Shown piece after piece: positions 1 to 64,000 of a DNA stretch of 64,000 bases. The stretch is from positions 434,001-498,000 of the forward strand of contig NZ_CP047159.1 in assembly GCF_019551475.1 (NCBI RefSeq), read 5' to 3'. The stretch's first letter is position 1, and each line of letters opens with the position of its first letter. The notes beneath the pieces were generated by a model. The model was not told the DNA's origin, did no database searches, and saw only the letters and a program-made list of their open reading frames with translations. The position numbers were made by a program, and so were the translations under genes. Origin of the DNA: Prevotella sp. Rep29. Its GTDB lineage: Bacteria; Bacteroidota; Bacteroidia; Bacteroidales; Bacteroidaceae.

Positions 1-1
1 T

Positions 2-262
2 TGCCTTGACCGCACGATAGCCCGCATTGAGACGGCAGTGCTCAATGCGTTGGAGAACACACCGCCGGAGCTCTATGCAGACATCGTACACAACGGCATC
101 TATCTGACAGGTGGCGGTGCACTCCTCCGCGGACTGGCACGTCGTCTGAGCGACAAGATCAACATTGAGTTCCATATCGCCGAAGACCCGTTGCACTGTG
201 TGGCGAAGGGTGCCGGCATTGCTTTGAACAATGTTGACCGCTTCTCGTTCCTGATGCGATAA
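2..262 (+). CDS. mreB: Rod shape-determining protein MreB, C-terminal end (partial)
   Basis: Only the last 86 codons are in the window; the reading frame is open from base 2. The segment LTGGGALLRGL is the conserved C-terminal nucleotide-binding loop of the actin-like MreB family, followed by the usual IAEDPLHCVAKGAG stretch. MreB forms membrane-associated filaments that guide lateral wall synthesis. mreC, mreD, mrdA and rodA follow on the same strand, which is the standard elongasome order and supports the call. Confidence 0.93.
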   Translation, partial: CLDRTIARIETAVLNALENTPPELYADIVHNGIYLTGGGALLRGLARRLSDKINIEFHIAEDPLHCVAKGAGIALNNVDRFSFLMR

Positions 263-390
263 GCGGGGTAGTGACAAACGATAAAGGGAGTGAAGGCATT
301 GCGGGATTTTTCTTGCTGCCTTGCTCTTTTTATATGCCGTGGTGAAAACGGCAGCAGTGAAAAACTTTTAGTAGCTCTGTGAGATAGGAT

Positions 391-1266
391 ATGCGTAACC
401 TGATAGAATTTCTGACGAAAAACGTCCACTGGTTCGTCTTCGTTTTGCTCGAAGTAATCAGTGCGGTGCTGCTGTTTCGTTACAACACCTACCAACAGAG
501 CGTCTGGTTCTCGTCGGCAAACTATGTGGCAGGGCAAGTGCGCGAGATAGACTCGAAAGTAGAATCGTTTTTCCATCTGGAACCGATGAACGAGCAGCTC
601 TCTCGCAGGAATCTGGAGTTAGAACATGAAGTCAGCATATTGCGGAAACAGTTGGAAAAACAAGGCGTTCGCGACACGACCTGGGGAGCCGGTTCGCAAG
701 CGGCATTGGCAGGTCAGTTGCAACTCATACCGGCAAAGGTCGTCGATAATTCAGTGAGCCGTCCCAACAACCTCATCACAATAGACAAAGGTACTGCCGA
801 TGGCGTGCGCACGGATATGGGAGTGGCGTGTGGAACGGGTGTCGTAGGCATCGTCTTTCTGGCGTCGTCACACTATTCCGTCGTCATTCCACTGCTCAAT
901 ACGCAATCCAACGTGAGCTGTGCCATCAAAGGCAGAGGCTATTTCGGCTACCTGCACTGGTCGTCGCCGCCATCGGACATCGCCTATCTGGATGATGTCC
1001 CGCGACATGCGAAGTACAAGCGCGGCGACCAGATTGTGACCAGCGGCTATTCATCAGTGTTTCCGCCAGGCATCTTAGTGGGAAAGGTAGGCAGGACCTA
1101 CAATTCGCCCGACGGTCTCTCTTATAGGGTGGAAGTGTTGCTCTCGACCGATTTTGCCCGGCTGCGCGATGTGTTTGTCATCAACGACACATCCAGTGTA
1201 GAACGCCTGCAGTTGCTCCGCGCAGCGCAAGATTCCATCAAGCCCAACCCGCAAGAGAAAAAATAG
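391..1266 (+). CDS. mreC: Rod shape-determining protein MreC
   Basis: A 291-aa protein with a short cytoplasmic N-terminus, one membrane segment around residues 12-30, a coiled coil around 60-95 and a beta-rich periplasmic domain with repeated glycine motifs (GTADGVRTDMGV, GVVGIV, SGYSSVFPPGI). This is the normal MreC plan. MreC links MreB filaments to PBP2 and RodA on the periplasmic side. It lies 128 nt after mreB and 25 nt before mreD, consistent with an operon. Start chosen at the ATG that just precedes the membrane segment. Confidence 0.93.
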   Translation: MRNLIEFLTKNVHWFVFVLLEVISAVLLFRYNTYQQSVWFSSANYVAGQVREIDSKVESFFHLEPMNEQLSRRNLELEHEVSILRKQLEKQGVRDTTWGAGSQAALAGQLQLIPAKVVDNSVSRPNNLITIDKGTADGVRTDMGVACGTGVVGIVFLASSHYSVVIPLLNTQSNVSCAIKGRGYFGYLHWSSPPSDIAYLDDVPRHAKYKRGDQIVTSGYSSVFPPGILVGKVGRTYNSPDGLSYRVEVLLSTDFARLRDVFVINDTSSVERLQLLRAAQDSIKPNPQEKK

Positions 1267-1291
1267 TTTCTAATAAAAAAATGGCTAAGCG

Positions 1292-1801
1292 ATGAAATTA
1301 GAGTTTTTCAAGGACATATTGATTTTCATCATGATTTGTCTGGTGCAGGTGCTTGTGTTGAACCACATCCACCTGCTGAACTGCGCTATGCCGTTGCTCT
1401 ATGTATATTTCGCCCTGCTGTTCCCATACAACTATCCGCGGTGGGCGGTGCTGGTGTGGTGTTTCCTGATGGGATTGGTCATGGATGTTTTTTCCAATAC
1501 GCCAGGCGTGGCAGCCGCCTCAATGACCCTTATCGGACTGTTGCAGCCCATCTTTTTCGGCGCATTCGTACAGCACGATAACCAGGAAGAAGTGAAACCC
1601 CACCTGCGTTCCATGGGCTTTACCGCCTATTTCTCATACGCTGCCGCATTGGTGCTGATCTATTGTGTGGTCTATTTCTCCTTGGAAGCCTTCCATTTCT
1701 TCAACTGGTTGCAGTGGCTGAAGAACATCGGAGGCAGCGCCCTTCTGACGTTGATATTGATATTTGTAATAGAGAGTGTTGTGCGTAAGGATTCAGAATG
1801 A
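1292..1801 (+). CDS. mreD: Rod shape-determining protein MreD
   Basis: A 169-aa, almost wholly hydrophobic protein with about five membrane segments and small hydrophilic ends, the size and profile of MreD. Sequence is poorly conserved in this family, so the call leans on position between mreC and the PBP2 gene. MreD is an inner-membrane partner of MreC. Its stop overlaps the ATG of mrdA by 4 nt, suggesting translational coupling. Confidence 0.88.
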   Translation: MKLEFFKDILIFIMICLVQVLVLNHIHLLNCAMPLLYVYFALLFPYNYPRWAVLVWCFLMGLVMDVFSNTPGVAAASMTLIGLLQPIFFGAFVQHDNQEEVKPHLRSMGFTAYFSYAAALVLIYCVVYFSLEAFHFFNWLQWLKNIGGSALLTLILIFVIESVVRKDSE

Positions 1802-3648
1802 AAGACTATGAACTTGAGAAACGGCGCTATGTGATAGGAGGGGTGGCAATCGTGATTGTTGTCATCTACATCATCCGTCTGTTTGTCCTTCAGATTATGA
1901 GTGAGGACTACAAGAAGAATGCCGACTCAAATGCCTTTCAGAAAAAGATAGAGTTTCCCTCGCGAGGCGTAATTACCGACCGCAACGGGAAACTGCTGGT
2001 GTACAACCAGCCGTCGTATGACATCATGGTCATCATGAACGAGGAGCAGGGACGACTCGATACGGCAGAATTCTGTCGGACGCTGAATATCACGAAAGAA
2101 TACTTTGACAAACGGATGGAGGATATCAAGGACCGCTCGAAGAATCCAGGCTACTCACGCTATACGCAGCAGTTGTTCATGAGCCAGTTGTCCGACACGG
2201 AGTTCAGTGTGTTTCAAGAGAAAATGTTCCGCTTTCCAGGCTTCTATATCCAGAAGCGCAGCATCCGCCAGTACGAATATCCCTATGCCGCCCATGTGTT
2301 GGGCGACGTGGCGGAGGTGTCGCAGTCGGATATTGAAAAAGACGATTATTATCAGCCGGGCGACTATATCGGCAAGCTCGGCATAGAGCGTTATTACGAA
2401 AAGGAACTGCGGGGCGTGAAAGGCGAGCACATCCTGCTTCGCGATGCCCGCGGACGCATTCAGGGCAGTTATCAGAACGGGCGGTTCGATACCCATCCCG
2501 TTCCGGGGAAAGACCTCACGCTGAGCATCGATATTGAATTGCAGGCACTCGGCGAGCGGCTGATGGAAGGAAAGGTGGGGAGCATCGTGGCTATCGAGCC
2601 ATCGACGGGCGAAATCCTCTGTATGGTTTCCTCGCCCACTTATGACCCGCACGTGATGGTCGGCAGGCAGCGCGGACGCAACCATCTGCTCCTTGCAGCC
2701 AATCCGTTGAAGCCGTTGCTCAACCGCTCGATTATGGGATTGTATCCTCCGGGCTCCACGTTCAAGACATCACAGGCACTGACCTTTCTCACCGAAGGCA
2801 TCATCACCCCTTCGACCATGTATTCCTGTCATCGCGGCTTCAACTTCAGAGGACTTCACTTGGGATGTCACGGGCACGGCTCGCCACTCAATCTGGTGCC
2901 GGCAATCGGTACGTCATGCAACGCCTTTTTCTGTTGGGGACTGTATCACATGCTGAGCAACCGAAAGAGATATCATAATCTGAACGAGGCGATGAATACG
3001 TGGCGCGACTACATGGTGAGCATGGGCTTCGGCTATCAGCTGGGAGTGGATTTGCCGGGAGAGAAGCGCGGGCTGATTCCCAATGCGGAATATTACGACG
3101 AGGCTTTCAAAAAGAGCTGGAACCCGCTGGGAATTATCAGCATCTCCATCGGACAGGGCGAGGTGACACTCACACCGCTGCAGATGGCAAATTTAGGTGC
3201 AACGATAGCCAACCGCGGTTATTTCATCACTCCCCATGTGGTGAAAAGTATCAAAGGGCAGCCATTGGATACCCTCTATACGACCAAGCGCTACACGAAA
3301 GCCAATCGTGCAGCCTACGAGCAAGTGGTGGAAGGTATGCGGCGAGCCGTGACCAGCGGAACGTGCCACAGTGCCAATCGTGGCGACTATCTGGTGTGCG
3401 GAAAGACAGGAACGGCACAAAACCGTGGGCGCGACCACTCGGCTTTCATGGGCTTCGCACCGATGAACAATCCGAAGATTGCCGTTGCAGTCTATGTGGA
3501 GAATGGCGGTTTTGGTGCAACGTTCGGCGTACCAATCGGTTCGCTGATGATGGAACAGTATATTAACGGCAAGCTGTCGGCAGGTTCGGAAGCCCGTGCG
3601 AAAGCGATGCAAAGCAGACATCTGGGGTATGGTACGACAACCAGATAA
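1798..3648 (+). CDS. mrdA: Penicillin-binding protein 2 (peptidoglycan transpeptidase of the elongasome)
   Basis: A 616-aa class B penicillin-binding protein. A single N-terminal membrane anchor (about residues 12-32) is followed by the dimerization domain (FPSRGVITDRNGKLL) and the transpeptidase domain. The catalytic motifs are present: STFK near residue 320, SCN near 373 and KTGTA near 535. It cross-links peptidoglycan during side-wall growth and works with RodA, encoded next. The start overlaps mreD by 4 nt and the end overlaps the chosen rodA start by 20 nt. Confidence 0.95.
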   Translation: MKDYELEKRRYVIGGVAIVIVVIYIIRLFVLQIMSEDYKKNADSNAFQKKIEFPSRGVITDRNGKLLVYNQPSYDIMVIMNEEQGRLDTAEFCRTLNITKEYFDKRMEDIKDRSKNPGYSRYTQQLFMSQLSDTEFSVFQEKMFRFPGFYIQKRSIRQYEYPYAAHVLGDVAEVSQSDIEKDDYYQPGDYIGKLGIERYYEKELRGVKGEHILLRDARGRIQGSYQNGRFDTHPVPGKDLTLSIDIELQALGERLMEGKVGSIVAIEPSTGEILCMVSSPTYDPHVMVGRQRGRNHLLLAANPLKPLLNRSIMGLYPPGSTFKTSQALTFLTEGIITPSTMYSCHRGFNFRGLHLGCHGHGSPLNLVPAIGTSCNAFFCWGLYHMLSNRKRYHNLNEAMNTWRDYMVSMGFGYQLGVDLPGEKRGLIPNAEYYDEAFKKSWNPLGIISISIGQGEVTLTPLQMANLGATIANRGYFITPHVVKSIKGQPLDTLYTTKRYTKANRAAYEQVVEGMRRAVTSGTCHSANRGDYLVCGKTGTAQNRGRDHSAFMGFAPMNNPKIAVAVYVENGGFGATFGVPIGSLMMEQYINGKLSAGSEARAKAMQSRHLGYGTTTR

Positions 3649-5098
3649 GCAACCAGGCGTTATCCGTTCGCTCGACTGGTGGACGGTAGCCATCTATCTT
3701 GCCCTCCTCATTTTCGGTTGGGTAAGTGTTTGTGGTGCCAGTTATTCGTTTGGCGATACAGATATTTTCAGTTTGGATTCGCGTTCAGGTATGCAGATTG
3801 TCTGGATTGGAACGTCGATTTGTCTGGGATTTGTGTTGTTGATGCTCGACGACCGTTTCTTCGATACTTTCGCCTATGTGCTGTATGCCTTTATGCTGGT
3901 GCTGCTTTTTGCAACGATATTCAACCCCCACGAGATTAAAGGTTCCCGTTCGTGGCTGGTGCTCGGTCCGGTGCGTCTGCAACCCGCTGAGTTCGCAAAA
4001 TTTGCCACGGCGTTGGCTATCAGTAAGTTCATGAGTACGTATGGCTTTAATATCCATCAGTGGAAGGATTTTGCTGTGGCATGTGCGATTGTGTTGCTGC
4101 CGATGATTTTCATTATCGGTCAGAAGGAGACGGGGTCGGCATTGGTCTATTTGGCATTTTTCCTGATGTTTTATCGGGAAGGGATGACGGGTAGCATCTT
4201 GTTCACGGGCGTGGCGATGGTGGTCTATTTCGTGGTCGGCATTCGCTATGAGGATGTGGTGTTGTGGGACACTCCGACCTCTCTGGGAAAGTTTGTGGTG
4301 CTGTTGCTCGTACAGTTGTTCACGGCAGTCCTTGTCTATCTTTATTGTGATGACCGCAAGAAGGCAAAGATGATAGGTTTGTATGCCGTTGGGTCGGCAT
4401 TGCTCAGTCTGATGTTTTCGGAGTATGTGATACGTTTCGACGTGGTCTGGATACAACTGACGGTGAGCCTTTGCATCATTATATATTTATTGTATCAGGG
4501 CTTAGGCACTCGCATAAAGAATTATTATCTGATAGCAGTGTTTGCCATGGGTTCGATAGCATTTTTCTATTCGGCGAGCTATGTGCTGAACGAGGTGATG
4601 GAGCCGCATCAGCGTGTGCGCATCAATGTGCTTTTAGGCTTGGAGGAAGACTTGGCGGGTGCAGGCTATAACGTGCATCAGAGTGAGATAGCGATTGGTT
4701 CCGGCGGTCTGTTGGGAAAAGGCTTCTTGAATGGGACGCAGACCAAGTTGAAGTTTGTTCCGGAGCAGGATACGGATTTCATTTTCTGCACGGTAGGCGA
4801 GGAAGAAGGTTTCTTCGGTGCTGCGGGCGTGTTGCTGCTTTTCCTTGCATTGATTTTACGGCTGATTAAGTTGGCTGAGCGGCAACCGTTCCGCTTCGGG
4901 CGCGTTTATGGCTATTGCGTGTTGAGCATATTCCTGTTCCATGTCTTTATCAATGTGGGCATGGTGCTGGGTCTGACGCCCGTGATAGGCATTCCGTTAC
5001 CGTTCTTCAGTTATGGCGGTTCGTCACTGTGGGGCTTCACGATACTGCTATTTATATTCCTTCGTATAGACGCCGGGCGCAATCTTGTGAAGGACTGA
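3629..5098 (+). CDS. rodA: Rod shape-determining protein RodA (SEDS glycosyltransferase)
   Basis: A 489-aa polytopic SEDS protein that polymerises glycan strands from lipid II and pairs with PBP2. Family signatures are seen: KGSRSWLVLGPVRLQPAEFAK in the middle, FVPEQDTDFIFCTVGEE, and the C-terminal GIPLPFFSYGGSS. It is longer than E. coli RodA because of an extra membrane region around residues 190-290, common in Bacteroidetes. I chose the ATG at 3629 over the upstream GTG at 3596, since the ATG version begins shortly before the first membrane segment. Confidence 0.94.
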   Translation: MVRQPDKQPGVIRSLDWWTVAIYLALLIFGWVSVCGASYSFGDTDIFSLDSRSGMQIVWIGTSICLGFVLLMLDDRFFDTFAYVLYAFMLVLLFATIFNPHEIKGSRSWLVLGPVRLQPAEFAKFATALAISKFMSTYGFNIHQWKDFAVACAIVLLPMIFIIGQKETGSALVYLAFFLMFYREGMTGSILFTGVAMVVYFVVGIRYEDVVLWDTPTSLGKFVVLLLVQLFTAVLVYLYCDDRKKAKMIGLYAVGSALLSLMFSEYVIRFDVVWIQLTVSLCIIIYLLYQGLGTRIKNYYLIAVFAMGSIAFFYSASYVLNEVMEPHQRVRINVLLGLEEDLAGAGYNVHQSEIAIGSGGLLGKGFLNGTQTKLKFVPEQDTDFIFCTVGEEEGFFGAAGVLLLFLALILRLIKLAERQPFRFGRVYGYCVLSIFLFHVFINVGMVLGLTPVIGIPLPFFSYGGSSLWGFTILLFIFLRIDAGRNLVKD

Positions 5099-5106
5099 TG
5101 CGGTAG

Positions 5107-5577
5107 TCATTCTTTCGTTTCGATTCTCAGTCCGATGTCGGATATTCCTTCCAGGATGTCGCGTCTCATGTTGTGTTGTATGGTGACGTGTATGGAGTCC
5201 CCTTCTTTGAGTGTGACGCTTCTGAATGGCAGTTCCATCTGTGAGATGTTGAGCCCGTTTCCCCTGAGTTGTCCTTGCTCGTCAATTACCTCAAGGTTGA
5301 GCGTGTCGGAAAGCGTCTTGTTTTCCGGATAGATGGTTTGTTGTATGATGAGGCTGAGCATCTGGAAGGGATAGAGGTCGGTGAGCCTTATTCCGATGTA
5401 TTGCTGGCAGGTAGCCGCGTCTTGCATGGGTGGGACGTGGAAGTTGAGCCGGTTGTTTTTCTTCCATCCCTTGAGATGCGTGTGCTGATAGTCGTTGTAA
5501 ATGGTTGTGTTATGGCACGCAACAGAGAGGACCATAGTGGCAATGACAACCATTATGAATGCCGTTTTTTGCTTCAT
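5107..5577 (-). CDS. gldH: GldH-family lipoprotein
   Basis: A 156-aa protein with a lipoprotein signal (lipobox LSVAC near residue 21). Length, lipobox and the beta-rich remainder (NRLNFHVPP, YPFQMLSLIIQQTIYP) fit GldH, a Bacteroidetes lipoprotein first described in gliding motility but widespread in non-gliding Bacteroidales. Its molecular role is unknown. I chose the ATG at 5577; an ATG at 5610 would add residues ahead of the signal peptide. It lies 38 nt after the RicT-like gene and probably shares its transcript with it and holB. Confidence 0.75.
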   Translation of the reverse strand: MKQKTAFIMVVIATMVLSVACHNTTIYNDYQHTHLKGWKKNNRLNFHVPPMQDAATCQQYIGIRLTDLYPFQMLSLIIQQTIYPENKTLSDTLNLEVIDEQGQLRGNGLNISQMELPFRSVTLKEGDSIHVTIQHNMRRDILEGISDIGLRIETKE

Positions 5578-5615
5578 ACCGTGTCTTGGCAGATGGGCTT
5601 GCTCTGTCATGATGG

Positions 5616-6755
5616 TTATTTTTTTTCCGGCTTTTGGTCTTGTCTCGGAGGTCTTTTTTTGTTTTTCTTCTTTTTCTTTTTGGTCTTGTCGAATCGTGTG
5701 ATGCTCTCCCCGGCGAGCAGGTCAACGCTTTTTGTCGTTCCGCCTTGGTCCTGTTTTCCGGAGAGTGTCTGCGGTTTCTCTCCGTTTTTGTTCATCTCGA
5801 CGATTTCTTTGGCTCTTTCAGCAGTGATGGTTTCGAGGTTGGCAGCAATCTTTTTGTCGGTAGAGTAGGTTGCCAGTCCTGCGAGAATATCTTTCTTGAA
5901 AAGATAGTAGTCGTTGTCGGCTGTCTGCAGCACGGCATCTCTTTCCGGGAATTTGCGGATGGCTTCCATGTAGTTGTCCACCTCGTAGTTGAGGCAGCAT
6001 TTGAGTTTTGCGCACATTCCCGCGAGTTTTTGCGGGTTGAGTGAGATGTCTTGGTATCTTGCTGCTCCTGTTGTGACGCTGATGAAGTTCTTCATCCATG
6101 TGGCGCAGCACAACTCCCTTCCGCACGGACCTGTTCCTCCGATGCGTCCTGCCTCCTGTCTGGCACCGATTTGTTTCATCTCGATGCGCACGTGGAAGGT
6201 GTCGGCGAGCACTTTGATGAGTTGTCTGAAATCGACTCTTTCGTCGGCGATGTAATAGAAGATGGCTTTATTGCCGTCGCCTTGGTATTCGACGTCTCCG
6301 ATTTTCATGTCCAGTCCGAGGTCTTTTGCTATTTGCCGGCTCTGTATCATCGTGTCGTGTTCGCGCTTCTTTGCCTCGTGGTATTTGTCCATGTCCGACT
6401 GCTTGGCATGTCTGTATATGCGCTTGATTTCTTCTTCAGACTTGAGGTTGGCTTTTTTTATCTGCAACTTGACGAGCTGTCCCGTGAGTGTGACCACTCC
6501 GATGTCGTGTCCGGGACTTGCCTCTACGGCGACAATGTCTCCCTTCTTCAGGTCGAGCTGGTTGATGTTGTGGTAATATCCCTTTCGTGTGTTTTTGAAT
6601 TGCACCTCAACGAGGTCGGTCGATTCGTTGTTTCCGGGCACATCGGCGAGCCAGTCGTAGGTGTTGAGCTGTTTGTCCTGCCTTCCCACCCCCTTGTGTG
6701 AGAGCCCTCTGGCGCATCCGTTGCATATTTTGAATTTCATGTTCTTGTAGTCCAT
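5616..6755 (-). CDS. ricT: PSP1 domain protein, RicT/YaaT-like
   Basis: A 379-aa protein with a PSP1 domain in the first two-thirds. The conserved cysteine cluster is visible (GPCGRELCCATW and MCAKLKCCLNYE), as in RicT, where such cysteines help hold an iron-sulfur cluster. In Bacillus RicT joins RicA and RicF in an RNA-processing complex, but its role in Bacteroidetes is not established. An N-terminal CNGCARG motif is extra. The C-terminus is a very lysine-rich tail (residues about 350-379) that could bind nucleic acid. It lies 14 nt after holB, as is usual in this phylum. Confidence 0.85.
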   Translation of the reverse strand: MDYKNMKFKICNGCARGLSHKGVGRQDKQLNTYDWLADVPGNNESTDLVEVQFKNTRKGYYHNINQLDLKKGDIVAVEASPGHDIGVVTLTGQLVKLQIKKANLKSEEEIKRIYRHAKQSDMDKYHEAKKREHDTMIQSRQIAKDLGLDMKIGDVEYQGDGNKAIFYYIADERVDFRQLIKVLADTFHVRIEMKQIGARQEAGRIGGTGPCGRELCCATWMKNFISVTTGAARYQDISLNPQKLAGMCAKLKCCLNYEVDNYMEAIRKFPERDAVLQTADNDYYLFKKDILAGLATYSTDKKIAANLETITAERAKEIVEMNKNGEKPQTLSGKQDQGGTTKSVDLLAGESITRFDKTKKKKKKNKKRPPRQDQKPEKK

Positions 6756-6769
6756 AGATGTGATGTTTT

Positions 6770-7909
6770 TTATTTCTTTCTGATTAATATGATGAGTTGC
6801 AGAGCCATATCGTAGAATAAGATTTTTGGGTTTGCGTTTTGCGTTATCTCCGGTATGGTTCGCTGCATTTGTTCTGTGATTTGTATGACGTTAGCCTCGT
6901 TGATGAAGGGTGCGAATTTGCTGGCGAAGTTTTCTTCATCCTGTGTCATGTATGACAGTTGCGGCTGGTTGAAATTATACATGAAATTCTCCCTGACCAT
7001 GTGCAGGAAATATTCCATCATTCGTTTTTGTTTTTCTCTTCCGAGCGAAGCAACGTTTTCAGACCATGTCTTAAGTTCTCCGAGCTGTTTGGTGTATGTG
7101 AGTCTCATGAGTGAGATGAACAGTTCGAGGAAGTGGCGTTTTTCGTTTTCTGAATCGAGTTCTTCGAGCGCTTTGAGCCAATTCCCGTTTGCCATCCGTG
7201 CTATTCTTGTTGCGTTTTGCTCGTCAATTCCCCGTTGCTTTATGAGCGCCTTCTTTATTTCTTCCTGTTGGATGGCTTTGATGTATATCTGCTGTGTCCT
7301 GCTCCTGATGGTCTCGATGATTTTCTCGGGTTCCTCGGGCACGAGTATGAACACCGTTCGTGGTGTCGGCTCTTCAAGCAGTTTGAGCATCTTGTTTGCG
7401 CACTCGGCATTCATCTTTTCGGGCAACCAGATGATGGCAACCTTATATCCTCCCTGTGAGGCAGTGAGTGAAAGCTTTCTTGTCAGCAAGTCGCTCTCGC
7501 CTACATATATCTTGGTTTGCTGGTTTTCTACTCCGATTGTTCCCGTCCATTGGTTGAGTGTGAAGTAGGGTCCTTGTTTGATGAATTGTAGCCAGTCTTT
7601 CATGAAGTCGTCGCTGGTGACTTTGTGGTCAGCACTCATGCTCTTCGTCTTGAAGACGGGGAAGCTGAAGTGCAGGTCGGGGTGCTCGAGCTTTCGCACC
7701 ATTGCCACGCTGTTGCGCTCTTTGTCAGCGATTTGCGTCTCATCCTCTCTTTCTCCGAGCAGATAGGATGCGAAAGCGATGGCAAGTGCCATTTTTCCCG
7801 CACCTTGCGGTCCGCAAATCATGATGGCATGTGGCACCCGCTGCTGGTCAGCGAGTTGCCGCAATCTTTCTGCGACCTGCTGTTGTCCTATGACTTCACT
7901 GAATTTCAT
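6770..7909 (-). CDS. holB: DNA polymerase III delta' subunit (clamp loader)
   Basis: A 379-aa AAA+ protein. It opens with the typical delta' start (VIGQQQVAERLR), followed by the P-loop GPQGAGKM and a DEXX-like region (IIWLPEKMNAECANKMLKLLEEP) that matches clamp-loader subunits. The sensor region ETIRSRTQQIYI follows. It acts in loading the sliding clamp during replication. It is first of a three-gene minus-strand unit with the RicT-like gene and gldH. A clear Bacteroidetes -7 box lies just upstream. Confidence 0.9.
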   Translation of the reverse strand: MKFSEVIGQQQVAERLRQLADQQRVPHAIMICGPQGAGKMALAIAFASYLLGEREDETQIADKERNSVAMVRKLEHPDLHFSFPVFKTKSMSADHKVTSDDFMKDWLQFIKQGPYFTLNQWTGTIGVENQQTKIYVGESDLLTRKLSLTASQGGYKVAIIWLPEKMNAECANKMLKLLEEPTPRTVFILVPEEPEKIIETIRSRTQQIYIKAIQQEEIKKALIKQRGIDEQNATRIARMANGNWLKALEELDSENEKRHFLELFISLMRLTYTKQLGELKTWSENVASLGREKQKRMMEYFLHMVRENFMYNFNQPQLSYMTQDEENFASKFAPFINEANVIQITEQMQRTIPEITQNANPKILFYDMALQLIILIRKK

Positions 7910-7935
7910 CTTTCGCTAAGTTGCTCTTTCGTCTG

Positions 7936-7943
7936 CAAATTTA
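7936..7943 (-). promoter_or_regulatory. Bacteroidetes -7 box for holB operon
   Basis: Minus-strand TAAATTTG, matching the TAnnTTTG consensus, ends about 26 nt before the holB ATG. It gives a short leader and supports the start chosen at 7909. Confidence 0.7.
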
Positions 7944-8059
7944 CGAAAAAAAAATGTTTTTCGTTCTTAATCTGAAGAAATATCTTTGGGAACGCAAATT
8001 CAATGAAAATTCCATGAGAATGACCTGCAAAATACACCTGCATAAACATACGGAAAAGG

Positions 8060-8251
8060 GCGTATAAATATACGGTTGAACTTTCGCTTTCCAAAAGTTG
8101 AACTTTTGCACTCTAAAAGTTCAACTTTCACCTCCTAAAAGTTCAACTTTTGCAAGCTAAAAGTTGAACTTTTGGAAAGCACCTCTTAATGTGTTGAATT
8201 CCAGAAGTTTACAAAACGTGCTTCCGTCGCTCCACTCTCGCATAAATATAC
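8060..8251. repeat. Variable-core palindrome array, copy 1
   Basis: An intergenic block starting and ending with an ATAAATATAC-type motif. Inside are four 15-nt near-palindromes of the form AAAAGTT(G/C)AACTTTT plus a half unit GTTGAACTTTC. The whole block aligns without gaps to 63275-63466, about 55 kb away. The outer parts are well conserved while the centre of each palindrome differs between copies (GAAC/CAAC here; GGAC/CCCC there). No coding frame explains it. It lies between the divergent promoter region of holB and the 3' end of sprA. Confidence 0.75.
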
Positions 8252-8280
8252 AAAAGCGGGAATGTGCTGTGGAGGGGATT

Positions 8281-8385
8281 TTGGGGAGCTCTGGGAGTGA
8301 CGGGAACACTATGATCTCTGGGAGCACTGGGAGTACTAACTCTAACCATATTTATCAATTGTCAATTATCAATTGTCAATTATCT
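8281..8385. repeat. Short intergenic repeats (CTGGGAG and AATTGTCAATTA units)
   Basis: Three CTGGGAG-type units lie within about 50 nt, then two tandem copies of AATTGTCAATTATC. The first set recurs in inverse orientation near 62920 in the other repeat-rich spacer. The block ends inside the last codons of sprA. No gene is seen in 8252-8379. Confidence 0.5.
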
Positions 8386-11300
8386 CGTCAGCGAGAACTT
8401 GAGGCTAACTCCGAAGTCGTGGGTGGTGGTGGGGTAGGCGTTTGCGGCGAGCAGCGGCGTGTTCGTCTGCCGGTCGTAGAAGAGGCTCATGGTGAGCAGT
8501 TTCGAGATGGTATAGTCTGCGAAGAATGAGAAGCGGAATGAGGTGTTGCCGCTCGAAGCCGTGGATTGGAGCGATGCGATGTCGCGTGTGATGTTGGCTT
8601 GTTTCCGGAATGCGATGTCGAGTCTGAGGTTGAGGTCATTGTTGAATTGCTTCCTCTGTGTGTTTTGGCTGCTTGTCTGCTGTTGCTGCTGACTGTCGTT
8701 GGTGTTGCGTTTTACCTTTTTCGGTGTCCGTTTAAACTTGAAGTCGTTGATTTTGTATGCCAGTCCGAGCACATAGTCGCTGGTGTGTGCTTCGTTGATT
8801 TGTATGCTCGTTGTGCTGAGGCTGACGTTGCGTGTGGTCTTGTATTCAGCCTTGCACGTGAGATTGTTGTGCAGTGTCACGTCGATTCCGAGGAGCGGTG
8901 AGAATGCTTCGGTGAGCGTCACGATGGGCACGTTGTACATGGATGACGGTATGATGTTGTTGGTGGTGGGGTCTGTGATAAATCCGAGTTCTCCCTCTGC
9001 CTGTATCCAGCTGCTGTTCGTGGTGTAGCTTCCGATGGCGTATGTGCTTCGGTATGCGTGGTTGATGTTGACGGACTTGAAGAGGTCTCTGAATGGTGCG
9101 AGGCGCGACAGTCCGCTGTATCTGAGTGTCCAGTTGGGCAGCAGTTGTATGAGTTTCGGGAAGATGCGGTTGTCCTTGGCACTCATGGAGGTGTAGGTGT
9201 TGATGAATGCAGGGATGAGCACGTCAGCACTGTATTTGTTGACGGTTCCGTTTTGCGGGTCGAACTGTTTCCCGGCATGCGGTGTCCCTTGCGGATAGGT
9301 GGTGGTGGCGTATTGGTTTTCGATTTGTTGCTGTATTCTGTCGATTTGGTTGCAGAATTGCAGGAACGTGTTGGACTGGTATGAGTTCTTCGCATCGCCG
9401 ATGCTTTGGAACAAGCCTTTCAGTCCGATGGTCGTCATGGTGAGGTTGCCCGTCTGTGTGGTGGGATTTCCCGCGTACATATATTGTATAGACTTGGACT
9501 TGTTCTGCAGGCGTGTGGCGTTGAGGTCTATCTTGAGGTCTTTGATAGGCTCGAGCGTGACTCTGATTTGTATGTCTTCGCTGTTGCTGATGACGGCAGG
9601 TGTGGGCACGCTCTCGTTAATGAGGAGCCAGTTGTTGTTGCGTGCTTTTTCGATGTAGCTTTCCCCTGCCGTTGCGAATGCGAAGTCGAGTCCCGGTGCG
9701 AGGAGCTCGCCCCGGTGTTGCCCGAATGCGTTGCCAATCATCGGCATGAATCCCGGAAGAGCCATTGCCTGCTGGTGTCGGTAGGACACGTTGATGTTGC
9801 GCACCATCATGAGAACCCGCGCCACGCATTGTGCGGTCTTGTACCAACCATTTTCGTCGAGAGGTTGTTTGGGTGTCACGGTGAGTTTTACCCTGATGGC
9901 GGAGTCCGTCTTGTTGAAGATTTTGATGTTGTTGTCGTCTATCTTGCGGTATTTCAGGTTGATGGTCTTTCCCTCGGGTGTCTTTGCCGTAAGGGTGAAC
10001 CGTTTTGTCTTCTTGTTGTGGTTGATGATGATGGCAGTGTCAGACGCGATGTTGATTTCGCGTTCGAAGCTGCGCTGGTTGAGCGGCAGTGCTTTCTCAG
10101 TTGTTCGTTGTTGCGTTTTCTTCTTCCTCGTATTTTCGTCGCCGTAGGATACATTGGACCTGCTGAACCGTTGGTTGGTCTTCTTCAGGAACGGTATGAG
10201 GTCGTATAGCCGTTGCATGTTGAACGTCGTGTTGATGTTGAGTTGTCGGTTGTTGGATATGCTGTTTCCGAGTGACGTGCCATCTTCGAGCGACGTTCCG
10301 CGCACCCAGTTGTAGTTGGCGGTGTAGTTGGCATCGGCATTGATCCATGAGAAGATGGGTATGAGATTGAGCGGCAGCTGGTAAGACGCGTTGAAATGCT
10401 GGTTATAGTCGAGTGGTGTCCCGAGGTGTCGCAGCGATGTCCTGACGGAATCTTTCCATGCCTGATACTGGTCGGGGTAGAGGTCTTTGTTGACCGGTGT
10501 GTATGGTTCTTCCACCTCGGCGTGTGTGGCTGATTGGAAGTTGAGGTGCAGGTTCTTGGTGATGTCCCATCTGATGGAGAATTCTCTGTTCCAGAGGAAT
10601 TGCTGGCTGAATGTGAGTGGGAGGGTTGCTCCTGCGAGGTCTTCCATGTCGCGCTCTTGCAGTTCGTAGTAGTTGCGCAGGATTTCGGTGTTGAATGCAA
10701 CGTTCTGTGGCAGCCAGTTGAGTCCGAACCTCTTAATGATGTCGAGCCATTTCGACTTGCTCTTGATGCCTTTGAATGGTTCCCATGTCTTGTAAACAGG
10801 CGACCAGTTGTAGTTGAGTGCACCTCTCCAGTTGTCTTCGTTCTCATAGACGGTAGTCTGTCCGCTGGTGTGGCGGTGTGAGTGGCTGTATGACAGCGAG
10901 AAGTTGGCTGGGTCGTAGGGCATGGGGTGTCCCTTCGTCTGTATGCCGACACGCAGGTTGGATATGGCGAAGTTGGTGGAGAGTGTTTTGGTGACGGCGA
11001 TGGATTCGATGGAGTCTTTCTGATGTTGTTCGTTGACGGCATCGAGGGCATCGTCGAGCAGCATGTCGGTGTCGAGCGGATTGTATTTCGGTCGGTGCTC
11101 TTCTTGTGTGCGACTATAATAAATAGGTGCAGAAACCTTTGCTTTTTCGGGGAAGAATTTTCCGAGTTCGAAGCTGGTGGTGATGCTGTACGCTTTGTAG
11201 TCCTCCTTTGCGCGTTGGCTGATGCCTTCTTCAAGACCGCCGAATCCTTCGGTCATGTATTTTCCGGAGACGTTGACCGTTCCGAAGTCAGACAGCTGCA

Positions 11301-14300
11301 TGTTCAGGTTGGCTTGTGCAGCCCATCCTCCGTTGTTGTTGTATTCCTTGAGCCTGAGCTCGTTGACCCAGACTTCTCCCGATTTGTTGGTTCCGGAGAG
11401 GTTGCGCACGCCGATGATGATGGTCTTCACCTCGCCGAGTGTGGGATTACCCATGATGGTGACCTTGTTGTTCGGCTTGTCCTCGTCGTAGATGGAGAAT
11501 GCTGTGTTGTAAGACGCTGCCCCTGTCGCCTTCGCCATATTCCTTTGTTTCTTGAGTGCGGTGAAGATGCTGAGCGGTATGTCGAGCATGTTCTCCTCCG
11601 GCCACACGATGCGCTTGTCGGCGGTTGAGTATTTGTCGTAATGGTCCGGCGGCGTGAGTTTGAGGGGTATTTCGTATTCGTAGTAGTTGCTCTTGTAGTC
11701 GCTTCCCACGCGCACAAACACTGCCAGTTGGTTGTCGGTCAGGTCGGTGGTGTTCTCCATCAGTGCGTTGGCGTGTACGAACATTTGCATGCGCTTGTAC
11801 TGGCGGAGGTCGAGCATCGTGTTTTTATAGACGGCCTTCGACTCTCCCGTGCTGAGGTTGTTGACGATGATGTCGAGTGCCTGTTCGTTGCTTTCTACGA
11901 GTTGCGGCTGTGTGGGGTCGGGATTTCGGCTGATTCCCGGCGGCAGGATATAGTTGACGGGCTGCTTGTCGTTGTTCTCCTCAATGTTGACGGCGCTGAC
12001 CGACATGTATCCGGAGTTGGCGGAATTGGTGAGCTGTTGCTCATAGATTCTCCATTCTCCGCGCACGAGGTCGAGTGTGGCGAATCGCAGCACGATGGGG
12101 TTTTCAAATCCTGTGAGGAACATACGCATGAACCGGATGCTCGTGAAGTCGTTGATGGAACCGATGCGTTGGTCATATCTGTCGAGCGGTATGCGGAACT
12201 GGTACCATGTGACGTTGTAGTTTTCCCCGTTTCTGAGTTTTCCTGCTGTTTCGCGGCTGTCAACGATGAAGTTGTGTCCCACCTTGAAGTCTTCGGGGCG
12301 TATGGACACTTTGTACTGATAGTATTTCTCGTACTCGTTGAGCGTGAAGTCTTGGTTGATGTCTTCCACGTCGGGAGTGGTCTTGTACGACGTGTCATAG
12401 CCTTCGGTTCTCGCATCGGTGTCGGGCGAGTTGCCTTGCGGGTTGTTGATGCGTTTGTATCGTTGCAGGATGGAAGCCTGTATCTGGTCGTAGTCTGAGC
12501 CACGGAAGTAGTGGTAGTTGTCGTTGGCAGGGTCGTTCATGATGGAGTCGAACACGGCGGGCGACACCTTGCCCTGAATTTCGCGCAGGAAGTCCTGATA
12601 GGGTTCAAACGAGCGTTCCTCCTCGTCGTTCAGTCCGTTCAGTCCCACGTCCTGCAGGGCGCGGCTGCCGCTTGTCGTGGCAAAGGCATAGGTAACGGTC
12701 GACTGCGTGGGAATCTTACCCCACTGTGTGTAGGTGAAGGCGTTCGAGCCGTCGACGGGCATACCACTCTCGTAGAACTTCTTGCCATCGCGCAGAATAT
12801 CCTCGCTCACTTCTCCGAGGTTGATGTAGAAGTCGCCTCCGTATTGGTCGGCAATACCTTGTTCGCGGGTATAGATGAACGGGTCGAGCATCCAGAACTC
12901 GATGTACTCGATGTTGGCAGCTTCGAAGTCGTTGGTGTCGAGCTTGCGCATCATTCCTCCCCAAGTGTTAGCCGGCTGTTTGAGATGTCCCTGCTCGTTG
13001 AGGTCGGGATTGAAGTTGTATGGTCCTCTCTCCTTCGGATAGTAGGCGAGGTTGAGTATGGGGAGTGTGGAGGTAGCGCCGGTGTAGCTGCTCTGACCGC
13101 GGTTGGGATAGATGTCACTGGCGTAGATTTCCCTGACGTAGTGGTTGGACAACTGATTGAGGTCGCTCTTGATGTGGCTGGGTGTGAGCGATGATGAGCG
13201 TCGTGTGAAGAGTGGGTCGATGTTGTACCAGGCGAGCAGTGACCGGTTGAATCCGCTGGTGAGTCCCGTCTTGTCCTTTTGTTCGGGGAACATGGACGGT
13301 ACGCTGGAGATAATCCATGATGTGGGTGCCGACACGTCGATGGCATTGGTGGTGTTCTCGAAGTCGTCGATATATGAGGCATTGTCCTGCACACCTCTGC
13401 TCTTTCCTGCGATGAGATGTGCGAACTCGGCGTTCAGCGAGATGTGCGAAGGTTGTGTGACGTTGAGGAACGGAATCTTGTCGAGCATGTTGGTGAGCCA
13501 CTGACTTTCCTTCTTCCAGTTGAGGTTGACGCCCCAGAGGGTGTTGTTGAGCGGTTCGGCTCCCATCGACACTTTGGTCGTGAGCGGTTGTTCGGAGAGG
13601 TGTTGGAATGTTCCGCTCATCTGGAAGTCTCTTGAGAAGTCGTATTCCCAGTTGAGACCGAACATGGTCTTTCGCTGTTGTGCGTAGTCGGTGTTGCTCT
13701 CAAGTGATACGTTGACCGATGTCCCGGCATCGATGATGCTTTGATTGAGAATGGTCACCTCTCCTGCGGAATAGTCCACGCTATAGTCCACGCCCTCGGT
13801 AAGCGTCACACCGCCTGCCGTTACGACGACCGAACCTTGTGGCACGTTGTAGGCTCCGAGCGATATGACGTTGGCAGAGGTGCCCCGGAACTGTCCCATC
13901 AGCACGTACTTGTTTTTCTCGGCAATCTGTTTGGCGACGGTCTTCGTACTGTCGTAGAGTTCTTGGAAGACGTATTTGGCGGCACTGGCAACACCTTTCG
14001 AGGTGAGATATTTTTGCATGTATTCTCCGAACGGCTCTGCTTCGGGGAAGAATACGCGTCCGTTGCTGACGGTATAGCCTTCCACGTAGTCGAAATATCC
14101 GTTGGGATGGGTCTTCATGTTGTTGTCAAGTCGGTCGGCACCTAATAGTCGGATGATAGGTGTCTCCTTGACTTGCTGTTCGGGGATGTAGGTGAGATAG
14201 ACACCGGCAGTGTCGCTCTGGTATTTCACGTCGAGTCGGAACTTGTCTTTCTCAACCGTCGAGGCGAGGTAATAGACGTTCTTCATCATGAGGTCCCAGT

Positions 14301-15894
14301 TGCCTTGTGTAGGCGTGTTGCTGGTGTTCTTCAGGGATTTCACGAACAGAGCCTGTGTGATGTCGGGCAGGTCGGATGCAAATTCTCCCACTTGATAGGT
14401 CACGCCGCCGTAAGTATATTCGTAGGCGACGGCGAGCACCTGGTCTGTTTGGAGCGATGTCCTCAGCGAGACGTATCCGAGTGCGCTGTTCAGGGTGTAT
14501 TCGGAGCTGTTGAGCAGTCGCGCGCTTTCCAGTTTCTCGTAGTCGCTTCCGCCCACGATGCCGATGCCGTCGAGGATGGTTGCCGTCTGGTCGATGTCTC
14601 TTGCGGCGGCATACGAGGTGGTCATGGCTGCATATTCGCTGTTCGAAGCGTTCGACGGGTTGTCCGTTCCGGCAGGTGTCCACATCGGGTTGGAGATTTT
14701 TTTATTTTCTCCGAGGTCGGTCAGTGCCACGATATTTCGCGTGTTGGTGGCATTTCCGCTCTTGTTGGTCACCCAGATTTCCACGCGGTTGATGTTGATG
14801 CCGGTTGTCATGTTGGGCAACGTCTTCATCGCTTCGTCGTATTTGTCGCGGAAATAGTGGGAGAGGAAGAAGTGGCGGTTCTCCTCGTAGTCAGCCACGT
14901 TGATTTCAAACGGTGTCAGCTGTACGCCTCCTTTGGTCGAGACGCTTTTCGACGAAGACTTTTTCTGTGAGAATGCCGTCTGCAGCTTGAGTTTCCCGAA
15001 TTGCAGGTCGGTGCGCAGTCCGAAGAGCGACGAGGCTCCTCTGATGAGCGATGAGTTGCTGGGGAAGGAGATGTTGCCGGCTTCCACGAGCTTGATGATT
15101 TCGTCTTCCTTTCCTTCGTATTTCAGTTTCAGGTTCTGCGTGTCGAAGTCGAAGGTCGCATCGGTGTTGTAGTTGAGGTTCATGTTGACCTTGTCGCCCA
15201 CCTTTCCGTTGACGTTGATGTTGATCTTCTCGTCGAAATTCATCGTGGTCGTCTTCCTGTTGCGGATGGGCAGCGACGGGTTGTCGATGTTTTTCAGCGT
15301 GGCGCCGAACTTGAGTTCTGCCGTTCCCTGCGTCTTGATGCGCACACCGCCGGGACCGAAAATCTTCTCTGCTGGTCCGAGGTCGAAGTGCATGTCGGTG
15401 AAGTCGAACTTCTCCTTGCCTTTTCGCTCAACAATCTCGTTGTTCTTTGAGCGGAAGAACTGGTTGAACGACTGCCGCTCGCTCCATTTCATATACTCCT
15501 CGGGAGTCATCAGCAGTGGCGCTGTGATGTAGGTCCCGCTAATTTTCGAGCCGATGATGTAGCGGTTGAGCGTATCGTTATAGACCACGTCCTGCTTCAG
15601 GTTGTCGGGGCGTCTCAGGTCGGTGGCGTTCTGGTTCAGGTCTTCCTGTGTGATGGGCGTGGTGCGCTGTATCTTCCACCGCGGGTGGAGCAGGGAGTCG
15701 GGGATGACATCGTCGTCTTCCAGTTCGGGTTGCGCTTTCACATCCTTCTTCACCGTGTCGGGCGGCAGCGGGTTATCGCCCGTCCTTTCCGGCAACGACG
15801 CACGCGCTCCTGCCGGCACCGGGCTGCAGATGGCTGCGAAGCTCAGTGTGCCGGCGATGAGGATGGTTGCGATGGTCAGCTGCCGTTTGGTCAT
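8380..15894 (-). CDS. sprA: SprA, cell-surface/outer-membrane translocon protein of the type IX secretion system
   Basis: A 2504-aa protein with an N-terminal signal peptide and a very long beta-rich body full of short aromatic and asparagine-rich strands. Size and composition match SprA (Sov in Porphyromonas), the giant outer-membrane barrel through which T9SS cargo leaves. A segment such as MFGLNWEYDFSRDFQMSGT and the C-terminal GVSLKFSLTR strand are typical of it. It lies 9 nt after ruvA, a known neighbour pair in Bacteroidales. The frame is intact over 7.5 kb. Long antisense frames across it are shadows caused by codon bias. Confidence 0.93.
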   Translation of the reverse strand: MTKRQLTIATILIAGTLSFAAICSPVPAGARASLPERTGDNPLPPDTVKKDVKAQPELEDDDVIPDSLLHPRWKIQRTTPITQEDLNQNATDLRRPDNLKQDVVYNDTLNRYIIGSKISGTYITAPLLMTPEEYMKWSERQSFNQFFRSKNNEIVERKGKEKFDFTDMHFDLGPAEKIFGPGGVRIKTQGTAELKFGATLKNIDNPSLPIRNRKTTTMNFDEKININVNGKVGDKVNMNLNYNTDATFDFDTQNLKLKYEGKEDEIIKLVEAGNISFPSNSSLIRGASSLFGLRTDLQFGKLKLQTAFSQKKSSSKSVSTKGGVQLTPFEINVADYEENRHFFLSHYFRDKYDEAMKTLPNMTTGININRVEIWVTNKSGNATNTRNIVALTDLGENKKISNPMWTPAGTDNPSNASNSEYAAMTTSYAAARDIDQTATILDGIGIVGGSDYEKLESARLLNSSEYTLNSALGYVSLRTSLQTDQVLAVAYEYTYGGVTYQVGEFASDLPDITQALFVKSLKNTSNTPTQGNWDLMMKNVYYLASTVEKDKFRLDVKYQSDTAGVYLTYIPEQQVKETPIIRLLGADRLDNNMKTHPNGYFDYVEGYTVSNGRVFFPEAEPFGEYMQKYLTSKGVASAAKYVFQELYDSTKTVAKQIAEKNKYVLMGQFRGTSANVISLGAYNVPQGSVVVTAGGVTLTEGVDYSVDYSAGEVTILNQSIIDAGTSVNVSLESNTDYAQQRKTMFGLNWEYDFSRDFQMSGTFQHLSEQPLTTKVSMGAEPLNNTLWGVNLNWKKESQWLTNMLDKIPFLNVTQPSHISLNAEFAHLIAGKSRGVQDNASYIDDFENTTNAIDVSAPTSWIISSVPSMFPEQKDKTGLTSGFNRSLLAWYNIDPLFTRRSSSLTPSHIKSDLNQLSNHYVREIYASDIYPNRGQSSYTGATSTLPILNLAYYPKERGPYNFNPDLNEQGHLKQPANTWGGMMRKLDTNDFEAANIEYIEFWMLDPFIYTREQGIADQYGGDFYINLGEVSEDILRDGKKFYESGMPVDGSNAFTYTQWGKIPTQSTVTYAFATTSGSRALQDVGLNGLNDEEERSFEPYQDFLREIQGKVSPAVFDSIMNDPANDNYHYFRGSDYDQIQASILQRYKRINNPQGNSPDTDARTEGYDTSYKTTPDVEDINQDFTLNEYEKYYQYKVSIRPEDFKVGHNFIVDSRETAGKLRNGENYNVTWYQFRIPLDRYDQRIGSINDFTSIRFMRMFLTGFENPIVLRFATLDLVRGEWRIYEQQLTNSANSGYMSVSAVNIEENNDKQPVNYILPPGISRNPDPTQPQLVESNEQALDIIVNNLSTGESKAVYKNTMLDLRQYKRMQMFVHANALMENTTDLTDNQLAVFVRVGSDYKSNYYEYEIPLKLTPPDHYDKYSTADKRIVWPEENMLDIPLSIFTALKKQRNMAKATGAASYNTAFSIYDEDKPNNKVTIMGNPTLGEVKTIIIGVRNLSGTNKSGEVWVNELRLKEYNNNGGWAAQANLNMQLSDFGTVNVSGKYMTEGFGGLEEGISQRAKEDYKAYSITTSFELGKFFPEKAKVSAPIYYSRTQEEHRPKYNPLDTDMLLDDALDAVNEQHQKDSIESIAVTKTLSTNFAISNLRVGIQTKGHPMPYDPANFSLSYSHSHRHTSGQTTVYENEDNWRGALNYNWSPVYKTWEPFKGIKSKSKWLDIIKRFGLNWLPQNVAFNTEILRNYYELQERDMEDLAGATLPLTFSQQFLWNREFSIRWDITKNLHLNFQSATHAEVEEPYTPVNKDLYPDQYQAWKDSVRTSLRHLGTPLDYNQHFNASYQLPLNLIPIFSWINADANYTANYNWVRGTSLEDGTSLGNSISNNRQLNINTTFNMQRLYDLIPFLKKTNQRFSRSNVSYGDENTRKKKTQQRTTEKALPLNQRSFEREINIASDTAIIINHNKKTKRFTLTAKTPEGKTINLKYRKIDDNNIKIFNKTDSAIRVKLTVTPKQPLDENGWYKTAQCVARVLMMVRNINVSYRHQQAMALPGFMPMIGNAFGQHRGELLAPGLDFAFATAGESYIEKARNNNWLLINESVPTPAVISNSEDIQIRVTLEPIKDLKIDLNATRLQNKSKSIQYMYAGNPTTQTGNLTMTTIGLKGLFQSIGDAKNSYQSNTFLQFCNQIDRIQQQIENQYATTTYPQGTPHAGKQFDPQNGTVNKYSADVLIPAFINTYTSMSAKDNRIFPKLIQLLPNWTLRYSGLSRLAPFRDLFKSVNINHAYRSTYAIGSYTTNSSWIQAEGELGFITDPTTNNIIPSSMYNVPIVTLTEAFSPLLGIDVTLHNNLTCKAEYKTTRNVSLSTTSIQINEAHTSDYVLGLAYKINDFKFKRTPKKVKRNTNDSQQQQQTSSQNTQRKQFNNDLNLRLDIAFRKQANITRDIASLQSTASSGNTSFRFSFFADYTISKLLTMSLFYDRQTNTPLLAANAYPTTTHDFGVSLKFSLTR

Positions 15895-15903
15895 TCTTAG
15901 GTG

Positions 15904-16524
15904 TTACTTGATTTGTTTCAATGCCATCTTGACCACCTGTTCGACAGGTATTCCGGGATGTTGTTTGAGAATCTCCGTGACGACCTTTGCCGATGGTGCG
16001 GGTGAGAATCCGAGCATGGAGAGTGCTCCCACTGCCTCGTCCTTCACGGTCATCTGGTCTTGCGAGAGGGTTGCCGCATCTCTTTCCGCAGCCGGTGCAG
16101 CCTCGATGCCCAGGCTGGTAATCTTGTCGCGCAGGTCAACGATGATGCGCTGCGCGGTTTTCAGTCCGATGCCCTTCACGCCCTTGAGCAGCCGCTCGTC
16201 GCCTCCTGAGATGGCGCTGCAGAGTTCCTCCGGCGTGAGTGATGAAAGTATCATTCGTGCCGTGTTGGCACCTACTCCCGAAACGGTAATCAGCAAGCGA
16301 TAGAGCTCGCGTTCACGTTGCTCGGCAAAGCCGTAGAGTGTGAACGAGTCGTCGCGTCCGCCGGTGATGAGTGCCTCGTGCACAAACAGTTTCACGTCTT
16401 TCTTGTTCTGAATCGCAGTGAATGTGTTGAGCGAGATGTTCAGCGCATATCCCACACCGTGCGCTTCCACCACAGCCAGTGCCGGGGTGAGGTCGGTCAG
16501 TTCGCCTTTGATGTATTCAATCAT
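15904..16524 (-). CDS. ruvA: Holliday junction DNA helicase subunit RuvA
   Basis: A 206-aa protein with the RuvA order of parts: an N-terminal OB fold beginning MIEYIKGELTDLTP, then a helix-hairpin-helix region (ITVSGVGANTARMILSS and LKGVKGIGLKTAQRII) around residues 70-125, and a C-terminal domain III that would contact RuvB (LSMLGFSPAPSAKVV). RuvA tetramers bind four-way junctions and recruit RuvB for branch migration. It is first of the ruvA-sprA pair on this strand. Confidence 0.95.
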   Translation of the reverse strand: MIEYIKGELTDLTPALAVVEAHGVGYALNISLNTFTAIQNKKDVKLFVHEALITGGRDDSFTLYGFAEQRERELYRLLITVSGVGANTARMILSSLTPEELCSAISGGDERLLKGVKGIGLKTAQRIIVDLRDKITSLGIEAAPAAERDAATLSQDQMTVKDEAVGALSMLGFSPAPSAKVVTEILKQHPGIPVEQVVKMALKQIK

Positions 16525-16676
16525 ATCTGTAAAAATGAATCCGCACTTCGGCGGCGTTTAATAATTTAATTATTAAGTAAACGCTTTTTCTGCCGTGTTA
16601 TTGTATCAATGCCATTTTTTGTTCATCACCGCCGACGCTTAAAATGGTCGGGGAATAAAAAAAGTTGTTTATTTTT

Positions 16677-16706
16677 TTGCATTGTTCAAAAAAGTAATTA
16701 TATTTG
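16677..16706 (+). promoter_or_regulatory. Promoter of the proline dehydrogenase gene
   Basis: A -33 TTG at 16677-16679 in a T-run is followed 19 nt later by the -7 box TATATTTG at 16699-16706, which fits the Bacteroidetes sigma-ABfr consensus. The ATG follows about 48 nt downstream. Confidence 0.75.
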
Positions 16707-16754
16707 CAAAAACAATTACTAATCTTTGATTATTATCATTAAATTTAAATCAAT

Positions 16755-17927
16755 ATGTTAGATTTCAACAATCTCGAAGTTGCCTTTTCTTCAAAGTCTA
16801 AGAAAGAACTTCACAATGCTTACTTTCTTTTCAAAACCATCAAGAGCCCCAAAATGGTTAAATTCCTCAAATGGGCGTCCAATATCGCACTGAAACTGAA
16901 GGTGCCTATCGGGTGGGTTGTCAAACCGACTTTGTACAAGCAGTTCGTAGGAGGAGAAACCTTGAGTGACTGCAATAAAATCATCGACCACCTGAAGAAA
17001 TATAATGTCAAAGCTACACTCGACTTCTCTGCGGAAGGCGAACAGACACCCGAAGGAATTCAGGCTACGTTTGAAGAAACACTGGCATCCATTGATTTTG
17101 CCAAAGGAAACCCCAATCTGGCATACGCAGTGTTCAAGCCGTCAACCATCACAACCGACGAGATTCTCGCCAAAGCCTCTGAACATCCCGAGCAGCTCAC
17201 GCCGGAGGAGAAAAAACTGTTCGACGAATATCGGGAGCGTTTTGCAGCACTGTGCAAAAGAGCCTATGACAACGACGTGCGACTGATTGTCGATGCAGAA
17301 GACTATTGCTTCCAGGACGCTATCGACGCACAGACCGATGAGATGATGAGACTCTACAACAAGAAGCGCGCCATCATCTTCGCCACCTTGCAGATGTATC
17401 GCCACGACAGAATGCCATATCTGGAGAAAATCTATGCCGACGCTCAGGAAAAAGGATACATCGCGGGTGTCAAATTCGTCAGAGGAGCATACATGGAAGA
17501 GGAAAGAGCTCGTGCAGCACGACTGGGATATCCCGATCCTATCTGCAAGGACAAAGCTGCCACCGATGCCAACTATGATGCCGGTGTCAAGTATGTGATG
17601 GACCATATAGACCGCTTCGAAATGTTCATGGGAACACACAACGAGGAGAGCAACTACCTGCTGGCAAAACTCATAGAAGAGAAGGGACTGGAGCACAACG
17701 ATCCACGTATCTACTTCGCACAGCTGCTCGGAATGAGCGACAACATCTCGTTCAACCTCGCAAATCAAGGTTACAACGTCACCAAATACGTTCCCTACGC
17801 GAAGGTGAAGGACGTCATTCCTTACCTCATCCGAAGAGCAGAGGAAAACACCTCAGTGGCAGGGCAGACCGGACGTGAACTGAATATGCTGTCCGCAGAA
17901 ATGGAACGGCGTAGAAAGCAAAAGTAA
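16755..17927 (+). CDS. putA: Proline dehydrogenase
   Basis: A 390-aa single-domain proline dehydrogenase, an FAD-dependent TIM-barrel enzyme oxidizing proline to pyrroline-5-carboxylate. Visible family features are the strand motifs ATLDFSAEGEQTP, VKFVRGAYMEEER and the C-terminal YLIRRAEENTSVAGQTGRE, whose paired arginines bind the substrate carboxylate. It has no aldehyde dehydrogenase domain, so pyrroline-5-carboxylate must be oxidized by a separate enzyme outside this window. It is transcribed alone from its own promoter, with a strong hairpin after it. The symbol putA is used loosely; prodh would also serve. Confidence 0.9.
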   Translation: MLDFNNLEVAFSSKSKKELHNAYFLFKTIKSPKMVKFLKWASNIALKLKVPIGWVVKPTLYKQFVGGETLSDCNKIIDHLKKYNVKATLDFSAEGEQTPEGIQATFEETLASIDFAKGNPNLAYAVFKPSTITTDEILAKASEHPEQLTPEEKKLFDEYRERFAALCKRAYDNDVRLIVDAEDYCFQDAIDAQTDEMMRLYNKKRAIIFATLQMYRHDRMPYLEKIYADAQEKGYIAGVKFVRGAYMEEERARAARLGYPDPICKDKAATDANYDAGVKYVMDHIDRFEMFMGTHNEESNYLLAKLIEEKGLEHNDPRIYFAQLLGMSDNISFNLANQGYNVTKYVPYAKVKDVIPYLIRRAEENTSVAGQTGRELNMLSAEMERRRKQK

Positions 17928-17955
17928 CCGCATCCAAAGACGATATTTGTAATTG

Positions 17956-18023
17956 TTACTGGCTGGAAAACTTCCATGGGGACACGCTTTGGGTAACGCT
18001 CCGTGGAAGTTATCAGCCAGTAA
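17956..18023 (+). terminator. Two-part hairpin after proline dehydrogenase
   Basis: TTACTGGCTG (17956-17965) pairs with CAGCCAGTAA (18014-18023), and inside it AACTTCCATGG (17969-17979) pairs with CCGTGGAAGTT (18001-18011). The right side is followed by a T-rich tract. Probably the terminator of the gene at 16755, and perhaps shared with the convergent mscS gene. The 21-nt loop is larger than usual. Confidence 0.6.
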
Positions 18024-18041
18024 ATATTTTGTTTTTAATGC

Positions 18042-18121
18042 AAATTCACTGAAATTGGTGACCAAATTCAGTGAATTTGATGAGTAAATTCAGTGAATTT
18101 GGTTTCCGAAAGTTCAACTTT
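18042..18121. repeat. AAATTCAGTGAATTT palindrome array
   Basis: Two exact copies of AAATTCAGTGAATTT (18064-18078 and 18086-18100), one imperfect copy (18042-18055) and then GAAAGTTCAACTTT (18108-18121), the unit type of the array at 8060. It has the same architecture with a different palindrome. It lies between convergent genes, so a promoter role is unlikely. Confidence 0.6.
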
Positions 18122-18163
18122 GGATGGTTGTGCAAATCCTGACTTCTTCCATTTGGGGGAGAC

Positions 18164-19333
18164 TTATAAGCGGTCGGGCAGTTGCTGATAGATTTTCAGG
18201 TTGAAATCTTTGGCTGTGGCATAGGTGTATTCCATGATTTCAGCTACCGTATGCTCGAAGACCACCCATTCCTTGTTGCGGATGAAGAAGTAGAGCTCGA
18301 CGGGCATTCCCGTGCTGGTAGCCTCGAGCTGTCGCACCATCAGGGTCATGTCCGCGTTCACGTCTTCGCGGCTGGCAAGGTATTTTTCCATGTATTGGCG
18401 GAAGAGCGTCATGTTGATGTCCCCTTCCTTTATTTCTTCCGGTTTGAAGTATTTCTTTTCAATCAGTTGCTGGCGCTGTTCGTCGGTGATGGGCGACAGG
18501 CTCCGGAAGTCGAAGAATATCTTGCGTTTCGCGCGTCTTCCGTCGCTCTCCTGCATGCCTATCCAGTTTTGGAAGGAGTCATCGACGAGCGTTTTTGGGG
18601 AGACGGTGACGATGGTATTGTCGAAGTTGCGTATCTTGACGGTGGTGAGTGTCATTTCCTCCACGGTGCCGTCGGCTCCGGCTTTTTCCACCGTAATCCA
18701 GTCGCCTTTGTGCAGCATCTCGTTGCTGGTGAGGCGGATACCTGCGACAAGTCCTTCAATGGTGTCTTTGAACACGAGCATGAGGATGGCTGAGGTGGCT
18801 CCCAGACCGGCGATGAGCGTTGCCGGACTCTTGTTGATGATGATGGAAACGACGGCGATGGTAGCCAGAAACATCAGGATGATTTTCAGTACGCCGCAGA
18901 ACGAGTGGAAGTATTGCTGCATCGATGAGCGCCGCTCGTCTTCCAGTTTCTTGAAAGAATCGATGAACACGACGATGGTGCGCACGGTCATGATGGTGAT
19001 GTAGATGGCGGTCAGTCGTGCCAGCACTTCGCGAACGACGGGATACTGGTAGAACACCATGGGCAACAGCTGCCATACGACGATGGCGGGCACGATGTTG
19101 CAGGCGGAGATGAGCACTTTTCTGTTGAAGAGCACCTGTGCCCATTTCACCTCTATCTTGTTGGTGATTTTGAGGATGAGCGGCACAATCAGTTTTCTGC
19201 AGAAAAGGGCTGCGAGCCATGCGAGGATGACGGCGATGATGACGAGCAGGATGTGACGCACGACGGGGACGGCATTGCCCGTAAGTCCCGACAGTTCAAG
19301 TATTTGTTCAACGAAGATTTTTATATTTTCCAT
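18164..19333 (-). CDS. Mechanosensitive channel of the MscS family
   Basis: A 389-aa membrane protein with about four to five N-terminal membrane segments. The MscS core follows: a glycine/alanine-rich pore helix (GLGATSAILMLVFKDTIEGLVAG) and a beta domain (NEMLHKGDWITVEKAGADGTVEEMTLTTVKIRNFDNTIVTVSPK). The C-terminal domain is alpha/beta. Such channels open on membrane tension and release osmolytes on osmotic downshift. The length and layout resemble the YbdG/MSCS-like branch. It lies 24 nt after dacB and is probably the last gene of that operon. Confidence 0.88.
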   Translation of the reverse strand: MENIKIFVEQILELSGLTGNAVPVVRHILLVIIAVILAWLAALFCRKLIVPLILKITNKIEVKWAQVLFNRKVLISACNIVPAIVVWQLLPMVFYQYPVVREVLARLTAIYITIMTVRTIVVFIDSFKKLEDERRSSMQQYFHSFCGVLKIILMFLATIAVVSIIINKSPATLIAGLGATSAILMLVFKDTIEGLVAGIRLTSNEMLHKGDWITVEKAGADGTVEEMTLTTVKIRNFDNTIVTVSPKTLVDDSFQNWIGMQESDGRRAKRKIFFDFRSLSPITDEQRQQLIEKKYFKPEEIKEGDINMTLFRQYMEKYLASREDVNADMTLMVRQLEATSTGMPVELYFFIRNKEWVVFEHTVAEIMEYTYATAKDFNLKIYQQLPDRL

Positions 19334-19357
19334 ATAGCTGGTTGGTTGGTTACTTGT

Positions 19358-20602
19358 TTAAGGTTCGCACATGGTGGCACACACGCGGTCTTGGAAATTC
19401 CTGCCCTTACTGGCGGCAGTGAGTCCGTTGTTCATGATTGAGAAGCAGAGCAGATGGCCGTTGGCTGCCGTGCAATAGCCGGCGAGACAGCTGACACCGG
19501 TCACCGTTCCCGTCTTTGCGTGGACATTGCCGGCTGCCGGTGTGCCCTGCATCCGTTTCTTGAGCGTCCCGTCCTCGCTGGCAATCGGCATGGAGGGGTA
19601 GAGGTGGTCGTAGATGTGGCGGTTCTCGTATGCGTATTTGAGGAATTTCATTTCGAGTTCGGGCGTGACGTAGTTGTAGAGCGACAGCCCGCTCCCGTCG
19701 GCGATGCGGTAGTCGTCGGTCTTGAGCCCGAGTTTAGTGATGAGTTTTTTCACGACCCCGGCAGCACTCTTGGCATTGGCGGGATGGGCTCCAGTGGTGG
19801 CACCCATCTGGTAGAACATGGCTTCGGCGTAGAGGTTGTCACTGTTTTTCATCATCGGGAGCAGGATTTGGTCCATCGTGTGGCTGCGAACGCAGATTTC
19901 CTGCACGTTCCTGGGTGCCCTCCCCTCCTCGGTAAATCCCACTATGTGAACACCTTCGCGGATGAGTTCGCGGCGGAATCGCCCGATGACGTCGTCCTTC
20001 TTGTTGATTTGCAGCGGCGACATCAGTGGGTTGCTGTCATCATCGTCCCAACACCAGCCTTCGCCCATCGGTTTGTCATCTTTCATCGACTTGTCGGCGA
20101 TGAGCTTTCCGGTGATGGTGTCGATGCCCATCTCTTTTATCCGTTGCACGAATGCACTGAGGTCTTCATTGCTGAATTGCGGGTCGAATCCTCCGATAAG
20201 ATAGAGATTGCCGTCGAGTGTCCTGTTGTCAAGTTTGCCTGTGTATGCCAGTTTCGTTTTGAAGAGGTGTGAGCCTCCAAGTCGGTCGAGCGCCGCCACG
20301 GCAGTAATCATCTTCATGGTCGATGCCGGTCGCATGAGTTGCCGCTCGTTGTGGCTGAAGATGATGGAGTCGGCAGTGAGGTCATAGACCATGATGCCGG
20401 CAAGCGACACCTCGAGCAGTTTGTCTTCGAGCAGTTTGTTGAGCTTCGTCTGCAGGTTTTGCGGCCATTCGGGCACGATGGAGTCAACAACGGCAGAGTC
20501 TTGTCGTGCAGACAGTTCGTTGTCGCGAACGTCCTGTGCCGATGTGGTGAGCGTGAGCGACAGGCAGAGGAGTAACAGGAAAAAGATGCTATGTCGTTTC
20601 AT
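19358..20602 (-). CDS. dacB: D-alanyl-D-alanine carboxypeptidase/endopeptidase (PBP4, peptidase S13)
   Basis: A 414-aa exported protein with an N-terminal signal peptide (MKRHSIFFLLLL...) and the S13 motifs STMK (in RPASTMKM), the SGLSLYN box and HAKTG. Class C penicillin-binding proteins of this type trim or cleave cross-links in periplasmic peptidoglycan. I chose the ATG at 20602, because the frame upstream overlaps the preceding gene and would bury the signal peptide. Its first 14 nt overlap the PH-domain gene, implying coupled translation. Confidence 0.9.
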   Translation of the reverse strand: MKRHSIFFLLLLCLSLTLTTSAQDVRDNELSARQDSAVVDSIVPEWPQNLQTKLNKLLEDKLLEVSLAGIMVYDLTADSIIFSHNERQLMRPASTMKMITAVAALDRLGGSHLFKTKLAYTGKLDNRTLDGNLYLIGGFDPQFSNEDLSAFVQRIKEMGIDTITGKLIADKSMKDDKPMGEGWCWDDDDSNPLMSPLQINKKDDVIGRFRRELIREGVHIVGFTEEGRAPRNVQEICVRSHTMDQILLPMMKNSDNLYAEAMFYQMGATTGAHPANAKSAAGVVKKLITKLGLKTDDYRIADGSGLSLYNYVTPELEMKFLKYAYENRHIYDHLYPSMPIASEDGTLKKRMQGTPAAGNVHAKTGTVTGVSCLAGYCTAANGHLLCFSIMNNGLTAASKGRNFQDRVCATMCEP

Positions 20603-20987
20603 GCTGTCGCTTTTTAAGTTCTTCCAGAAAGAGGGTTTCGTTGTCGGGCTGTATGGGTAGCAGCTTCCCGTTGCCATACTCCACAAGCAGGTATTTGCTG
20701 AATCCGAAGAGTACCCGGTGGGGAGTGACGCGTATGATTTTCTCAGTGGCAATCGTCTTTCTCCGGCTTCCCCGTCCGCTGTCGATAGCGAGTTTTCCGT
20801 CTTCCGTGAGTGTGTACGTCGTATGCAGAAGACGTTCAATGGAGATGGCTGCCAGCAAGAGCAGGATGATGCCGAAAAGGATGTTCCATCCCGTGCGCTG
20901 CCAGAAGAAATAGAAGCTTAGGAGCGCCAGTATGGCGATATAAAGAACAGAGGCGATGCCTATCTGTCGGCGAAATAATTTATTCAT
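20589..20987 (-). CDS. Small membrane protein with bacterial PH-like domain
   Basis: A 132-aa protein with two adjacent membrane helices (about residues 10-52), then a beta-rich domain (YTLTEDGKLAIDSGRG, EKIIRVTPHRVLFGFSKYLLVEYGNGKLLPIQP) that looks like a bacterial PH domain. Function is unknown. Start chosen at 20987; the upstream frame crosses the promoter box at 21008-21015. First gene of a likely operon with dacB and mscS. Confidence 0.7.
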   Translation of the reverse strand: MNKLFRRQIGIASVLYIAILALLSFYFFWQRTGWNILFGIILLLLAAISIERLLHTTYTLTEDGKLAIDSGRGSRRKTIATEKIIRVTPHRVLFGFSKYLLVEYGNGKLLPIQPDNETLFLEELKKRQHETT

Positions 20988-21007
20988 GTTTTGTTTGTTT
21001 TCGAGTA

Positions 21008-21015
21008 CAAAGTTA
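21008..21015 (-). promoter_or_regulatory. -7 box of the PH-domain/dacB/mscS operon
   Basis: Minus-strand TAACTTTG fits TAnnTTTG and lies 20 nt before the ATG at 20987, deciding that start. Confidence 0.65.
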
Positions 21016-21088
21016 CAAAAAAGGAATGAGAAACAAAGAATAATCACTCAAGAAATACGGATTTTGTGCGGTTTGCAAAAAGTCATTC

Positions 21089-21285
21089 AACCCCAATCGG
21101 GCATTAGAACGCAGTCAGATATTTTTGCGGTTATGTTCTGCTCTTCGTGTCATAGCGTTGTTTGCTTCGGCATCTGCCTTCAGCCTTCCTCTCACCGTAG
21201 CCCGCTACGCTTTCGAGAAAGGTTGAAGCCATCTGCACAAAGCAAACAACACGCTGAACACAAAGTCTAATGACCGATTTGGGTT
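21089..21285. mobile_element. MITE-like hairpin element, 197 bp
   Basis: Imperfect terminal inverted repeats: AACCCCAATCGGGCATTAGA at the left and TCTAATGACCGATTTGGGTT at 21266-21285. Inside is a long nested hairpin: GTTGTTTGCTT (21157-21167) pairs with AAGCAAACAAC (21240-21250), and the centre is GTAGCCCGCTACG. There is no coding capacity. It lies between the divergent PH-domain and ftcD promoters. It could also be a structured RNA or a bidirectional terminator-like insulator. I see no clear target-site duplication. Confidence 0.6.
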
Positions 21286-21312
21286 AAAAAGATGAGATTG
21301 TTGATGTTTTTT

Positions 21313-21343
21313 TTGGTTGTTAGATGAAATAATGATAATTTTG
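21313..21343 (+). promoter_or_regulatory. Promoter of the ftcD-hutU transcript
   Basis: A T-rich -33 region ending in TTGG near 21313 and a -7 box TAATTTTG at 21336-21343. Transcription would start near 21350, so the ATG at 21383 is the true ftcD start, not the in-frame codon at 21317. Confidence 0.7.
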
Positions 21344-21382
21344 CAGATTGAAAGGAAAAGACTAAAAAACAAAGATAAAATC

Positions 21383-23089
21383 ATGGCAAATCTAAAGAAA
21401 ATTGTAGAATGTGTTCCTAATTTCAGTGAGGGACGCAACATGGCGGTAATCAAGCAGATTACTGACGAGATTGAGAAAGTAAAAGGTATCAAACTTCTGG
21501 ATGTTGACCCGGGAGAGGCTACCAATCGCACGGTCGTCACTTTCGTCGGTGAGCCCGAGAATGTGGTGGAGGCGGCTTTCCGTGCAGTATGTAAAGCTGG
21601 ACAGTTGATAGATATGCGTCAGCATACCGGTGCCCATCCCCGTATGGGAGCCACCGATGTGTGTCCGCTCATCCCCGTGGCAGGCATCACGCTCGAAGAG
21701 TGTGCCGAACTGGCACGCAAGTTGGCAGAACGCATCGCCAACGAGTTGAACATTCCGTGCTATTGCTACGAGGCTGCGGCGTTGAAGCCAGAGCGTCAGA
21801 ACCTGGCTGTTTGTCGCGAAGGAGAGTATGAAGCGCTTGCCGACAAACTCGGAACGCCAGGTAAAGAGCCCGATTTCGGTGCCCGTGCTTTCGATGAAGG
21901 TGTGGCACGTACAGGCTGTACGGCTGTTGGCGCCCGCGACTTCCTGATTGCTGTCAACTACAATCTCAACACCACTTCTACACGTCGTGCCAATGCGATT
22001 GCTTTCGACGTTCGCGAGAAAGGTCGTCCGCAACGTGAGGGCGGTTCGCCCGTTGGCAAGCCGATGAAAGACGAGAACGGCAACACCATCATGATTCCCG
22101 GAACGCTGAAGTCAACGAAAGCGATTGGTTGGTTCATTGACGAGTATGGCATCGCCCAGGTATCGATGAACATTACCAATATCAATGTGACGCCGCTCCA
22201 CGTGGCGTTCGACGAGGTATGTCGCTGTGCACAGAATCGTGGCATTCGCGTGACGGGAACGGAAATCGTCGGTCTGATACCGAAACGCACGCTCATCGAA
22301 GCCGGAAAATATTTCTTGGAGAAGCAGAATCGCTCGGTGGGTATTCCGGAAGAGGATATCATCAACATCGCCATCCACTCGATGGGGCTTGACGACCTGA
22401 AACCGTTCAATCCGCGCGAGAAAGTAATCGAATTCTTGCTGGAAGATGAGAACAAGACAGCGAAACTGGTGGACCTCACCGTGAAGGGATTTGCTGAAGA
22501 GACGTCGCGCGAGAGCCCTGCTCCCGGTGGCGGCACGATTTCCGCTTACATGGGTGCACTGGGCGCTGCACTGGGAACGATGGTCGCTAACCTGTCGAGC
22601 CACAAGGCAGGATGGGACGCTCGTTGGAACGAATTCAGCCAGTGGGCAGACAAAGGTCAGGAGCTGATGACGGAGTTGCTGCACCTCGTAGATGAAGACA
22701 CGGAGGCCTTCAACCGCATCATGGCAGCCTTTGGAATGCCGAAGAAGACCGATGAGGAGAAGGAGGCGCGCTCGGCAGCCATTCAGGAGGCTACGCTCTA
22801 CGCCACGGAAGTGCCCCTGCAGACGATGAAGGCATCGTATAAGGCATTTGACATCTGCCGCGCGATGGCTGAAGAGGGCAATCCGAACAGCGTGAGTGAT
22901 GCCGGAGTAGGTGCGTTGGCAGCACGTGCGGCTGTTCTGGGCGCTGGTCTGAACGTGAAGATCAATGCCGGTTCGCTCAAGGATAAGGCTACCGCCGACA
23001 AACTGATTGGCGAGGCTAACGAACTGATAGTTAAGGCTAACGAGGCAGAGAAGGAAATCATTGCGATTGTGGAAAGCAAGTTGATTTGA
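21383..23089 (+). CDS. ftcD: Bifunctional glutamate formimidoyltransferase / formimidoyltetrahydrofolate cyclodeaminase
   Basis: A 568-aa fusion. Residues about 3-330 are the formiminotransferase, with VECVPNFSEGRN at the start and TGAHPRMGATDVCPL carrying the likely catalytic histidine. Residues about 360-565 are the cyclodeaminase (SPAPGGGTISAYMGALGAAL, SVSDAGVGALAARAA). It passes the formimino group from formiminoglutamate to tetrahydrofolate and then releases ammonia, the last step of histidine breakdown. The two-domain form resembles the animal FTCD enzyme; many bacteria use separate proteins. hutU follows 54 nt later. Confidence 0.94.
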   Translation: MANLKKIVECVPNFSEGRNMAVIKQITDEIEKVKGIKLLDVDPGEATNRTVVTFVGEPENVVEAAFRAVCKAGQLIDMRQHTGAHPRMGATDVCPLIPVAGITLEECAELARKLAERIANELNIPCYCYEAAALKPERQNLAVCREGEYEALADKLGTPGKEPDFGARAFDEGVARTGCTAVGARDFLIAVNYNLNTTSTRRANAIAFDVREKGRPQREGGSPVGKPMKDENGNTIMIPGTLKSTKAIGWFIDEYGIAQVSMNITNINVTPLHVAFDEVCRCAQNRGIRVTGTEIVGLIPKRTLIEAGKYFLEKQNRSVGIPEEDIINIAIHSMGLDDLKPFNPREKVIEFLLEDENKTAKLVDLTVKGFAEETSRESPAPGGGTISAYMGALGAALGTMVANLSSHKAGWDARWNEFSQWADKGQELMTELLHLVDEDTEAFNRIMAAFGMPKKTDEEKEARSAAIQEATLYATEVPLQTMKASYKAFDICRAMAEEGNPNSVSDAGVGALAARAAVLGAGLNVKINAGSLKDKATADKLIGEANELIVKANEAEKEIIAIVESKLI

Positions 23090-23143
23090 CGATTTTACCA
23101 ATTCACGATTGACGATTTCACAATATAAAAATAAGAATTGTAT

Positions 23144-25138
23144 ATGACAAACGAGGATTTTAAGAGAGAGATTATGCTCGGAATACCCGCAGAGTTGCCC
23201 GAGCCGAAAGCATACGATACGAACATCAACCATGCGCCGAAGCGCAAAGAGATATTGAACGAGGACGAGAAGCGGCTGGCGCTGCGCAATGCACTGCGTT
23301 ATTTCCCGAAGCATCTGCATGCGCAGTTGGCGCCCGAGTTTGCCGAGGAGTTGAAGACTTACGGCAGAATCTACATGTACCGCTATCGCCCGAGCTATGA
23401 GATGTATGCGCGTCCGATTGAGGATTACCCGCACAAGAGTCGTCAGGCGGCAGCCATCATGATGATGATTCAGAACAATCTGGACCCCCGCGTGGCGCAA
23501 CATCCACACGAGTTGATTACCTACGGAGGCAATGGTGCGGTGTTCCAGAACTGGGCGCAGTATCGGTTGGCGATGAAATACCTCAGCGAAATGACCGACG
23601 AGCAGACGCTGGTGATGTATAGCGGTCACCCGTTCGGACTGTTCCCCTCGCACAAGAATGCACCGCGCGTGGTGGTGACGAACGGCATGGTGATACCGAA
23701 CTATTCGAAGCCCGACGACTGGGAGCGCATGAACGCACTGGGCGTGAGCCAGTATGGTCAGATGACGGCAGGTTCATACATGTATATCGGTCCGCAGGGT
23801 ATCGTTCACGGTACGACCATCACGGTGCTGAACGCTGCGCGCAAGGTGGGCGGCGACAATATGAAACTCTTTGTGACGGCAGGTCTTGGCGGCATGAGCG
23901 GTGCTCAGCCGAAGGCGGGAAACATTGCCAAGGTGGTCAGCATCACTGCTGAAATCAATCCGAAGGCGGCGGAGAAGCGCTACGAGCAAGGCTGGGTTGA
24001 CGAGCTGCACTACGACCTGAACGAGCTGATTCCCGCAGTGCGCAAGGCGATTGATGAGCGTCGCGTGGTGTCGATGGCATACGTCGGCAACGTGGTGGAC
24101 CTCTGGGAGAAGCTTGCCGAGGAGCAGATGACCGTCGATTTGGGCAGCGACCAGACGTCACTGCACAACCCGTGGGCAGGCGGATATTATCCCGTCGGCT
24201 ACACGCTGGAAGAGAGCAACCGCATGATGGCGGAAGAACCCGAGCGCTTCAAGGAGGCTGTGCAGGCTTCGTTGCGCCGCCAGGTGGCTGCCATCAACAA
24301 GCTGACGGCGCGCGGCATGTACTTCTTCGACTACGGAAACGCGTTCCTGCTCGAATCGAGCCGCGCCGGAGCCGACATCATGAAGGACGGCAAGTTCCGC
24401 TATCCGTCATACGTGCAAGATATTATGGGTCCGATGTTCTTCGACTATGGCTTCGGACCGTTCCGCTGGGTGTGCACGTCGTGCGACCCGACCGACCTCG
24501 AAACGACCGACCGTCTGGCTGCCGAGGTGCTCGAGGAAATCCGGAAAGATGCTCCGGCAGACATCTGCGGGCAGATGGACGACAATATTCACTGGATTAA
24601 GGAGGCTGGACGGAACAAGCTCGTAGTCGGTTCTCAGGCACGCATCCTGTATGCCGACGCCGAAGGGCGTGCAAAGATTGCCCTTGCATTCAACGATGCC
24701 ATCAAGCGCGGCGAGCTGAAGGCACCCGTCGTGCTGGGACGCGACCACCACGACGTGAGCGGTACTGACTCGCCCTTCCGTGAGACGTCGAACATCTACG
24801 ACGGCTCGCAGTTCTGCGCCGACATGGCTGTGCAGAACGTCATCGGCGACTCCTTCCGCGGCGCGACGTGGGTGAGCATCCACAACGGCGGCGGTGTAGG
24901 CTGGGGCGAAGTCATCAACGGCGGCTTCGGAATGGTCATCGACGGTTCGGAAGACAGCGAGCGCCACATCCGCGAGATGCTCTTCTGGGACGTGAACAAC
25001 GGCATCACGCGCCGCGCATGGGCACGCAACAGCGGTTCCATTGACGCCATCAAGCGCGAGATGGCGCGCACGCCGGGCTTCACGGCGACGCTGCCCGAGC
25101 TGGTTGACGACGCCATCATCGACGGCATCCGCTTCTGA
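23144..25138 (+). CDS. hutU: Urocanate hydratase (urocanase)
   Basis: A 664-aa protein with the NAD-binding glycine-rich loop TAGLGGMSGAQPKAG near residue 246 and a cysteine region WVCTSCDPTD near 443-448, as expected for the catalytic site. It converts urocanate to imidazolonepropionate. It is longer than the ~550-aa proteobacterial enzyme, as is usual for the Bacteroidetes branch. I chose the ATG at 23144; a TTG six bases upstream is in frame. Probably co-transcribed with ftcD, and a strong hairpin follows. Confidence 0.95.
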   Translation: MTNEDFKREIMLGIPAELPEPKAYDTNINHAPKRKEILNEDEKRLALRNALRYFPKHLHAQLAPEFAEELKTYGRIYMYRYRPSYEMYARPIEDYPHKSRQAAAIMMMIQNNLDPRVAQHPHELITYGGNGAVFQNWAQYRLAMKYLSEMTDEQTLVMYSGHPFGLFPSHKNAPRVVVTNGMVIPNYSKPDDWERMNALGVSQYGQMTAGSYMYIGPQGIVHGTTITVLNAARKVGGDNMKLFVTAGLGGMSGAQPKAGNIAKVVSITAEINPKAAEKRYEQGWVDELHYDLNELIPAVRKAIDERRVVSMAYVGNVVDLWEKLAEEQMTVDLGSDQTSLHNPWAGGYYPVGYTLEESNRMMAEEPERFKEAVQASLRRQVAAINKLTARGMYFFDYGNAFLLESSRAGADIMKDGKFRYPSYVQDIMGPMFFDYGFGPFRWVCTSCDPTDLETTDRLAAEVLEEIRKDAPADICGQMDDNIHWIKEAGRNKLVVGSQARILYADAEGRAKIALAFNDAIKRGELKAPVVLGRDHHDVSGTDSPFRETSNIYDGSQFCADMAVQNVIGDSFRGATWVSIHNGGGVGWGEVINGGFGMVIDGSEDSERHIREMLFWDVNNGITRRAWARNSGSIDAIKREMARTPGFTATLPELVDDAIIDGIRF

Positions 25139-25184
25139 TAGCCACGCGCTGAAATACTCCGGGCAATGCGCTACGTTGCCCTCT

Positions 25185-25215
25185 GCGCCCCGCTGTGTTA
25201 CCCGCAGCGGGGCGC
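25185..25215 (+). terminator. Hairpin after hutU
   Basis: GCGCCCCGCTG (25185-25195) pairs with CAGCGGGGCGC (25205-25215) around a 9-nt loop. The T-run after it is weak, so termination is likely but not certain. Confidence 0.6.
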
Positions 25216-25297
25216 TGCGTTTATCGGTGCGCTCCGCTGTATTCAACGCAGCGCATAGCTCCCCTACACATTATTATATATAGGGGGAAAAAACGTC

Positions 25298-25338
25298 AGG
25301 CTTTCGTTTGGAGAATCCAAGTGAAAGCCTTATCTTTG
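25298..25338 (+). promoter_or_regulatory. hutH promoter with an overlapping inverted repeat
   Basis: -33 TTTG at 25307-25310 and -7 TATCTTTG at 25331-25338 with a 20-nt gap, a near-ideal Bacteroidetes promoter. AGGCTTTC (25298-25305) and GAAAGCCT (25323-25330) form an 8-bp inverted repeat that brackets the -33 box and abuts the -7 box. This is a candidate operator. hutH therefore appears to have its own control, separate from ftcD-hutU. Confidence 0.6.
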
Positions 25339-25374
25339 CAACTAAATTAGAAAAACAATAAAAGGAAAAATCAC

Positions 25375-26856
25375 ATGAAAACACATCAAATCAGTGCCGA
25401 ACATCTGTCGATTGAACGCATCGGAGAAATCATCAACGAAGGCTACAAACTTGAGCTTGGCAGCGACGCACGCCAGCGCATCACGCATTGCCGTGAATAT
25501 CTCGATCGCAAGATTGCCGAGTCGGAAGTGCCCATCTATGGTGTGACGACGGGTTTCGGCTCGCTCTGCAAAATCTCTATCAGCGAAGACCAATTGTCGC
25601 AACTGCAAATCAACCTTATGATGTCTCACGCCTGCGGCATCGGTGAGCGAGTGAGCAACGAGATTGTCAAAATCATGCTATTGCTCAAAATCCAGTCTCT
25701 CAGCTACGGCTATTCCGGTTCAAAACTCGACACGGTAGAGCGACTCATCGACTTCTTCAACAACGATATCTATCCCATCGTCTATCGTCAGGGTTCCGTA
25801 GGCGCATCCGGCGACCTCGTTCCGCTGGCACACCTCTGTCTGCCCTTGTGCGGACTGGGCGACGTAGAGTATCAAGGGAAGTGCATGAGCGGTGCTGAAG
25901 TAACGAAGATGATGGGGTGGGAACCCATTCGCCTCGCTTCGAAAGAAGGACTGGCGCTGCTCAACGGAACGCAAAATATGAGCGCACACGCCGTCTGGGC
26001 ACTCATCAAGGCAAAACGCCTCATCGACTGGGGAGACAGCATCGCTGCCATGTCGCTCGAAGCATACGACGGACGCATCGAACCGTTCACGCTCGCCGTG
26101 CATACCGTTCGTCCGCACAAAGGACAGATTGACACAGCCAACCGCATGCGCGAACTGCTCGAGGGAAGCCAACTCATCAAGCAGCCCAAAGTCAACGTGC
26201 AAGACCCATACTCATTCCGCTGCATCCCGCAAGTGCACGGAACGGTGAAAGACACCTACGACTACGTCAAGTCGGTGATTGATACCGAAATCAATTCGGC
26301 AACCGACAATCCGACCGTGTGTCCCGATGAAGACCTCATCATCTCAGCCGGCAACTTCCACGGCGAACCCATCGCACTGCCAATGGACTTCCTCTGCATC
26401 GCAATGAACGAACTGGGAAGCATCAGCGAACGCCGGACATACAAGCTCGTATCGGGCACCCGCGATCTGCCCAGCTTCCTCGTAGCCAAGCCTGGCGTGA
26501 ACAGCGGATTCATGATACCGCAATATACCGCAGCAGCCATCGCCAGCCAGAGCAAGACACTGTGCATGCCGGCATCGGCTGACACCATTCCGACCTCGCA
26601 GGGACAGGAAGACCACGTGTCGATGGGAGCCAATGCTGCTACAAAACTCGTGCAGGTTATCGACAACACCGAGCGCATCCTTGCTATCGAACTCTTCAAC
26701 GCCGCACAGGCACTCGAGTTCAGACGGCCGCTGAAGTCGTCGCCCGTCATCGAAAAGCTGCATGCCGACTATCGACAAGTAGTGCCGTTCATCGACGACG
26801 ACCAAATCATGTACCCGCACATCGCTGTATCGGTGAAATTCCTGCAGGAGCACTAA
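25375..26856 (+). CDS. hutH: Histidine ammonia-lyase
   Basis: A 493-aa member of the aromatic amino acid lyase family. The Ala144-Ser145-Gly146 triad (in GSVGASGDLVPLAHL) forms the MIO cofactor by self-cyclization. Other conserved stretches are YGVTTGFGS near residue 52 and ATDNPTV near 302. It removes ammonia from histidine to give urocanate, the substrate of HutU encoded just upstream. A near-perfect promoter precedes it and an intrinsic terminator follows. Confidence 0.95.
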   Translation: MKTHQISAEHLSIERIGEIINEGYKLELGSDARQRITHCREYLDRKIAESEVPIYGVTTGFGSLCKISISEDQLSQLQINLMMSHACGIGERVSNEIVKIMLLLKIQSLSYGYSGSKLDTVERLIDFFNNDIYPIVYRQGSVGASGDLVPLAHLCLPLCGLGDVEYQGKCMSGAEVTKMMGWEPIRLASKEGLALLNGTQNMSAHAVWALIKAKRLIDWGDSIAAMSLEAYDGRIEPFTLAVHTVRPHKGQIDTANRMRELLEGSQLIKQPKVNVQDPYSFRCIPQVHGTVKDTYDYVKSVIDTEINSATDNPTVCPDEDLIISAGNFHGEPIALPMDFLCIAMNELGSISERRTYKLVSGTRDLPSFLVAKPGVNSGFMIPQYTAAAIASQSKTLCMPASADTIPTSQGQEDHVSMGANAATKLVQVIDNTERILAIELFNAAQALEFRRPLKSSPVIEKLHADYRQVVPFIDDDQIMYPHIAVSVKFLQEH

Positions 26857-26882
26857 GAGGGAAACGTCATAGAAACGAATTG

Positions 26883-26920
26883 AAAGGGAAGCGGACTCAA
26901 AAACTCCGCTTCCCTTTTTT
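26883..26920 (+). terminator. Intrinsic terminator of hutH
   Basis: AAAGGGAAGCGGA pairs exactly with TCCGCTTCCCTTT (26905-26917) around a 9-nt loop, followed by Ts. Confidence 0.85.
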
Positions 26921-27015
26921 CGTTGTGGACTGTGCTGAGTGAATTCTTGCCATTCCATTTTGCGGACAGTTCTTCTCAGCTTCGCGCACAGTTCATCGGA
27001 GCTGTACACACAAAA

Positions 27016-27041
27016 ACTCCCTTGTCTCGCGACAGGGGAGT
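27016..27041. terminator. Second hairpin in the hutH-lipoprotein spacer
   Basis: ACTCCC-TTGTC pairs with GACAG-GGGAGT around TCGC. It is followed by an A-rich stretch on the plus strand and preceded by CAAAAA, so it would work best as a terminator on the minus strand. No gene is seen in the rest of 26921-27418, which is AT-rich. Confidence 0.5.
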
Positions 27042-27418
27042 CCTAAAAAATAAAAATACTCAAATAAAAAAGTGGAAAAAACGAAAATGTCCATGCTTCA
27101 CAGCACGAAACAAATCCTAGTAATAAATAAAAAAATTCATTCTTCAATTCCCCCCATCTTATGCAAGATAGAAAAGAATTTGTGCAAATGTAAAGATATT
27201 TCTTTTAATAGCCAAATTTTTTGGAAAAAAAATGATGAATTACCTTTATTTTTCTTGTTTACAATGTTTCAAACTGGAAAGAAAGCAGTCCGTTTGCTGT
27301 GAAAATGACATTTTGGAAGGATGAAACAGCAGGTGTCCTGATGAGTTTGGAAGTCGCGTTTTTGTGCTCGGAGCATATATGCATTGTTTCCTGAGTGCGA
27401 CGGTGTTGATTAAAACAG

Positions 27419-27455
27419 TACGACGGCTTTGTGCATGCAGCACAAAGCCGTCGTA
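27419..27455 (-). terminator. Intrinsic terminator of the rsmI-lipoprotein operon
   Basis: A 16-bp perfect stem, TACGACGGCTTTGTGC (27419-27434) with GCACAAAGCCGTCGTA (27440-27455), and a 5-nt loop. On the minus strand it is followed by CTGTTTTAA. It lies 30 nt after the stop of the lipoprotein gene. Confidence 0.85.
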
Positions 27456-27485
27456 TTCGGATGGGCTGAACTGTTTGTTGTTTTT

Positions 27486-28334
27486 TTATTTTACGAGAAC
27501 AACAAGGTATTTGCTTGTGCTCCAGAATTGTTGTGGATTATTGATTCTCAGGATATATTGTCCGCTGGCATCCTGTGTGAGCGAATAGCTTGCTGAGGGG
27601 TGAGCGGTCAGCAGTTTGGCTGATTTCGAGTAGAGTTTGATTTCCTTGTCCACCCGTATGTCTATTTTCGTGAAATAGTTTTTGTTGAAATTGCTTTTCA
27701 ATACGTCGCCTTTGACGAGTATGTTCTGTTCTCTCAGCTCGTTTTTCGTTCCGAACACATACCATGCCGTGTGGAGTTCTTTATCCTGAGTGTTGATGGT
27801 TTGCGTCTTCTGGTGGCTTTCTGTTTTCAGGTTCTCCACGTTGGTGTTCAGATTGTTGATAGTCTCGTCAAGCTCGGAGATGTGTATATCTTTCTTGTCG
27901 AGTTCTGCCCGCAGTTGCTGGAGTTGTTTGTCTTTTTCCTCCAGTTGTTTCACCATTCCTTCGAGTGAGCGCTTCAGTTCATCACTCTTGAAACTGCTTT
28001 CGCGCAGTTGTTGACGCATCTTGTTGATCAGTTCGCGGTTTTGTTGCATGCGCGATTGGATAAAGGCGATGTTTTCCTTTATCTGGACCGCTTTGTTTGC
28101 ACCTTCGCCGTCTTTAGCGAGGCTCACTCTGTCTTCCGCTTCGTTGATCTGGCGGAATCCTTCCTGGATGTCGTTCAGCGTAGCCATCATGTCGTTGATT
28201 TCATTATCGCGTTGTGCAATAATCTTTTGCAACGAGTCTGTCTGTAACTGTTGTGCGAGGTCTTGTGCCTTTTTCTCTTCTTTACAACCGGCAATCATTA
28301 GAATGCCAACCATGATAAATAGCAAGTTCTTCAT
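27486..28334 (-). CDS. Coiled-coil lipoprotein of unknown function
   Basis: A 282-aa protein with a lipoprotein signal (lipobox MIAGC near residue 17) and a long coiled coil from about residue 25 to 190. A small beta-rich C-terminal domain begins near residue 195 (AWYVFGTKNELREQNIL). The pattern matches a common Bacteroidales family whose role is unknown; an envelope-spanning or tether role is only a guess. Its ATG overlaps the rsmI stop by 4 nt, so the two are coupled. Confidence 0.75.
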   Translation of the reverse strand: MKNLLFIMVGILMIAGCKEEKKAQDLAQQLQTDSLQKIIAQRDNEINDMMATLNDIQEGFRQINEAEDRVSLAKDGEGANKAVQIKENIAFIQSRMQQNRELINKMRQQLRESSFKSDELKRSLEGMVKQLEEKDKQLQQLRAELDKKDIHISELDETINNLNTNVENLKTESHQKTQTINTQDKELHTAWYVFGTKNELREQNILVKGDVLKSNFNKNYFTKIDIRVDKEIKLYSKSAKLLTAHPSASYSLTQDASGQYILRINNPQQFWSTSKYLVVLVK

Positions 28335-29041
28335 AATTCTTTATATTTTTGAGTTTTATCTTTCTTTTGTTGAGGCAGACCGCCAACGACGATGACTATT
28401 TCGCCGCGTGGTGGGGTCTGTGTGAAGTGCCCAATCAGTTCTGCGAGTGTCCCTCTGACGTGCTGCTCGTGTATTTTGGAAATCTCTCGAGCCACACTTG
28501 CCTGGCGTTCTTCTCCGAAGATTTCTGCCAGTTGTTGCAGTGTCTTCAGCGTGCGGTGGGGCGATTCGTAGAAAATCATGGTCCTCGTTTCTTCCTTTAA
28601 ACTGGCAAGTCTTGTTGCTCTCCCTTTCTTTTGTGGCAGGAATCCTTCGAAACAGAAACGTTCGCAAGGCAGTCCTGACGAGACAAGCGCCGGAACGAAT
28701 GCCGTGGCTCCGGGAAGCGTCTGCACCTCAATGCCTGCTGCGATGGCTTCGCGTACGAGGAAAAATCCAGGGTCGCTGATGCCCGGCGTGCCGGCGTCAC
28801 TGATGAGTGCGACGGTCTGACCGCCTTTCAGTCGCTCGACGATTCCTGCTGCAGTGCCATGCTCGTTGAACTTGTGGTGTGACATCAGTCGGTTCTGAAT
28901 GTCGAAGTGCTTGAGCAGGACTCCCGACGTGCGGGTGTCTTCCGCCAAGATAAGGTCTGCTTCGCGTAAGATGCGCACCGCACGGAGCGTCATGTCTTCC
29001 ATGTTGCCCACAGGGGTCGGTATGAGATACAAGATACCCAT
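28331..29041 (-). CDS. rsmI: 16S rRNA (cytidine 1402-2'-O)-methyltransferase RsmI
   Basis: A 236-aa SAM-dependent tetrapyrrole-methylase-fold enzyme. Signature stretches are YLIPTPVGNMEDMTLRAV at the start, AEDTRTSGVLL, and the SAM-binding VALISDAGTPGISDPG near residue 80. It 2'-O-methylates C1402 in the decoding centre of 16S rRNA. It is upstream of, and overlaps, the coiled-coil lipoprotein gene. The 343-nt region to the tRNA holds its promoter region, not resolved, and the tRNA promoter. Confidence 0.93.
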   Translation of the reverse strand: MGILYLIPTPVGNMEDMTLRAVRILREADLILAEDTRTSGVLLKHFDIQNRLMSHHKFNEHGTAAGIVERLKGGQTVALISDAGTPGISDPGFFLVREAIAAGIEVQTLPGATAFVPALVSSGLPCERFCFEGFLPQKKGRATRLASLKEETRTMIFYESPHRTLKTLQQLAEIFGEERQASVAREISKIHEQHVRGTLAELIGHFTQTPPRGEIVIVVGGLPQQKKDKTQKYKEL

Positions 29042-29290
29042 AATCGGGGCAAAGATAATGAAAATTTCGATTAAATGAGTAAAATGGGAAAATATTTTCC
29101 TTTTTCGGATATGAGAAATTGCTTTGAACCCGAGCGTAGAATGTTTTATTCCCGCATGATAGCCGCCCCTTATCGAGGGACTCTAAATATACAGAGATGC
29201 TTCTTCTCTTATTAAATAAGGTGATGTGATAATCCGAATCACCAAAGGATGGCGATGGAAGTTTTGCTGGATAAAAAAGTTTCTTGAAAA

Positions 29291-29322
29291 TTTGGAGATA
29301 TGCGCCGAACTCCGTACCTTTG
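29291..29322 (+). promoter_or_regulatory. Promoter of tRNA-Pro
   Basis: -33 TTTG at 29291-29294 and -7 TACCTTTG at 29315-29322, 20 nt apart. The tRNA begins about 62 nt after the -7 box. Confidence 0.7.
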
Positions 29323-29384
29323 CAGTCGCAACTGACAAAACCGTGTGTGGAGAATGCCGCCGCAGGAGCTGATGTTGCAGGTAT

Positions 29385-29457
29385 CGGGATTTAGCGCAGT
29401 TGGTAGCGCACACGTCTGGGGGGCGCGAGGTCGCTGGTTCGAGTCCAGTAATCCCGA
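29385..29457 (+). tRNA. tRNA-Pro (anticodon GGG)
   Basis: A cloverleaf can be drawn by eye. The acceptor CGGGATT pairs with AATCCCG, the D stem is GCGC/GCGC and the T arm is GCTGG-TTCGAGT-CCAGT. The anticodon loop CTGGGGG has GGG at positions 34-36. The anticodon stem CACGT/GCGCG has one A-C mismatch. CCA is not encoded. The last bases are the left end of a 14-bp repeat that also occurs at 60185, marking this gene as the integration site of the mobile element. Confidence 0.88.
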
Positions 29458-29459
29458 CA
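29446..29459 (+). repeat. attL core repeat
   Basis: CAGTAATCCCGACA, identical to 60185-60198. It overlaps the T arm and acceptor stem of tRNA-Pro, so the tRNA 3' end is rebuilt by the element. Confidence 0.85.
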
Positions 29460-29606
29460 GAAAGAAAATCCAAATCACTGATTATCAGTAGTTTGGATTT
29501 CTTTTATGCTCTAAATTGGCGTGCTTTTGGCGTGCTAGTTATTGTTTTGGCGTTCCTTGACTCCTGATTTTGCAGTTTGCAATCTCGGAGTTTGCAGATA
29601 GAGGCT

Positions 29607-30278
29607 TTAGTATTTGGGGATTCTATATTCTCTGAGATTGAGCCAGACCATTAAGCCTATTGAACAAACAAAGAACAAAAACACTAATAATGGAAACCAC
29701 AGTCTCTCCCATAACACATCCCATAGGCATCTGTTGAATGCAGCATATATGGCATAGCCTACACTGATAATTGCCATTATAATCATTGCCCAGAAGTTCC
29801 ACCAAGAAAGATAGATACCCTTGTTGTTAAGCACCTTCTTTAATTCCTCAGTCTTCTTGTCACATGTTCCAGTGAGTGATTTCATCGAAGATACGGTTTG
29901 CTTGTCTATGTCCTCTTTTACTTTCTGTCCTGCCTCTCCTACTGTCGTGGCAACATGTTTGTTGATTGTTATAGGAAGGGCAGACAACAGATTCTTGTCA
30001 TCTTCAGAAAGACTTACTTTTATATCCTTGCAGCCTTCCAGACGTTTCACAAGCCTTTCCATAGTCTCTAAAATCTTAGCGTTCTGCTCTTGCTGTCTGT
30101 CAAAATTCCGTTGTATCTGTAGGATTTTCTCCAGATAGTCAGCACTAAACGTTGATTCTCCCCCGATAGGAGCTGGCACGTTCTCATTTTGAGATGTACC
30201 AGCTACAGTCATATTCTCCTTTTCTTCCCGCCCCTCCACATTGTCGAACAGGCTTTCTGCATCTTTATATTTTTTCAT
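29607..30278 (-). CDS. Mobilization-linked membrane protein
   Basis: A 223-aa protein: an acidic N-terminus, a coiled-coil segment around residues 40-85, and two membrane helices near the C-terminus (WWNFWAMIIMAIISVGYAIY and LLVFLFFVCSIGLMVWL). It lies 36 nt after the relaxase gene on the same strand. This size and topology is common for the gene next to the relaxase in Bacteroides mobilizable elements; its function is not known to me. I chose the ATG at 30278 over a GTG at 30296. Confidence 0.6.
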   Translation of the reverse strand: MKKYKDAESLFDNVEGREEKENMTVAGTSQNENVPAPIGGESTFSADYLEKILQIQRNFDRQQEQNAKILETMERLVKRLEGCKDIKVSLSEDDKNLLSALPITINKHVATTVGEAGQKVKEDIDKQTVSSMKSLTGTCDKKTEELKKVLNNKGIYLSWWNFWAMIIMAIISVGYAIYAAFNRCLWDVLWERLWFPLLVFLFFVCSIGLMVWLNLREYRIPKY

Positions 30279-30314
30279 TACATTATATATTTGCACTTTT
30301 ACATAATTATATTA

Positions 30315-31571
30315 TTATCTTCCATAACCATGACGAATGACCTTGCGCGGACAACTGCGGGCTACGGCCTTGGCGATACGCATGGCACGCAGCAATTCAT
30401 CGTCGTCGTCCTTCTTCTTGTGAGGCAGATCATTGTTACTTCCTCCGCAACTGCCTGACGAATACCCAGAGCCACCAGGGGTGCTCATCAGCTCAAAGAA
30501 CACGAAGAGCGAAGTCTCAATCACTTCTTCGAGCACAAAGTCAAACTCATCTTCGAGAGCCTTGAAGGTGCTACTCATAGCATCCACAACATTCTCAGAA
30601 ACGTCAAAGGTGAAGTGCTCAGCCTCCTTGCCATCCACCATGTTGCGGTCAAACTCAAAATGTTCCTTCTTTGTATCAGGACTTACAGGCTCACAAACAA
30701 AGTGATGACGTTCTGCATACTCGACCCTGGTCTTCTGCTCATTGGCTTTCCTCTTGGCCGTCTCAGCATCCATATCCTTGTGCAACTGCCTCCAAGTCGC
30801 CTCAATTCTACTGGCCGTCAGCTGCCGTCCAATCTCTGAGGCGTTATACTTTGAGTTGCCTCGCTTGATTCTATAGCCTACGACCTCGCCATTACTGTCC
30901 TTTTTGAGTTCGGCAGAATAGCCACGTTCCTTTATCTTCTGGAGAAATACACCCCAGTCGAAGCGGTTCATCTTCCTCAGAATGTCATAGAGGGCCTCCT
31001 TAATCTCAGCCTTATGTTCCTCGCTGATTTCTCGCGACTGCTTCCAGCCCATGCTCTGGTTGATGCTGTTTGCAGCCATCGTTGCTTTCAGCCCTATAAG
31101 ATTGGTGTCATTGATCCTGCCATCGACAGTAAAGCGCGACACCATGAAGTGCAGATGTGGAATTCCGCTCTTGGCATCATGGTGCAGCATGGCCAACCAC
31201 TTGCTATGGGCCAAGTCCATCCGCTTCGACGACACCTTTCCATCCTTATCTCTGAACTCAATCCTATCCATTTCCTCAATAAACCGATGGGCGAACCAGT
31301 TCCATTGCTCCTGCGACCAACCCTTAGACTCTTCTTTGGCGGGCGACACCTCCATTGCTATCAAGTTCCTGGTCACGGGCTTACCTTTAGCAATATAGTT
31401 CTCCCCGGCATACTTGAACTGCATCCAGATGTTGTCCAGGTCATCATCCGTCACGGCAGCGGTCATATCCCCCGCCATATTTTCACAGCAGACGAACTCT
31501 GCATCCCTTTTCAGCGTGGCATACGTCGTATAGGCGCTGCCGTGCGCCACGGCTCTTGCTCTTGCTATCAT
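30315..31571 (-). CDS. Relaxase / mobilization nuclease
   Basis: A 418-aa protein. The metal-binding histidine motif of relaxases is visible as GIPHLHFMVSRF near residue 143, downstream of a conserved GWSQEQWNWFAHRFIEEMDR segment. A relaxase nicks oriT and pilots the strand during conjugal transfer. It resembles the Bacteroides mobilization proteins of Tn4555-type elements, though I cannot assign the MOB class firmly. The C-terminal third is low in complexity (PGGSGYSSGSCGGSN). The start is 3 nt after the stop of the MobC-like gene. Confidence 0.82.
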   Translation of the reverse strand: MIARARAVAHGSAYTTYATLKRDAEFVCCENMAGDMTAAVTDDDLDNIWMQFKYAGENYIAKGKPVTRNLIAMEVSPAKEESKGWSQEQWNWFAHRFIEEMDRIEFRDKDGKVSSKRMDLAHSKWLAMLHHDAKSGIPHLHFMVSRFTVDGRINDTNLIGLKATMAANSINQSMGWKQSREISEEHKAEIKEALYDILRKMNRFDWGVFLQKIKERGYSAELKKDSNGEVVGYRIKRGNSKYNASEIGRQLTASRIEATWRQLHKDMDAETAKRKANEQKTRVEYAERHHFVCEPVSPDTKKEHFEFDRNMVDGKEAEHFTFDVSENVVDAMSSTFKALEDEFDFVLEEVIETSLFVFFELMSTPGGSGYSSGSCGGSNNDLPHKKKDDDDELLRAMRIAKAVARSCPRKVIRHGYGR

Positions 31572-31574
31572 CGC

Positions 31575-31976
31575 TTAACCCCTTTCAATCCTTTTGTCAA
31601 GAAACTCAATCATCGGGAACAGTCTCTTCCACCACTGCTGAATCACGGGCATCGACCTGAGAAACTCCTTCCGTTCCTCACTCCCCATTTTGAGTCCCTT
31701 GATGTTGTTGATGAAGTTCACTATATCCTTACGGGCAGCAAACAACTCGTCCCGGAACAATGAGTCAGGCATCTTCGGTTTATAGTCCATCAACACCTGT
31801 CTGCAATACTCGCTGAAGTTCATCCGGCACTTCCTGGCATTACCAGCTATATACTTTTCTTCCTCGTCCGATAGTCTCAAAGCCCTCGGTTTCCTAACCG
31901 TCGAATTCTCCATTTCTGACTTGCGCGGTCTTCCCCTGCGCCTCATAATTCTCTTTTCGCTGGTGCTATCCTGCAT
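31575..31976 (-). CDS. mobC: MobC-like relaxosome accessory protein
   Basis: A 133-aa basic protein beginning RRRGRPRKSE and carrying the RALRLSDEEEKYIAGNARKCRMNFSEYCRQVL helix pair typical of MobC/ribbon-helix-helix relaxosome proteins. These bind near oriT and help the relaxase. It lies directly upstream of the relaxase gene and downstream of the oriT-like repeats. Confidence 0.78.
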   Translation of the reverse strand: MQDSTSEKRIMRRRGRPRKSEMENSTVRKPRALRLSDEEEKYIAGNARKCRMNFSEYCRQVLMDYKPKMPDSLFRDELFAARKDIVNFINNIKGLKMGSEERKEFLRSMPVIQQWWKRLFPMIEFLDKRIERG

Positions 31977-32004
31977 AATTAAATACGATTAATGTTCAAC
32001 ATAA

Positions 32005-32114
32005 GAGGTGCGAGCCTGCGAGTACTCAGCCATCAACACTTGTCGCCAAGTGTTCAAGAGTTTTTCGTATCACGAAAAAACCTCTTGTTAACTTACGTCA
32101 CGTTTTGGCACCTC
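32005..32114. other. Candidate origin of transfer (oriT)
   Basis: An outer inverted repeat GAGGTGC (32005-32011) / GCACCTC (32108-32114) encloses two hairpins. One is AACACTTG-TCGC-CAAGTGTT (32035-32054); the other is AGAG-TTTTTCGT / ACGAAAAA-ACCTCT (32057-32085). It lies just upstream of mobC and the relaxase, where such elements keep oriT. The nick site cannot be placed from sequence alone. Confidence 0.55.
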
Positions 32115-32356
32115 AGACAATGCAAAGGTAGGGGAAATCATCCATACTGCCAAGAAAAAATAGTACTATTTCCCAGCCATGCGTAACTTTTATTTATCTG
32201 TATTTCAATGAGATTTCATTCAGTTAGATTAGGTTAATACCCGCAAGAAAACCGATGACAAGTTTTCAGATAATCCATATGGATTACAAACCTCTTATTC
32301 CATCTATGGTGAGGGCATACAAGAAACTTTCGAACGTGAGACGAAGGCATTAATAG

Positions 32357-32461
32357 TTAGATGCTTTTCTTTCGTTGGAGAGCGTGGTGATTGTCACTTA
32401 CGACGAAGAGGGTACGGTTACGTTAGACAACGGTAAGCAAATTGAGGTAATTCCTGCCTGA
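32357..32461 (+). pseudogene. Remnant C-terminal coding fragment
   Basis: After a TAG, one frame reads FLSLESVVIVTYDEEG followed by TVTLDNGKQIEVIPA and a stop. This is protein-like but has no start and no upstream frame. It looks like the tail of a lost gene. The rest of 32115-32600 shows no gene that I can support. Confidence 0.3.
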
Positions 32462-32609
32462 AAGTGGCTGCTTGAATGAAGGAAATCGTGGAACAGGAAG
32501 AAGCCGTCCGCGGGTCTTTTTAGAAGGACTCTCGGACGACTTTATTTTAGTTAGTCATAGGGATTGAAGCAAAATCCATAGATGATTTCATTTAATTTAT
32601 TAAATCAGA

Positions 32610-33005
32610 TCAATTACTTCTACATGCAACAACAAGGATGTATTCATCCCCTTTGTTATAATTGTTTAGAGCATTGATTATATTCTCTATATTATCTTTG
32701 AAATTACCATTTGTTTTAACCTCATTTAGTTGTTTTTCACCATTTAATGAAGTAACTTCATAAAGCCCAAGTTTATGATTTCCCATCCATCCTGGCTTAT
32801 TACCAGATCCAATTGAATAATTAACCATTTCGACTTCAGGCAAATACAATGACATAGGAACTTCTGTCGTAAAAATTCCATCCTTCTTAAGAAGAGAATA
32901 CAGACATTTTTCTGCAGAGTCAAAAGCAAGGGGTTGATTATGTGGATTAAAAAAACAGATAGCACAATTTTTAGGAATAGTGATTTTTGTACTGTTAGAA
33001 TCCCA
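32610..33005 (-). pseudogene. Orphan C-terminal fragment of an unknown protein
   Basis: About 130 codons of AT-rich, protein-like frame (KDGIFTTEVPMSLYLPE, HKLGLYEVTSLNGEKQ, GDEYILVVACRSN, then stop). It has no credible start: to the right it runs into DNA that encodes the truncated HTH protein in another frame. I do not recognise the family. It is probably the 3' end of a cargo gene cut by the rearrangement near 33000. If still translated, it could come from the HTH promoter only through a frameshift. Confidence 0.4.
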
Positions 33006-33129
33006 ACTTCCAAAGGTCTTCGTCCTTGATGGTGAAGGGCTGCGTGGCTTCCACAACAAACCTCTCTATTTTTCCGATGCGGCTTATCAACTGTTGCCAG
33101 ATGCCGCTTTCAATGGTGATTATTTCCAT
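32995..33129 (-). pseudogene. Truncated helix-turn-helix (excisionase-like) protein
   Basis: MEIITIESGIWQQLISRIGK and IERFVVEATQPF are the typical N-terminus of the small HTH proteins of Bacteroides mobile elements. The reading frame then stops after 44 residues, before the DNA-binding domain, where unrelated sequence begins. Its promoter survives: a TACTTTTG -7 box on the minus strand near 33160. The intact paralogue at 33346 is encoded on the other strand. Confidence 0.55.
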
Positions 33130-33345
33130 CTTCAATTTCACTTTTTGTTGATTTCGGGTGCAAAAGTACGGCAATGGAAAAACTTCGATTGGCAAGTTGT
33201 TAACAAGTTGTCAATAACTTTTTTTTATTTTGTGCCAAAGACGCCGATTTCAAGTGTCTTTCGGTGCCAGTTGATGGATGCAAATGGCGATTCTGCTGCA
33301 ATCCGGCTACCTTTGCAGCCGTTTAGAATCAAAGTATTGAAAAGT

Positions 33346-33633
33346 ATGGATATAGTAGTATTGGAAAAGAGTGCATTTGAGCAGTTGCTGTCAGAAGTCC
33401 GGCAACTGACTCAACGGGTGGAAATGCTTTCCTGTAAGTGTCAGGACAAACGATTTCAGAAATGGCTCACGGGTGAGGATGTCTGTGAGATTCTGGAAAT
33501 CAGTCAGCGGTCATTGCAGACCATGCGTAGCAAGCATAAAATCTGTTATGCTCAGTTGGGGCGTAAGTTCTACTATCGGCCTGAAGAGGTGGAACTGGTT
33601 GTCAAGCAATCAGGCAAGTACCATCATATATAA
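33346..33633 (+). CDS. Helix-turn-helix protein of the excisionase/MerR-like type
   Basis: A 95-aa protein. The N-terminal helix (MDIVVLEKSAFEQLLSEVR) is followed by a winged HTH: WLTGEDVCEILEISQRSLQT, then the wing IGRKFYYRPEEVE-type motif (LGRKFYYRPEEVE). Such pairs of small HTH proteins in Bacteroidetes elements usually act in excision or its control. The ATG at 33346 is just after a TACCTTTG -7 box at 33319, which rules out the long upstream extension. The next HTH gene starts 2 nt after its stop. Confidence 0.75.
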   Translation: MDIVVLEKSAFEQLLSEVRQLTQRVEMLSCKCQDKRFQKWLTGEDVCEILEISQRSLQTMRSKHKICYAQLGRKFYYRPEEVELVVKQSGKYHHI

Positions 33634-33635
33634 TA

Positions 33636-33956
33636 ATGTGTAGCGGAATGGAAGAAAGAATACTTACCGTTAATGACAATGTGATTGCAGAGACATTGGA
33701 GTCATTGCGAAAAGCCAACAGAAAAGCGAATGCCTTGATGGAATCGTATAAGCCAGTCCTTCATGGCGAACGGCTGATGACTGATGGTGAATTGGCAACG
33801 GCTCTCCGTGTCAGCCCAAGAGCCTTACGTGATTATCGCAACGAAGGAATCCTGCCCTATATCCGCATGAAAGGTAACATACTCTATCGTGAATCTGATG
33901 TCGAAAGAGTTCTGAGGCGCTGTATAAGAGGCAAAATGACGCTGCAATCGGGTTAA
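33636..33956 (+). CDS. Second helix-turn-helix protein, excisionase-like
   Basis: A 106-aa protein with a helical N-terminus and a winged HTH (RLMTDGELATALRVSPRALR, IRMKGNILYRESDVERVLRR). It is the usual partner of the HTH protein before it and is surely co-transcribed. Target DNA is unknown; binding at the element ends or at the nearby cargo promoter are both possible. Confidence 0.72.
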   Translation: MCSGMEERILTVNDNVIAETLESLRKANRKANALMESYKPVLHGERLMTDGELATALRVSPRALRDYRNEGILPYIRMKGNILYRESDVERVLRRCIRGKMTLQSG

Positions 33957-33993
33957 AAAGCGCAAAGTGTTAGGTTTTTCGGTGGAAATTGAG

Positions 33994-34001
33994 TACCTTT
34001 G
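33994..34001 (+). promoter_or_regulatory. -7 box of the TPR-membrane-AraC regulator
   Basis: TACCTTTG ends 10 nt before the ATG at 34012, with GGTTTTTC about 20 nt upstream. The transcript would be leaderless or have only a few nucleotides of leader. Confidence 0.7.
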
Positions 34002-34011
34002 CACACGAATT

Positions 34012-35571
34012 ATGGCAAAGAGACTCTATACATATATAATAATAGTAGCGGCCATTGTGCTATCCATAACTGGATGTACAGATGGGAAACAGGGCATGGT
34101 ACAGTCACGGCTGCCTCATGATACACTCTATACCGAGCAGAAAGCGATTGCGGTTTACGGCTACGATCCCGTGCGGGCATTACAGATTGTCGATTCGGCG
34201 GTTATAGTCGGAAACATGAGCTCTTGGCAAGCCGACAAGAACCGTGCGCGTATCTACAGCCTGACACGAGCGGGCGAAAGGCTCGACTCTCTGATGCATT
34301 GGACACCCGATGCACGGTTCGACACCGCCCGTATTATTGGCGAACAGCTCATCAGGCACGACTCCATAAAGAATAGTCTCGAAAGACAGCAAGATGTACT
34401 GGAGATATTGGCTTACGTGGCGCGTTGTCAGAAGGACACTACACTCTGGCTTCGGCGTTCACGCCAGCTGGTGGAAGTATGCCGCAGGCAGGGTGCCGAG
34501 ACCGAGGCCCTTCGAGGCGAAGCGGAGATTGGAGCCGCGCTGTGCTATATGGGACAGGAGAGCGAGGGCATGGCGATGATGGATAGGGCAATCGGTGCAC
34601 TCTCCGATGGGGAGCTGAAGTTCAACGAACTCGATGCCCTCGTCATTGCCCTGAAGCGCAAAGCCGGGGTAATGATTTCTAAGGGGCAGGCGGCAGAGGT
34701 GTTGCCACTGGCCCGGCGCATCGTCAACTTGCTCAACGATTACGAGCATCACCCCGACAAGTACCATGACGGCACCTACCGCGAACCACCAGCATCGAGG
34801 CGCGAGGAATATATCCGTTTCTACCGCTCACAGGGCGAGAACTTCATTGCTACTGCCTACGCCGCATTGGGACAGTCTGACGACATGTACGTCACTTTCG
34901 AGCGGTTGGAGAACATCGTGCGCGATGCCGAGACGCGCGAGCACCGCGCCCGCTACGATGCCCTTGAGCAGCAGTTAAAACGACAAGAGTCCGAGGCACA
35001 CAGCCGTCAGATGACGATAGTCGCCATTGCTGCTGTCTGCTTACTGCTCTTTGCATTGCTGTTTGCCGCGTATGTATTCGCCAAGAACAGGATTATCAAC
35101 ATGAAGAACCGTGGCTTGGTTAAATTGATTGACGAAGCCATCAGATATAAGGAACGCTACGAGCAGATGCACCAGTCCATGCTGGCACACGTGGAAAGTG
35201 AAGGAGAGACGGTGCCGCATCCTGTTGATTTGAAAAGCTTTTCTGCGGATGCTCTATTCCAGTACCTCTATGATGACATCCGGGAGAAGCGGCTTTACCT
35301 CGACCCGAAGTTCGACCGGCAAGCGGTCTGCAGCCGCTATGGTCTTACTGCCGTACAGGTGGGCAATGCCTTTGCACAGGGCAGCGACTATGATTCTGTA
35401 GCTGATTTCGTGCGCGACTGCCGCTTGGAGTATGCCTGTCACCTTCTCACAACTACAGACATGAAGGTGGCCGACGCGGCCAGTGCCTCCGGTTTCAGCC
35501 GCGCCACCACTTTCAACCACGACTTCAAGGCTCGTTACAACCTTACCCCTTCCGAGTATCGCCGGAGATAA
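34012..35571 (+). CDS. Membrane-spanning regulator: exported helical/TPR sensor with AraC-type HTH
   Basis: A 519-aa protein. It has a signal-like N-terminus with a lipobox (LSITGC near residue 18), a helical repeat region that looks TPR-like (about 50-320), a membrane helix (VCLLLFALLFAAYVFA, about 340-358), a short coiled coil and a C-terminal AraC-type HTH (ADAASASGFSRATTFNHDFK). This layout places the sensor outside and the HTH in the cytoplasm, so it is a one-protein transmembrane switch. It stands at the head of the cargo region, before a terminator, so it probably senses an envelope or extracellular signal and controls the genes after it. Target and signal are unknown. Confidence 0.72.
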   Translation: MAKRLYTYIIIVAAIVLSITGCTDGKQGMVQSRLPHDTLYTEQKAIAVYGYDPVRALQIVDSAVIVGNMSSWQADKNRARIYSLTRAGERLDSLMHWTPDARFDTARIIGEQLIRHDSIKNSLERQQDVLEILAYVARCQKDTTLWLRRSRQLVEVCRRQGAETEALRGEAEIGAALCYMGQESEGMAMMDRAIGALSDGELKFNELDALVIALKRKAGVMISKGQAAEVLPLARRIVNLLNDYEHHPDKYHDGTYREPPASRREEYIRFYRSQGENFIATAYAALGQSDDMYVTFERLENIVRDAETREHRARYDALEQQLKRQESEAHSRQMTIVAIAAVCLLLFALLFAAYVFAKNRIINMKNRGLVKLIDEAIRYKERYEQMHQSMLAHVESEGETVPHPVDLKSFSADALFQYLYDDIREKRLYLDPKFDRQAVCSRYGLTAVQVGNAFAQGSDYDSVADFVRDCRLEYACHLLTTTDMKVADAASASGFSRATTFNHDFKARYNLTPSEYRRR

Positions 35572-35624
35572 CTTTCCGTACGGCGGCAGAACCTCATTTC
35601 TGATAGCCCTGATACCTCCTCTTG

Positions 35625-35647
35625 CCCCGCCTTTCGGCGGGTCTTTT
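35625..35647 (+). terminator. Terminator after the TPR-AraC regulator
   Basis: CCCGCC-TTTC-GGCGGG followed by TCTTTTG, 55 nt after the stop codon. Confidence 0.75.
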
Positions 35648-35745
35648 GTTTTGCTTATGCGATTGCTGATTTGTTATGGGGTGGGATAAAGCCAGTTTTA
35701 TTTTTGCTTATTTATTTCAACGGACTTGCTCATTCGTTTCTGCTA

Positions 35746-35776
35746 TTGTGTGCGCAGGGGATTTACAGTAACTTTG
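35746..35776 (+). promoter_or_regulatory. Promoter of the cargo operon
   Basis: TTG at 35746-35748 and the -7 box TAACTTTG at 35769-35776, 20 nt apart. The second regulator starts 22 nt later. I find no further TAnnTTTG box in the gaps between the genes from 35799 to 49627, so this may drive the whole 14 kb. Confidence 0.65.
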
Positions 35777-35798
35777 CACCTATAAAGATACATGCGAT

Positions 35799-36494
35799 AT
35801 GGAGCAAATGATTATCATCAACGTCGTTATCGTGGCAGTTTTAGTGACGGCTGTCATCGCTTATCTGGCCCTACGGCGGCAGAATGATGCCGTGCAGTAC
35901 GAGGTGAACCGGCTAACGCTTCGCCTCACGGAAATGGAAATGAAGATGGACGCCTTCCATGCCATCAATAACATTCCCGGCGGTGGTAGTGCTGCCGCTG
36001 ATGCCCAGGGGCTGACAGCTGTGAGCAAGGAAGAAAAGACTGCCAACGCGGACTTGTCGGAGATGGACGACAAGGAACTTTTTGAACATATCAGTCGAGT
36101 CATCCGTGACGAAGAACTGTTCCGCTGGCCCGATTTCAACCGCGCAGCCGTGAAGGAGCGGTTCTCTCTCTCGGCTGCGCGCATCGGCGGTGCCTTTATG
36201 CGGGGCGGCGGCATGGGCCTGCCCGAGTTTGTGCGCAACTGCCGTCTGGACTACGCCTGCCGCCTGATGGTGGAACAGCCTGAGTTGTCGTTTACCGAGG
36301 TGGGCGAGGCTTCAGGCTATCAGCGCACCACTACGTTCTACCATGACTTCAAGGCACGCTTCGGCATGCCCCCGGCTGAGTACAGGGCACAGCAGTTAAA
36401 ACAGGATGATGCAACTGCCATCCAGTCAGTACAGCCGCAGGGCGGAGAACCGAAGGAACAGCAGGAAATCACAGAATCAGAGAAGAATGACTGA
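35799..36494 (+). CDS. Membrane-anchored AraC-type regulator
   Basis: A 231-aa protein: a membrane helix at residues 4-26, a coiled coil to about 55, a low-complexity linker and then an AraC-type HTH around 120-205 (FTEVGEASGYQRTTTFYHDF). Its HTH is clearly a paralogue of that of the regulator at 34012, with shared NCRLDYACRLM- and FYHDFKAR-type stretches, but the exported sensor is absent. The two could work as partners, for example as heterodimers. Its stop overlaps the next ATG (TGATG), so it is coupled to the cargo operon. Confidence 0.72.
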   Translation: MEQMIIINVVIVAVLVTAVIAYLALRRQNDAVQYEVNRLTLRLTEMEMKMDAFHAINNIPGGGSAAADAQGLTAVSKEEKTANADLSEMDDKELFEHISRVIRDEELFRWPDFNRAAVKERFSLSAARIGGAFMRGGGMGLPEFVRNCRLDYACRLMVEQPELSFTEVGEASGYQRTTTFYHDFKARFGMPPAEYRAQQLKQDDATAIQSVQPQGGEPKEQQEITESEKND

Positions 36495-36658
36495 TGTACG
36501 GAAACAATAGTATTCTGGACCCTAATTTCATGCTGCTCTACGGCCTGACAATGATGCTTGCCTTAGAGACGGCAGTCTATCTGCTATGGCGGCGCGGCAA
36601 TGTGACATTCCCGTATGCTGCGGCTTCCCCGTGGGGGGCAACAGTTGCATTCCTATGA
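36494..36658 (+). CDS. Small single-helix membrane peptide
   Basis: 54 codons starting at an ATG that overlaps the stop of the regulator. One membrane helix is seen (LYGLTMMLALETAVYLLWRR). Translation coupling and codon use make it likely to be made, but it has no family that I know. Another frame, open to 36780, overlaps its second half, so a frameshift within one original gene is an alternative. Confidence 0.4.
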   Translation: MYGNNSILDPNFMLLYGLTMMLALETAVYLLWRRGNVTFPYAAASPWGATVAFL

Positions 36659-36780
36659 TGGTCGGTGCTCCCTGTGTGTTTGAGGTCAGCCCCGAGAAGT
36701 CTGTCCTGACATTCAATGTCGAGGGAGAGAGAAAGACATACTCCTTAGAAGGAGCAAGTGAGCAGTTATTCAAGAAGTAA
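36586..36780 (+). CDS. Small overlapping frame, possible frameshifted second half
   Basis: 64 codons in a different frame from the peptide at 36494. The second half (VFEVSPEKSVLTFNVEGER) is protein-like, acidic and ends 20 nt before the next gene. The first half, which overlaps the membrane peptide, is cysteine-rich and less convincing. It may be the C-terminal part of the upstream gene after a one-base change. Confidence 0.35.
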   Translation: MAARQCDIPVCCGFPVGGNSCIPMMVGAPCVFEVSPEKSVLTFNVEGERKTYSLEGASEQLFKK

Positions 36781-36800
36781 ATAATTTAAAAGTAAGAAAG

Positions 36801-37928
36801 ATGATGAGAAAAATCATGCAATGGATGGTGGCTGCCACCCTGACAAGCAGCCTCTTTGTATGGACATCCTGTTCGAACGATGACAATGCGGTGATTCCGC
36901 AGCCCGGCCATGAAACGGAGTTCGGCGCACTGCTGAAAACACTGGACTGGGGCACGGACACATGCCTCGTCTATGGTCACAAGACACCCGATGTGGATGC
37001 CGTCACCTCGGCCTTGTCGTATGCCAGGCTGATGCGGCTGATGGGCTACAACTGCAAGGCCAAGGTGTCGAGCGGGATGAACCGCGAGACAGCCTATATC
37101 GCCCACGTGTTCGGCTTCGCGCTGCCCGAACTGAAGTCGAGCGTGTTGCCGCAGACACGGCTCATCCTGACCGACCACACCGACTATGCCCAGTGCGTGG
37201 AGGGTGCCCGCGAAGCCGTTGTCCTGCAGAAGATAGACCACCATGTGGAGGGCGACATTGCAGACAGCGGCATCCCCTTTGTGCGCCGCGAGATGGTTGG
37301 CTCCACCAACACCATCATCTACGAGATGTATAAGGAACAGGGCATCACCATCGACGACGAGACCGCCCGCATCATGCTGGCAGGCATCATCAGCGACACG
37401 CGCAACCTGTCGAAAACCACCACGCAGGCCATCGACTCCACGGCATTGCAAGCTCTGACCGCACAGTTGGCCATCAGCCCCGACTCCGTGGCTCGTCTGA
37501 ACCGTGGCATGGAGGATGCAGCCACCGACTATACCGGCATGACCGATGCCGAGATTTTCCTCTCCGACTACAAGGAATACGAGATTGGCGGCCATCTGCT
37601 TGGCTTCGGCAGCCTCGTCTGCAAGCAGAGCCAGATGGAAGCCTTCATCGACCGCATGCTGGCAGTCATGCCCGAAGTGATGGGGCAGCGTGGGCGGCAG
37701 ATGCTCGTTGCCAAGATTGACAACATGGTGGAGAACACGGGCGATGACCGTGCCGAACGGCCTTACGTGGAGAATGGCACCTATTTTATATATTATGGTG
37801 AAGGTGCCAAGCAGGTGGCCGAGGGCGTCTTCGGTCCGTCATTGCGTGAGGGTGTCTGCTATACATCCGAGAAACTCTCACGCAAGCAGATAGTGCCGCG
37901 CATCACAGAAGTGCTGACTGGTAATTAA
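36801..37928 (+). CDS. Exported lipoprotein of the DHH family, manganese-dependent inorganic pyrophosphatase-like
   Basis: A 375-aa protein. An N-terminal lipoprotein signal (IMQWMVAATL..., lipobox WTSC, then SNDDN) is followed by a DHH phosphoesterase. The metal motifs of family II pyrophosphatase are kept: H60-K-T-P-D64-V-D66, a TDH motif near residue 122 and D146-H147-H148. The late SRKQIVP motif that binds the diphosphate is also present. Family II pyrophosphatases are cytoplasmic; an exported, lipid-anchored one is unusual. It might hydrolyse pyrophosphate or another small phosphoester at the surface. The leader is the first of the repeated series. Confidence 0.82.
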   Translation: MMRKIMQWMVAATLTSSLFVWTSCSNDDNAVIPQPGHETEFGALLKTLDWGTDTCLVYGHKTPDVDAVTSALSYARLMRLMGYNCKAKVSSGMNRETAYIAHVFGFALPELKSSVLPQTRLILTDHTDYAQCVEGAREAVVLQKIDHHVEGDIADSGIPFVRREMVGSTNTIIYEMYKEQGITIDDETARIMLAGIISDTRNLSKTTTQAIDSTALQALTAQLAISPDSVARLNRGMEDAATDYTGMTDAEIFLSDYKEYEIGGHLLGFGSLVCKQSQMEAFIDRMLAVMPEVMGQRGRQMLVAKIDNMVENTGDDRAERPYVENGTYFIYYGEGAKQVAEGVFGPSLREGVCYTSEKLSRKQIVPRITEVLTGN

Positions 37929-37959
37929 GATTAGTAATGTTTCATCAAACACAACGACG

Positions 37960-39507
37960 ATGAGAAAGTTACATGAATTAACATGGATGCTCGCCGCCAC
38001 CCTCGTTTGCGGCGCAAGTGTATTCATATCGTGTTCGTCGGACAGCGACGACAACCCAGTAATTAACCCCGACGAGCCGCAGCAGCAACTGGCCGACTAC
38101 ACCATCATCTTCTACGGTCACGGCGGCAGCAACCTCGACGCTTTCCTGATGGATAACATCGCCCAGTTCTTCAAATCCGACGCCGACCACCGGCGCAACG
38201 TGAGCATCTGCGCACAATACAAGTTCTCGACCCTCGAGAACTTGCAGAACAGCTACAGGGACTTGAAAACCGAAATCGACCCCAACGACCCGGCCCAGGT
38301 GGCCTTAGTCGAAAGGATTAAAGACTTCTACCCCTATGGCGGGAAGACCAGCCGCTTCACCGTCGACCCCACAGTCGCCGAGACCGACATGATGGCCACC
38401 ATCACCGCCCATTTCATTGGCCCCGACAATGCCGACATCTCGCGAACCGACTCGCTCACCCGCTTCATCGACTGGGCAGCGCGGGTGCGCCCCGCCCGCA
38501 GGTATATCCTCGTACTGTCCGACCACGGCGATGGCTATCTGCCCACCGAGGAAATCCCTGTCGCTGCTGCCGCCCCCAGCCAGACCCGCAGCGTCATCAA
38601 GGACGACGGCCACAACCGGGCCCACTTCACCGCCAAGAGCCTCACCGAGGCCATCCGGCAGGCCTCGGTGCACGTCAGCGCCGTCTATTGCGACGCCTGC
38701 CTGATGAACGCGGCAGAATATCAGTTCGAACTGGCCCCGGTGACCGACTACCTCGTGCTCTCCACCTTCCTCGTGCCTAGCGCGGGCGGCAACTACACTG
38801 AGCTGGTCGACGCCCTCTCGGACAACCCAGACGATCCCGAGCAGGCCCTGACGCGCTTCGCACGATTCTGCGTCGATGCCTGGGACAAGGATGCCGAAAA
38901 GGAAGACAAAGGCGAGGACGTGCCCCACTATCACGACATGAGCGTCTATCGCTCGGCCGAGGCCGACGCCTTCGGCGCTGAACTCAAGAAGTTCGTCGAC
39001 CGTCTGGTCGACGTCTATCAGAACGGCACCGACTACGCCCGGACCCGCATCGACTCGATCACCGCCAACGCCTATCGCGTCGACAACGAGCAGCCCACCT
39101 ACGACCTCATGAACTACATCATCGGCCTCACTGCCGCACTGCCCGACGACTTTGGGCCTTTGATTGAGGGTTTGGCAGACCAGGCCTACAACCACTACTT
39201 TGCCCTCCAGCAGTCGAGCAAGTGGCTCGAAGAGAACGGCCACACCGTCTCGCTCAGCGTGATGCTCGGCTGCCAGGGCCACTTCACCACCGTGGAGAAT
39301 GGCCTGCACTTCCGTTATGATGCCGACGGATTAGTCTATCTGTTTGCCGACGGTCAGCCGACCAGCGACGGTCTGCCATGGGGCTCCACCCTCGATGACA
39401 CCTACGGCCAGCTGCGCTTCGACCGGCTCACCGGCTGGAGCCGATGGCTGAAACTGAATAGACAGGAACCCAACACAAAATGTTACACCGAATATTACGA
39501 ATATTAA
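37960..39507 (+). CDS. Clostripain-family (C11) cysteine protease lipoprotein, first copy
   Basis: A 515-aa protein with the shared leader (lipobox FISC, then SSDSDDN). The clostripain fold starts at about residue 45 (YTIIFYGHGGSNLD). The catalytic dyad is His189 (in LSDHGDGY) and Cys247 (in DACLM). C11 enzymes cut after arginine or lysine and are made as zymogens in several gut bacteria. The acidic stretch after the lipid cysteine suggests surface display. It forms a tandem pair with the next gene, but the two are only distantly similar outside the motifs. Confidence 0.85.
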   Translation: MRKLHELTWMLAATLVCGASVFISCSSDSDDNPVINPDEPQQQLADYTIIFYGHGGSNLDAFLMDNIAQFFKSDADHRRNVSICAQYKFSTLENLQNSYRDLKTEIDPNDPAQVALVERIKDFYPYGGKTSRFTVDPTVAETDMMATITAHFIGPDNADISRTDSLTRFIDWAARVRPARRYILVLSDHGDGYLPTEEIPVAAAAPSQTRSVIKDDGHNRAHFTAKSLTEAIRQASVHVSAVYCDACLMNAAEYQFELAPVTDYLVLSTFLVPSAGGNYTELVDALSDNPDDPEQALTRFARFCVDAWDKDAEKEDKGEDVPHYHDMSVYRSAEADAFGAELKKFVDRLVDVYQNGTDYARTRIDSITANAYRVDNEQPTYDLMNYIIGLTAALPDDFGPLIEGLADQAYNHYFALQQSSKWLEENGHTVSLSVMLGCQGHFTTVENGLHFRYDADGLVYLFADGQPTSDGLPWGSTLDDTYGQLRFDRLTGWSRWLKLNRQEPNTKCYTEYYEY

Positions 39508-39577
39508 TGAACGGCTGCGATGACGTCAGCAGCAAGTGACGTAGAACCATTTAGGAATTTATATCAAATAAAGCATT

Positions 39578-41431
39578 ATGAAAAGAATCATGCAATGGGT
39601 GCTCGCCGCCACCCTCATCTGCGGCACAAGCGTATTCAACTCGTGTTCGTCGGACAACGACGACAACCCTTCTCCTGAATCAGGAGCGAACAGCGAACTT
39701 GTTGGCCAATGGTATTCCGACGTGTCGGGGGCTACTTATGCCGCCTGGACATACGGCAAGGCTTGGCAGCAGACGGAACTGAAGGACGACGGCACAGGAA
39801 CCACCAGCATCTATTACCTTAACAACGACGACGCCGTGGGCCGTGAGCGCTATTCGTTCACCTATACAGCCACGGACGGCGTGCTGACGATGGACATCGC
39901 GGAGAGGAACACCAAGACCACTGCCAGATATACCGTGAGTGACGGCAAGCTGACGATGATGGAGGGTGACCACCAATTGGCCATGCAGAAGATGGACGAC
40001 GCGAAGGCTAAGGACTTTGATGCGTGGAGCCGCAAGGACAACCTGGTCAATGTGCCGCAGCCCGCCCGCTACACCGTCTTAGTCTATGGCAATGCGGGAG
40101 GCACCATGGACGCAATTATTGAGTACGGCTTCTGGGAGAAGATACAGCCGCTGCTCAAGGACCACAACAACGTCCGCGTGGTCTGCTTCTACAAATATGG
40201 CAAGAAACCGACTGATGAGAAAAATTCCTATCCAGGTAAGTATGCCGACCCGGGCGACATCGTGTGGTTCGATCTGAACGACACGACCAACCTGGAGAAT
40301 ATTCGTAACGGAGGACTTCAGGCATATGGGTATGAAAAGGAGGCCAAGGCCATGAAACTGTGCGACCCCAAGACCGTCAGCGCGTTCATCCAGATCAGCA
40401 GTCTGGTGTGTCCTGCCGAGCAGTATGTGTTCAGCATCTGGGGGCATGGCAACGGACTGGCCCCAATGAACGATGTCCCTGGCAAATACGAAGACCCCGC
40501 CGCTGCATCTGCCACCCGAGGGGTCATTGCCGATGAGTGGAATGAGAGTGAGGAACTTGATATGTATGAGCTGAGTGCCGCCATCCGTTCCGCAGGCCTG
40601 AACCGGCTGAACACGATTTTCTTCCACAACTGCCTGATGGGCAACATGGAGACGCTGACCGAACTGCGCGGCCTGTCTGACTACATCGTGGCGTCGGCAC
40701 ACATACTCTCAAGTGGAGGCGAACTGCTCACGGAATACGTCCGCGGACTGCTGGAGAAGGGGAATACCGAGGATGCCGTTGCACAGATGTTTGAGCGAGT
40801 AAACCCTGTGTGGGAAAATTCATATCATGAGTCTGAAGAGCAGGAAAATGGGCAAATAGTGGAGTCCTGGAAAAATGGCGACTACAAACTCATCCGCACC
40901 GCCAAGCTCGATGCCATCATCGATGCCGCCAAGCGCCTCGCCGACAGACTCGTCGCTCTCTACCCCACGCAGAAAGAGGCCATCGACAGAGCCACCAAGG
41001 AGGTGTATCGGTTCAACACCTTGATTAATAATAAACAGTCCCCCGATGAGAGTATCGGAAACTCCTACGTGACTCCCTTTTTCGATTTGGCTGACTATGC
41101 CCATTTGTTGACAAAGGAGACTGGCGACGCAGAAATGGCTGCCATCTCCAGTGATTTGGACAAAGCCTTCAGCGAGGCCTTCGTACATTATGCCGACGTC
41201 AGCACGAACGAACAGCATCTGGACCACTACACGCTGAGCGTCTGCCTGACCAACAACGATATCTACACGACAAATTTCATCGGATTTTATCCTAATGCCC
41301 TGTGCAATTACGACCAAGGCTACGAGCAGACCACATTCCACAAACTGACGGGATGGGGCAACTGGCTGCGCACCAACCAGCAACTGCTTTGGGGCAATCC
41401 CACAAGCGACGGCGGTGGTCCGCTCAAGTGA
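39578..41431 (+). CDS. Clostripain-family (C11) cysteine protease lipoprotein, second copy
   Basis: A 617-aa protein with the shared leader (lipobox FNSC, then SSDNDDN). An extra beta-rich N-terminal domain of about 110 residues (WYSDVSGATYAAWTYGKAW...) resembles the lipocalin-like domains of Bacteroidales lipoproteins. The protease domain starts near residue 165. The catalytic dyad is His290 (WGHGNG) and Cys352 (FHNCLMG). Likely a surface protease working with the one upstream. The 70-nt gap before it shows no promoter box. Confidence 0.85.
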   Translation: MKRIMQWVLAATLICGTSVFNSCSSDNDDNPSPESGANSELVGQWYSDVSGATYAAWTYGKAWQQTELKDDGTGTTSIYYLNNDDAVGRERYSFTYTATDGVLTMDIAERNTKTTARYTVSDGKLTMMEGDHQLAMQKMDDAKAKDFDAWSRKDNLVNVPQPARYTVLVYGNAGGTMDAIIEYGFWEKIQPLLKDHNNVRVVCFYKYGKKPTDEKNSYPGKYADPGDIVWFDLNDTTNLENIRNGGLQAYGYEKEAKAMKLCDPKTVSAFIQISSLVCPAEQYVFSIWGHGNGLAPMNDVPGKYEDPAAASATRGVIADEWNESEELDMYELSAAIRSAGLNRLNTIFFHNCLMGNMETLTELRGLSDYIVASAHILSSGGELLTEYVRGLLEKGNTEDAVAQMFERVNPVWENSYHESEEQENGQIVESWKNGDYKLIRTAKLDAIIDAAKRLADRLVALYPTQKEAIDRATKEVYRFNTLINNKQSPDESIGNSYVTPFFDLADYAHLLTKETGDAEMAAISSDLDKAFSEAFVHYADVSTNEQHLDHYTLSVCLTNNDIYTTNFIGFYPNALCNYDQGYEQTTFHKLTGWGNWLRTNQQLLWGNPTSDGGGPLK

Positions 41432-41461
41432 ATAAAGAACAAGTATTAAATTCTCAAAAAT

Positions 41462-41623
41462 ATGAATCAAAGGAAACTGTGGGTGCTCGCCGCCATCCTG
41501 ACATGCGGCCTGATGAGCGCAAACGCCCTCGTGATGACCCACGCCTACTCCAACGCCATCATCGACAAGGTGGAGGAAGCCCTGAAGAACGGTATCGTTG
41601 GCAACGATGATGAGGACTGGTGA
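41462..41623 (+). CDS. 53-aa peptide consisting almost only of the shared leader
   Basis: MNQRKLWVLAAILTCGLMSA is nearly the same as the start of the lipoproteins around it. The mature part would be only about 30 residues, with an acidic end (NDDEDW). The cysteine is earlier than in the others, and a cleavage site after SANA is plausible, so it may be secreted rather than lipidated. It ends 1 nt before the DUF3667 gene. It is either a small secreted peptide or a spare leader cassette. Confidence 0.55.
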   Translation: MNQRKLWVLAAILTCGLMSANALVMTHAYSNAIIDKVEEALKNGIVGNDDEDW

Positions 41624-41624
41624 T

Positions 41625-42434
41625 ATGAGGATGAATCTGAGAGAGCGGTATCGGTGTTTCAAAGCGTGGCAGGAGCACCCGTTTGACTACGCGAACCACA
41701 GCGAGCACACCACCAGATGTGCCAACTGCGGTACGGAGTTCCGTGACAACTTCTGTTCCCGCTGCGGCCAGAAAGCCGGGGTGGGGCCTATAGGGTGGAA
41801 CACGGTGCGGCAGGGCATCATGATACTCTGGGGCATGGACAACCGCTCGCTCAGTTTCACGCTGGTTCAACTGGCATTGCGGCCCGGCTACCTGATACAC
41901 GACTATATCAGCGGCAAGCGGCAGGTGGCGTTCCCACCCGTGAAGATGCTGTTCATCGTAGCCCTCGCCAACGCGCTGGCCACCCGACTGCACGAGAAAC
42001 TCTATGGCAGCGTAGCAGAGGCACAGACCTTTGAGGGGGAGTTGGCCTTCCTGAACCAGTTTATGACCTGGGCGAAGGACAATACGGCCTGGAGCACGCT
42101 GCTCTACATGGCAGTATTTATCCTCCCCACGTGGATGTTCTTCCGCCGTGCCCCCCGCTACCCCCGGCACAACCTGCCCGAAGGGTTCTTCATTCAGGTG
42201 TTCATGGCCAGCCTCAACCTGCTGATAGACACGGTTGCCCAGTTGACGGTCATACGGGCCAGCGTCCTGTTACCCATCTATTTCATCGTGACCTACAGGC
42301 AACTCTTCGGCTACGGGTGGTGGGGCACCATCTGGCGGCTTCTCTTCTGTGCCGCTATCGGTTTCGGGCTAATCATCATAGCTGCTATGGCCTCGGTGGT
42401 CTGGTTCAATGCAGAGGAGATTTTCAGTTCTTAA
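41625..42434 (+). CDS. DUF3667 membrane protein with zinc ribbon
   Basis: A 269-aa protein. The N-terminal zinc ribbon has two pairs of cysteines (CANCGTEFRDNFCSRCGQK, residues about 28-47), followed by about four membrane helices. This is the DUF3667 layout; function is unknown. It is the only non-exported enzyme-like neighbour in the cargo besides the DUF4421 barrel, and could help folding, sorting or immunity for the others (guess). I chose the ATG at 41625, right after the stop of the leader peptide. Confidence 0.7.
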   Translation: MRMNLRERYRCFKAWQEHPFDYANHSEHTTRCANCGTEFRDNFCSRCGQKAGVGPIGWNTVRQGIMILWGMDNRSLSFTLVQLALRPGYLIHDYISGKRQVAFPPVKMLFIVALANALATRLHEKLYGSVAEAQTFEGELAFLNQFMTWAKDNTAWSTLLYMAVFILPTWMFFRRAPRYPRHNLPEGFFIQVFMASLNLLIDTVAQLTVIRASVLLPIYFIVTYRQLFGYGWWGTIWRLLFCAAIGFGLIIIAAMASVVWFNAEEIFSS

Positions 42435-42470
42435 CAATCATGTCTCACCTTTCAAAGTCCAGTATCAGTT

Positions 42471-43733
42471 ATGACATTCTATTCTAAACACCATTCCCTG
42501 TCTATCCCGAAAGGTTCGAACAGAACCCGCCGGAAGGCTTTGCTCGCGGTATGTATGCTGCTGTGCATACAGCCGGCGGCCACTGCCCAGGAAACCGCCG
42601 ACAGCGTGGAAGCGGACGGGAAGATGCCAGGGGTCATCAAGCAGGTGCTCGACAGGCTTAACCGCCCCCCACGCTACCTCGACGACCGCTATGTGCGAAA
42701 GCCGCCGACCAAGTTCATTGTCACCCTGAGGGGCAGAGTGCAGCAGACCGGTGTGCGCATCAACGACTATTCGGAGTTGGATACCGACTGGGGGCTTGCC
42801 AACAGCACACAGACCGACTTGCGTATGCAAGAGCGCCTCCATTACAAGATAGGAGGCTATATCACCTATTCAGGCATCCGTGCCGGACTGAGCATGAGCG
42901 TAGGGCGCAAGAGTGCCGAGAAGAGCACCTCCTTGTACCTCGGCTGCATCAACTCATACTACGGGCTTACAGCCCAATATAACAATATCAAGGAGAAGGT
43001 GTCATCTGACGTACATTCCACAGTGGACTATCATGGTGAGAACTACGAAAACGACTCCATGGAGGGCGACACTTACATGGAGTCGGACTATCCTGCCGAC
43101 ATGCGCGAGATACAATTCGACGGCTACTATGCCTTCAACCGCCGCCGCTTCGCCTATACCGCTGTATATGGCGGCAGTGTCGTGCAGCGACGTTCTGCCG
43201 GCTCGTGGATGCTGGGAATGAAGTACCTCTATGGGCGGGTGAAGTTCGACTCCAGGGAATCCAGTTTCCTCACCCACGTCGGCGGCATCACACGGTTTAC
43301 CACCCAACAGTTGTCCGTAGGCGGAGGCTACAGTTACAACCTCGTACTCCTGAACCGTGACGAAAACGGTCCACTCCTGCACGGTCTTCGCAACCTCACT
43401 TTCAACGCCACCTTCATGCCGATGGTCACCATGTTCAATCCGCTCACCATCTATTACGACAAAAACCTCGTGGAATGGTTCGGCTATGAGACCGACCACC
43501 GCACACGCAAGTCACATCCGGAACTCAACTACACTGCCACGACGGGCATGGCGCTGAGCATCGACCGCTTCAGTTTCGTCGTCAAAGTCCACTACGACAA
43601 CTTCCGCTTCAACACAGGCTTACAGGATGAGAACCTGAACAAACTGGGCGATGAGTATGCCATGCAGAAAAACCGCATGAAAGGGCGCTTCTTCAACTGG
43701 GGCGTGAGGGCAGATTTTCAAATGAAGTTTTAA
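42471..43733 (+). CDS. DUF4421 outer-membrane protein
   Basis: A 420-aa protein with a cleavable signal peptide (cleavage probably after ATAQ, about residue 40) and a body of alternating aromatic strands ending in F, as in an outer-membrane barrel. The stretch RPPRYLDDRYVRKPPTKF and later repeats match DUF4421, a Bacteroidetes family of unknown role. It has its own signal type, not the shared leader. It could be the outer-membrane partner of the surface enzymes. Confidence 0.7.
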   Translation: MTFYSKHHSLSIPKGSNRTRRKALLAVCMLLCIQPAATAQETADSVEADGKMPGVIKQVLDRLNRPPRYLDDRYVRKPPTKFIVTLRGRVQQTGVRINDYSELDTDWGLANSTQTDLRMQERLHYKIGGYITYSGIRAGLSMSVGRKSAEKSTSLYLGCINSYYGLTAQYNNIKEKVSSDVHSTVDYHGENYENDSMEGDTYMESDYPADMREIQFDGYYAFNRRRFAYTAVYGGSVVQRRSAGSWMLGMKYLYGRVKFDSRESSFLTHVGGITRFTTQQLSVGGGYSYNLVLLNRDENGPLLHGLRNLTFNATFMPMVTMFNPLTIYYDKNLVEWFGYETDHRTRKSHPELNYTATTGMALSIDRFSFVVKVHYDNFRFNTGLQDENLNKLGDEYAMQKNRMKGRFFNWGVRADFQMKF

Positions 43734-43754
43734 CCAATGTAATAAAAAAGAAGT

Positions 43755-45836
43755 ATGAAAAAAATCATGCAATGGGTACTCGCCGCCATCCTCATCAGCG
43801 GCGCAAGTGTATTCACATCGTGTGTTGACAATTCAACAGACAACCCGGTAGTGCCAGAGCCTGGAGTGCCCGCCGTGCCAGACCACTTCATCAACGAGGC
43901 ATTGATGGACAAGACCGTCAAGCCCGGCGACGACTTCTACATGTATGCCCTGGGCACCTGGTTCAATTCACATAAAGAGGGCGACCTGGGTTACATGAAG
44001 TCTTACAATGCAATAAACACCAAAGAGGTTGAAAAGAGCCTGTTTGCCTCCGACAACCCCCTGGCCCAGCACCTCGTGCGGAATATTGAGGCTCCTGCGC
44101 CATCATTGAATGAAGACGTGAAGGCCATACTCGACTATCTGGACATCCAGAAGCCGACGGGAATCGGCATGCTGCTGACCGAAATCGGCAAACTGCAGGA
44201 CAAGGGGCTGAATCCCATATTCTCGAAAAGAGTGGATTTGCATATGCAATCCCACTCCTGCCAGGAAATAGTGAGCAGAGGCATCCAGACACAATTGGTA
44301 GAAGCTTTGCTGGGAACTAAAATGACAGACTTGCTGAAATCATCGTACATCAAGAGCATACTGACGACCATCGACAACGTGGCAGACCCGGAGCGCACGA
44401 AGGCGGCAGGCTATGAGACGGAACTCGAGGAGCGCGTCAGCGCGATTCTCGCCGAGGAGCAATTGATTTATGCGACAGCCCATGGTGGCGGCGATACCTC
44501 CGACTCAGACCGTCAGAGCTTGTGGAACGTGCGCGACATACCTGACTACACCGAGGCCGGCAGCATCGCGCGGGGCCGTGCCACACGTGCCGGGGGCGGC
44601 GTCGAAGACGAAGTCACCCGGGAGACGCTGTGGGAAGCATTCCATCCGATGGCTGGTGCAATCTTCGACGAATCCCCCGCCTTCAAGAAATACATGGAAC
44701 AGAAAGGCGGCATCACGACCGTGCTGAAGACGATGGACAACTGCTACGACTACCTGAGATACTATGCCGTTATGAGCGTATTCAGCTACATGAAGGCTAC
44801 TTATGCCGGTAAAAGCGAAGGAGCCGTCAAGAGTGAAATCGTAGCGGAATTGAAACGGACAAGCCCCTTCCTGATGAACAAGTTGAGTGCGGACGTACTA
44901 CGGAAGATGGGGCAAGCCGGGGCAGACCGCTGCCTGACGATGCTGGAGAAAATGCGCACCGTGTTCCGACAGCGCATCGAAACGCTCGACTGGCTGAGCG
45001 ACGCCACGCGCCAGGAGGCACTGAAGAAACTGGAGGCCATGCAGTTCTTTGTCGGCATGCCCGACAACCTTAGCGAAGGCGAGTTCACCCTCGACGAGGG
45101 GAACACGCTGGTCGAGGACGCCCTGTCCATCATGGCGCAGAATGAAGCCATCAAGCATAACATGTGCGGAAAAGTTGAGCAGCATGTCCGCGCCATCATC
45201 GACTATGAAACCGATTATAGCGCACAGAACGCCTTTTATGCTCCCGATATGAACTGTCTGATCATCTTGCCGCAATTCTTATGTGAAGGTATGTTCCCTG
45301 CCGATGATGAATACACCCAGTACGTTGTCGCTACAGTCTTCGCCCACGAGATGACCCACGGCTTCGATGACAATGGGGCAAAGTATGACAAACAGGGATA
45401 CCTGACAGACTGGTGGTCATCAGAATCCAAAGCGAAGTTCGAAGCCAAGCAGCAGGAGATGATTGCGCTCTACAACCGTATGGAGGCCTACCCCGGACAG
45501 CCGGCCGATGGCAAAAAGACGCTGGGGGAGAACATGGCCGACTACGGCGGCATGACGCTGGCCTACTCACTCTTCAAGCAGAAGAAAATAGATGAGGGGC
45601 TGCAGGGGGCTGCCCTCGACTATGCCTGCCAGGAGTTCTTCCTGCACTATGCAAAACTGTGGCTGGATTATCCTACCCTTGACCTAAAGAAGTCGTTGTA
45701 CCTGACTGACGTCCATTCAATCCCCCAAAACCGCGTCAATGTCATCGTGACACTCTTCGACGACTGGTACAGACTCTTCAACGTGACTGACGGGAAACTC
45801 TATCTCGCACCAGAGAAGCGCGTGCAGATCTGGTGA
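43755..45836 (+). CDS. M13-family (neprilysin-like) metallopeptidase lipoprotein
   Basis: A 693-aa protein with the shared leader (IMQWVLAAIL, lipobox FTSC). The zinc site is complete: His531-Glu532-x-x-His535 (HEMTHGFDD), Glu592 in ENMADYGG, and the substrate-binding NAFYAP before it. M13 enzymes cut short peptides, so it could finish what the clostripains begin. Its length is usual for the family. An ~80-residue insertion with GGGDTSDSDRQS is present around 235-300. The gap after the DUF4421 gene is only 21 nt. Confidence 0.9.
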   Translation: MKKIMQWVLAAILISGASVFTSCVDNSTDNPVVPEPGVPAVPDHFINEALMDKTVKPGDDFYMYALGTWFNSHKEGDLGYMKSYNAINTKEVEKSLFASDNPLAQHLVRNIEAPAPSLNEDVKAILDYLDIQKPTGIGMLLTEIGKLQDKGLNPIFSKRVDLHMQSHSCQEIVSRGIQTQLVEALLGTKMTDLLKSSYIKSILTTIDNVADPERTKAAGYETELEERVSAILAEEQLIYATAHGGGDTSDSDRQSLWNVRDIPDYTEAGSIARGRATRAGGGVEDEVTRETLWEAFHPMAGAIFDESPAFKKYMEQKGGITTVLKTMDNCYDYLRYYAVMSVFSYMKATYAGKSEGAVKSEIVAELKRTSPFLMNKLSADVLRKMGQAGADRCLTMLEKMRTVFRQRIETLDWLSDATRQEALKKLEAMQFFVGMPDNLSEGEFTLDEGNTLVEDALSIMAQNEAIKHNMCGKVEQHVRAIIDYETDYSAQNAFYAPDMNCLIILPQFLCEGMFPADDEYTQYVVATVFAHEMTHGFDDNGAKYDKQGYLTDWWSSESKAKFEAKQQEMIALYNRMEAYPGQPADGKKTLGENMADYGGMTLAYSLFKQKKIDEGLQGAALDYACQEFFLHYAKLWLDYPTLDLKKSLYLTDVHSIPQNRVNVIVTLFDDWYRLFNVTDGKLYLAPEKRVQIW

Positions 45837-45899
45837 TATATATCAATAATGTGTAGATAACAAAGGAACAAACAAAAATTCAAAATAACATAATCAAAT

Positions 45900-45995
45900 A
45901 TGAAACAAAGGAAACTGTGGATGCTCGCCGCCATCCTCATCTGCGGCACAAGTGTATTCACATCGTGTTCGTCGGACAACGACGACAATCCTGTC
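45900..45995 (+). repeat. Reference copy of the repeated lipoprotein-leader cassette
   Basis: The first ~95 nt of this gene recur, with few changes, at the starts of the genes at 37960, 39578, 43755, 47888 and, less closely, 36801, 41462 and 47097. The segment CTCGCCGCCATCCTCATCTG is shared almost exactly, with third codon positions kept. Downstream of about codon 32 the genes have no relation to each other. This points to spread of one leader by recombination, not to convergence on a signal peptide. Confidence 0.75.
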
Positions 45996-47093
45996 GCGCC
46001 GACAGACGAGGTGGAGGCGCAACTGCAGAAGATGACGCTGCGCGAGAAGGTGGGGCAACTGTTCTATGTGCGCCCCGAGTGTCTCGACACCACCATCCAC
46101 TTCAACCAGCCCAGCAGCGTCGACGGCAGTACGGACGACATCAGGGCCATCAAGTTGCAGGCCGTCAACGAGACCATGCGCGGCGTGAACGAGAAATACC
46201 CCGTGGGAGGCGTCATCCTCTATGCCCACAACATCGAGGACGAGGCACAACTCACGGCTTTCATCGCCCAGATACGCGCCCTTGGCGGCTCGCCGCTGCT
46301 CTGCATCGACGAGGAGGGAGGCCGCGTGGCACGCATCGCCAACAACGGGAACTTCGCAGTGGAGAAGTTTGAGTCGATGGCGGCCATCGGTGCCACGGGC
46401 GATGCGCAGAATGCCTACCACTGCGGCAACACCATCGGCACCTATCTGCGTCGCTACGGCTTCGACATCGACTTCGCCCCCGTGGCCGACGTGAACACCA
46501 ACCCTGAGAACATCGTCATCGGCGCCCGTGCCTTCAGCGACAATCCCGAGGTGGCCGCGCCGATGGTCGTCAGCTATCTGCAGGGGCTGAAGGATGCCGG
46601 CGTGACGGGCTGCATCAAGCATTTCCCCGGACACGGCGACACCAAGGCCGACACGCACTTCGGCTATGCGCAGAGCATGAAGACTTGGGAGCAGATGAAG
46701 GACTGCGAGATGATCACCTTCAAGGCAGGTATTGCGTGGGGTACACAGCTGATTATGACAGCCCATATCGCTACGCCCAACGTCACTGGTTCGGACATCC
46801 CCGCCACCATGTCGTCCGTCATCCTGCAGGACAAGCTGCGCGGCGAACTCGGTTACCAGAATATCATCATCACCGATGCGATGGAGATGGGAGCCATCAC
46901 CAAGCAGTACACCAATGCCGAGGCCGCTGTAGGTACGCTTCAGGCCGGTGCCGACATCGTGCTGGGACCGCAGAACTTCGTGGAAGCCTTCGATGCCGTG
47001 GTCAAGGCCGTAGAGGTCGGCAGGCTCAGCGAACAGCGCATTGACCAGAGTGTGCGCCGCGTATTGAAACTGAAAAAGCAAATAGGAAGATAA
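45900..47093 (+). CDS. Glycoside hydrolase family 3 lipoprotein, beta-N-acetylhexosaminidase-like
   Basis: A 397-aa protein with the shared leader (lipobox FTSC, then SSDNDDN) and one GH3 N-terminal barrel. The NagZ-type motif KHFPGHGDT (His241, His245) and the nucleophile region ITDAMEMGAI (Asp326) are present. Single-domain GH3 enzymes of this kind remove N-acetylglucosamine from peptidoglycan fragments, usually in the cytoplasm; this one is exported. It is followed after 3 nt by the VanX-like gene, which would act on the peptide part. Confidence 0.85.
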   Translation: MKQRKLWMLAAILICGTSVFTSCSSDNDDNPVAPTDEVEAQLQKMTLREKVGQLFYVRPECLDTTIHFNQPSSVDGSTDDIRAIKLQAVNETMRGVNEKYPVGGVILYAHNIEDEAQLTAFIAQIRALGGSPLLCIDEEGGRVARIANNGNFAVEKFESMAAIGATGDAQNAYHCGNTIGTYLRRYGFDIDFAPVADVNTNPENIVIGARAFSDNPEVAAPMVVSYLQGLKDAGVTGCIKHFPGHGDTKADTHFGYAQSMKTWEQMKDCEMITFKAGIAWGTQLIMTAHIATPNVTGSDIPATMSSVILQDKLRGELGYQNIIITDAMEMGAITKQYTNAEAAVGTLQAGADIVLGPQNFVEAFDAVVKAVEVGRLSEQRIDQSVRRVLKLKKQIGR

Positions 47094-47096
47094 CAG

Positions 47097-47891
47097 ATGA
47101 GACAGGTAAAATTATGGATGCTCGCCGCCATCCTGACTATCTGCGGCATGACGATGGTGTCCTGCTTCTCGGACACGAAGAAGAGTGCGGCAGTCAGCGC
47201 GACTGACGATGCCAGCCAGTTTGTAACTATCACAGACGTGGTGCCCGATGTGATTCTGGAGATCCGTTACTTCGGCACGTATAACTTTGTGGGAACGCGC
47301 ATCGACGGCTATGATGAGCCGACGGCACTTTTGACTAAGCAGGCTGCTGACAGTTTGAAAGCCGTGAGCGACGACGTCAAGGCGCAGGGCTATCGCCTGA
47401 AAATCTACGATGCCTACCGTCCGCAGAAGGGTGTTGACCACTTCGTGCGCTGGGCCGAGGACATCAACGACACACTGATGAAGCCCTACTTCTATCCCGA
47501 CCTTGACAAGAGCGTGCTCTTTCCACAGGACTACATCTGTCTGAAGAGCGGTCATACGCGTGGCTCTACTCTCGACCTGACACTTTTCGATATGGCAACG
47601 GAGAAAGAGGTGGACATGGGCGGCACCTTCGACTGGTTCGGTCCCGAGAGCCATCCCGACTTCTGCGGTAATCCTGAAACGGGCGAATACACAGGAGACA
47701 ACAGCAAAAGTCCTGCTAACCCGAAACGTAGCATCACCCCCGAGCAGTTCAAGAACCGCATGATCCTGCGTCAAGCGATGCTGCGCCATGGCTTCAAGCC
47801 TTTCGATACGGAGTGGTGGCACTTCACGCTGAAGGACGAGCCCTTCCCCGACACCTATTTCACATTCCCAGTTAAGCAACTGAACAAATGA
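47097..47891 (+). CDS. VanX-like D-Ala-D-Ala dipeptidase (M15D) lipoprotein
   Basis: A 264-aa protein with a diverged shared leader (KLWMLAAILTICG, lipobox MVSC, then FSDTKKS without the acidic run). Zinc ligands of VanX are in place: His153 and Asp160 in SGHTRGSTLDLTL, then Glu239 and His242 in EWWHF. It would split D-Ala-D-Ala or similar dipeptides. The lack of an acidic export signal suggests the periplasmic side. It overlaps the next gene by 4 nt. Confidence 0.87.
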   Translation: MRQVKLWMLAAILTICGMTMVSCFSDTKKSAAVSATDDASQFVTITDVVPDVILEIRYFGTYNFVGTRIDGYDEPTALLTKQAADSLKAVSDDVKAQGYRLKIYDAYRPQKGVDHFVRWAEDINDTLMKPYFYPDLDKSVLFPQDYICLKSGHTRGSTLDLTLFDMATEKEVDMGGTFDWFGPESHPDFCGNPETGEYTGDNSKSPANPKRSITPEQFKNRMILRQAMLRHGFKPFDTEWWHFTLKDEPFPDTYFTFPVKQLNK

Positions 47892-49627
47892 AGTTAAAGA
47901 AACTATGGATGCTCGCCGCCATCCTCATTTGCGGCACAAGTGGGTTTACTTCGTGCGGAAACGACGATGATGCCGCCATTGTTACTCCGGCGGCGAAGGA
48001 ATACTTCACGCAGTGGAATCAGTGCGAGGCGCTGACCGCCTTGCAGAACTACGTGAAGGACGTGACCGATGTCAACTCACCCAATTATATCCAGGAGGAA
48101 GACCGCATCGCCACGTTCGACATGGACGGTACGTTTGTGGGCGAACTCTATCCCTCGTACTTTGAGTATAATCTGTTGGAGTACCGCGCGCTGGACGACC
48201 CCGACTACGAGGCTCCGAAGGACGTGATGGAGACGGCACAGGAGATACGCGACTTCGTGCGCAACGGCAAGCCGCTGCCCGACCACTTCGACATGAAGCA
48301 TGCCTACGCCGCTGCCAAGGCCTACGCCGGCATGACACTGGCCGAGTTTGATGCCTACGTGAAGGCATACGCTGCCCAGCCCGCCAACGGTTTTTCGGGC
48401 ATGACCTACGGCGAGAGTTTCTACAAGCCGATGCTCGAAGTCTTCGACTACCTGAAGAACAACGGCTTTACCTGCTACGTGGTCTCGGGCAGCGACCGCT
48501 TCATCTGCCGCGCGCTAACGGAGGCCATCGGCATCCCCTCCAACCGCGTCATCGGAATGGACGTCAGGCTCGTGTCCTCCGCCCAGGGTACGGCAGAGGG
48601 CGTCAACTACACGATGGGCCGTGAGGAGAGCATCCTGCGCACCGACGAACTCATCATCAAGAACCTGAAGACCAACAAGGTAAAACAGATAGCCCAGGAG
48701 ATTGGCAAGGTGCCTGTGCTCTCCTTCGGCAACAGCGGCGGCGACGCAGCCATGCACAACTATGCGCTCAGCAACCCGAAGTATAAGTCGGCAGCCTTCA
48801 TGCTCATTGCCGATGACGACCAGCGTGACCATGCCTCGCGCGAAAAGGCCCTCACGCTGGGACAGCAGTGGCGCGAGGCCGGGTATCATGTCATCTCCAT
48901 GCGCGATGACTTCAAGACCATCTACGGCGAGGGTGTCACGAAGACCGACTTTTCCTTTCCCGTCGACATAAAACCCCTCACCGAGTGGCAGGCTGGTCGA
49001 ACCGTGAGTCAGGAGGCCGTCGAAGCCTTTGGCGGCATTGACAATTGCTTCGCCGCCGACCCTATCCCCGATGGTGTGTGGCAGCGTATGCAGGGCAAGA
49101 CGTACAAGGAGAATCCCTACATCGGACGTGACGACCTGCGTCACATCCGCGCCCTGCACTGGGACTACGACAACCAGATGCACGTCGGCGAGATGATAGT
49201 GAACAAGCAGATTGCTGACCGCGTAGCCACCATCCTGCGCCAGTTGTTCGATGCCAAGTACCCCATCCAGCGGATGTTGCTGCCCGACGTGTATGATGCA
49301 GATGATGAGACCCAAATGCGCGACAACAACTCATCGTGCTTCTGCTACCGTGTCATCGCGGGCAGCACCAAGCTGTCGAAACATGCCCGGGGGCTGGCCA
49401 TCGACATCAACACCCTCTACAATCCCTATTACAAGGATCGCAACGACGGCACGCGCTTCATCCAGCCCGCCACGGCTGAGAAATACTGCGACCGCACGTG
49501 GGACTTCCCCTACAAGATAGACCACGACGACCTCTGCTTCCGCCTATTTACTGAGGCCGGCTTTGAATGGGGCGGCGACTGGACATCGTGCAAGGACTTC
49601 CAGCATTTTGAGTTAATAGAAGAATAA
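47888..49627 (+). CDS. HAD-family phosphatase fused to an M15 peptidase, lipoprotein
   Basis: A 579-aa protein with the shared leader (lipobox FTSC, then GNDDDA). The HAD domain covers residues about 60-330: Asp78-x-Asp80 (FDMDGTF), VVSGSDRF and GNSGGDAAM. The M15 peptidase domain covers about 400-579: His499 and Asp506 in SKHARGLAIDIN and His573 in DFQHFEL. The first would remove phosphate from small molecules; the second would cut peptidoglycan peptides. I know of no described enzyme with this pairing. It is the last intact gene of the operon. Confidence 0.85.
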   Translation: MKLKKLWMLAAILICGTSGFTSCGNDDDAAIVTPAAKEYFTQWNQCEALTALQNYVKDVTDVNSPNYIQEEDRIATFDMDGTFVGELYPSYFEYNLLEYRALDDPDYEAPKDVMETAQEIRDFVRNGKPLPDHFDMKHAYAAAKAYAGMTLAEFDAYVKAYAAQPANGFSGMTYGESFYKPMLEVFDYLKNNGFTCYVVSGSDRFICRALTEAIGIPSNRVIGMDVRLVSSAQGTAEGVNYTMGREESILRTDELIIKNLKTNKVKQIAQEIGKVPVLSFGNSGGDAAMHNYALSNPKYKSAAFMLIADDDQRDHASREKALTLGQQWREAGYHVISMRDDFKTIYGEGVTKTDFSFPVDIKPLTEWQAGRTVSQEAVEAFGGIDNCFAADPIPDGVWQRMQGKTYKENPYIGRDDLRHIRALHWDYDNQMHVGEMIVNKQIADRVATILRQLFDAKYPIQRMLLPDVYDADDETQMRDNNSSCFCYRVIAGSTKLSKHARGLAIDINTLYNPYYKDRNDGTRFIQPATAEKYCDRTWDFPYKIDHDDLCFRLFTEAGFEWGGDWTSCKDFQHFELIEE

Positions 49628-49636
49628 GTCACAGTA

Positions 49637-49915
49637 ATGAACTATAACAAAGGGGAAAAGCTGCTTTCTGAAAGATTCTACTTGACTTGGGCTGGAGAGC
49701 AGATGTCCTGGACAGTCAGAATGACACTGAAGATGAGGGATCCTGTTGACGGCGATTTATTGCGTCAGGCAGTAGAATCAACGCGCCAGCGTTATCCATA
49801 TTATCAAGTGAAACTCGGCATTAGAAAAGATACTGAAGGCACGGAATATTTCGTGTACGAAGACAAGGAATACTTCGACTCTTCGGTTGCCTTTGAGTCC
49901 TTCTTCGTAGAATAG
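49637..49915 (+). pseudogene. Truncated acyltransferase (condensation/AATase-like) N-terminus
   Basis: FYLTWAGEQMSWTVRMTLKM and LLRQAVESTRQRYPYYQVKL are the start of a Bacteroidetes acyltransferase-like protein normally about 400 aa or more. The reading frame leaves the family near residue 77 (around 49865), where it runs antisense through the end of the DUF2589 gene. Only 92 codons remain. It would have been the final gene of the cargo operon, so the operon has lost its end here. Confidence 0.6.
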
Positions 49916-50343
49916 TTGGCCTTCAGATTTGCCTCCAGAGAGAACAGACCAAGATTGAGTTTTGCCTTCGCATCCACTTCGCCACCATACTCGGTGTGCG
50001 AGGAGTTCTCGCTGACACTTGACGAAGAGGCGTTGATGTTGGCCTTGAAGTTGATGTCAACGCTGTTGATTGCGATGTAGGGGATAGGTACGATGGTGAG
50101 CAGAGGTACATTGAGTTGGGTCATGCGGCCTCCCTTGTTGAAGGAGAAAGCCACCATGACGGCACTCTTCTGTCCTTTCTCGTCAGTGTTCAGTCCCACT
50201 TCCTTGATAAACTCCCATGATGTCTTGGCTGCCATAGCCTGTGCCTCGATGCACGCCTTCAGCGGGCCGCCAATCATACTGCTGAAAGGAATTGCCTGCA
50301 TGGCACTGGTTGCCACATTTGCAGGAACATTACTTATTGCCAT
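49804..50343 (-). CDS. DUF2589 protein, truncated at its C-terminus
   Basis: A 179-aa protein beginning like DUF2589 members, with IGGPLKACIEAQAMAAKTSW, NVPLLTIVPIPYIAINSVDINF and an acidic linker. Such proteins normally end with a QDDMPAGL-type motif; here the frame instead runs, from about residue 160, into the antisense of the broken acyltransferase and ends in VSFLMPSFT. So both genes were cut at one junction. Function of the family is unknown; some lie near secreted or contractile systems. A -7 box at 50531 gives a ~180-nt leader. Confidence 0.6.
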   Translation of the reverse strand: MAISNVPANVATSAMQAIPFSSMIGGPLKACIEAQAMAAKTSWEFIKEVGLNTDEKGQKSAVMVAFSFNKGGRMTQLNVPLLTIVPIPYIAINSVDINFKANINASSSSVSENSSHTEYGGEVDAKAKLNLGLFSLEANLKANYSTKKDSKATEESKYSLSSYTKYSVPSVSFLMPSFT

Positions 50344-50530
50344 AAAAGTTTTTTTGTTTTTTTTAAATTGTTATGCTTACTCTGTTTCAAGGTTTAGGAG
50401 TCCTAGCCACAATGCCATACCGACGCGTCTTAATATAATGGTATGCGTGAGGTCATTGTCCTTCATCCGACGGCTTTTCAGCTTCTGCCGTTTGCAATCT
50501 TACAGTTGCACCCCTTTTCGGAAATGCACG

Positions 50531-50539
50531 GCAAAAGTA
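50531..50539 (-). promoter_or_regulatory. -7 box for the DUF2589 gene
   Basis: Minus-strand TACTTTTGC fits TAnnTTTG. The leader to the ATG at 50343 would be about 180 nt, long for this organism. No gene is seen in 50344-50612. Confidence 0.5.
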
Positions 50540-50612
50540 AGCAGAATTTGGCAATGGCGAAGAATGGTTTACATGAGTGCCGGGTGTGGTTACATGAAGG
50601 GGATAGGATGCA

Positions 50613-50833
50613 TGTCGCAGGTTGTCGCACCTGTCGCCATCATCAGAACCAGTGATTAATAGGGAGCAAGAGATGTTGTATCAATCATATCTACCCATAA
50701 TTACAGCTACAATAGAGCTACAGAACGATATGTCTGGGCTTATAGTGCGACAGCATGCGAGGGCGATGCTACAAGCGGTACGGTTGCTAAGTGCCTGTAA
50801 ATCAGTTGTGCGCAAGTTGCGACAAGTGCGACA
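50613..50833. repeat. TGTCGC iteron-like clusters next to the primase gene
   Basis: Three TGTCGC units in direct order at 50613, 50623 and 50632 (10- and 9-nt spacing). Three more in inverse order (GCGACA) lie at 50747, 50819 and 50828, the last two again 9 nt apart. They lie just past the 3' end of the primase-helicase gene. This arrangement suggests binding sites for a replication or partition protein, that is, a possible replication origin or ParB-type site. Confidence 0.45.
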
Positions 50834-50843
50834 TGAGGATTGC

Positions 50844-53800
50844 TTAAAACGGCAGTTCTTCTTGTTTTGTTTCGGTGGGTTCGTCATCAAGTGAGTCACT
50901 GAGGAATGTACTCAGGTTGATGCCGTAATGCTCGCAAACATCGGTATAGCAAAAGCAGAGAGGGCGGTCCTGCTCGGTGATGATCTTGCACTTGGGCTTT
51001 CCACCCTCCAACACATAGTTCTGCACAGGCTGACCGTTGGAGTTGATGCGTTTGAACCGCTCAGCAGAGGTTGCCACGCCCAGATACTCCGGAGAAATCT
51101 GGAGATAATACTCAATGGACTCATTGGACAGGGTACTGATGTTCATTTCACGACCTATCTTCTGATAGACATTGAATGCCGTATTCTTCCTGAGCATCAG
51201 AATCTGACGAGGCTCACCAAACTCATAGCCGTCCCTCATTTTGTTGGTCTTCAGTCGGCTCTTTGACTTAATGAGATAATCCTTCTCGTTAATGAGTTCG
51301 CCCTTCTGCTGCGCACAGCTAATAAGGCTCCAGAAGTTCGAGACTTCGTCAGAGCGGTTGCACAGCTTGTTCTGCCGGATCAGTCCGTCCATACAGAGGT
51401 CGAGCAGATGGTTATAGGTGAACGGGAATTCGATGCTTCCTTGTAGGGCAAGGTATGCCGATAGGGGAACAAGCCAGTTGTTCTCAATACGGTCTTTCAG
51501 TTCTGGATTCCACTTGGGATGTAAGGTGACATCAGTCTTTGCCTTTTCCCAGGCGAGTTCGAATCGCTCCGTGAACTTGTCGCGCAGACTCACGAGTTGG
51601 ATGGTGATGTGCGTAGCACCATACATTCGCAGCTGCATCAACTCAGCAAAGCGTTCACGCTCCTGCTGGTTGTGGTGGTCGCGGTCGTAGGCCAGGAAGA
51701 TGAGTCGCGTAAACAGGGCAATGTCGGCAGTCGGCATCTCCTGACCTGTGAGGATGATGCCAGAGTCCACCCTAGCCTGTTCGCGTTTCTTATCCTTGTC
51801 CATGTTCATACGACTGCGCCCGATGCATGCCCAGAGGTCTTTGAGCCATTCAATCTTCTTGGTGTCGATACCGTTCTTGTATTCGTCGATATGGACAAGG
51901 GCATTGCTGACGCTGGCTACGGCATCAGCCAGTGCGGGAATGGTGGCCGTCTCAATATTCTGAGGCTCGTTACCCACGACGAAGAAAGCCATCATCGTCT
52001 CAGCCAGTTCGGTCTTACCAGAACCCTTCGGGCCGAAGATGTTGAGGATAGGGAAAGAAGGTGACTTCTGCTTATAGACATCCTTGAAGAGCGTAGCCAT
52101 ATAGAAGCAGAGGCTGATAACCGCATTATCGCCAAACACATCGACTATCTTGGAGAAATAGTCGTGTAAGGAGATATTGGAATAGGTCTGGTGGCGGAAT
52201 TTGCGTTCATTGGAATACAGTTCCGTAGAGTCCTTGTAAATCTGCGACATGGCGGGAAGATAATAGTTGCGTTTCTCCAGCCTGACGATGCCCTTGTCAT
52301 CTACAGGATGCCAGACACCATCTTCCAAGGCACCATTGCAGAAACAGTAAAAGCCCTGCTGTTGCCAACCAAGTTGTTTGATTTCCACGGCGGTTTCAGA
52401 CACCTTGGCCAGATAGCGCATCATTTGGATTTGTGAAGAGTCATCTGCCAGCCATGTATAGTTGCCGATACCGACAAGTTTCTGACGCAGTTTCTTGGAA
52501 GAGGTGAATTCCTCCATATTCAGCTCGATAATCTCTTTTTGTCCGTCGGAGTTGCATATTTCGAACAAGCGGATGGGATGAATATCATCCTTGACATGGA
52601 ACAGGGGCTTCAGAGTGAAGTTAGACCATTGCTTCTCCTCTCCCTTCTGGTTATAGCCATAATAACAGCCATGCTGGACGGTAAAGCCAAAAGAACGGAG
52701 CATGTCAATGTCGCCCTCGTTGTTCTTCTCGGAGAGTTGCTTCTGTCGTTTCTTCATGGCGGTATTGAGAGCCTGACGCCAGATGGTCTTGTTGCCGTCA
52801 ATCCTCGCAAGAGCAGTGATGTATCGCTCCCGAATGGCTTCGTCCTTGATACAGAGGAGCAGTTCACAAGTCTCGTCGATGGCTTTCTGTTTCTCCTCCG
52901 TCGTACCGTTTTTGTTGAACCGTTTCTCAAATGCCCATAATAGGAACTCGCGTTCCTCCAACTTGGCAAGATCGGCTTTGTCAGTGAAGAACTCATCAGG
53001 GTCTATCTTCTTTGGTTTTTCTACGCTGAGGTCATTGGGAATCTCCTTGACGCTGACGGTAAAACCCTGCTGCATAGCAAGGGCTCCGTTACGGATAACG
53101 TTACAAAAACCCGCACCGAGTTTTTCCCCGCCCTTGGGAATATCAGAGTCTGGCATAAAACAGAGCGTGCAATCCTGTAAGCGATAGTCTTTCAGTTTCT
53201 GGAACTGATTGACTGTCCATGAGCCACCAAGGGAGGCTATGGCATTGAAGATACCAACTGACTGTAGCTTCATCACATCAGGTGCCCCCTCTACTAAGTA
53301 CAGCTTTCTGTCTCCCCGTGCTTTCTTGATGGCAGTGTCGATTCCAAAGATAGAACGGGACTTGCAATACAAATCGCTGTCGGCAGAATTGAGATACTTA
53401 CAATCCGACTTGTCGTCTATCGCCCTTGCCGTAAATCCCTCGATATGGGAATATCTGTCACGGATGGGAATCATGATGCGGTTACGATAGACGCAGTAGA
53501 CGGAGTGTGTCTTCTCACTCAGTTTCAGAATACCCATTTCCTGCATCAGTTCCAAACTAAGGCCTTCTTTCTTTGCATAGTCGATAACCGATGTCCAATT
53601 GTCAGGAGCATAGCCGATATGCTTCTCCTTGCAATACTCTTCGTTCCATCTGCTGAGCATATATGCATTTGCTGACTTGGCATCTGGTGTTTCCTTCCCT
53701 ATTTCCTGGCAGAAGAATGCGCAAAGCCTTTCATTGATAATGCGCATGGACTCCAGTTTCTTGTATCGCTCTTCCTCTTCGGGTGTGGACTGGAGATCTG

Positions 53801-54095
53801 AGTCAGACAAGTCAATATGCAATTTCTCCTTCAGCAGTTTCTTGACAGCAAGGGGAAAAGTGAGACCGTCCTGTTCCATCACAAAGTTGATGACGTTGCC
53901 ACCCTTGCCACATCCGAAACAGTGGTATAGGTTCTTGGCCGTGTCAATGTGGAACGAGGGTGTGTCCTCCTGATGGAAAGGGCAGCATCCTTTTGCGGTA
54001 TGGCCTTTGAGCTGAAGCTTGACACCATAGTCAGACACCACTTCTGCCAGATCAACCTCGTCAAGAACCTTGTCAATGTATTTCTTATCAATCAT
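50844..54095 (-). CDS. Primase-helicase of the mobile element
   Basis: A 1083-aa protein. The CHC2 zinc finger is at residues about 37-62 (CCPFHQEDTPSFHI...CFGCGKGGN), a TOPRIM-like region near 265-300 (LYLVEGAPDVMKLQSVG) and a P-loop ATPase near 688 (GPKGSGKTELAE) with ALVHIDEYKN as Walker B. It combines DnaG-type priming with a helicase-like motor, as in satellite and mobilizable elements that replicate after excision. Next to it lie parA and iteron-like repeats, so the element can probably persist as a circle for a time. Confidence 0.82.
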   Translation of the reverse strand: MIDKKYIDKVLDEVDLAEVVSDYGVKLQLKGHTAKGCCPFHQEDTPSFHIDTAKNLYHCFGCGKGGNVINFVMEQDGLTFPLAVKKLLKEKLHIDLSDSDLQSTPEEEERYKKLESMRIINERLCAFFCQEIGKETPDAKSANAYMLSRWNEEYCKEKHIGYAPDNWTSVIDYAKKEGLSLELMQEMGILKLSEKTHSVYCVYRNRIMIPIRDRYSHIEGFTARAIDDKSDCKYLNSADSDLYCKSRSIFGIDTAIKKARGDRKLYLVEGAPDVMKLQSVGIFNAIASLGGSWTVNQFQKLKDYRLQDCTLCFMPDSDIPKGGEKLGAGFCNVIRNGALAMQQGFTVSVKEIPNDLSVEKPKKIDPDEFFTDKADLAKLEEREFLLWAFEKRFNKNGTTEEKQKAIDETCELLLCIKDEAIRERYITALARIDGNKTIWRQALNTAMKKRQKQLSEKNNEGDIDMLRSFGFTVQHGCYYGYNQKGEEKQWSNFTLKPLFHVKDDIHPIRLFEICNSDGQKEIIELNMEEFTSSKKLRQKLVGIGNYTWLADDSSQIQMMRYLAKVSETAVEIKQLGWQQQGFYCFCNGALEDGVWHPVDDKGIVRLEKRNYYLPAMSQIYKDSTELYSNERKFRHQTYSNISLHDYFSKIVDVFGDNAVISLCFYMATLFKDVYKQKSPSFPILNIFGPKGSGKTELAETMMAFFVVGNEPQNIETATIPALADAVASVSNALVHIDEYKNGIDTKKIEWLKDLWACIGRSRMNMDKDKKREQARVDSGIILTGQEMPTADIALFTRLIFLAYDRDHHNQQERERFAELMQLRMYGATHITIQLVSLRDKFTERFELAWEKAKTDVTLHPKWNPELKDRIENNWLVPLSAYLALQGSIEFPFTYNHLLDLCMDGLIRQNKLCNRSDEVSNFWSLISCAQQKGELINEKDYLIKSKSRLKTNKMRDGYEFGEPRQILMLRKNTAFNVYQKIGREMNISTLSNESIEYYLQISPEYLGVATSAERFKRINSNGQPVQNYVLEGGKPKCKIITEQDRPLCFCYTDVCEHYGINLSTFLSDSLDDEPTETKQEELPF

Positions 54096-54155
54096 AATAG
54101 AAAATCACTTTTGTATTATATAAGCGTTACTTTATATTATATAATGGTATAAGGA

Positions 54156-54512
54156 TTAAAGGCTACTGAGTTCCTTCCTGTGTTCCTCCATAAAGGCTAC
54201 TATCATAGCCGCTGCCAGAGCACGGATAGGGATGTTTCGCTCCGAGTTAGCACGAAGTTGCTCTATCTGTTTCTTAACCTCTGTGGGTAGCCATACAGCA
54301 GCACCCTGCCCCTTAACACCAGTATAGTCCTCCAGTCCTTCGGTGAACTTCTTCCAACCAACGGCATGCCAGTCGGACTTTTCCTTACGGAAGGCTGCAG
54401 CATTACCATTGGATTCAGCGTTTACACCTGTTATCTTTGTGACACTCTCCGCAAGAGAGATTCCGTTGACGTTCTTTGAAAGCAGCGGGTTTATAACTTT
54501 TTTCTGTTCCAT
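54156..54512 (-). CDS. Small partner of ParA, probable ParB-like or DUF3408-like protein
   Basis: A 118-aa protein with a disordered first half and a helical, ribbon-helix-helix-like C-terminus (WLPTEVKKQIEQLRANSERNIPIRALAAAMI). It starts 3 nt after the parA stop. In Bacteroides elements a small DNA-binding protein in this place acts as the centromere-binding partner; here that is inference from position. Confidence 0.6.
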   Translation of the reverse strand: MEQKKVINPLLSKNVNGISLAESVTKITGVNAESNGNAAAFRKEKSDWHAVGWKKFTEGLEDYTGVKGQGAAVWLPTEVKKQIEQLRANSERNIPIRALAAAMIVAFMEEHRKELSSL

Positions 54513-54515
54513 GTC

Positions 54516-55166
54516 TTATAGTTGATTGATGATTTCAATGATTCTGTCAAAAGCATGCTCAACGGCAGCATACTGGTATTTGTCAAGAGGGTAGAGTGTG
54601 GAGTATCGCTTGATGACCACGCTCTGCTTGACTCTCGGCGTGACCGTTCCAAGCCGGCCAAGAACAGAGATGGTTTCATCTCTCATTTCACGCTCATGTG
54701 CCTTGCCTTCTGTGGTGTTGATGCGGTTGGGCAGGAAAACCAAGCTGGCAGATGACTTCTGGCTGATGACGGAAACAAAGATGCCTGTCGCATCAATGGT
54801 ATCTACATCGTAGGACATGGGAATGACAATAAGGTCGGCTATCGAATAGAGGATGGAGAGGTTATTGTCGTTGAGATTGCCAGGGCAGTCAATCAATACA
54901 ATGCCGTCTTGTTCTTTATATTCATTCATAGCCGCTTTTACTATCTTACTATCAAGTGTATTGAGGCGGGTGATGGCCCAGGGCACAGTCTGCCCCGGGT
55001 CTGCTTCCACCTCACGCTCACGATGTCTGGACAAAGATGCCTGAATATCGGCATCCACGGCTACAACAGGGACTCCCTTCATAGAAAGGTACTCCGCAAA
55101 GTGGGCGCATAGCGTGGTCTTACCCACACCGCCCTTGATATTCGAGAAAAGAATAATTTTACTCAT
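54516..55166 (-). CDS. parA: ParA-family ATPase
   Basis: A 216-aa ATPase with the deviant Walker A motif KGGVGKTT (residues 11-18), the Walker A' region VVAVDADIQASL and Walker B IVLIDCPGN. This is the small ParA type without its own DNA-binding domain, so it relies on a partner, probably the next gene. Role: segregation of the excised element or support of transfer. Confidence 0.88.
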   Translation of the reverse strand: MSKIILFSNIKGGVGKTTLCAHFAEYLSMKGVPVVAVDADIQASLSRHREREVEADPGQTVPWAITRLNTLDSKIVKAAMNEYKEQDGIVLIDCPGNLNDNNLSILYSIADLIVIPMSYDVDTIDATGIFVSVISQKSSASLVFLPNRINTTEGKAHEREMRDETISVLGRLGTVTPRVKQSVVIKRYSTLYPLDKYQYAAVEHAFDRIIEIINQL

Positions 55167-55191
55167 GAGATTATGATTTTATACTATACAT

Positions 55192-55605
55192 TTATATACT
55201 ACTACCGGAATCTTCATTGGTATTTCCTCTGCGTAGCTTCTGAATATCCTCTGCGCGATAGAATACCTTTCGGCCGATATTGATCTGCGGGAGGTATTTG
55301 TTGTTGTTCCAAAGCCAGAGAGTCGTAGAACTAACCGACAGCATCTTCATGACCTCGCTTTTTGGAATCAGTTCTTCTTGGTTGTCAACATTACTCTCAG
55401 CTTTTTGAGATTTTTCAGCCAGAAGTCGCTCAGAGAGTTCACGGGCAAAGGCAATGGCACCTTTCCCTGTAAGAGTAAGGGAGATGTGGTCACCGCCCTT
55501 AGAGATTGCAGACACGAGTCGCTTTGCAAACAACTCACTTTCTTCACTTGGTTCAAAGTAGCCAACCTGGTTGGCATCCTTTGCAAAAATATTATCTTTA
55601 ATCAT
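55192..55605 (-). CDS. MerR/excisionase-type DNA-binding protein
   Basis: A 137-aa protein. A helical N-terminal part (FAKRLVSAISKGGDHISLTL) is followed by a winged HTH (LIPKSEVMKMLSVSSTTLWL, INIGRKVFYRAEDIQKLRR). First gene of the HTH-parA-partner-primase run on this strand, so likely its regulator. The ATG at 55605 was chosen because the promoter box lies between it and the in-frame codon at 55635. Confidence 0.72.
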   Translation of the reverse strand: MIKDNIFAKDANQVGYFEPSEESELFAKRLVSAISKGGDHISLTLTGKGAIAFARELSERLLAEKSQKAESNVDNQEELIPKSEVMKMLSVSSTTLWLWNNNKYLPQINIGRKVFYRAEDIQKLRRGNTNEDSGSSI

Positions 55606-55631
55606 ATCTAATTGAATTAAAAATTCTGGCT

Positions 55632-55640
55632 GCAAAGGTA
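55632..55640 (-). promoter_or_regulatory. -7 box of the HTH-parA-primase operon
   Basis: Minus-strand TACCTTTGC, ending 26 nt before the ATG at 55605. An excellent match. The spacer 55641-55793 holds no gene that I can see; it has a repeated GGGAATCG..GGAAAC motif (near 55659 and 55760) of unknown meaning. Confidence 0.75.
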
Positions 55641-55793
55641 GCCCTTTAGATTGGTAGTATTCGGGAATCGCTGGAAACCTTGAAAATAAAACGATTCCGT
55701 ATGCGACTGAAAGACAGCGGCATACGGAATTTGAGATTGCTAATTTTCCTTAAATTCGGGAATCGTTGGAAACAATCGGGAATTTGATTCTGT

Positions 55794-56186
55794 TTATCCT
55801 TGGTTCAGGCCATTTTTAATGGCTGTTTGTATGTCAGAAGCAAACTCAATATTGGCTTTACTTGAATTCGAATTGATATAATGATGGTGGTCGTAAGTAT
55901 CACGAGCAATGTTGAATTTTTCAAGGATAGTATTAATCCAATGCTCAGTAAGATTCTTTCTATAGATATGTTTTGAGAGTTCACATATCATATAACAAAT
56001 GCGGCCATCTTCACGATTTCTTTTTCTTATTCGTGGTATTGGTTCCCTGAGATTCATTAACAAAATGAAGTCAGTACATCTGATTTCCTCAAAAAGCATA
56101 TTATTGCAAACTCTCCAAACGAAGGTGCAAATAGCAGGATCGATTAAATCAAGTTCTTTGGTGGTTTCCTTTAATAATCTTGTCAT
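55794..56186 (-). CDS. Unknown 130-aa protein, third gene of the AlbA_2-type operon
   Basis: No family recognised. It is a helical, basic protein with two cysteines in CTFVWRVCNN, and a histidine cluster in RDTYDHHHYINSN near residue 103. Its ATG overlaps the stop of the coiled-coil gene by 4 nt, so it is translated together with it. A role in defence, or as an effector controlled by the first gene, is possible but unproven. Confidence 0.55.
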   Translation of the reverse strand: MTRLLKETTKELDLIDPAICTFVWRVCNNMLFEEIRCTDFILLMNLREPIPRIRKRNREDGRICYMICELSKHIYRKNLTEHWINTILEKFNIARDTYDHHHYINSNSSKANIEFASDIQTAIKNGLNQG

Positions 56187-56833
56187 ACGCCACCCTCCTT
56201 CTTGATTATCGTTATGTCATTCATGATGCATTGGCTTACTACCGCTAATTTATTAGCAAGAACATCCAATAGCATAAGGTCAAAACTAATAAGACCAATC
56301 CATTTGTTACGCGCTTCAATATATTCATCGTAAAGGTGCTCATACTTTTTCTTTAAGGCTTTGTATTGCTCATTTGTAGCGTCGCACTCTTCTTCAACCT
56401 TCTTGATTTCTTCTTCTGAGCATCCACCATAGAACATGCTGTCAAGACGATTACTGAGACCTGAATATTTTCTCCATAGCTCATTTGCCTTTTCACTTTC
56501 AGTTCTCCATGATTTCTCATATGGGGCAACAATCCATTTATAGACCGTCTCTCCCTCAAAAGAAGAAAACACAACAGCATTGGATTTGAGTATCTCAGTA
56601 CATTCCTTTGATTCTGTGTATAACAAGCATGCATCAGAATATAATCCATCAATATCATTATGAGCTTTTTGTTCTGCATCCTCTATTAATGAATTCGTAT
56701 CCTTAATATTTTTATAGGTTTCCCATATAGTCTTTTTCTCTTCAAGGCAAAGAGCACCTTCCCGAACGTATTTCTTTAATAGTTCGTTAATGACTTGTAA
56801 TCCTGAAACCGTATCCTGGATTCTATTATTCAT
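56183..56833 (-). CDS. Unknown coiled-coil protein, second gene of the AlbA_2-type operon
   Basis: A 216-aa, almost wholly helical protein with coiled-coil segments around residues 10-50 and 100-165 (GGCSEEEIKKVEEECDATNE region). No membrane helix or signal peptide. I chose the ATG at 56833, 10 nt after the first gene's stop, over a TTG at 56851. It overlaps the next gene by 4 nt. It may be a scaffold between the two other proteins. Confidence 0.6.
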   Translation of the reverse strand: MNNRIQDTVSGLQVINELLKKYVREGALCLEEKKTIWETYKNIKDTNSLIEDAEQKAHNDIDGLYSDACLLYTESKECTEILKSNAVVFSSFEGETVYKWIVAPYEKSWRTESEKANELWRKYSGLSNRLDSMFYGGCSEEEIKKVEEECDATNEQYKALKKKYEHLYDEYIEARNKWIGLISFDLMLLDVLANKLAVVSQCIMNDITIIKKEGGV

Positions 56834-56843
56834 AGTCTTATGT

Positions 56844-58370
56844 CTATACAATTATCTCCCAAAAACCGCCTTTGTCTGGGCCAACACGACGAAGGTATTT
56901 GCCACGCAGATAATTAATATTGCTACCGACCGCAGTATAACTAACCCCTAACACCGTTGCGATTTCTGATTTAGAGACATAGGGGTTCTCAATCATCAAA
57001 CGCAACATTGTAATCCTGTTTTCTGTCAACTTGTCGCCATTCAGTTTTGCCTTTTCAATTAACTTTTCGATCAACCCAGGACGGCTATCTGGTAACTTTT
57101 CTGGTAACTTATTCTCATTTTCTGGTAACTTTTCTGTTAACCCATGAGAATTATCTGGTAACTCTACAGCTTGGCCTCTTTTCGTTTTCTGTGACGTTTC
57201 TGTAACCTTGGGCACAGTAATCTTCAAGATGAAGTCATCTGTTCGGAAAGACGGAGCTTGGGCACCATTGGCTTCCTGTTCCCGACAGATACGATCCATG
57301 CCCTCACCAAATTCCTTCACGTAGTGATAGGCTTTCAGGAATGCAGCAATCTTCGGATTACGCGAGAAGTGGGTGTTACGGATGTTGCTGGGTTTTACCT
57401 GTCCTGGCAACTTGCCTGGCGATTCAAATACCAGTCGGTCATCGAACATCTTGATCTGTATCTCAGTTCCTTTGATATTGTGGGCTCTGTGGCAACAGGC
57501 ATTGACTACCATCTCTTGGATGACGAATTCAGGATAGTCGCGACGGGTAACAAATTGTCCGTGCTGTCCCAAGAAGGTGTGCTCACGTACCTGAGTCTCA
57601 ATGAACTCAATAGTTTTCCTGACTTGATTCAAGATGGTTCCCTCAAAGATGACATCCTTGATGACGTTCATCTCAGCACCAACTTTCTCGTCAACACCTT
57701 CATAACGAATGAAACGAGTACGACTGCGAGGGAAGAACTTCTGAGGATTCTTGCCGAAAAGCAGGATACAGGCAACGCTGACATCTTCCTCACCCTTCTT
57801 GTTGGTCGTTACAAAACCGTTATTCTCTCGCAGGTATTCAAGCGGTGACTTCCCGTAACCTACCAGTTTGGCATATTCAGCAACGGCATCCATATCGATG
57901 TCATCAATAGTTGCGCCATACACAGCTGTATCTTCATAAGAGCGTTCACCTTTGTCGTACATCAGTTGCATCCGTTCGTCAAATGTCAGTTTGCGGCTCT
58001 TGTCGCCCACACGGATATAGGCTTCGTCAGCCTGATTTGTGTGCAGGAACTGACTGGCGGGAATATCCATCAGCAGAATACGATTGGGATTGCCTTCGTC
58101 GTCAGTGCAATCCATATATCGACAACTGACTGGAATGGACGGGTTGCAGAAATCAAACGGCACACGAAGCAGCTCATTCAACTTAGCAGTATGTTGGTTC
58201 ACACCTTCTATCTTTCTTGTTTTGTCAGAAATACCAATTGCCAGCATACCACCGTCTGCATTGGCCATCGCCACAATTGGGATTGCCAGTGCTTTCGGGT
58301 CGATCTGTATGCTCTTCAGGTCAAACGTCTGACCTTCTTTCCCTGTCCTTATTTCTTCAATTGTCATCAT
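56844..58370 (-). CDS. AlbA_2 domain protein (Schlafen-type, RecG-like) with winged helix
   Basis: A 508-aa protein. The N-terminal AlbA_2/divergent AAA_4 domain covers residues about 5-120 (EGQTFDLKSI, VAMANADGGMLAIGISD). A HATPase_C_4-like region at about 255-375 contains FVIQEMVVNACCHRAH. A linker has repeated LPEN/LPDS motifs, then a C-terminal winged helix (YVSKSEIATVLGVSYTAVGS). Such proteins are usually called transcriptional regulators; relatives also occur in phage-defence loci. It heads a three-gene operon inside a mobile element, which favours an accessory or defence role. Confidence 0.72.
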   Translation of the reverse strand: MMTIEEIRTGKEGQTFDLKSIQIDPKALAIPIVAMANADGGMLAIGISDKTRKIEGVNQHTAKLNELLRVPFDFCNPSIPVSCRYMDCTDDEGNPNRILLMDIPASQFLHTNQADEAYIRVGDKSRKLTFDERMQLMYDKGERSYEDTAVYGATIDDIDMDAVAEYAKLVGYGKSPLEYLRENNGFVTTNKKGEEDVSVACILLFGKNPQKFFPRSRTRFIRYEGVDEKVGAEMNVIKDVIFEGTILNQVRKTIEFIETQVREHTFLGQHGQFVTRRDYPEFVIQEMVVNACCHRAHNIKGTEIQIKMFDDRLVFESPGKLPGQVKPSNIRNTHFSRNPKIAAFLKAYHYVKEFGEGMDRICREQEANGAQAPSFRTDDFILKITVPKVTETSQKTKRGQAVELPDNSHGLTEKLPENENKLPEKLPDSRPGLIEKLIEKAKLNGDKLTENRITMLRLMIENPYVSKSEIATVLGVSYTAVGSNINYLRGKYLRRVGPDKGGFWEIIV

Positions 58371-58377
58371 TTGTGTG

Positions 58378-58385
58378 CAAAGTTA
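58378..58385 (-). promoter_or_regulatory. -7 box of the AlbA_2-type operon
   Basis: Minus-strand TAACTTTG lies only 7-10 nt before the two in-frame ATGs (58370, 58367). The message would be leaderless or nearly so. Confidence 0.65.
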
Positions 58386-58441
58386 CAATAAAATCTTCAA
58401 ATTAATATACCTTATTATATATAGTTAACCATTAGTATAAG

Positions 58442-59974
58442 TTATCCTATCAAGTCAATGACGCTCTTAAGTGTTTCATCTTCTATGTTTCGATAACGCT
58501 TGAAAGCTCTTGAACCATCTACATGACCACTCATTTTTCCAATCAGGTTAGGATCGCTCACTTTGAAATAAGCATTTCCGATAAAGGTACGACGGGCCAA
58601 ATGACTTGAAGCAACGGTGTCAATAGGAACCAGTTCGTTTTCACCAGTCTTAGCGTTACGGATAATAACATTGCGAGTAATACCAGCCAATTTGAAGATC
58701 TTTTTGATGGCAATGTTATATTTCTGAGCTGTGATGAATGGGAAGAGTAAACCATTCTTATTACATCCTTCATACTTCTTTACCAGTTCCATAGCTTTAG
58801 GATGCAAAGGAATTCTGGCTTGCATGGCTTGTTCGCCATTGTCTTTCGTTTTATGTGGGGTATATACAAGAATGCCATCTATTATGTTACCAGGCCCTAA
58901 CGTAAGCAAATCTCCAACACGGCAACCAACAAAGCATTGGAAGATAAAAATGTCTCTTTGTATACCATAGCCTGCAAGGTTGGTCTTGTCAATACCTTTT
59001 CTTTCTTCCTCTGACATGTTCTCGTAGGCTGCGACAAAGTCAGTCTCTGCTATCTTGTTTCTTTCCTCTATGGTAATATAATAAGGAGTTCCAACCTTTT
59101 CTGTCCCAAGGTTTATACCGTCGAAAGGACGATTCTTCGTATATTCCTCTTCGTAGAACCAATGGAATAGGGATTTCAGTCGCTTAGCGCCTTTAATAAC
59201 AGTGTTCTCACCCCTGTCTTCCAGTTTGCAGTTGCCTTTCGTCACGCTTGCAGGATATTCTGAAAGCAGTTTTTTGAAGAGATCTTTATGTTCCGTAGAT
59301 AGTGTGTATTCATGACGGAGGTAGTCGATGAAATCTTCTATGTCGCTTTTCGTAACGGTATCAATATCGAAAGTGAAATTGCTTCGATTATAGTCTGTAG
59401 CACGTATAAAGCCTTCGTATCTTGCGACCTCTCTCATCAATACCCGAAAGACCTTAGCGTGGGTGTATGCCAAGTGGCGTTTCTCGATGTACTCTTCGGC
59501 CAATTCATAGAATGTTTTCTTGTTTTCTGTTTTGACAATATATTTGTCAGGATGCATAAAACGATCAATAACCAATTGCAGCCAGTCGCTTGTAAGATTG
59601 GCTTCTTTATTGTTATCATATGCCTCTATGATTGTTTTCCTAAGATTATCAAGACGGTCAGATTGTTCCCGATGGTATTTTACTTCAGGTGTCTCCAAAC
59701 GTTGCTTGATAACGATGATGCCACTTTGCCGGAGTGCATAATGGCTCTTTTTTGCCTTATCCTCCGTGATAGTAAGCAGATTACCTGGGACCTTAACGCC
59801 AAGGCTTTCAGTCTTTGGTCTATCAATGTAATACTCGAAATATTCAGGTGAAACAAAAACACCACTCTTTGCTCTAAGATTGAACTTGGAGCCCTGAAAG
59901 AATCGAATAAGAACTTCACACATTCCCGTTTCTTTCTGTACCTTGCTTGATATCCTTAATTCTATCTGTGCCAT
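58442..59974 (-). CDS. int: Tyrosine recombinase (integrase)
   Basis: A 510-aa site-specific recombinase. The N-terminal arm and SAM-like core-binding domain (about 170-270) lead to a catalytic domain with Arg near residue 351 (FVGCRVGDLLTL), HLARR near 460, GHVDGSRAFKRYRN with the nucleophile Tyr near 494. It inserts the element at the 3' end of tRNA-Pro, and its gene lies next to attR, the usual place. The ATG at 59974 was chosen over the upstream codon at 60010 because the -7 box lies between them. Confidence 0.9.
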   Translation of the reverse strand: MAQIELRISSKVQKETGMCEVLIRFFQGSKFNLRAKSGVFVSPEYFEYYIDRPKTESLGVKVPGNLLTITEDKAKKSHYALRQSGIIVIKQRLETPEVKYHREQSDRLDNLRKTIIEAYDNNKEANLTSDWLQLVIDRFMHPDKYIVKTENKKTFYELAEEYIEKRHLAYTHAKVFRVLMREVARYEGFIRATDYNRSNFTFDIDTVTKSDIEDFIDYLRHEYTLSTEHKDLFKKLLSEYPASVTKGNCKLEDRGENTVIKGAKRLKSLFHWFYEEEYTKNRPFDGINLGTEKVGTPYYITIEERNKIAETDFVAAYENMSEEERKGIDKTNLAGYGIQRDIFIFQCFVGCRVGDLLTLGPGNIIDGILVYTPHKTKDNGEQAMQARIPLHPKAMELVKKYEGCNKNGLLFPFITAQKYNIAIKKIFKLAGITRNVIIRNAKTGENELVPIDTVASSHLARRTFIGNAYFKVSDPNLIGKMSGHVDGSRAFKRYRNIEDETLKSVIDLIG

Positions 59975-59998
59975 TATTCTTAAGTTTTGAATTCTGGT

Positions 59999-60007
59999 GC
60001 AAAGGTA
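59999..60007 (-). promoter_or_regulatory. -7 box of the integrase gene
   Basis: Minus-strand TACCTTTGC, 25 nt before the ATG at 59974, next to attR. Excision would separate nothing from it, so the integrase can be expressed in both states. Confidence 0.75.
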
Positions 60008-60184
60008 CAATATCTATTTGGTTACACCAAGGAATTTTTGGCGTATTTTTGGCGTGATAATTAAAAATTGGCGTGATTTTCTGCTTTTGAGTGAAATGCT
60101 AAAAATGGTGTAACTTACTGATATAAAACGACATGAAAAGAAATGAATATTCATTCGATAAAATAGATTTCAATGGAAGTAGGG

Positions 60185-60198
60185 CAGTAATCCCGACA
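60185..60198 (+). repeat. attR core repeat
   Basis: CAGTAATCCCGACA, the same as 29446-29459. It is the leftover 3' end of the original tRNA-Pro gene. Confidence 0.85.
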
Positions 60199-60235
60199 AG
60201 AGGAGTGAAGCCGCAGGGTTTCACTCCTCTTTTTT
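60199..60235 (+). terminator. Native terminator of tRNA-Pro, now displaced by the element
   Basis: AGAGGAGTGAA pairs with TTTCACTCCTCTT around GCCGCAGGG-type loop, with a run of Ts. It begins 1 nt after attR. In the empty site it would directly follow the tRNA, so the insertion moved it 30.7 kb away. Confidence 0.8.
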
Positions 60236-60357
60236 GTTGGGCATAAGTGATGAGGTGGCAGCGGGTGGAAATAAAAAAGTGCGTTTTTTCTGTCACAAAA
60301 TTCGTTCTTATGCGTATTATAGTTAAAGAAGTTGATTAAAAGAACGGAAAAAAGCGA

Positions 60358-60837
60358 ATGACAACCGACGGGTTCAATACGGAAATGCAGCTGCTGCGCC
60401 CTGTGCTCATCAAAACCGCAATTCATTATGTTGCCGATGAATTTGTGGCAGAGGATGTTGTCCAGGATGCGTTGCTCCGCCTTTGGCGGATGCACAAGGA
60501 TTTGCGAATGCCTGTCGAACCGTTGGCGAAAGTCATTGTCAGAAACCTCTGTGTCAGTTATCTCCGGCATCAGAAACCATGCTCTCCTTTGGCAAATACC
60601 GATGTCCGGGATACTGATGAGGTTGATATGGGTGAAGAACGGGTTGAGCGTGTGTTGGACATCATCGATGCCTTACCCGAGAAGCAGCGCCTATTGCTTC
60701 GCCTTCGCCACATGGAAGGGATGCAGATGCAAGAGATAGCAGAGCTGACGAATAGCAGTGAGATTGCCGTAAGAAAGATTTTGAGTCGCGCTCGGCAAGC
60801 AGTGAGAAACCAATATTTAATGAAAGGGAAGCGATGA
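60358..60837 (+). CDS. ECF-type RNA polymerase sigma factor
   Basis: A 159-aa sigma-70 family protein with region 2 (YVADEFVAEDVVQDALLRLWR) and region 4 (LPEKQRLLLRLRHMEGMQMQ, EIAVRKILSRARQAVRNQY). It would direct transcription in response to an envelope signal through the membrane protein encoded next. The stop overlaps the next ATG by 4 nt. No promoter box of the usual type is seen upstream, so it may transcribe itself. Confidence 0.9.
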   Translation: MTTDGFNTEMQLLRPVLIKTAIHYVADEFVAEDVVQDALLRLWRMHKDLRMPVEPLAKVIVRNLCVSYLRHQKPCSPLANTDVRDTDEVDMGEERVERVLDIIDALPEKQRLLLRLRHMEGMQMQEIAELTNSSEIAVRKILSRARQAVRNQYLMKGKR

Positions 60838-61406
60838 ATGCCAATATGAGTACAAAGAGGATGAAACTCCTGATTGAGCGGTTCTTCGAGGGCGAGACGA
60901 CTCTCGGTGAAGAGCAGGCTATCTATGCTTATTTCCGTGCAGGAGATGTGGATGAAGAACTGGAACCGATGCGTGAGATATTTCTGGATTTCTCTGCATT
61001 GGAGACACCGGAAAGCCTGTCAGAAGAAGGAACGCCGGCAAGCGTTGCTGCGGAAGTGCCCTTGGAGGTTAGTGGGGACAAGACTTCAAAGCCCTGGTGG
61101 TGGAAGGTTGCTGCGGTGATAGCAGTTGTTTTGACGTTGACGTTTGGAACGAAATACATGGCAGATGTGCGCGAGCGTGATGCGTTGGCGGCGCAATACG
61201 GTGGCAGCTACATGATTGTTGACGGCAAACGGATTGACGATTTGACAGAGATTCGTACACATTTGGAGCAGGTACTCGCCTCTGCCGACCGTCTGGAGAA
61301 ACAATTTGGCGGACGCACGTTTGTACAGGAGGCGGAAAGGGATTTGCTCGGCGCATTCGATGATCCCGTTCAGCGGGCTGAAATGAAAAGATTATTAAAC
61401 GAATAA
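60834..61406 (+). CDS. Single-pass membrane protein, probable anti-sigma factor
   Basis: A 190-aa protein. The cytoplasmic N-terminus (about 1-85) starts with LLIERFFEGETTLGEEQAIY, a motif common next to Bacteroidetes ECF sigma genes. A membrane helix follows at about 86-105 (WWKVAAVIAVVLTLTFG) and a helical periplasmic tail. Overlap with the sigma gene and topology support an anti-sigma role; no classical zinc motif is seen. Confidence 0.7.
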   Translation: MNANMSTKRMKLLIERFFEGETTLGEEQAIYAYFRAGDVDEELEPMREIFLDFSALETPESLSEEGTPASVAAEVPLEVSGDKTSKPWWWKVAAVIAVVLTLTFGTKYMADVRERDALAAQYGGSYMIVDGKRIDDLTEIRTHLEQVLASADRLEKQFGGRTFVQEAERDLLGAFDDPVQRAEMKRLLNE

Positions 61407-61419
61407 ATGATAACGAACA

Positions 61420-61821
61420 ATGAAAAAAGGACATTTAATCGGAATTTTGATGTGGATGGCTTTTGCCTTTCCTGCACAAGCGCAGAACAGCATTGACCGT
61501 CTGGTGGAAGAATATTCTACGAGCGGTCCTTCCGTATTTACTTCTGCGGTAGAGCGGGACCCCCAGACGCGAAAGGTTGTCAAGGTTGTCAACGTGTTGG
61601 AAGTGAAGAGCCAGCAGATAACTCCCTTTGTAAGGGCTTTTGAACGGGAGAAATCAACGGCTAATGTGCAGACCAGCATTAAAAACGGAGAAAGCACAGT
61701 CGTGCTCACATGTGAGAAGAACGGTTTCCGACGCATTTATATGCTTCAGCGTCGGAGCGATCCACGTGCTTACATAGGTGGAAAAGTAACAATTATCATC
61801 AAATCTATAACTAAAAAATAA
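61420..61821 (+). CDS. Exported DUF5024-like protein
   Basis: A 133-aa protein with a cleavable signal peptide (cleavage probably after AQAQ, residue 22). The mature part (SIDRLVEEYSTSGPSVFTSAVERDPQTRKV) matches a small Bacteroidetes family that I believe is DUF5024. Function unknown. Lies 13 nt after the probable anti-sigma gene and 5 nt before the DUF2807 gene, so part of the sigma operon. Confidence 0.6.
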   Translation: MKKGHLIGILMWMAFAFPAQAQNSIDRLVEEYSTSGPSVFTSAVERDPQTRKVVKVVNVLEVKSQQITPFVRAFEREKSTANVQTSIKNGESTVVLTCEKNGFRRIYMLQRRSDPRAYIGGKVTIIIKSITKK

Positions 61822-61826
61822 GGAGT

Positions 61827-62798
61827 ATGAAAAGAAAGACTATTCAACTGGCAATGGCAGCCATCTTCATGGTTAACCTGAGTTCGTGCGCCACCAATGG
61901 CAAAGACGATGTCTATACCGTAGAGAATGGTGTTGGTACGATAGCAGTGGGGTTTGACAAAAAAGACAAACAGGAGGCGAAGCGCATCTCCCGCACCTAC
62001 GGTTTGCGTGATTTTACAGGCATCAGGAACAGCGTCGGCGTGAAGATTGAATTCAGGCAAGGTCGTGATTACAGCATCCGTGCCACAGGTGCGGAATCCC
62101 TGATGGAGCTGCTTGACGTGAAAGTGGAAAACGGAACGCTTGTGTTGGGCTCTAAAAAGAAAAATCCCATGTGGAACGACATGGTCGAGATAGTCATTAC
62201 GGCACCCAGCCTTAATGCGTTGAAAAACAGCGGCTCGCTCGTTTTTTCGACGGAAGGTCTTACGTCTGAAGCATTCACCTTGAGCAATTCGGGATATATG
62301 AGCATCAAGGCAGCGACAATCGGCTGCACCTCCTTTGCCGCGAACAATTCGGGAAGTGCCAAGATGCACTTCAACGTCAGTTCGACGGGCGATGTGACGA
62401 TGAAAAACAGCGGTGCCTGCCATTTCGAGGGAAATGTCGTGAAAGGCACTTCGTACAGATTGCAAAACTCAGGGCAAGGCACGTTCAAAAGCGATGTGAA
62501 GGCGGCAAACTGCGACCTGAAAAACAGCGGTGCTTCAGTCATCAGGCTGTCGGTAGTGTCCAGCGTGTTTAATATGTCGAATAGCGGTTCGTGCAAAGGC
62601 AATCTGGCATTGGAAGGCGGTGCGGCTACGTTCAAAAACAGCGGAGTCGGCACGCTTGATGTGAAGTGTGACTGTACGGAGATAAACGCGAAAACGAGCG
62701 GTCAGTTCGTGATGACTATCAGTGGTACGGCAGACAAAACGGAGATTTCGTCGTCGGGCATATCGAAAATCAACACGAAGGGACTGAACAAGTTCTGA
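61827..62798 (+). CDS. DUF2807 (GIN domain) surface lipoprotein
   Basis: A 323-aa protein with a lipobox (LSSC near residue 18). The body is made of repeated short beta strands with the rhythm LKNSG/MSNSG/AKTSG (for example NALKNSGSLVFS, VTMKNSGACHFEG), typical of DUF2807 auto-adhesin-type right-handed beta solenoids. These are often the last gene of ECF sigma operons in Bacteroidetes. Role is probably at the cell surface; exact function unknown. Confidence 0.8.
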   Translation: MKRKTIQLAMAAIFMVNLSSCATNGKDDVYTVENGVGTIAVGFDKKDKQEAKRISRTYGLRDFTGIRNSVGVKIEFRQGRDYSIRATGAESLMELLDVKVENGTLVLGSKKKNPMWNDMVEIVITAPSLNALKNSGSLVFSTEGLTSEAFTLSNSGYMSIKAATIGCTSFAANNSGSAKMHFNVSSTGDVTMKNSGACHFEGNVVKGTSYRLQNSGQGTFKSDVKAANCDLKNSGASVIRLSVVSSVFNMSNSGSCKGNLALEGGAATFKNSGVGTLDVKCDCTEINAKTSGQFVMTISGTADKTEISSSGISKINTKGLNKF

Positions 62799-62849
62799 TT
62801 GCCGAACTGCCCTTGTAATAGGAAATAAACATGCGGGCGGATACATCGA

Positions 62850-63182
62850 TCCGCCCCTACGATGCGCCATGTTTGAATTAAGAATTAAGAATTAAAAATT
62901 AAGAATTATGATTAGTGCTCCCAGGCTTCCCATTGCTCCCAGCCCCAGCCTCTTCATGATTCCCATTGCTCTCGTTGTGCTGGATTTGCAATCCAGCACT
63001 ATTTCCGTTTTGTCGGATTTGCAATCCGACAGCAAATAATATTTCCGCCGAGGTGGAATGCGTATTAATCGGATTATAAATCCTTATAGCAAATGCGTCT
63101 GGATTGCAAATCCAGACGAACGGGTCCGCCCCTACAATGTACCATGTTTGAATTAAGAATTAAAAATTAAGAATTATGATTA
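62850..63182. repeat. Direct duplication in the spacer after the DUF2807 gene
   Basis: TCCGCCCCTAC...GCCATGTTTGAATTAAGAA... at 62850-62914 recurs at 63125-63182 with one AT-rich heptamer less. Both are followed by TGCTCCCAG or GATCCCAG motifs. Before the first copy, GGGCGGAT-ACATCG-ATCCGCCC forms a hairpin. Confidence 0.55.
62977..63118. repeat. Three palindromes with the core GGATTTGCAATCC
   Basis: Located at 62977-62999, 63011-63031 and 63096-63118 (the third with the core GGATTGCAAATCC). The arms differ but stay complementary: GTGCT/AGCAC, TGTC/GACA and CGTCT/AGACG. A decayed fourth lies near 63070. Confidence 0.65.
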
Positions 63183-63274
63183 CTTTAGTGATCCCAGAAT
63201 TCCCAGCCTCCAAAATTCTTAAAAATCCTTAATCGGATTTATCATTTTTCATTTATCATTTGTCATTTAGCGAA

Positions 63275-63466
63275 GCGCAAAAATATGCAGTTGAACTTTC
63301 GTTTTCCAAAAGTTGGACTTTTAGCTTGCAAAAGTTCCCCTTTCAGCTCCTAAAAGTTCCCCTTTTGGAGTGCGAAAGTGGCACTTTTGGAAACGCATTC
63401 TTAATACACTGAAACACAGGCGTTTACAAATCGGTTTCCAACGCTTCACCCCTCGCATAAATATAC
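63275..63466. repeat. Variable-core palindrome array, copy 2
   Basis: Aligns without gaps to 8060-8251. The units here read AAAAGTTGGACTTTT, AAAAGTTCCCCTTT, AAAAGTTCCCCTTTT and GAAAGTGGCACTTTT. The outer A/T runs are kept and the centres have changed. The right end CTCGCATAAATATAC is identical in both copies. Confidence 0.75.
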
Positions 63467-63616
63467 AGCCTTGGCAGGGTGCTGAACGGGCAAAGAGGGG
63501 AGTTTGTTTTTATTGTTATAGTTAATTATATTTAATAAAATAAACACAATAGTTAAAAAGTATTCAAAAAAGAGAAGATAATTGAATAAAAATTCCCACG
63601 GACGAAATTATTTTTT

Positions 63617-63624
63617 TACATTTG
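63617..63624 (+). promoter_or_regulatory. -7 box for the last gene
   Basis: TACATTTG fits TAnnTTTG; about 70-90 nt of leader to the possible start codons. No good -33 box is seen. Confidence 0.45.
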
Positions 63625-63716
63625 CGAAGATTTTGTCATAAAATGTGACAAGATGTAGCGAAAAGTAAATAATAACAAACTAAAAACAATAAAATGATGA
63701 AAAATTATTACAAATT

Positions 63717-64000
63717 ATGTTGTTGGCGCTCATGCCGCTGTGCATGCAGGCGCAGACGGTAACGATCAAAGCATCTAACGCCTCGACGTATCTGACAACA
63801 ACAATGTCAGGAGCGAGTGCGGGCAGGTTTACCGTCAAGGATGTTACTGCCTTGAGAAATGCAAAGAAAATTATCATTGCAGCAGACCTATCCGACACCT
63901 ACAAAGAGTTTTATTATAACCATAATAGCATTGCTAAAGGCTTAAACATTTTGGCAAATTTGGAAGAGTTGGAATTGCAAAAGAATCATAAGTTGATCAG
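63717..64000 (+). CDS. N-terminal part of an exported protein, possibly frameshifted at its start
   Basis: The frame from 63717 runs open to the window end. It begins MLLALMPLCMQAQ, a signal-peptide core without the usual positive N-region, then TVTIKASNASTYLTTTMSG. The end (LNILANLEELELQKNHKL) looks like the start of a leucine-rich repeat. An ATG pair at 63694/63697 would supply MMKNYYKL, the missing N-region, but is in another frame. A single-base change near 63716 would join them. Confidence 0.5.
   Translation, partial: MLLALMPLCMQAQTVTIKASNASTYLTTTMSGASAGRFTVKDVTALRNAKKIIIAADLSDTYKEFYYNHNSIAKGLNILANLEELELQKNHKLI

Follow-up and report, generated by a model that had tools for sequence, protein, structure and literature searches.

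The run of genes and its common leader

This locus raises the question of why a row of genes for different putative exported enzymes should begin with the same stretch of about 30 codons. The window, i.e., the whole stretch of DNA that was analysed, comprises 64,000 nt of Prevotella sp. Rep29 (assembly GCF_019551475.1, NZ_CP047159.1, positions 434,001 to 498,000, forward strand), and all eight leader genes lie on its plus strand. Based on open reading frames, Pfam and NCBIfam, the leader precedes a DHH/DHHA2 (Mn-pyrophosphatase-like) lipoprotein in g1 (36801..37928), a peptidase M13 (PepO-like) in g5 (43755..45836), a GH3 protein (beta-N-acetylhexosaminidase-like) in g6 (45900..47093), an M15 protein (VanX-like D-Ala-D-Ala dipeptidase) in g7 (47097..47891) and a HAD-like phosphatase with an M15_4 carboxypeptidase domain in g8 (47888..49627), the start of which overlaps the stop of g7. 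The HAD-like match in g8 (26.6 bits) is slightly below the Pfam cut-off of 27. Open reading frames and Pfam placed peptidases C11 behind the leader in g2 (37960..39507, C11a) and g3 (39578..41431, C11b). Two genes within the run, DUF3667 (41625) and DUF4421 (42471), are leaderless, and the genome contains 10 leader copies, two of them outside the window.

The original prediction placed one leader at eight starts; seven stand as given, while the ORF at 36801 has two ATGs and its leader proper begins at 36804. The bodies, claimed to be unrelated, are indeed of six kinds, but C11a and C11b are homologous and belong to one Pfam family, so the run codes for seven enzymes of six kinds. Gene g4 (41462..41623), listed among the exported enzymes, is not one: it is a 53-aa ORF in which the leader is fused to the 3'-terminal 34 codons of a 244-aa gene, without a lipobox. 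The donor of this tail is a 244-aa non-lipoprotein leader gene, a relative of which is present elsewhere in the genome (91% aa identity over 34).

The leader is shared as DNA

The repeat search of the window showed one direct-repeat family with eight copies, all in the same orientation, at the predicted starts from 36801 to 47888. Within the first 28 codons of the eight leaders, the synonymous-codon identity at identical degenerate residues was 0.721 (344 residue pairs). The corresponding null values were 0.329 with the codon usage of the genome, 0.336 with that of 28 lipoprotein-like N-termini and 0.481 with the usage pooled over the leaders themselves, and in each case none of 2000 simulations reached the observed value. 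The 28 lipoprotein-like controls, which were chosen by a simple motif and some of which are doubtful, gave only 0.389 when compared with one another. The predicted sharing at the DNA level, third codon positions included, and the excess inside the leader over genes elsewhere were thus both confirmed.

Nucleotide identity among the window leaders was 0.90 over 15 nt starting at the Trp codon, fell to 0.25–0.27 beginning 46 nt before Trp and was about 0.28 by 45 nt beyond the Cys codon (the g2–g3 pair was excluded from the profile, and g4 from its Cys-anchored part). Where the bodies of two orthologues were at least 95% identical, their leaders had 0.88 nt identity; at 85–90% body identity the leaders shared only about 0.68, and leaders on unrelated genes 0.63–0.66. 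Synonymous conservation differed from codon to codon, e.g., Ala3 was GCC in 90 of 94 cases and Leu2 was CTC in 38 of 75. These results show that the leader copies have a common DNA ancestry.

Recombination joints within the leader

In five genomes C11a is at least 98% identical, and the next gene differs: it is C11b in three of them, and M13 or GH3 in the others. In the four non-window genomes of this set the next genes are C11b, C11b, M13 and GH3, with one C11a being partial. The downstream survey covered 14 of 28 C11a loci, where a leader gene follows in six, and all 30 GH3 loci, where a leader gene follows in seven. The 5' flank of g3 is found before C11b in the window, GH3 in locus L173 and M13 in locus L211. 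Six 5'-flank groups each carry two to four non-homologous bodies, and after removal of exact duplicates the pairs with the same flank and different bodies were 33 of 106 pairs for leader genes vs. 0 of 37 for non-leader controls.

Two loci show the joints explicitly. L173, from genome G290 (99% complete, two contigs), matches the window and G023 at 98–99% up to mid-leader (6809); its second part (6734–7998) is 95% identical to the segment from GH3 to the next leader of L176 (G219), and its third part (7980–9911) is C11b again, at 87–92.5% to the window, G023 and L195. The overlaps between these segments, of 76 and 19 nt, fall in the two leaders. L211 (G284) matches window positions 37161–39646 at 98.4% and then 43744–45147 at 96.3%, with an overlap of 80 nt at the leader; here the stretch from C11b to DUF4421 has either been lost or is still to be inserted.

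Two-parent mosaic fits were obtained for 27 rows, with a match of at least 0.93 in 15, several rows being copies of one joint. The best crossover intervals have no point in common: the first lie before the ATG, and the last reach nt 93 of the CDS. Those upstream of the ATG are L225_6341 (−68 to −18, match 0.96) and L033_702 (−41 to −22, match 0.92); in two fits of lower quality the crossover is at nt 97 and nt 111. Not every joint is well resolved or inside the leader, and the trios L147_739 and L073_11197 have no close parent on the 3' side. Close orthologues exist with the leader, with another signal peptide or, for COesterase, without a signal peptide. Orthologues in which no leader was detected include VanX (95%), DHH (91%), cupin (92%), GH3 (96%) and COesterase (79–82% over 98 aa), although a few of the rows listed as leaderless are possibly diverged leaders.

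Recombination within the leader is demonstrated by the best-resolved cases, in which the flank matches one parent and the body another, with the crossover in the leader. The same comparisons place non-homologous bodies behind one flank and show that the position of the crossover varies, both inside the leader and close to it. The absence of the leader from close orthologues of leader genes is equally clear. The original prediction of a leader cassette copied onto new coding sequences was right as to recombination at the leader, but the direction differs: in the resolved joints it is the body that changes, while the flank 5' of the leader remains with the preceding gene. In these joints the leader is a joint between exchangeable bodies, not a cassette pasted before them.

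Distribution in the genus

The suggested search of Prevotella genomes found the leader in 189 of the 398 genomes of the genus, and the bodies of the 246 distinct leader genes form 41 homology groups, computed as homology components with the leader removed. The two largest groups chain several domains via fusion proteins, and the figure of 41 therefore counts homology groups, not Pfam families. The profile search gave 293 matches, seven without a recognised start. The sample of leader genes is biased, since L031–L070 and several other loci were fetched for leader DNA resembling that of the window or the model, and the DNA similarity used to find leaders favours canonical copies. On sequence grounds, one gene beginning is common, in Prevotella-type gut bacteria, to dozens of unrelated genes for putative surface proteins.

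A lipobox-like Cys was present in 222 of 238 leader genes. By the simple motif test it was absent from 16 of 184 usable leaders (L203 being possibly a false call), and 15 of these 16 can form helix S2, described below. The term lipoprotein leader suits the seven of eight window copies that have, by sequence, a signal peptide II with a lipobox Cys, but it does not describe the shared part as such.

A probable paired element in the leader codons

The invariant leader codons appear to pair as two 5-bp helices, S1 and S2, in an H-type pseudoknot arrangement, typically at nt 20–48 of the gene. The loop lengths (3, 0 and 6, 9 or 12) are compatible with such a fold; the near-invariant codons Ala-Ala-Ile and Cys-Gly are in the stems, and the loops hold variable ones (Leu2, Leu6 and inserted codons). 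All window copies are on the plus strand. The element is canonical in g6 (45919..45947; S1 arms 45919–45923/45932–45936, S2 arms 45927–45931/45943–45947), g7 (47116..47147, L3 of 9 nt) and g8 (47907..47935). In g3 (39597..39625) S1 is GGGTG/CACCC and S2 is GCCGC/GCGGC, and g4 carries its copy at 41481..41509. One A.C mismatch in S1 is present in g1 (36823..36851, nt 20–48 from the 36804 start, S2 GCTGC/GCAGC), g2 (37985..38013, nt 26–54) and g5 (43774..43802).

The pairing set started from 286 leader genes; 42 without the motif were dropped, and 184 distinct ones were kept of 244. S2 can form in 166, S1 in 153 and both in 139. S2 is broken in 18 rows and S1 in 31; breaks of S1 affect all seven DHH rows and, in the form of one A.C mismatch, three of the eight window copies. 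For each helix, the observed number of paired cells was reached by none of 1000 shuffles, which ignore relatedness, and after reduction to a single row for each family and arm type (116 rows) the Watson–Crick count was unreached in 2000 shuffles. Double-change cells numbered 23 vs. 9.8 in shuffles (87 rows) and 18 vs. 3.2 (63 rows). Two alignments (A4 and A5; 150/165 chosen segments, L3 of 6 or 9 nt) showed double changes at three of the five S2 pairs in each, relatedness still being included; in S1, double changes numbered 19 and 2 at one pair and 1 at another. The S2 compensations by lineage were in GH3 (L200, L104, the L088 clade and L093), DHH (two different forms) and L191/L202. Compensatory pairs recur across families, several of them through synonymous changes. 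In a less tidy alignment of S1 only (A3), cells and covariation score were above shuffles, but double-change pairs and pair types were not (488 of 500 reached).

Sliding by −3 columns gave a covariation of 0.161 vs. 0.216 in one alignment and 0.120 vs. 0.109 in the other, and a slide of +2 columns gave 0.104 in the latter. The −3 slide pairs 56.5–57.7% of cells vs. 97.5% in the proposed register. With Ala at position 3, the Gly codon was GGT (wobble) 16 times and GGA (mismatch) twice, vs. genome Gly codon usage of 0.25 and 0.32, respectively. The GCC frequency of 0.93 in GH3 leaders is high, but conserved Ala codons of the mature part reach up to 0.95 (mean 0.62). Single-strand folding clearly beat shuffles in one of eight window leaders (z −3.35; the rest −1.82 to +0.47), using a program that cannot model pseudoknots. 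A programmed frameshift at the pseudoknot was considered and rejected, as the codons before it show no conserved slippery heptamer in A3.

Pairing of nucleic acid within the leader is well supported by these alignments, better for S2 than for S1, with the qualification that the pairing shuffles keep relatedness and that the arms may be co-transferred by recombination. Both helices probably form together and act in mRNA, and the element may regulate a shared set of surface proteins by way of early translation or mRNA stability. Selection on an RNA structure, which was not part of the original prediction, appears to account for much of the leader's nucleotide identity.

Proposed explanation and alternatives

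The explanation that we consider probable is that the leader is at once an export signal, a pseudoknot mRNA element and a recombination joint for gene bodies. A module of about 30 codons would be inherited and exchanged as DNA. At the protein level it would act as a signal peptide, mostly of the lipoprotein type, with an acidic surface-export motif after Cys; at the mRNA level it would form a conserved H-type pseudoknot at about nt 20–48, which the ribosome footprint at initiation places just beyond the initiating ribosome. The copies would stay alike because RNA structure and reading frame constrain their nucleotides. Homologous recombination between copies, presumably of the ordinary RecA type, would join the 5' half of one leader in frame to the 3' half of another, and bodies could change place or be inserted, deleted or duplicated, both within an array and from one genome to another, while staying exportable.

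A body recombined at the leader would remain in frame, translated and exported, which would give gut and rumen Bacteroidota a concrete sequence-level route for placing new enzymes on the surface. The RNA element, within the signal-peptide coding region of dozens of unrelated genes, is apparently undescribed; our literature search found no paper describing it or the leader. We regard as possible, though on balance doubtful, the further reading that the pseudoknot sets a genus-wide regulon of exported proteins, senses a protein or ligand and, because its sequence must stay alike, doubles as a universal in-frame joint; if so, one DNA stretch would combine three roles, in export, as an RNA switch and as the joint for recombination.

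Recombination alone, i.e., a short repeat homogenised by gene conversion without RNA function, would account for the joints, which are real, and for orthologue leaders that at 85–90% body identity are nearly as diverged as leaders on unrelated genes. However, it does not predict the codon-by-codon unevenness of synonymous conservation or the compensatory pairs in different families, and we judge it rather unlikely.

It is improbable that the leader is a double-stranded DNA operator or sRNA target instead of an mRNA structure. Inverted repeats can serve as DNA-binding half-sites and dispersed copies could make a regulon; however, wobble pairs are tolerated better than mismatches, as expected of RNA (codon structure confounds this comparison), and no exact non-coding antisense copy of the 11-nt core was found in the window's genome, where its 11 exact matches are nine leaders and two sites in long ORFs.

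Site-specific recombination or transposition that would recognise leader hairpins in single-stranded DNA, in the manner of IS200/IS605 elements or integrons, is very improbable. Joints do fall where the leader has inverted repeats, IS605 stem loops are linked to Borrelia lipoprotein genes according to PMC2775950, and Y1_Tnp matches occur in two genomes with leaders (G219 and G293). Against this, the best crossover intervals are spread (up to nt 111 in the poorer fits), all window copies have one orientation, no Y1_Tnp match was found in the window's genome or G290, both of which have leader arrays, and such matches occur in G010 and G016, two genomes that yielded no leader.

An ordinary lineage-specific signal peptide, selected as protein and descending with each gene, would explain the functional hydrophobic core, lipobox and acidic motif and the shared leaders of the closest orthologues, but it is contradicted by codon identity far above the protein-only null, by unrelated bodies behind the same flank and by different signal peptides on near-identical bodies, and retains almost no credibility.

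Comparison with known systems

H-type pseudoknots such as the preQ1-I riboswitch regulate early translation by two short helices near the start codon. The leader element resembles them in its two short helices, short L1, variable L3 and closeness to the start codon, but it is inside the coding region, in frame, and Rfam covariance models run over 36500–48200 gave no match to the leaders (the sole match, elsewhere, had E 0.46 and was below the gathering score).

Integron gene cassettes are arrays of unrelated coding sequences with short repeats between them as joints. The arrays described here are similar in this respect, whereas their joint is inside the coding sequence and variable in position; no integrase was found among the scanned genes of the run, and the only integrase-like gene found, at 58442 and about 9 kb from the run, scores below the Pfam cut-off. 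Shufflons and the phase-variable surface loci of Bacteroides, which use invertases and inverted sites, likewise diversify surface proteins by recombination, but here there are direct repeats with gene insertion and deletion, and the genes scanned between 33967 and 49627 include no invertase.

The IS605 stem loops beside Borrelia lipoprotein genes are, according to PMC2775950, conserved at the RNA level, situated at 3' ends and transposon-derived. They share with the leader structured repeats, RNA-level conservation and nearness to lipoprotein genes, whereas the leader element lies within signal-peptide codons, in a genome without a Y1_Tnp match.

The lipoprotein export signal (LES) of Bacteroidetes is an acidic motif right after the +1 Cys, with the B. 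fragilis consensus SDDDD, as given in PMC5080379. The leaders carry SSDNDDN there: the acidic motif (+2 to +6) is present in g1, g2, g3, g6 and g8 (SSDNDDN, SSDSDDN, SNDDN, GNDDD), partial in g5 (VDNSTDN) and weak in g7 (FSDTKK). An LES-type lipobox and acidic motif are thus recognisable in the window leaders, and a surface location is predicted. Unlike the leader, the LES is a protein motif, from which no sharing of DNA or codons follows, and some leaders have no lipobox by the simple motif test.

In the terminal reassortment of type III effectors, reportedly described by Stavrinides, Ma and Guttman in 2006, an N-terminal export signal together with upstream DNA is found on different C-terminal bodies. 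The 2006 paper is cited in PMC3136466 and PMC2722093, the latter with a brief mention in the text. The leader genes likewise combine one N-terminus and its upstream DNA with bodies that are not homologous. Most of the scanned bodies are enzymes with Sec-type leaders, and no type III effector family is among them. The leader genes differ from terminal reassortment in having Sec/lipoprotein leaders, enzyme arrays, joints inside the repeated leader and a conserved, probably RNA-level, structure.

Leader genes in the window and their shared DNA

The original prediction had placed one leader of about 30 codons on eight genes, and it is borne out by a repeat search of the window, which found a single direct-repeat family with eight copies at the claimed starts (36801–47888). 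They comprise DHH/DHHA2, C11a and C11b (both C11 peptidases), a 53-aa ORF, M13, GH3, a VanX-like M15 and HAD + M15_4, and are interspersed with DUF3667 and DUF4421 genes, both without the leader. Upstream are two AraC-type regulator genes (33967–36494), the first encoding a protein whose N-terminus resembles that of a lipoprotein and which, after a long middle part, ends in an AraC domain. The whole genome (a single 2.73-Mb contig) contains 10 copies, eight in the window and two elsewhere. On the 3' side of the array (49804–60010), a DUF2589 gene, a DnaG-like primase, ParA and Schlafen-AlbA_2 were found, together with a tyrosine-integrase match that falls short of the Pfam cut-off; these genes are probably a mobile element adjoining the array. 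A 2504-aa ORF is located at 8380–15894 on the reverse strand.

With the protein held fixed, the share of synonymous codons common to the eight leaders was 0.721 (344 residue pairs), while the expectation was 0.329 from genome codon usage, 0.336 from lipoprotein N-terminal usage and 0.481 from the leaders' own pooled usage. The observed value was reached in 0/2000 simulations under each of these three nulls. The 28 other lipoprotein-like genes, taken from the window plus 400 kb of its genome, carry no leader and showed a mutual score of 0.389. Nucleotide identity among the window copies is limited to the leader, which is shared DNA.

Distribution and attached bodies

BLAST matched the leader in 189 of 398 genomes sampled from the genus, a count that includes the genome of the window. 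The profile search (E 0.01) gave 2–13 matches each in 17 of 20 high-quality genomes, chosen mostly for earlier BLAST matches, and none at this threshold in G010, G016 and G024 (99% complete, 1–3 contigs). Outside the genus, one or two matches are present in 5/246 other genomes of the order.

The 200 loci yielded 286 leader genes (246 without exact duplicates), whose bodies, the parts 3' of the leader, form 41 homology groups. Further bodies include amidohydrolase, cupin, DUF3089, carboxylesterase, L,D-transpeptidase, histidine phosphatase, thioredoxin-like and CarboxypepD-regulatory proteins and an ABC permease-binding protein-ATPase fusion. For nucleoside hydrolase and outer-membrane barrel, the matches score below the Pfam cut-off. 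Bodies also recombine domain with domain (HAD-M15_4, C11-M15_4, DUF3089-carboxylesterase, M15_4 alone). Locus L070 (3886–6687) carries an own-genome fusion, a 934-aa ORF that joins the leader, an amino-acid ABC permease, solute-binding domains and an ATPase, and a leader gene of similar appearance is present in another family (L311).

Exchange of leaders and bodies

Among 124 leader ORFs, orthologues with bodies 85–90% identical had leaders just 0.68 identical, and the leaders of unrelated genes were 0.63–0.66 identical. The window GH3 leader is 0.87 identical to the C11a leader, compared with 0.67 to that of a 93% identical GH3 (locus L075). Close orthologues carry different signal peptides (VanX 95%, cupin 92%, DHH 91%, GH3 96%), and a close orthologue of the carboxylesterase has no signal peptide at all. 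Bodies and leaders are thus exchanged.

The joints can be followed in several loci. In L173, from a two-contig genome, DNA near-identical to the C11a-C11b junction extends as far as mid-leader; it is followed by GH3 and the beginning of another leader, as in the P. lacticifex-type locus L176, and then by C11b again. In L211, M13 sits behind the same C11a flank (DNA 5' of the leader), an arrangement equivalent to recombination between window leaders three and five. The gene after C11a (at least 98% identical) in five genomes is C11b in three, M13 in one and GH3 in one. Each of six flank groups contains 2–4 non-homologous bodies; as some of their rows are one contig present in two collections, the pairs were dereplicated. 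Same flank with different body was then found in 33/106 leader pairs versus 0/37 control pairs drawn from 1159 genes without the leader. Fisher's test gave p 1.8e-5 on these pairs, which are not independent of one another.

Fifteen rows with a mosaic match of at least 0.93 placed the best crossover intervals at nt 13–21, 19–24, 22–40, 23–51, 28–34, 35, 36–42, 46–60 and 50–93, with one upstream of the ATG, and poorer fits gave a further one upstream of the ATG as well as crossovers at nt 97 and nt 111. The intervals are spread, and therefore there is no single recombination site.

The VanX stop overlaps the next leader start (ATGA, window 47888–47891), and this overlap is kept across a joint, because L072 shares the VanX flank with the window and has GH3 in place of HAD. 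L176 contains the VanX-GH3-cupin-HAD block in two copies, whose cupin bodies are nearly identical and whose 5' leader halves are different. The 53-aa ORF (window 41462–41620) consists of the leader and the final 34 codons from a leader gene of 244 aa (see L170, about 909–1640), a relative of which is located on contig C1 at about 1.838–1.839 Mb, there 3' of a VanX paralogue without the leader. This ORF and an out-of-frame leader on a DUF3089-like body (L249, 1619, reverse strand) look like failed joints.

Predicted RNA structure in the leader

Codon fixation is uneven across the leader: Ala3 is GCC in 90/94, Ala4 GCC in 78/85 and Ile5 ATC in 74/78, while Leu2 and Leu6 are variable. The fixed codons make up two complementary arm pairs, S1, GGATG (Trp-Met) with CATCC (Ala-Ile-Leu), and S2, GCCGC (Ala-Ala) with GCGGC (Cys-Gly), and their order is that of an H-type pseudoknot. 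Loop L1 is Leu2 (3 nt), L2 is absent and L3 has 6, 9 or 12 nt in 98, 70 and 15 of 184 leaders. In most genes the element starts at nt 20, and 157/184 have their Trp codon at nt 19.

Among the 184 distinct leaders, S2 can form in 166 and S1 in 153. Their paired-cell counts were reached in 0/1000 shuffles, and their Watson-Crick counts in 0/2000 when each family and arm type was represented by a single row. Ala4-to-Thr is accompanied by TGC-to-TGT (15/17 Thr rows versus 6/161 Ala rows), Ala3-to-Thr by GGC-to-GGT (6/9 versus 16/162) and GCT by AGC (4/9 versus 3/172). All the covariation results here, shuffle tests included, contain the effects of relatedness and co-transfer of arms. In the DHH family, S2 is fully paired in two forms, P. 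lacticifex-type GCCAC/GTGGC and window-type GCTGC/GCAGC. Double changes affect 4/10 and 5/10 pairs in two gapless alignments. In a separate, initial alignment (A3), the number of S1 pairs with double changes did not exceed that in shuffles. Support for S1, which is broken in DHH rows, is lower than for S2. A control slide of −3 gave comparable covariation in places, and in GH3 alone the leader Ala codon is within the range of conserved mature Ala codons, at its upper end. Of the five out-of-genus genomes, one (L308) keeps both helices, and in the rest the helices are partly broken or wobble-paired.

Proposed role and comparison with known systems

The edge of the initiating ribosome is expected just before the element, which would thus lie just past it; from this position, we infer that the element may control early translation or mRNA stability of a set of exported proteins. 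In 16 leader genes called without a lipobox, S2 is kept in 15 and S1 in 11, which suggests that the common held feature is the nucleotide core and not the lipoprotein signal. Selection on the leader sequence would make homology available for recombination, and in-frame joints would preserve export. The VanX, M15_4, YkuD, GH3 hexosaminidase and peptidase bodies hint at surface scavenging of peptidoglycan or peptides.

No Rfam family matched the leaders, and no paper on them was found in the open-licence PMC literature; if the leader RNA is shown to regulate, the reading would be categorically new. The acidic motif of the leader matches the lipoprotein export signal (LES) described in PMC5080379.

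Reassortment works here as in the terminal reassortment of effectors. The two systems differ in the secretion route and in that the joint here is within the repeated leader.
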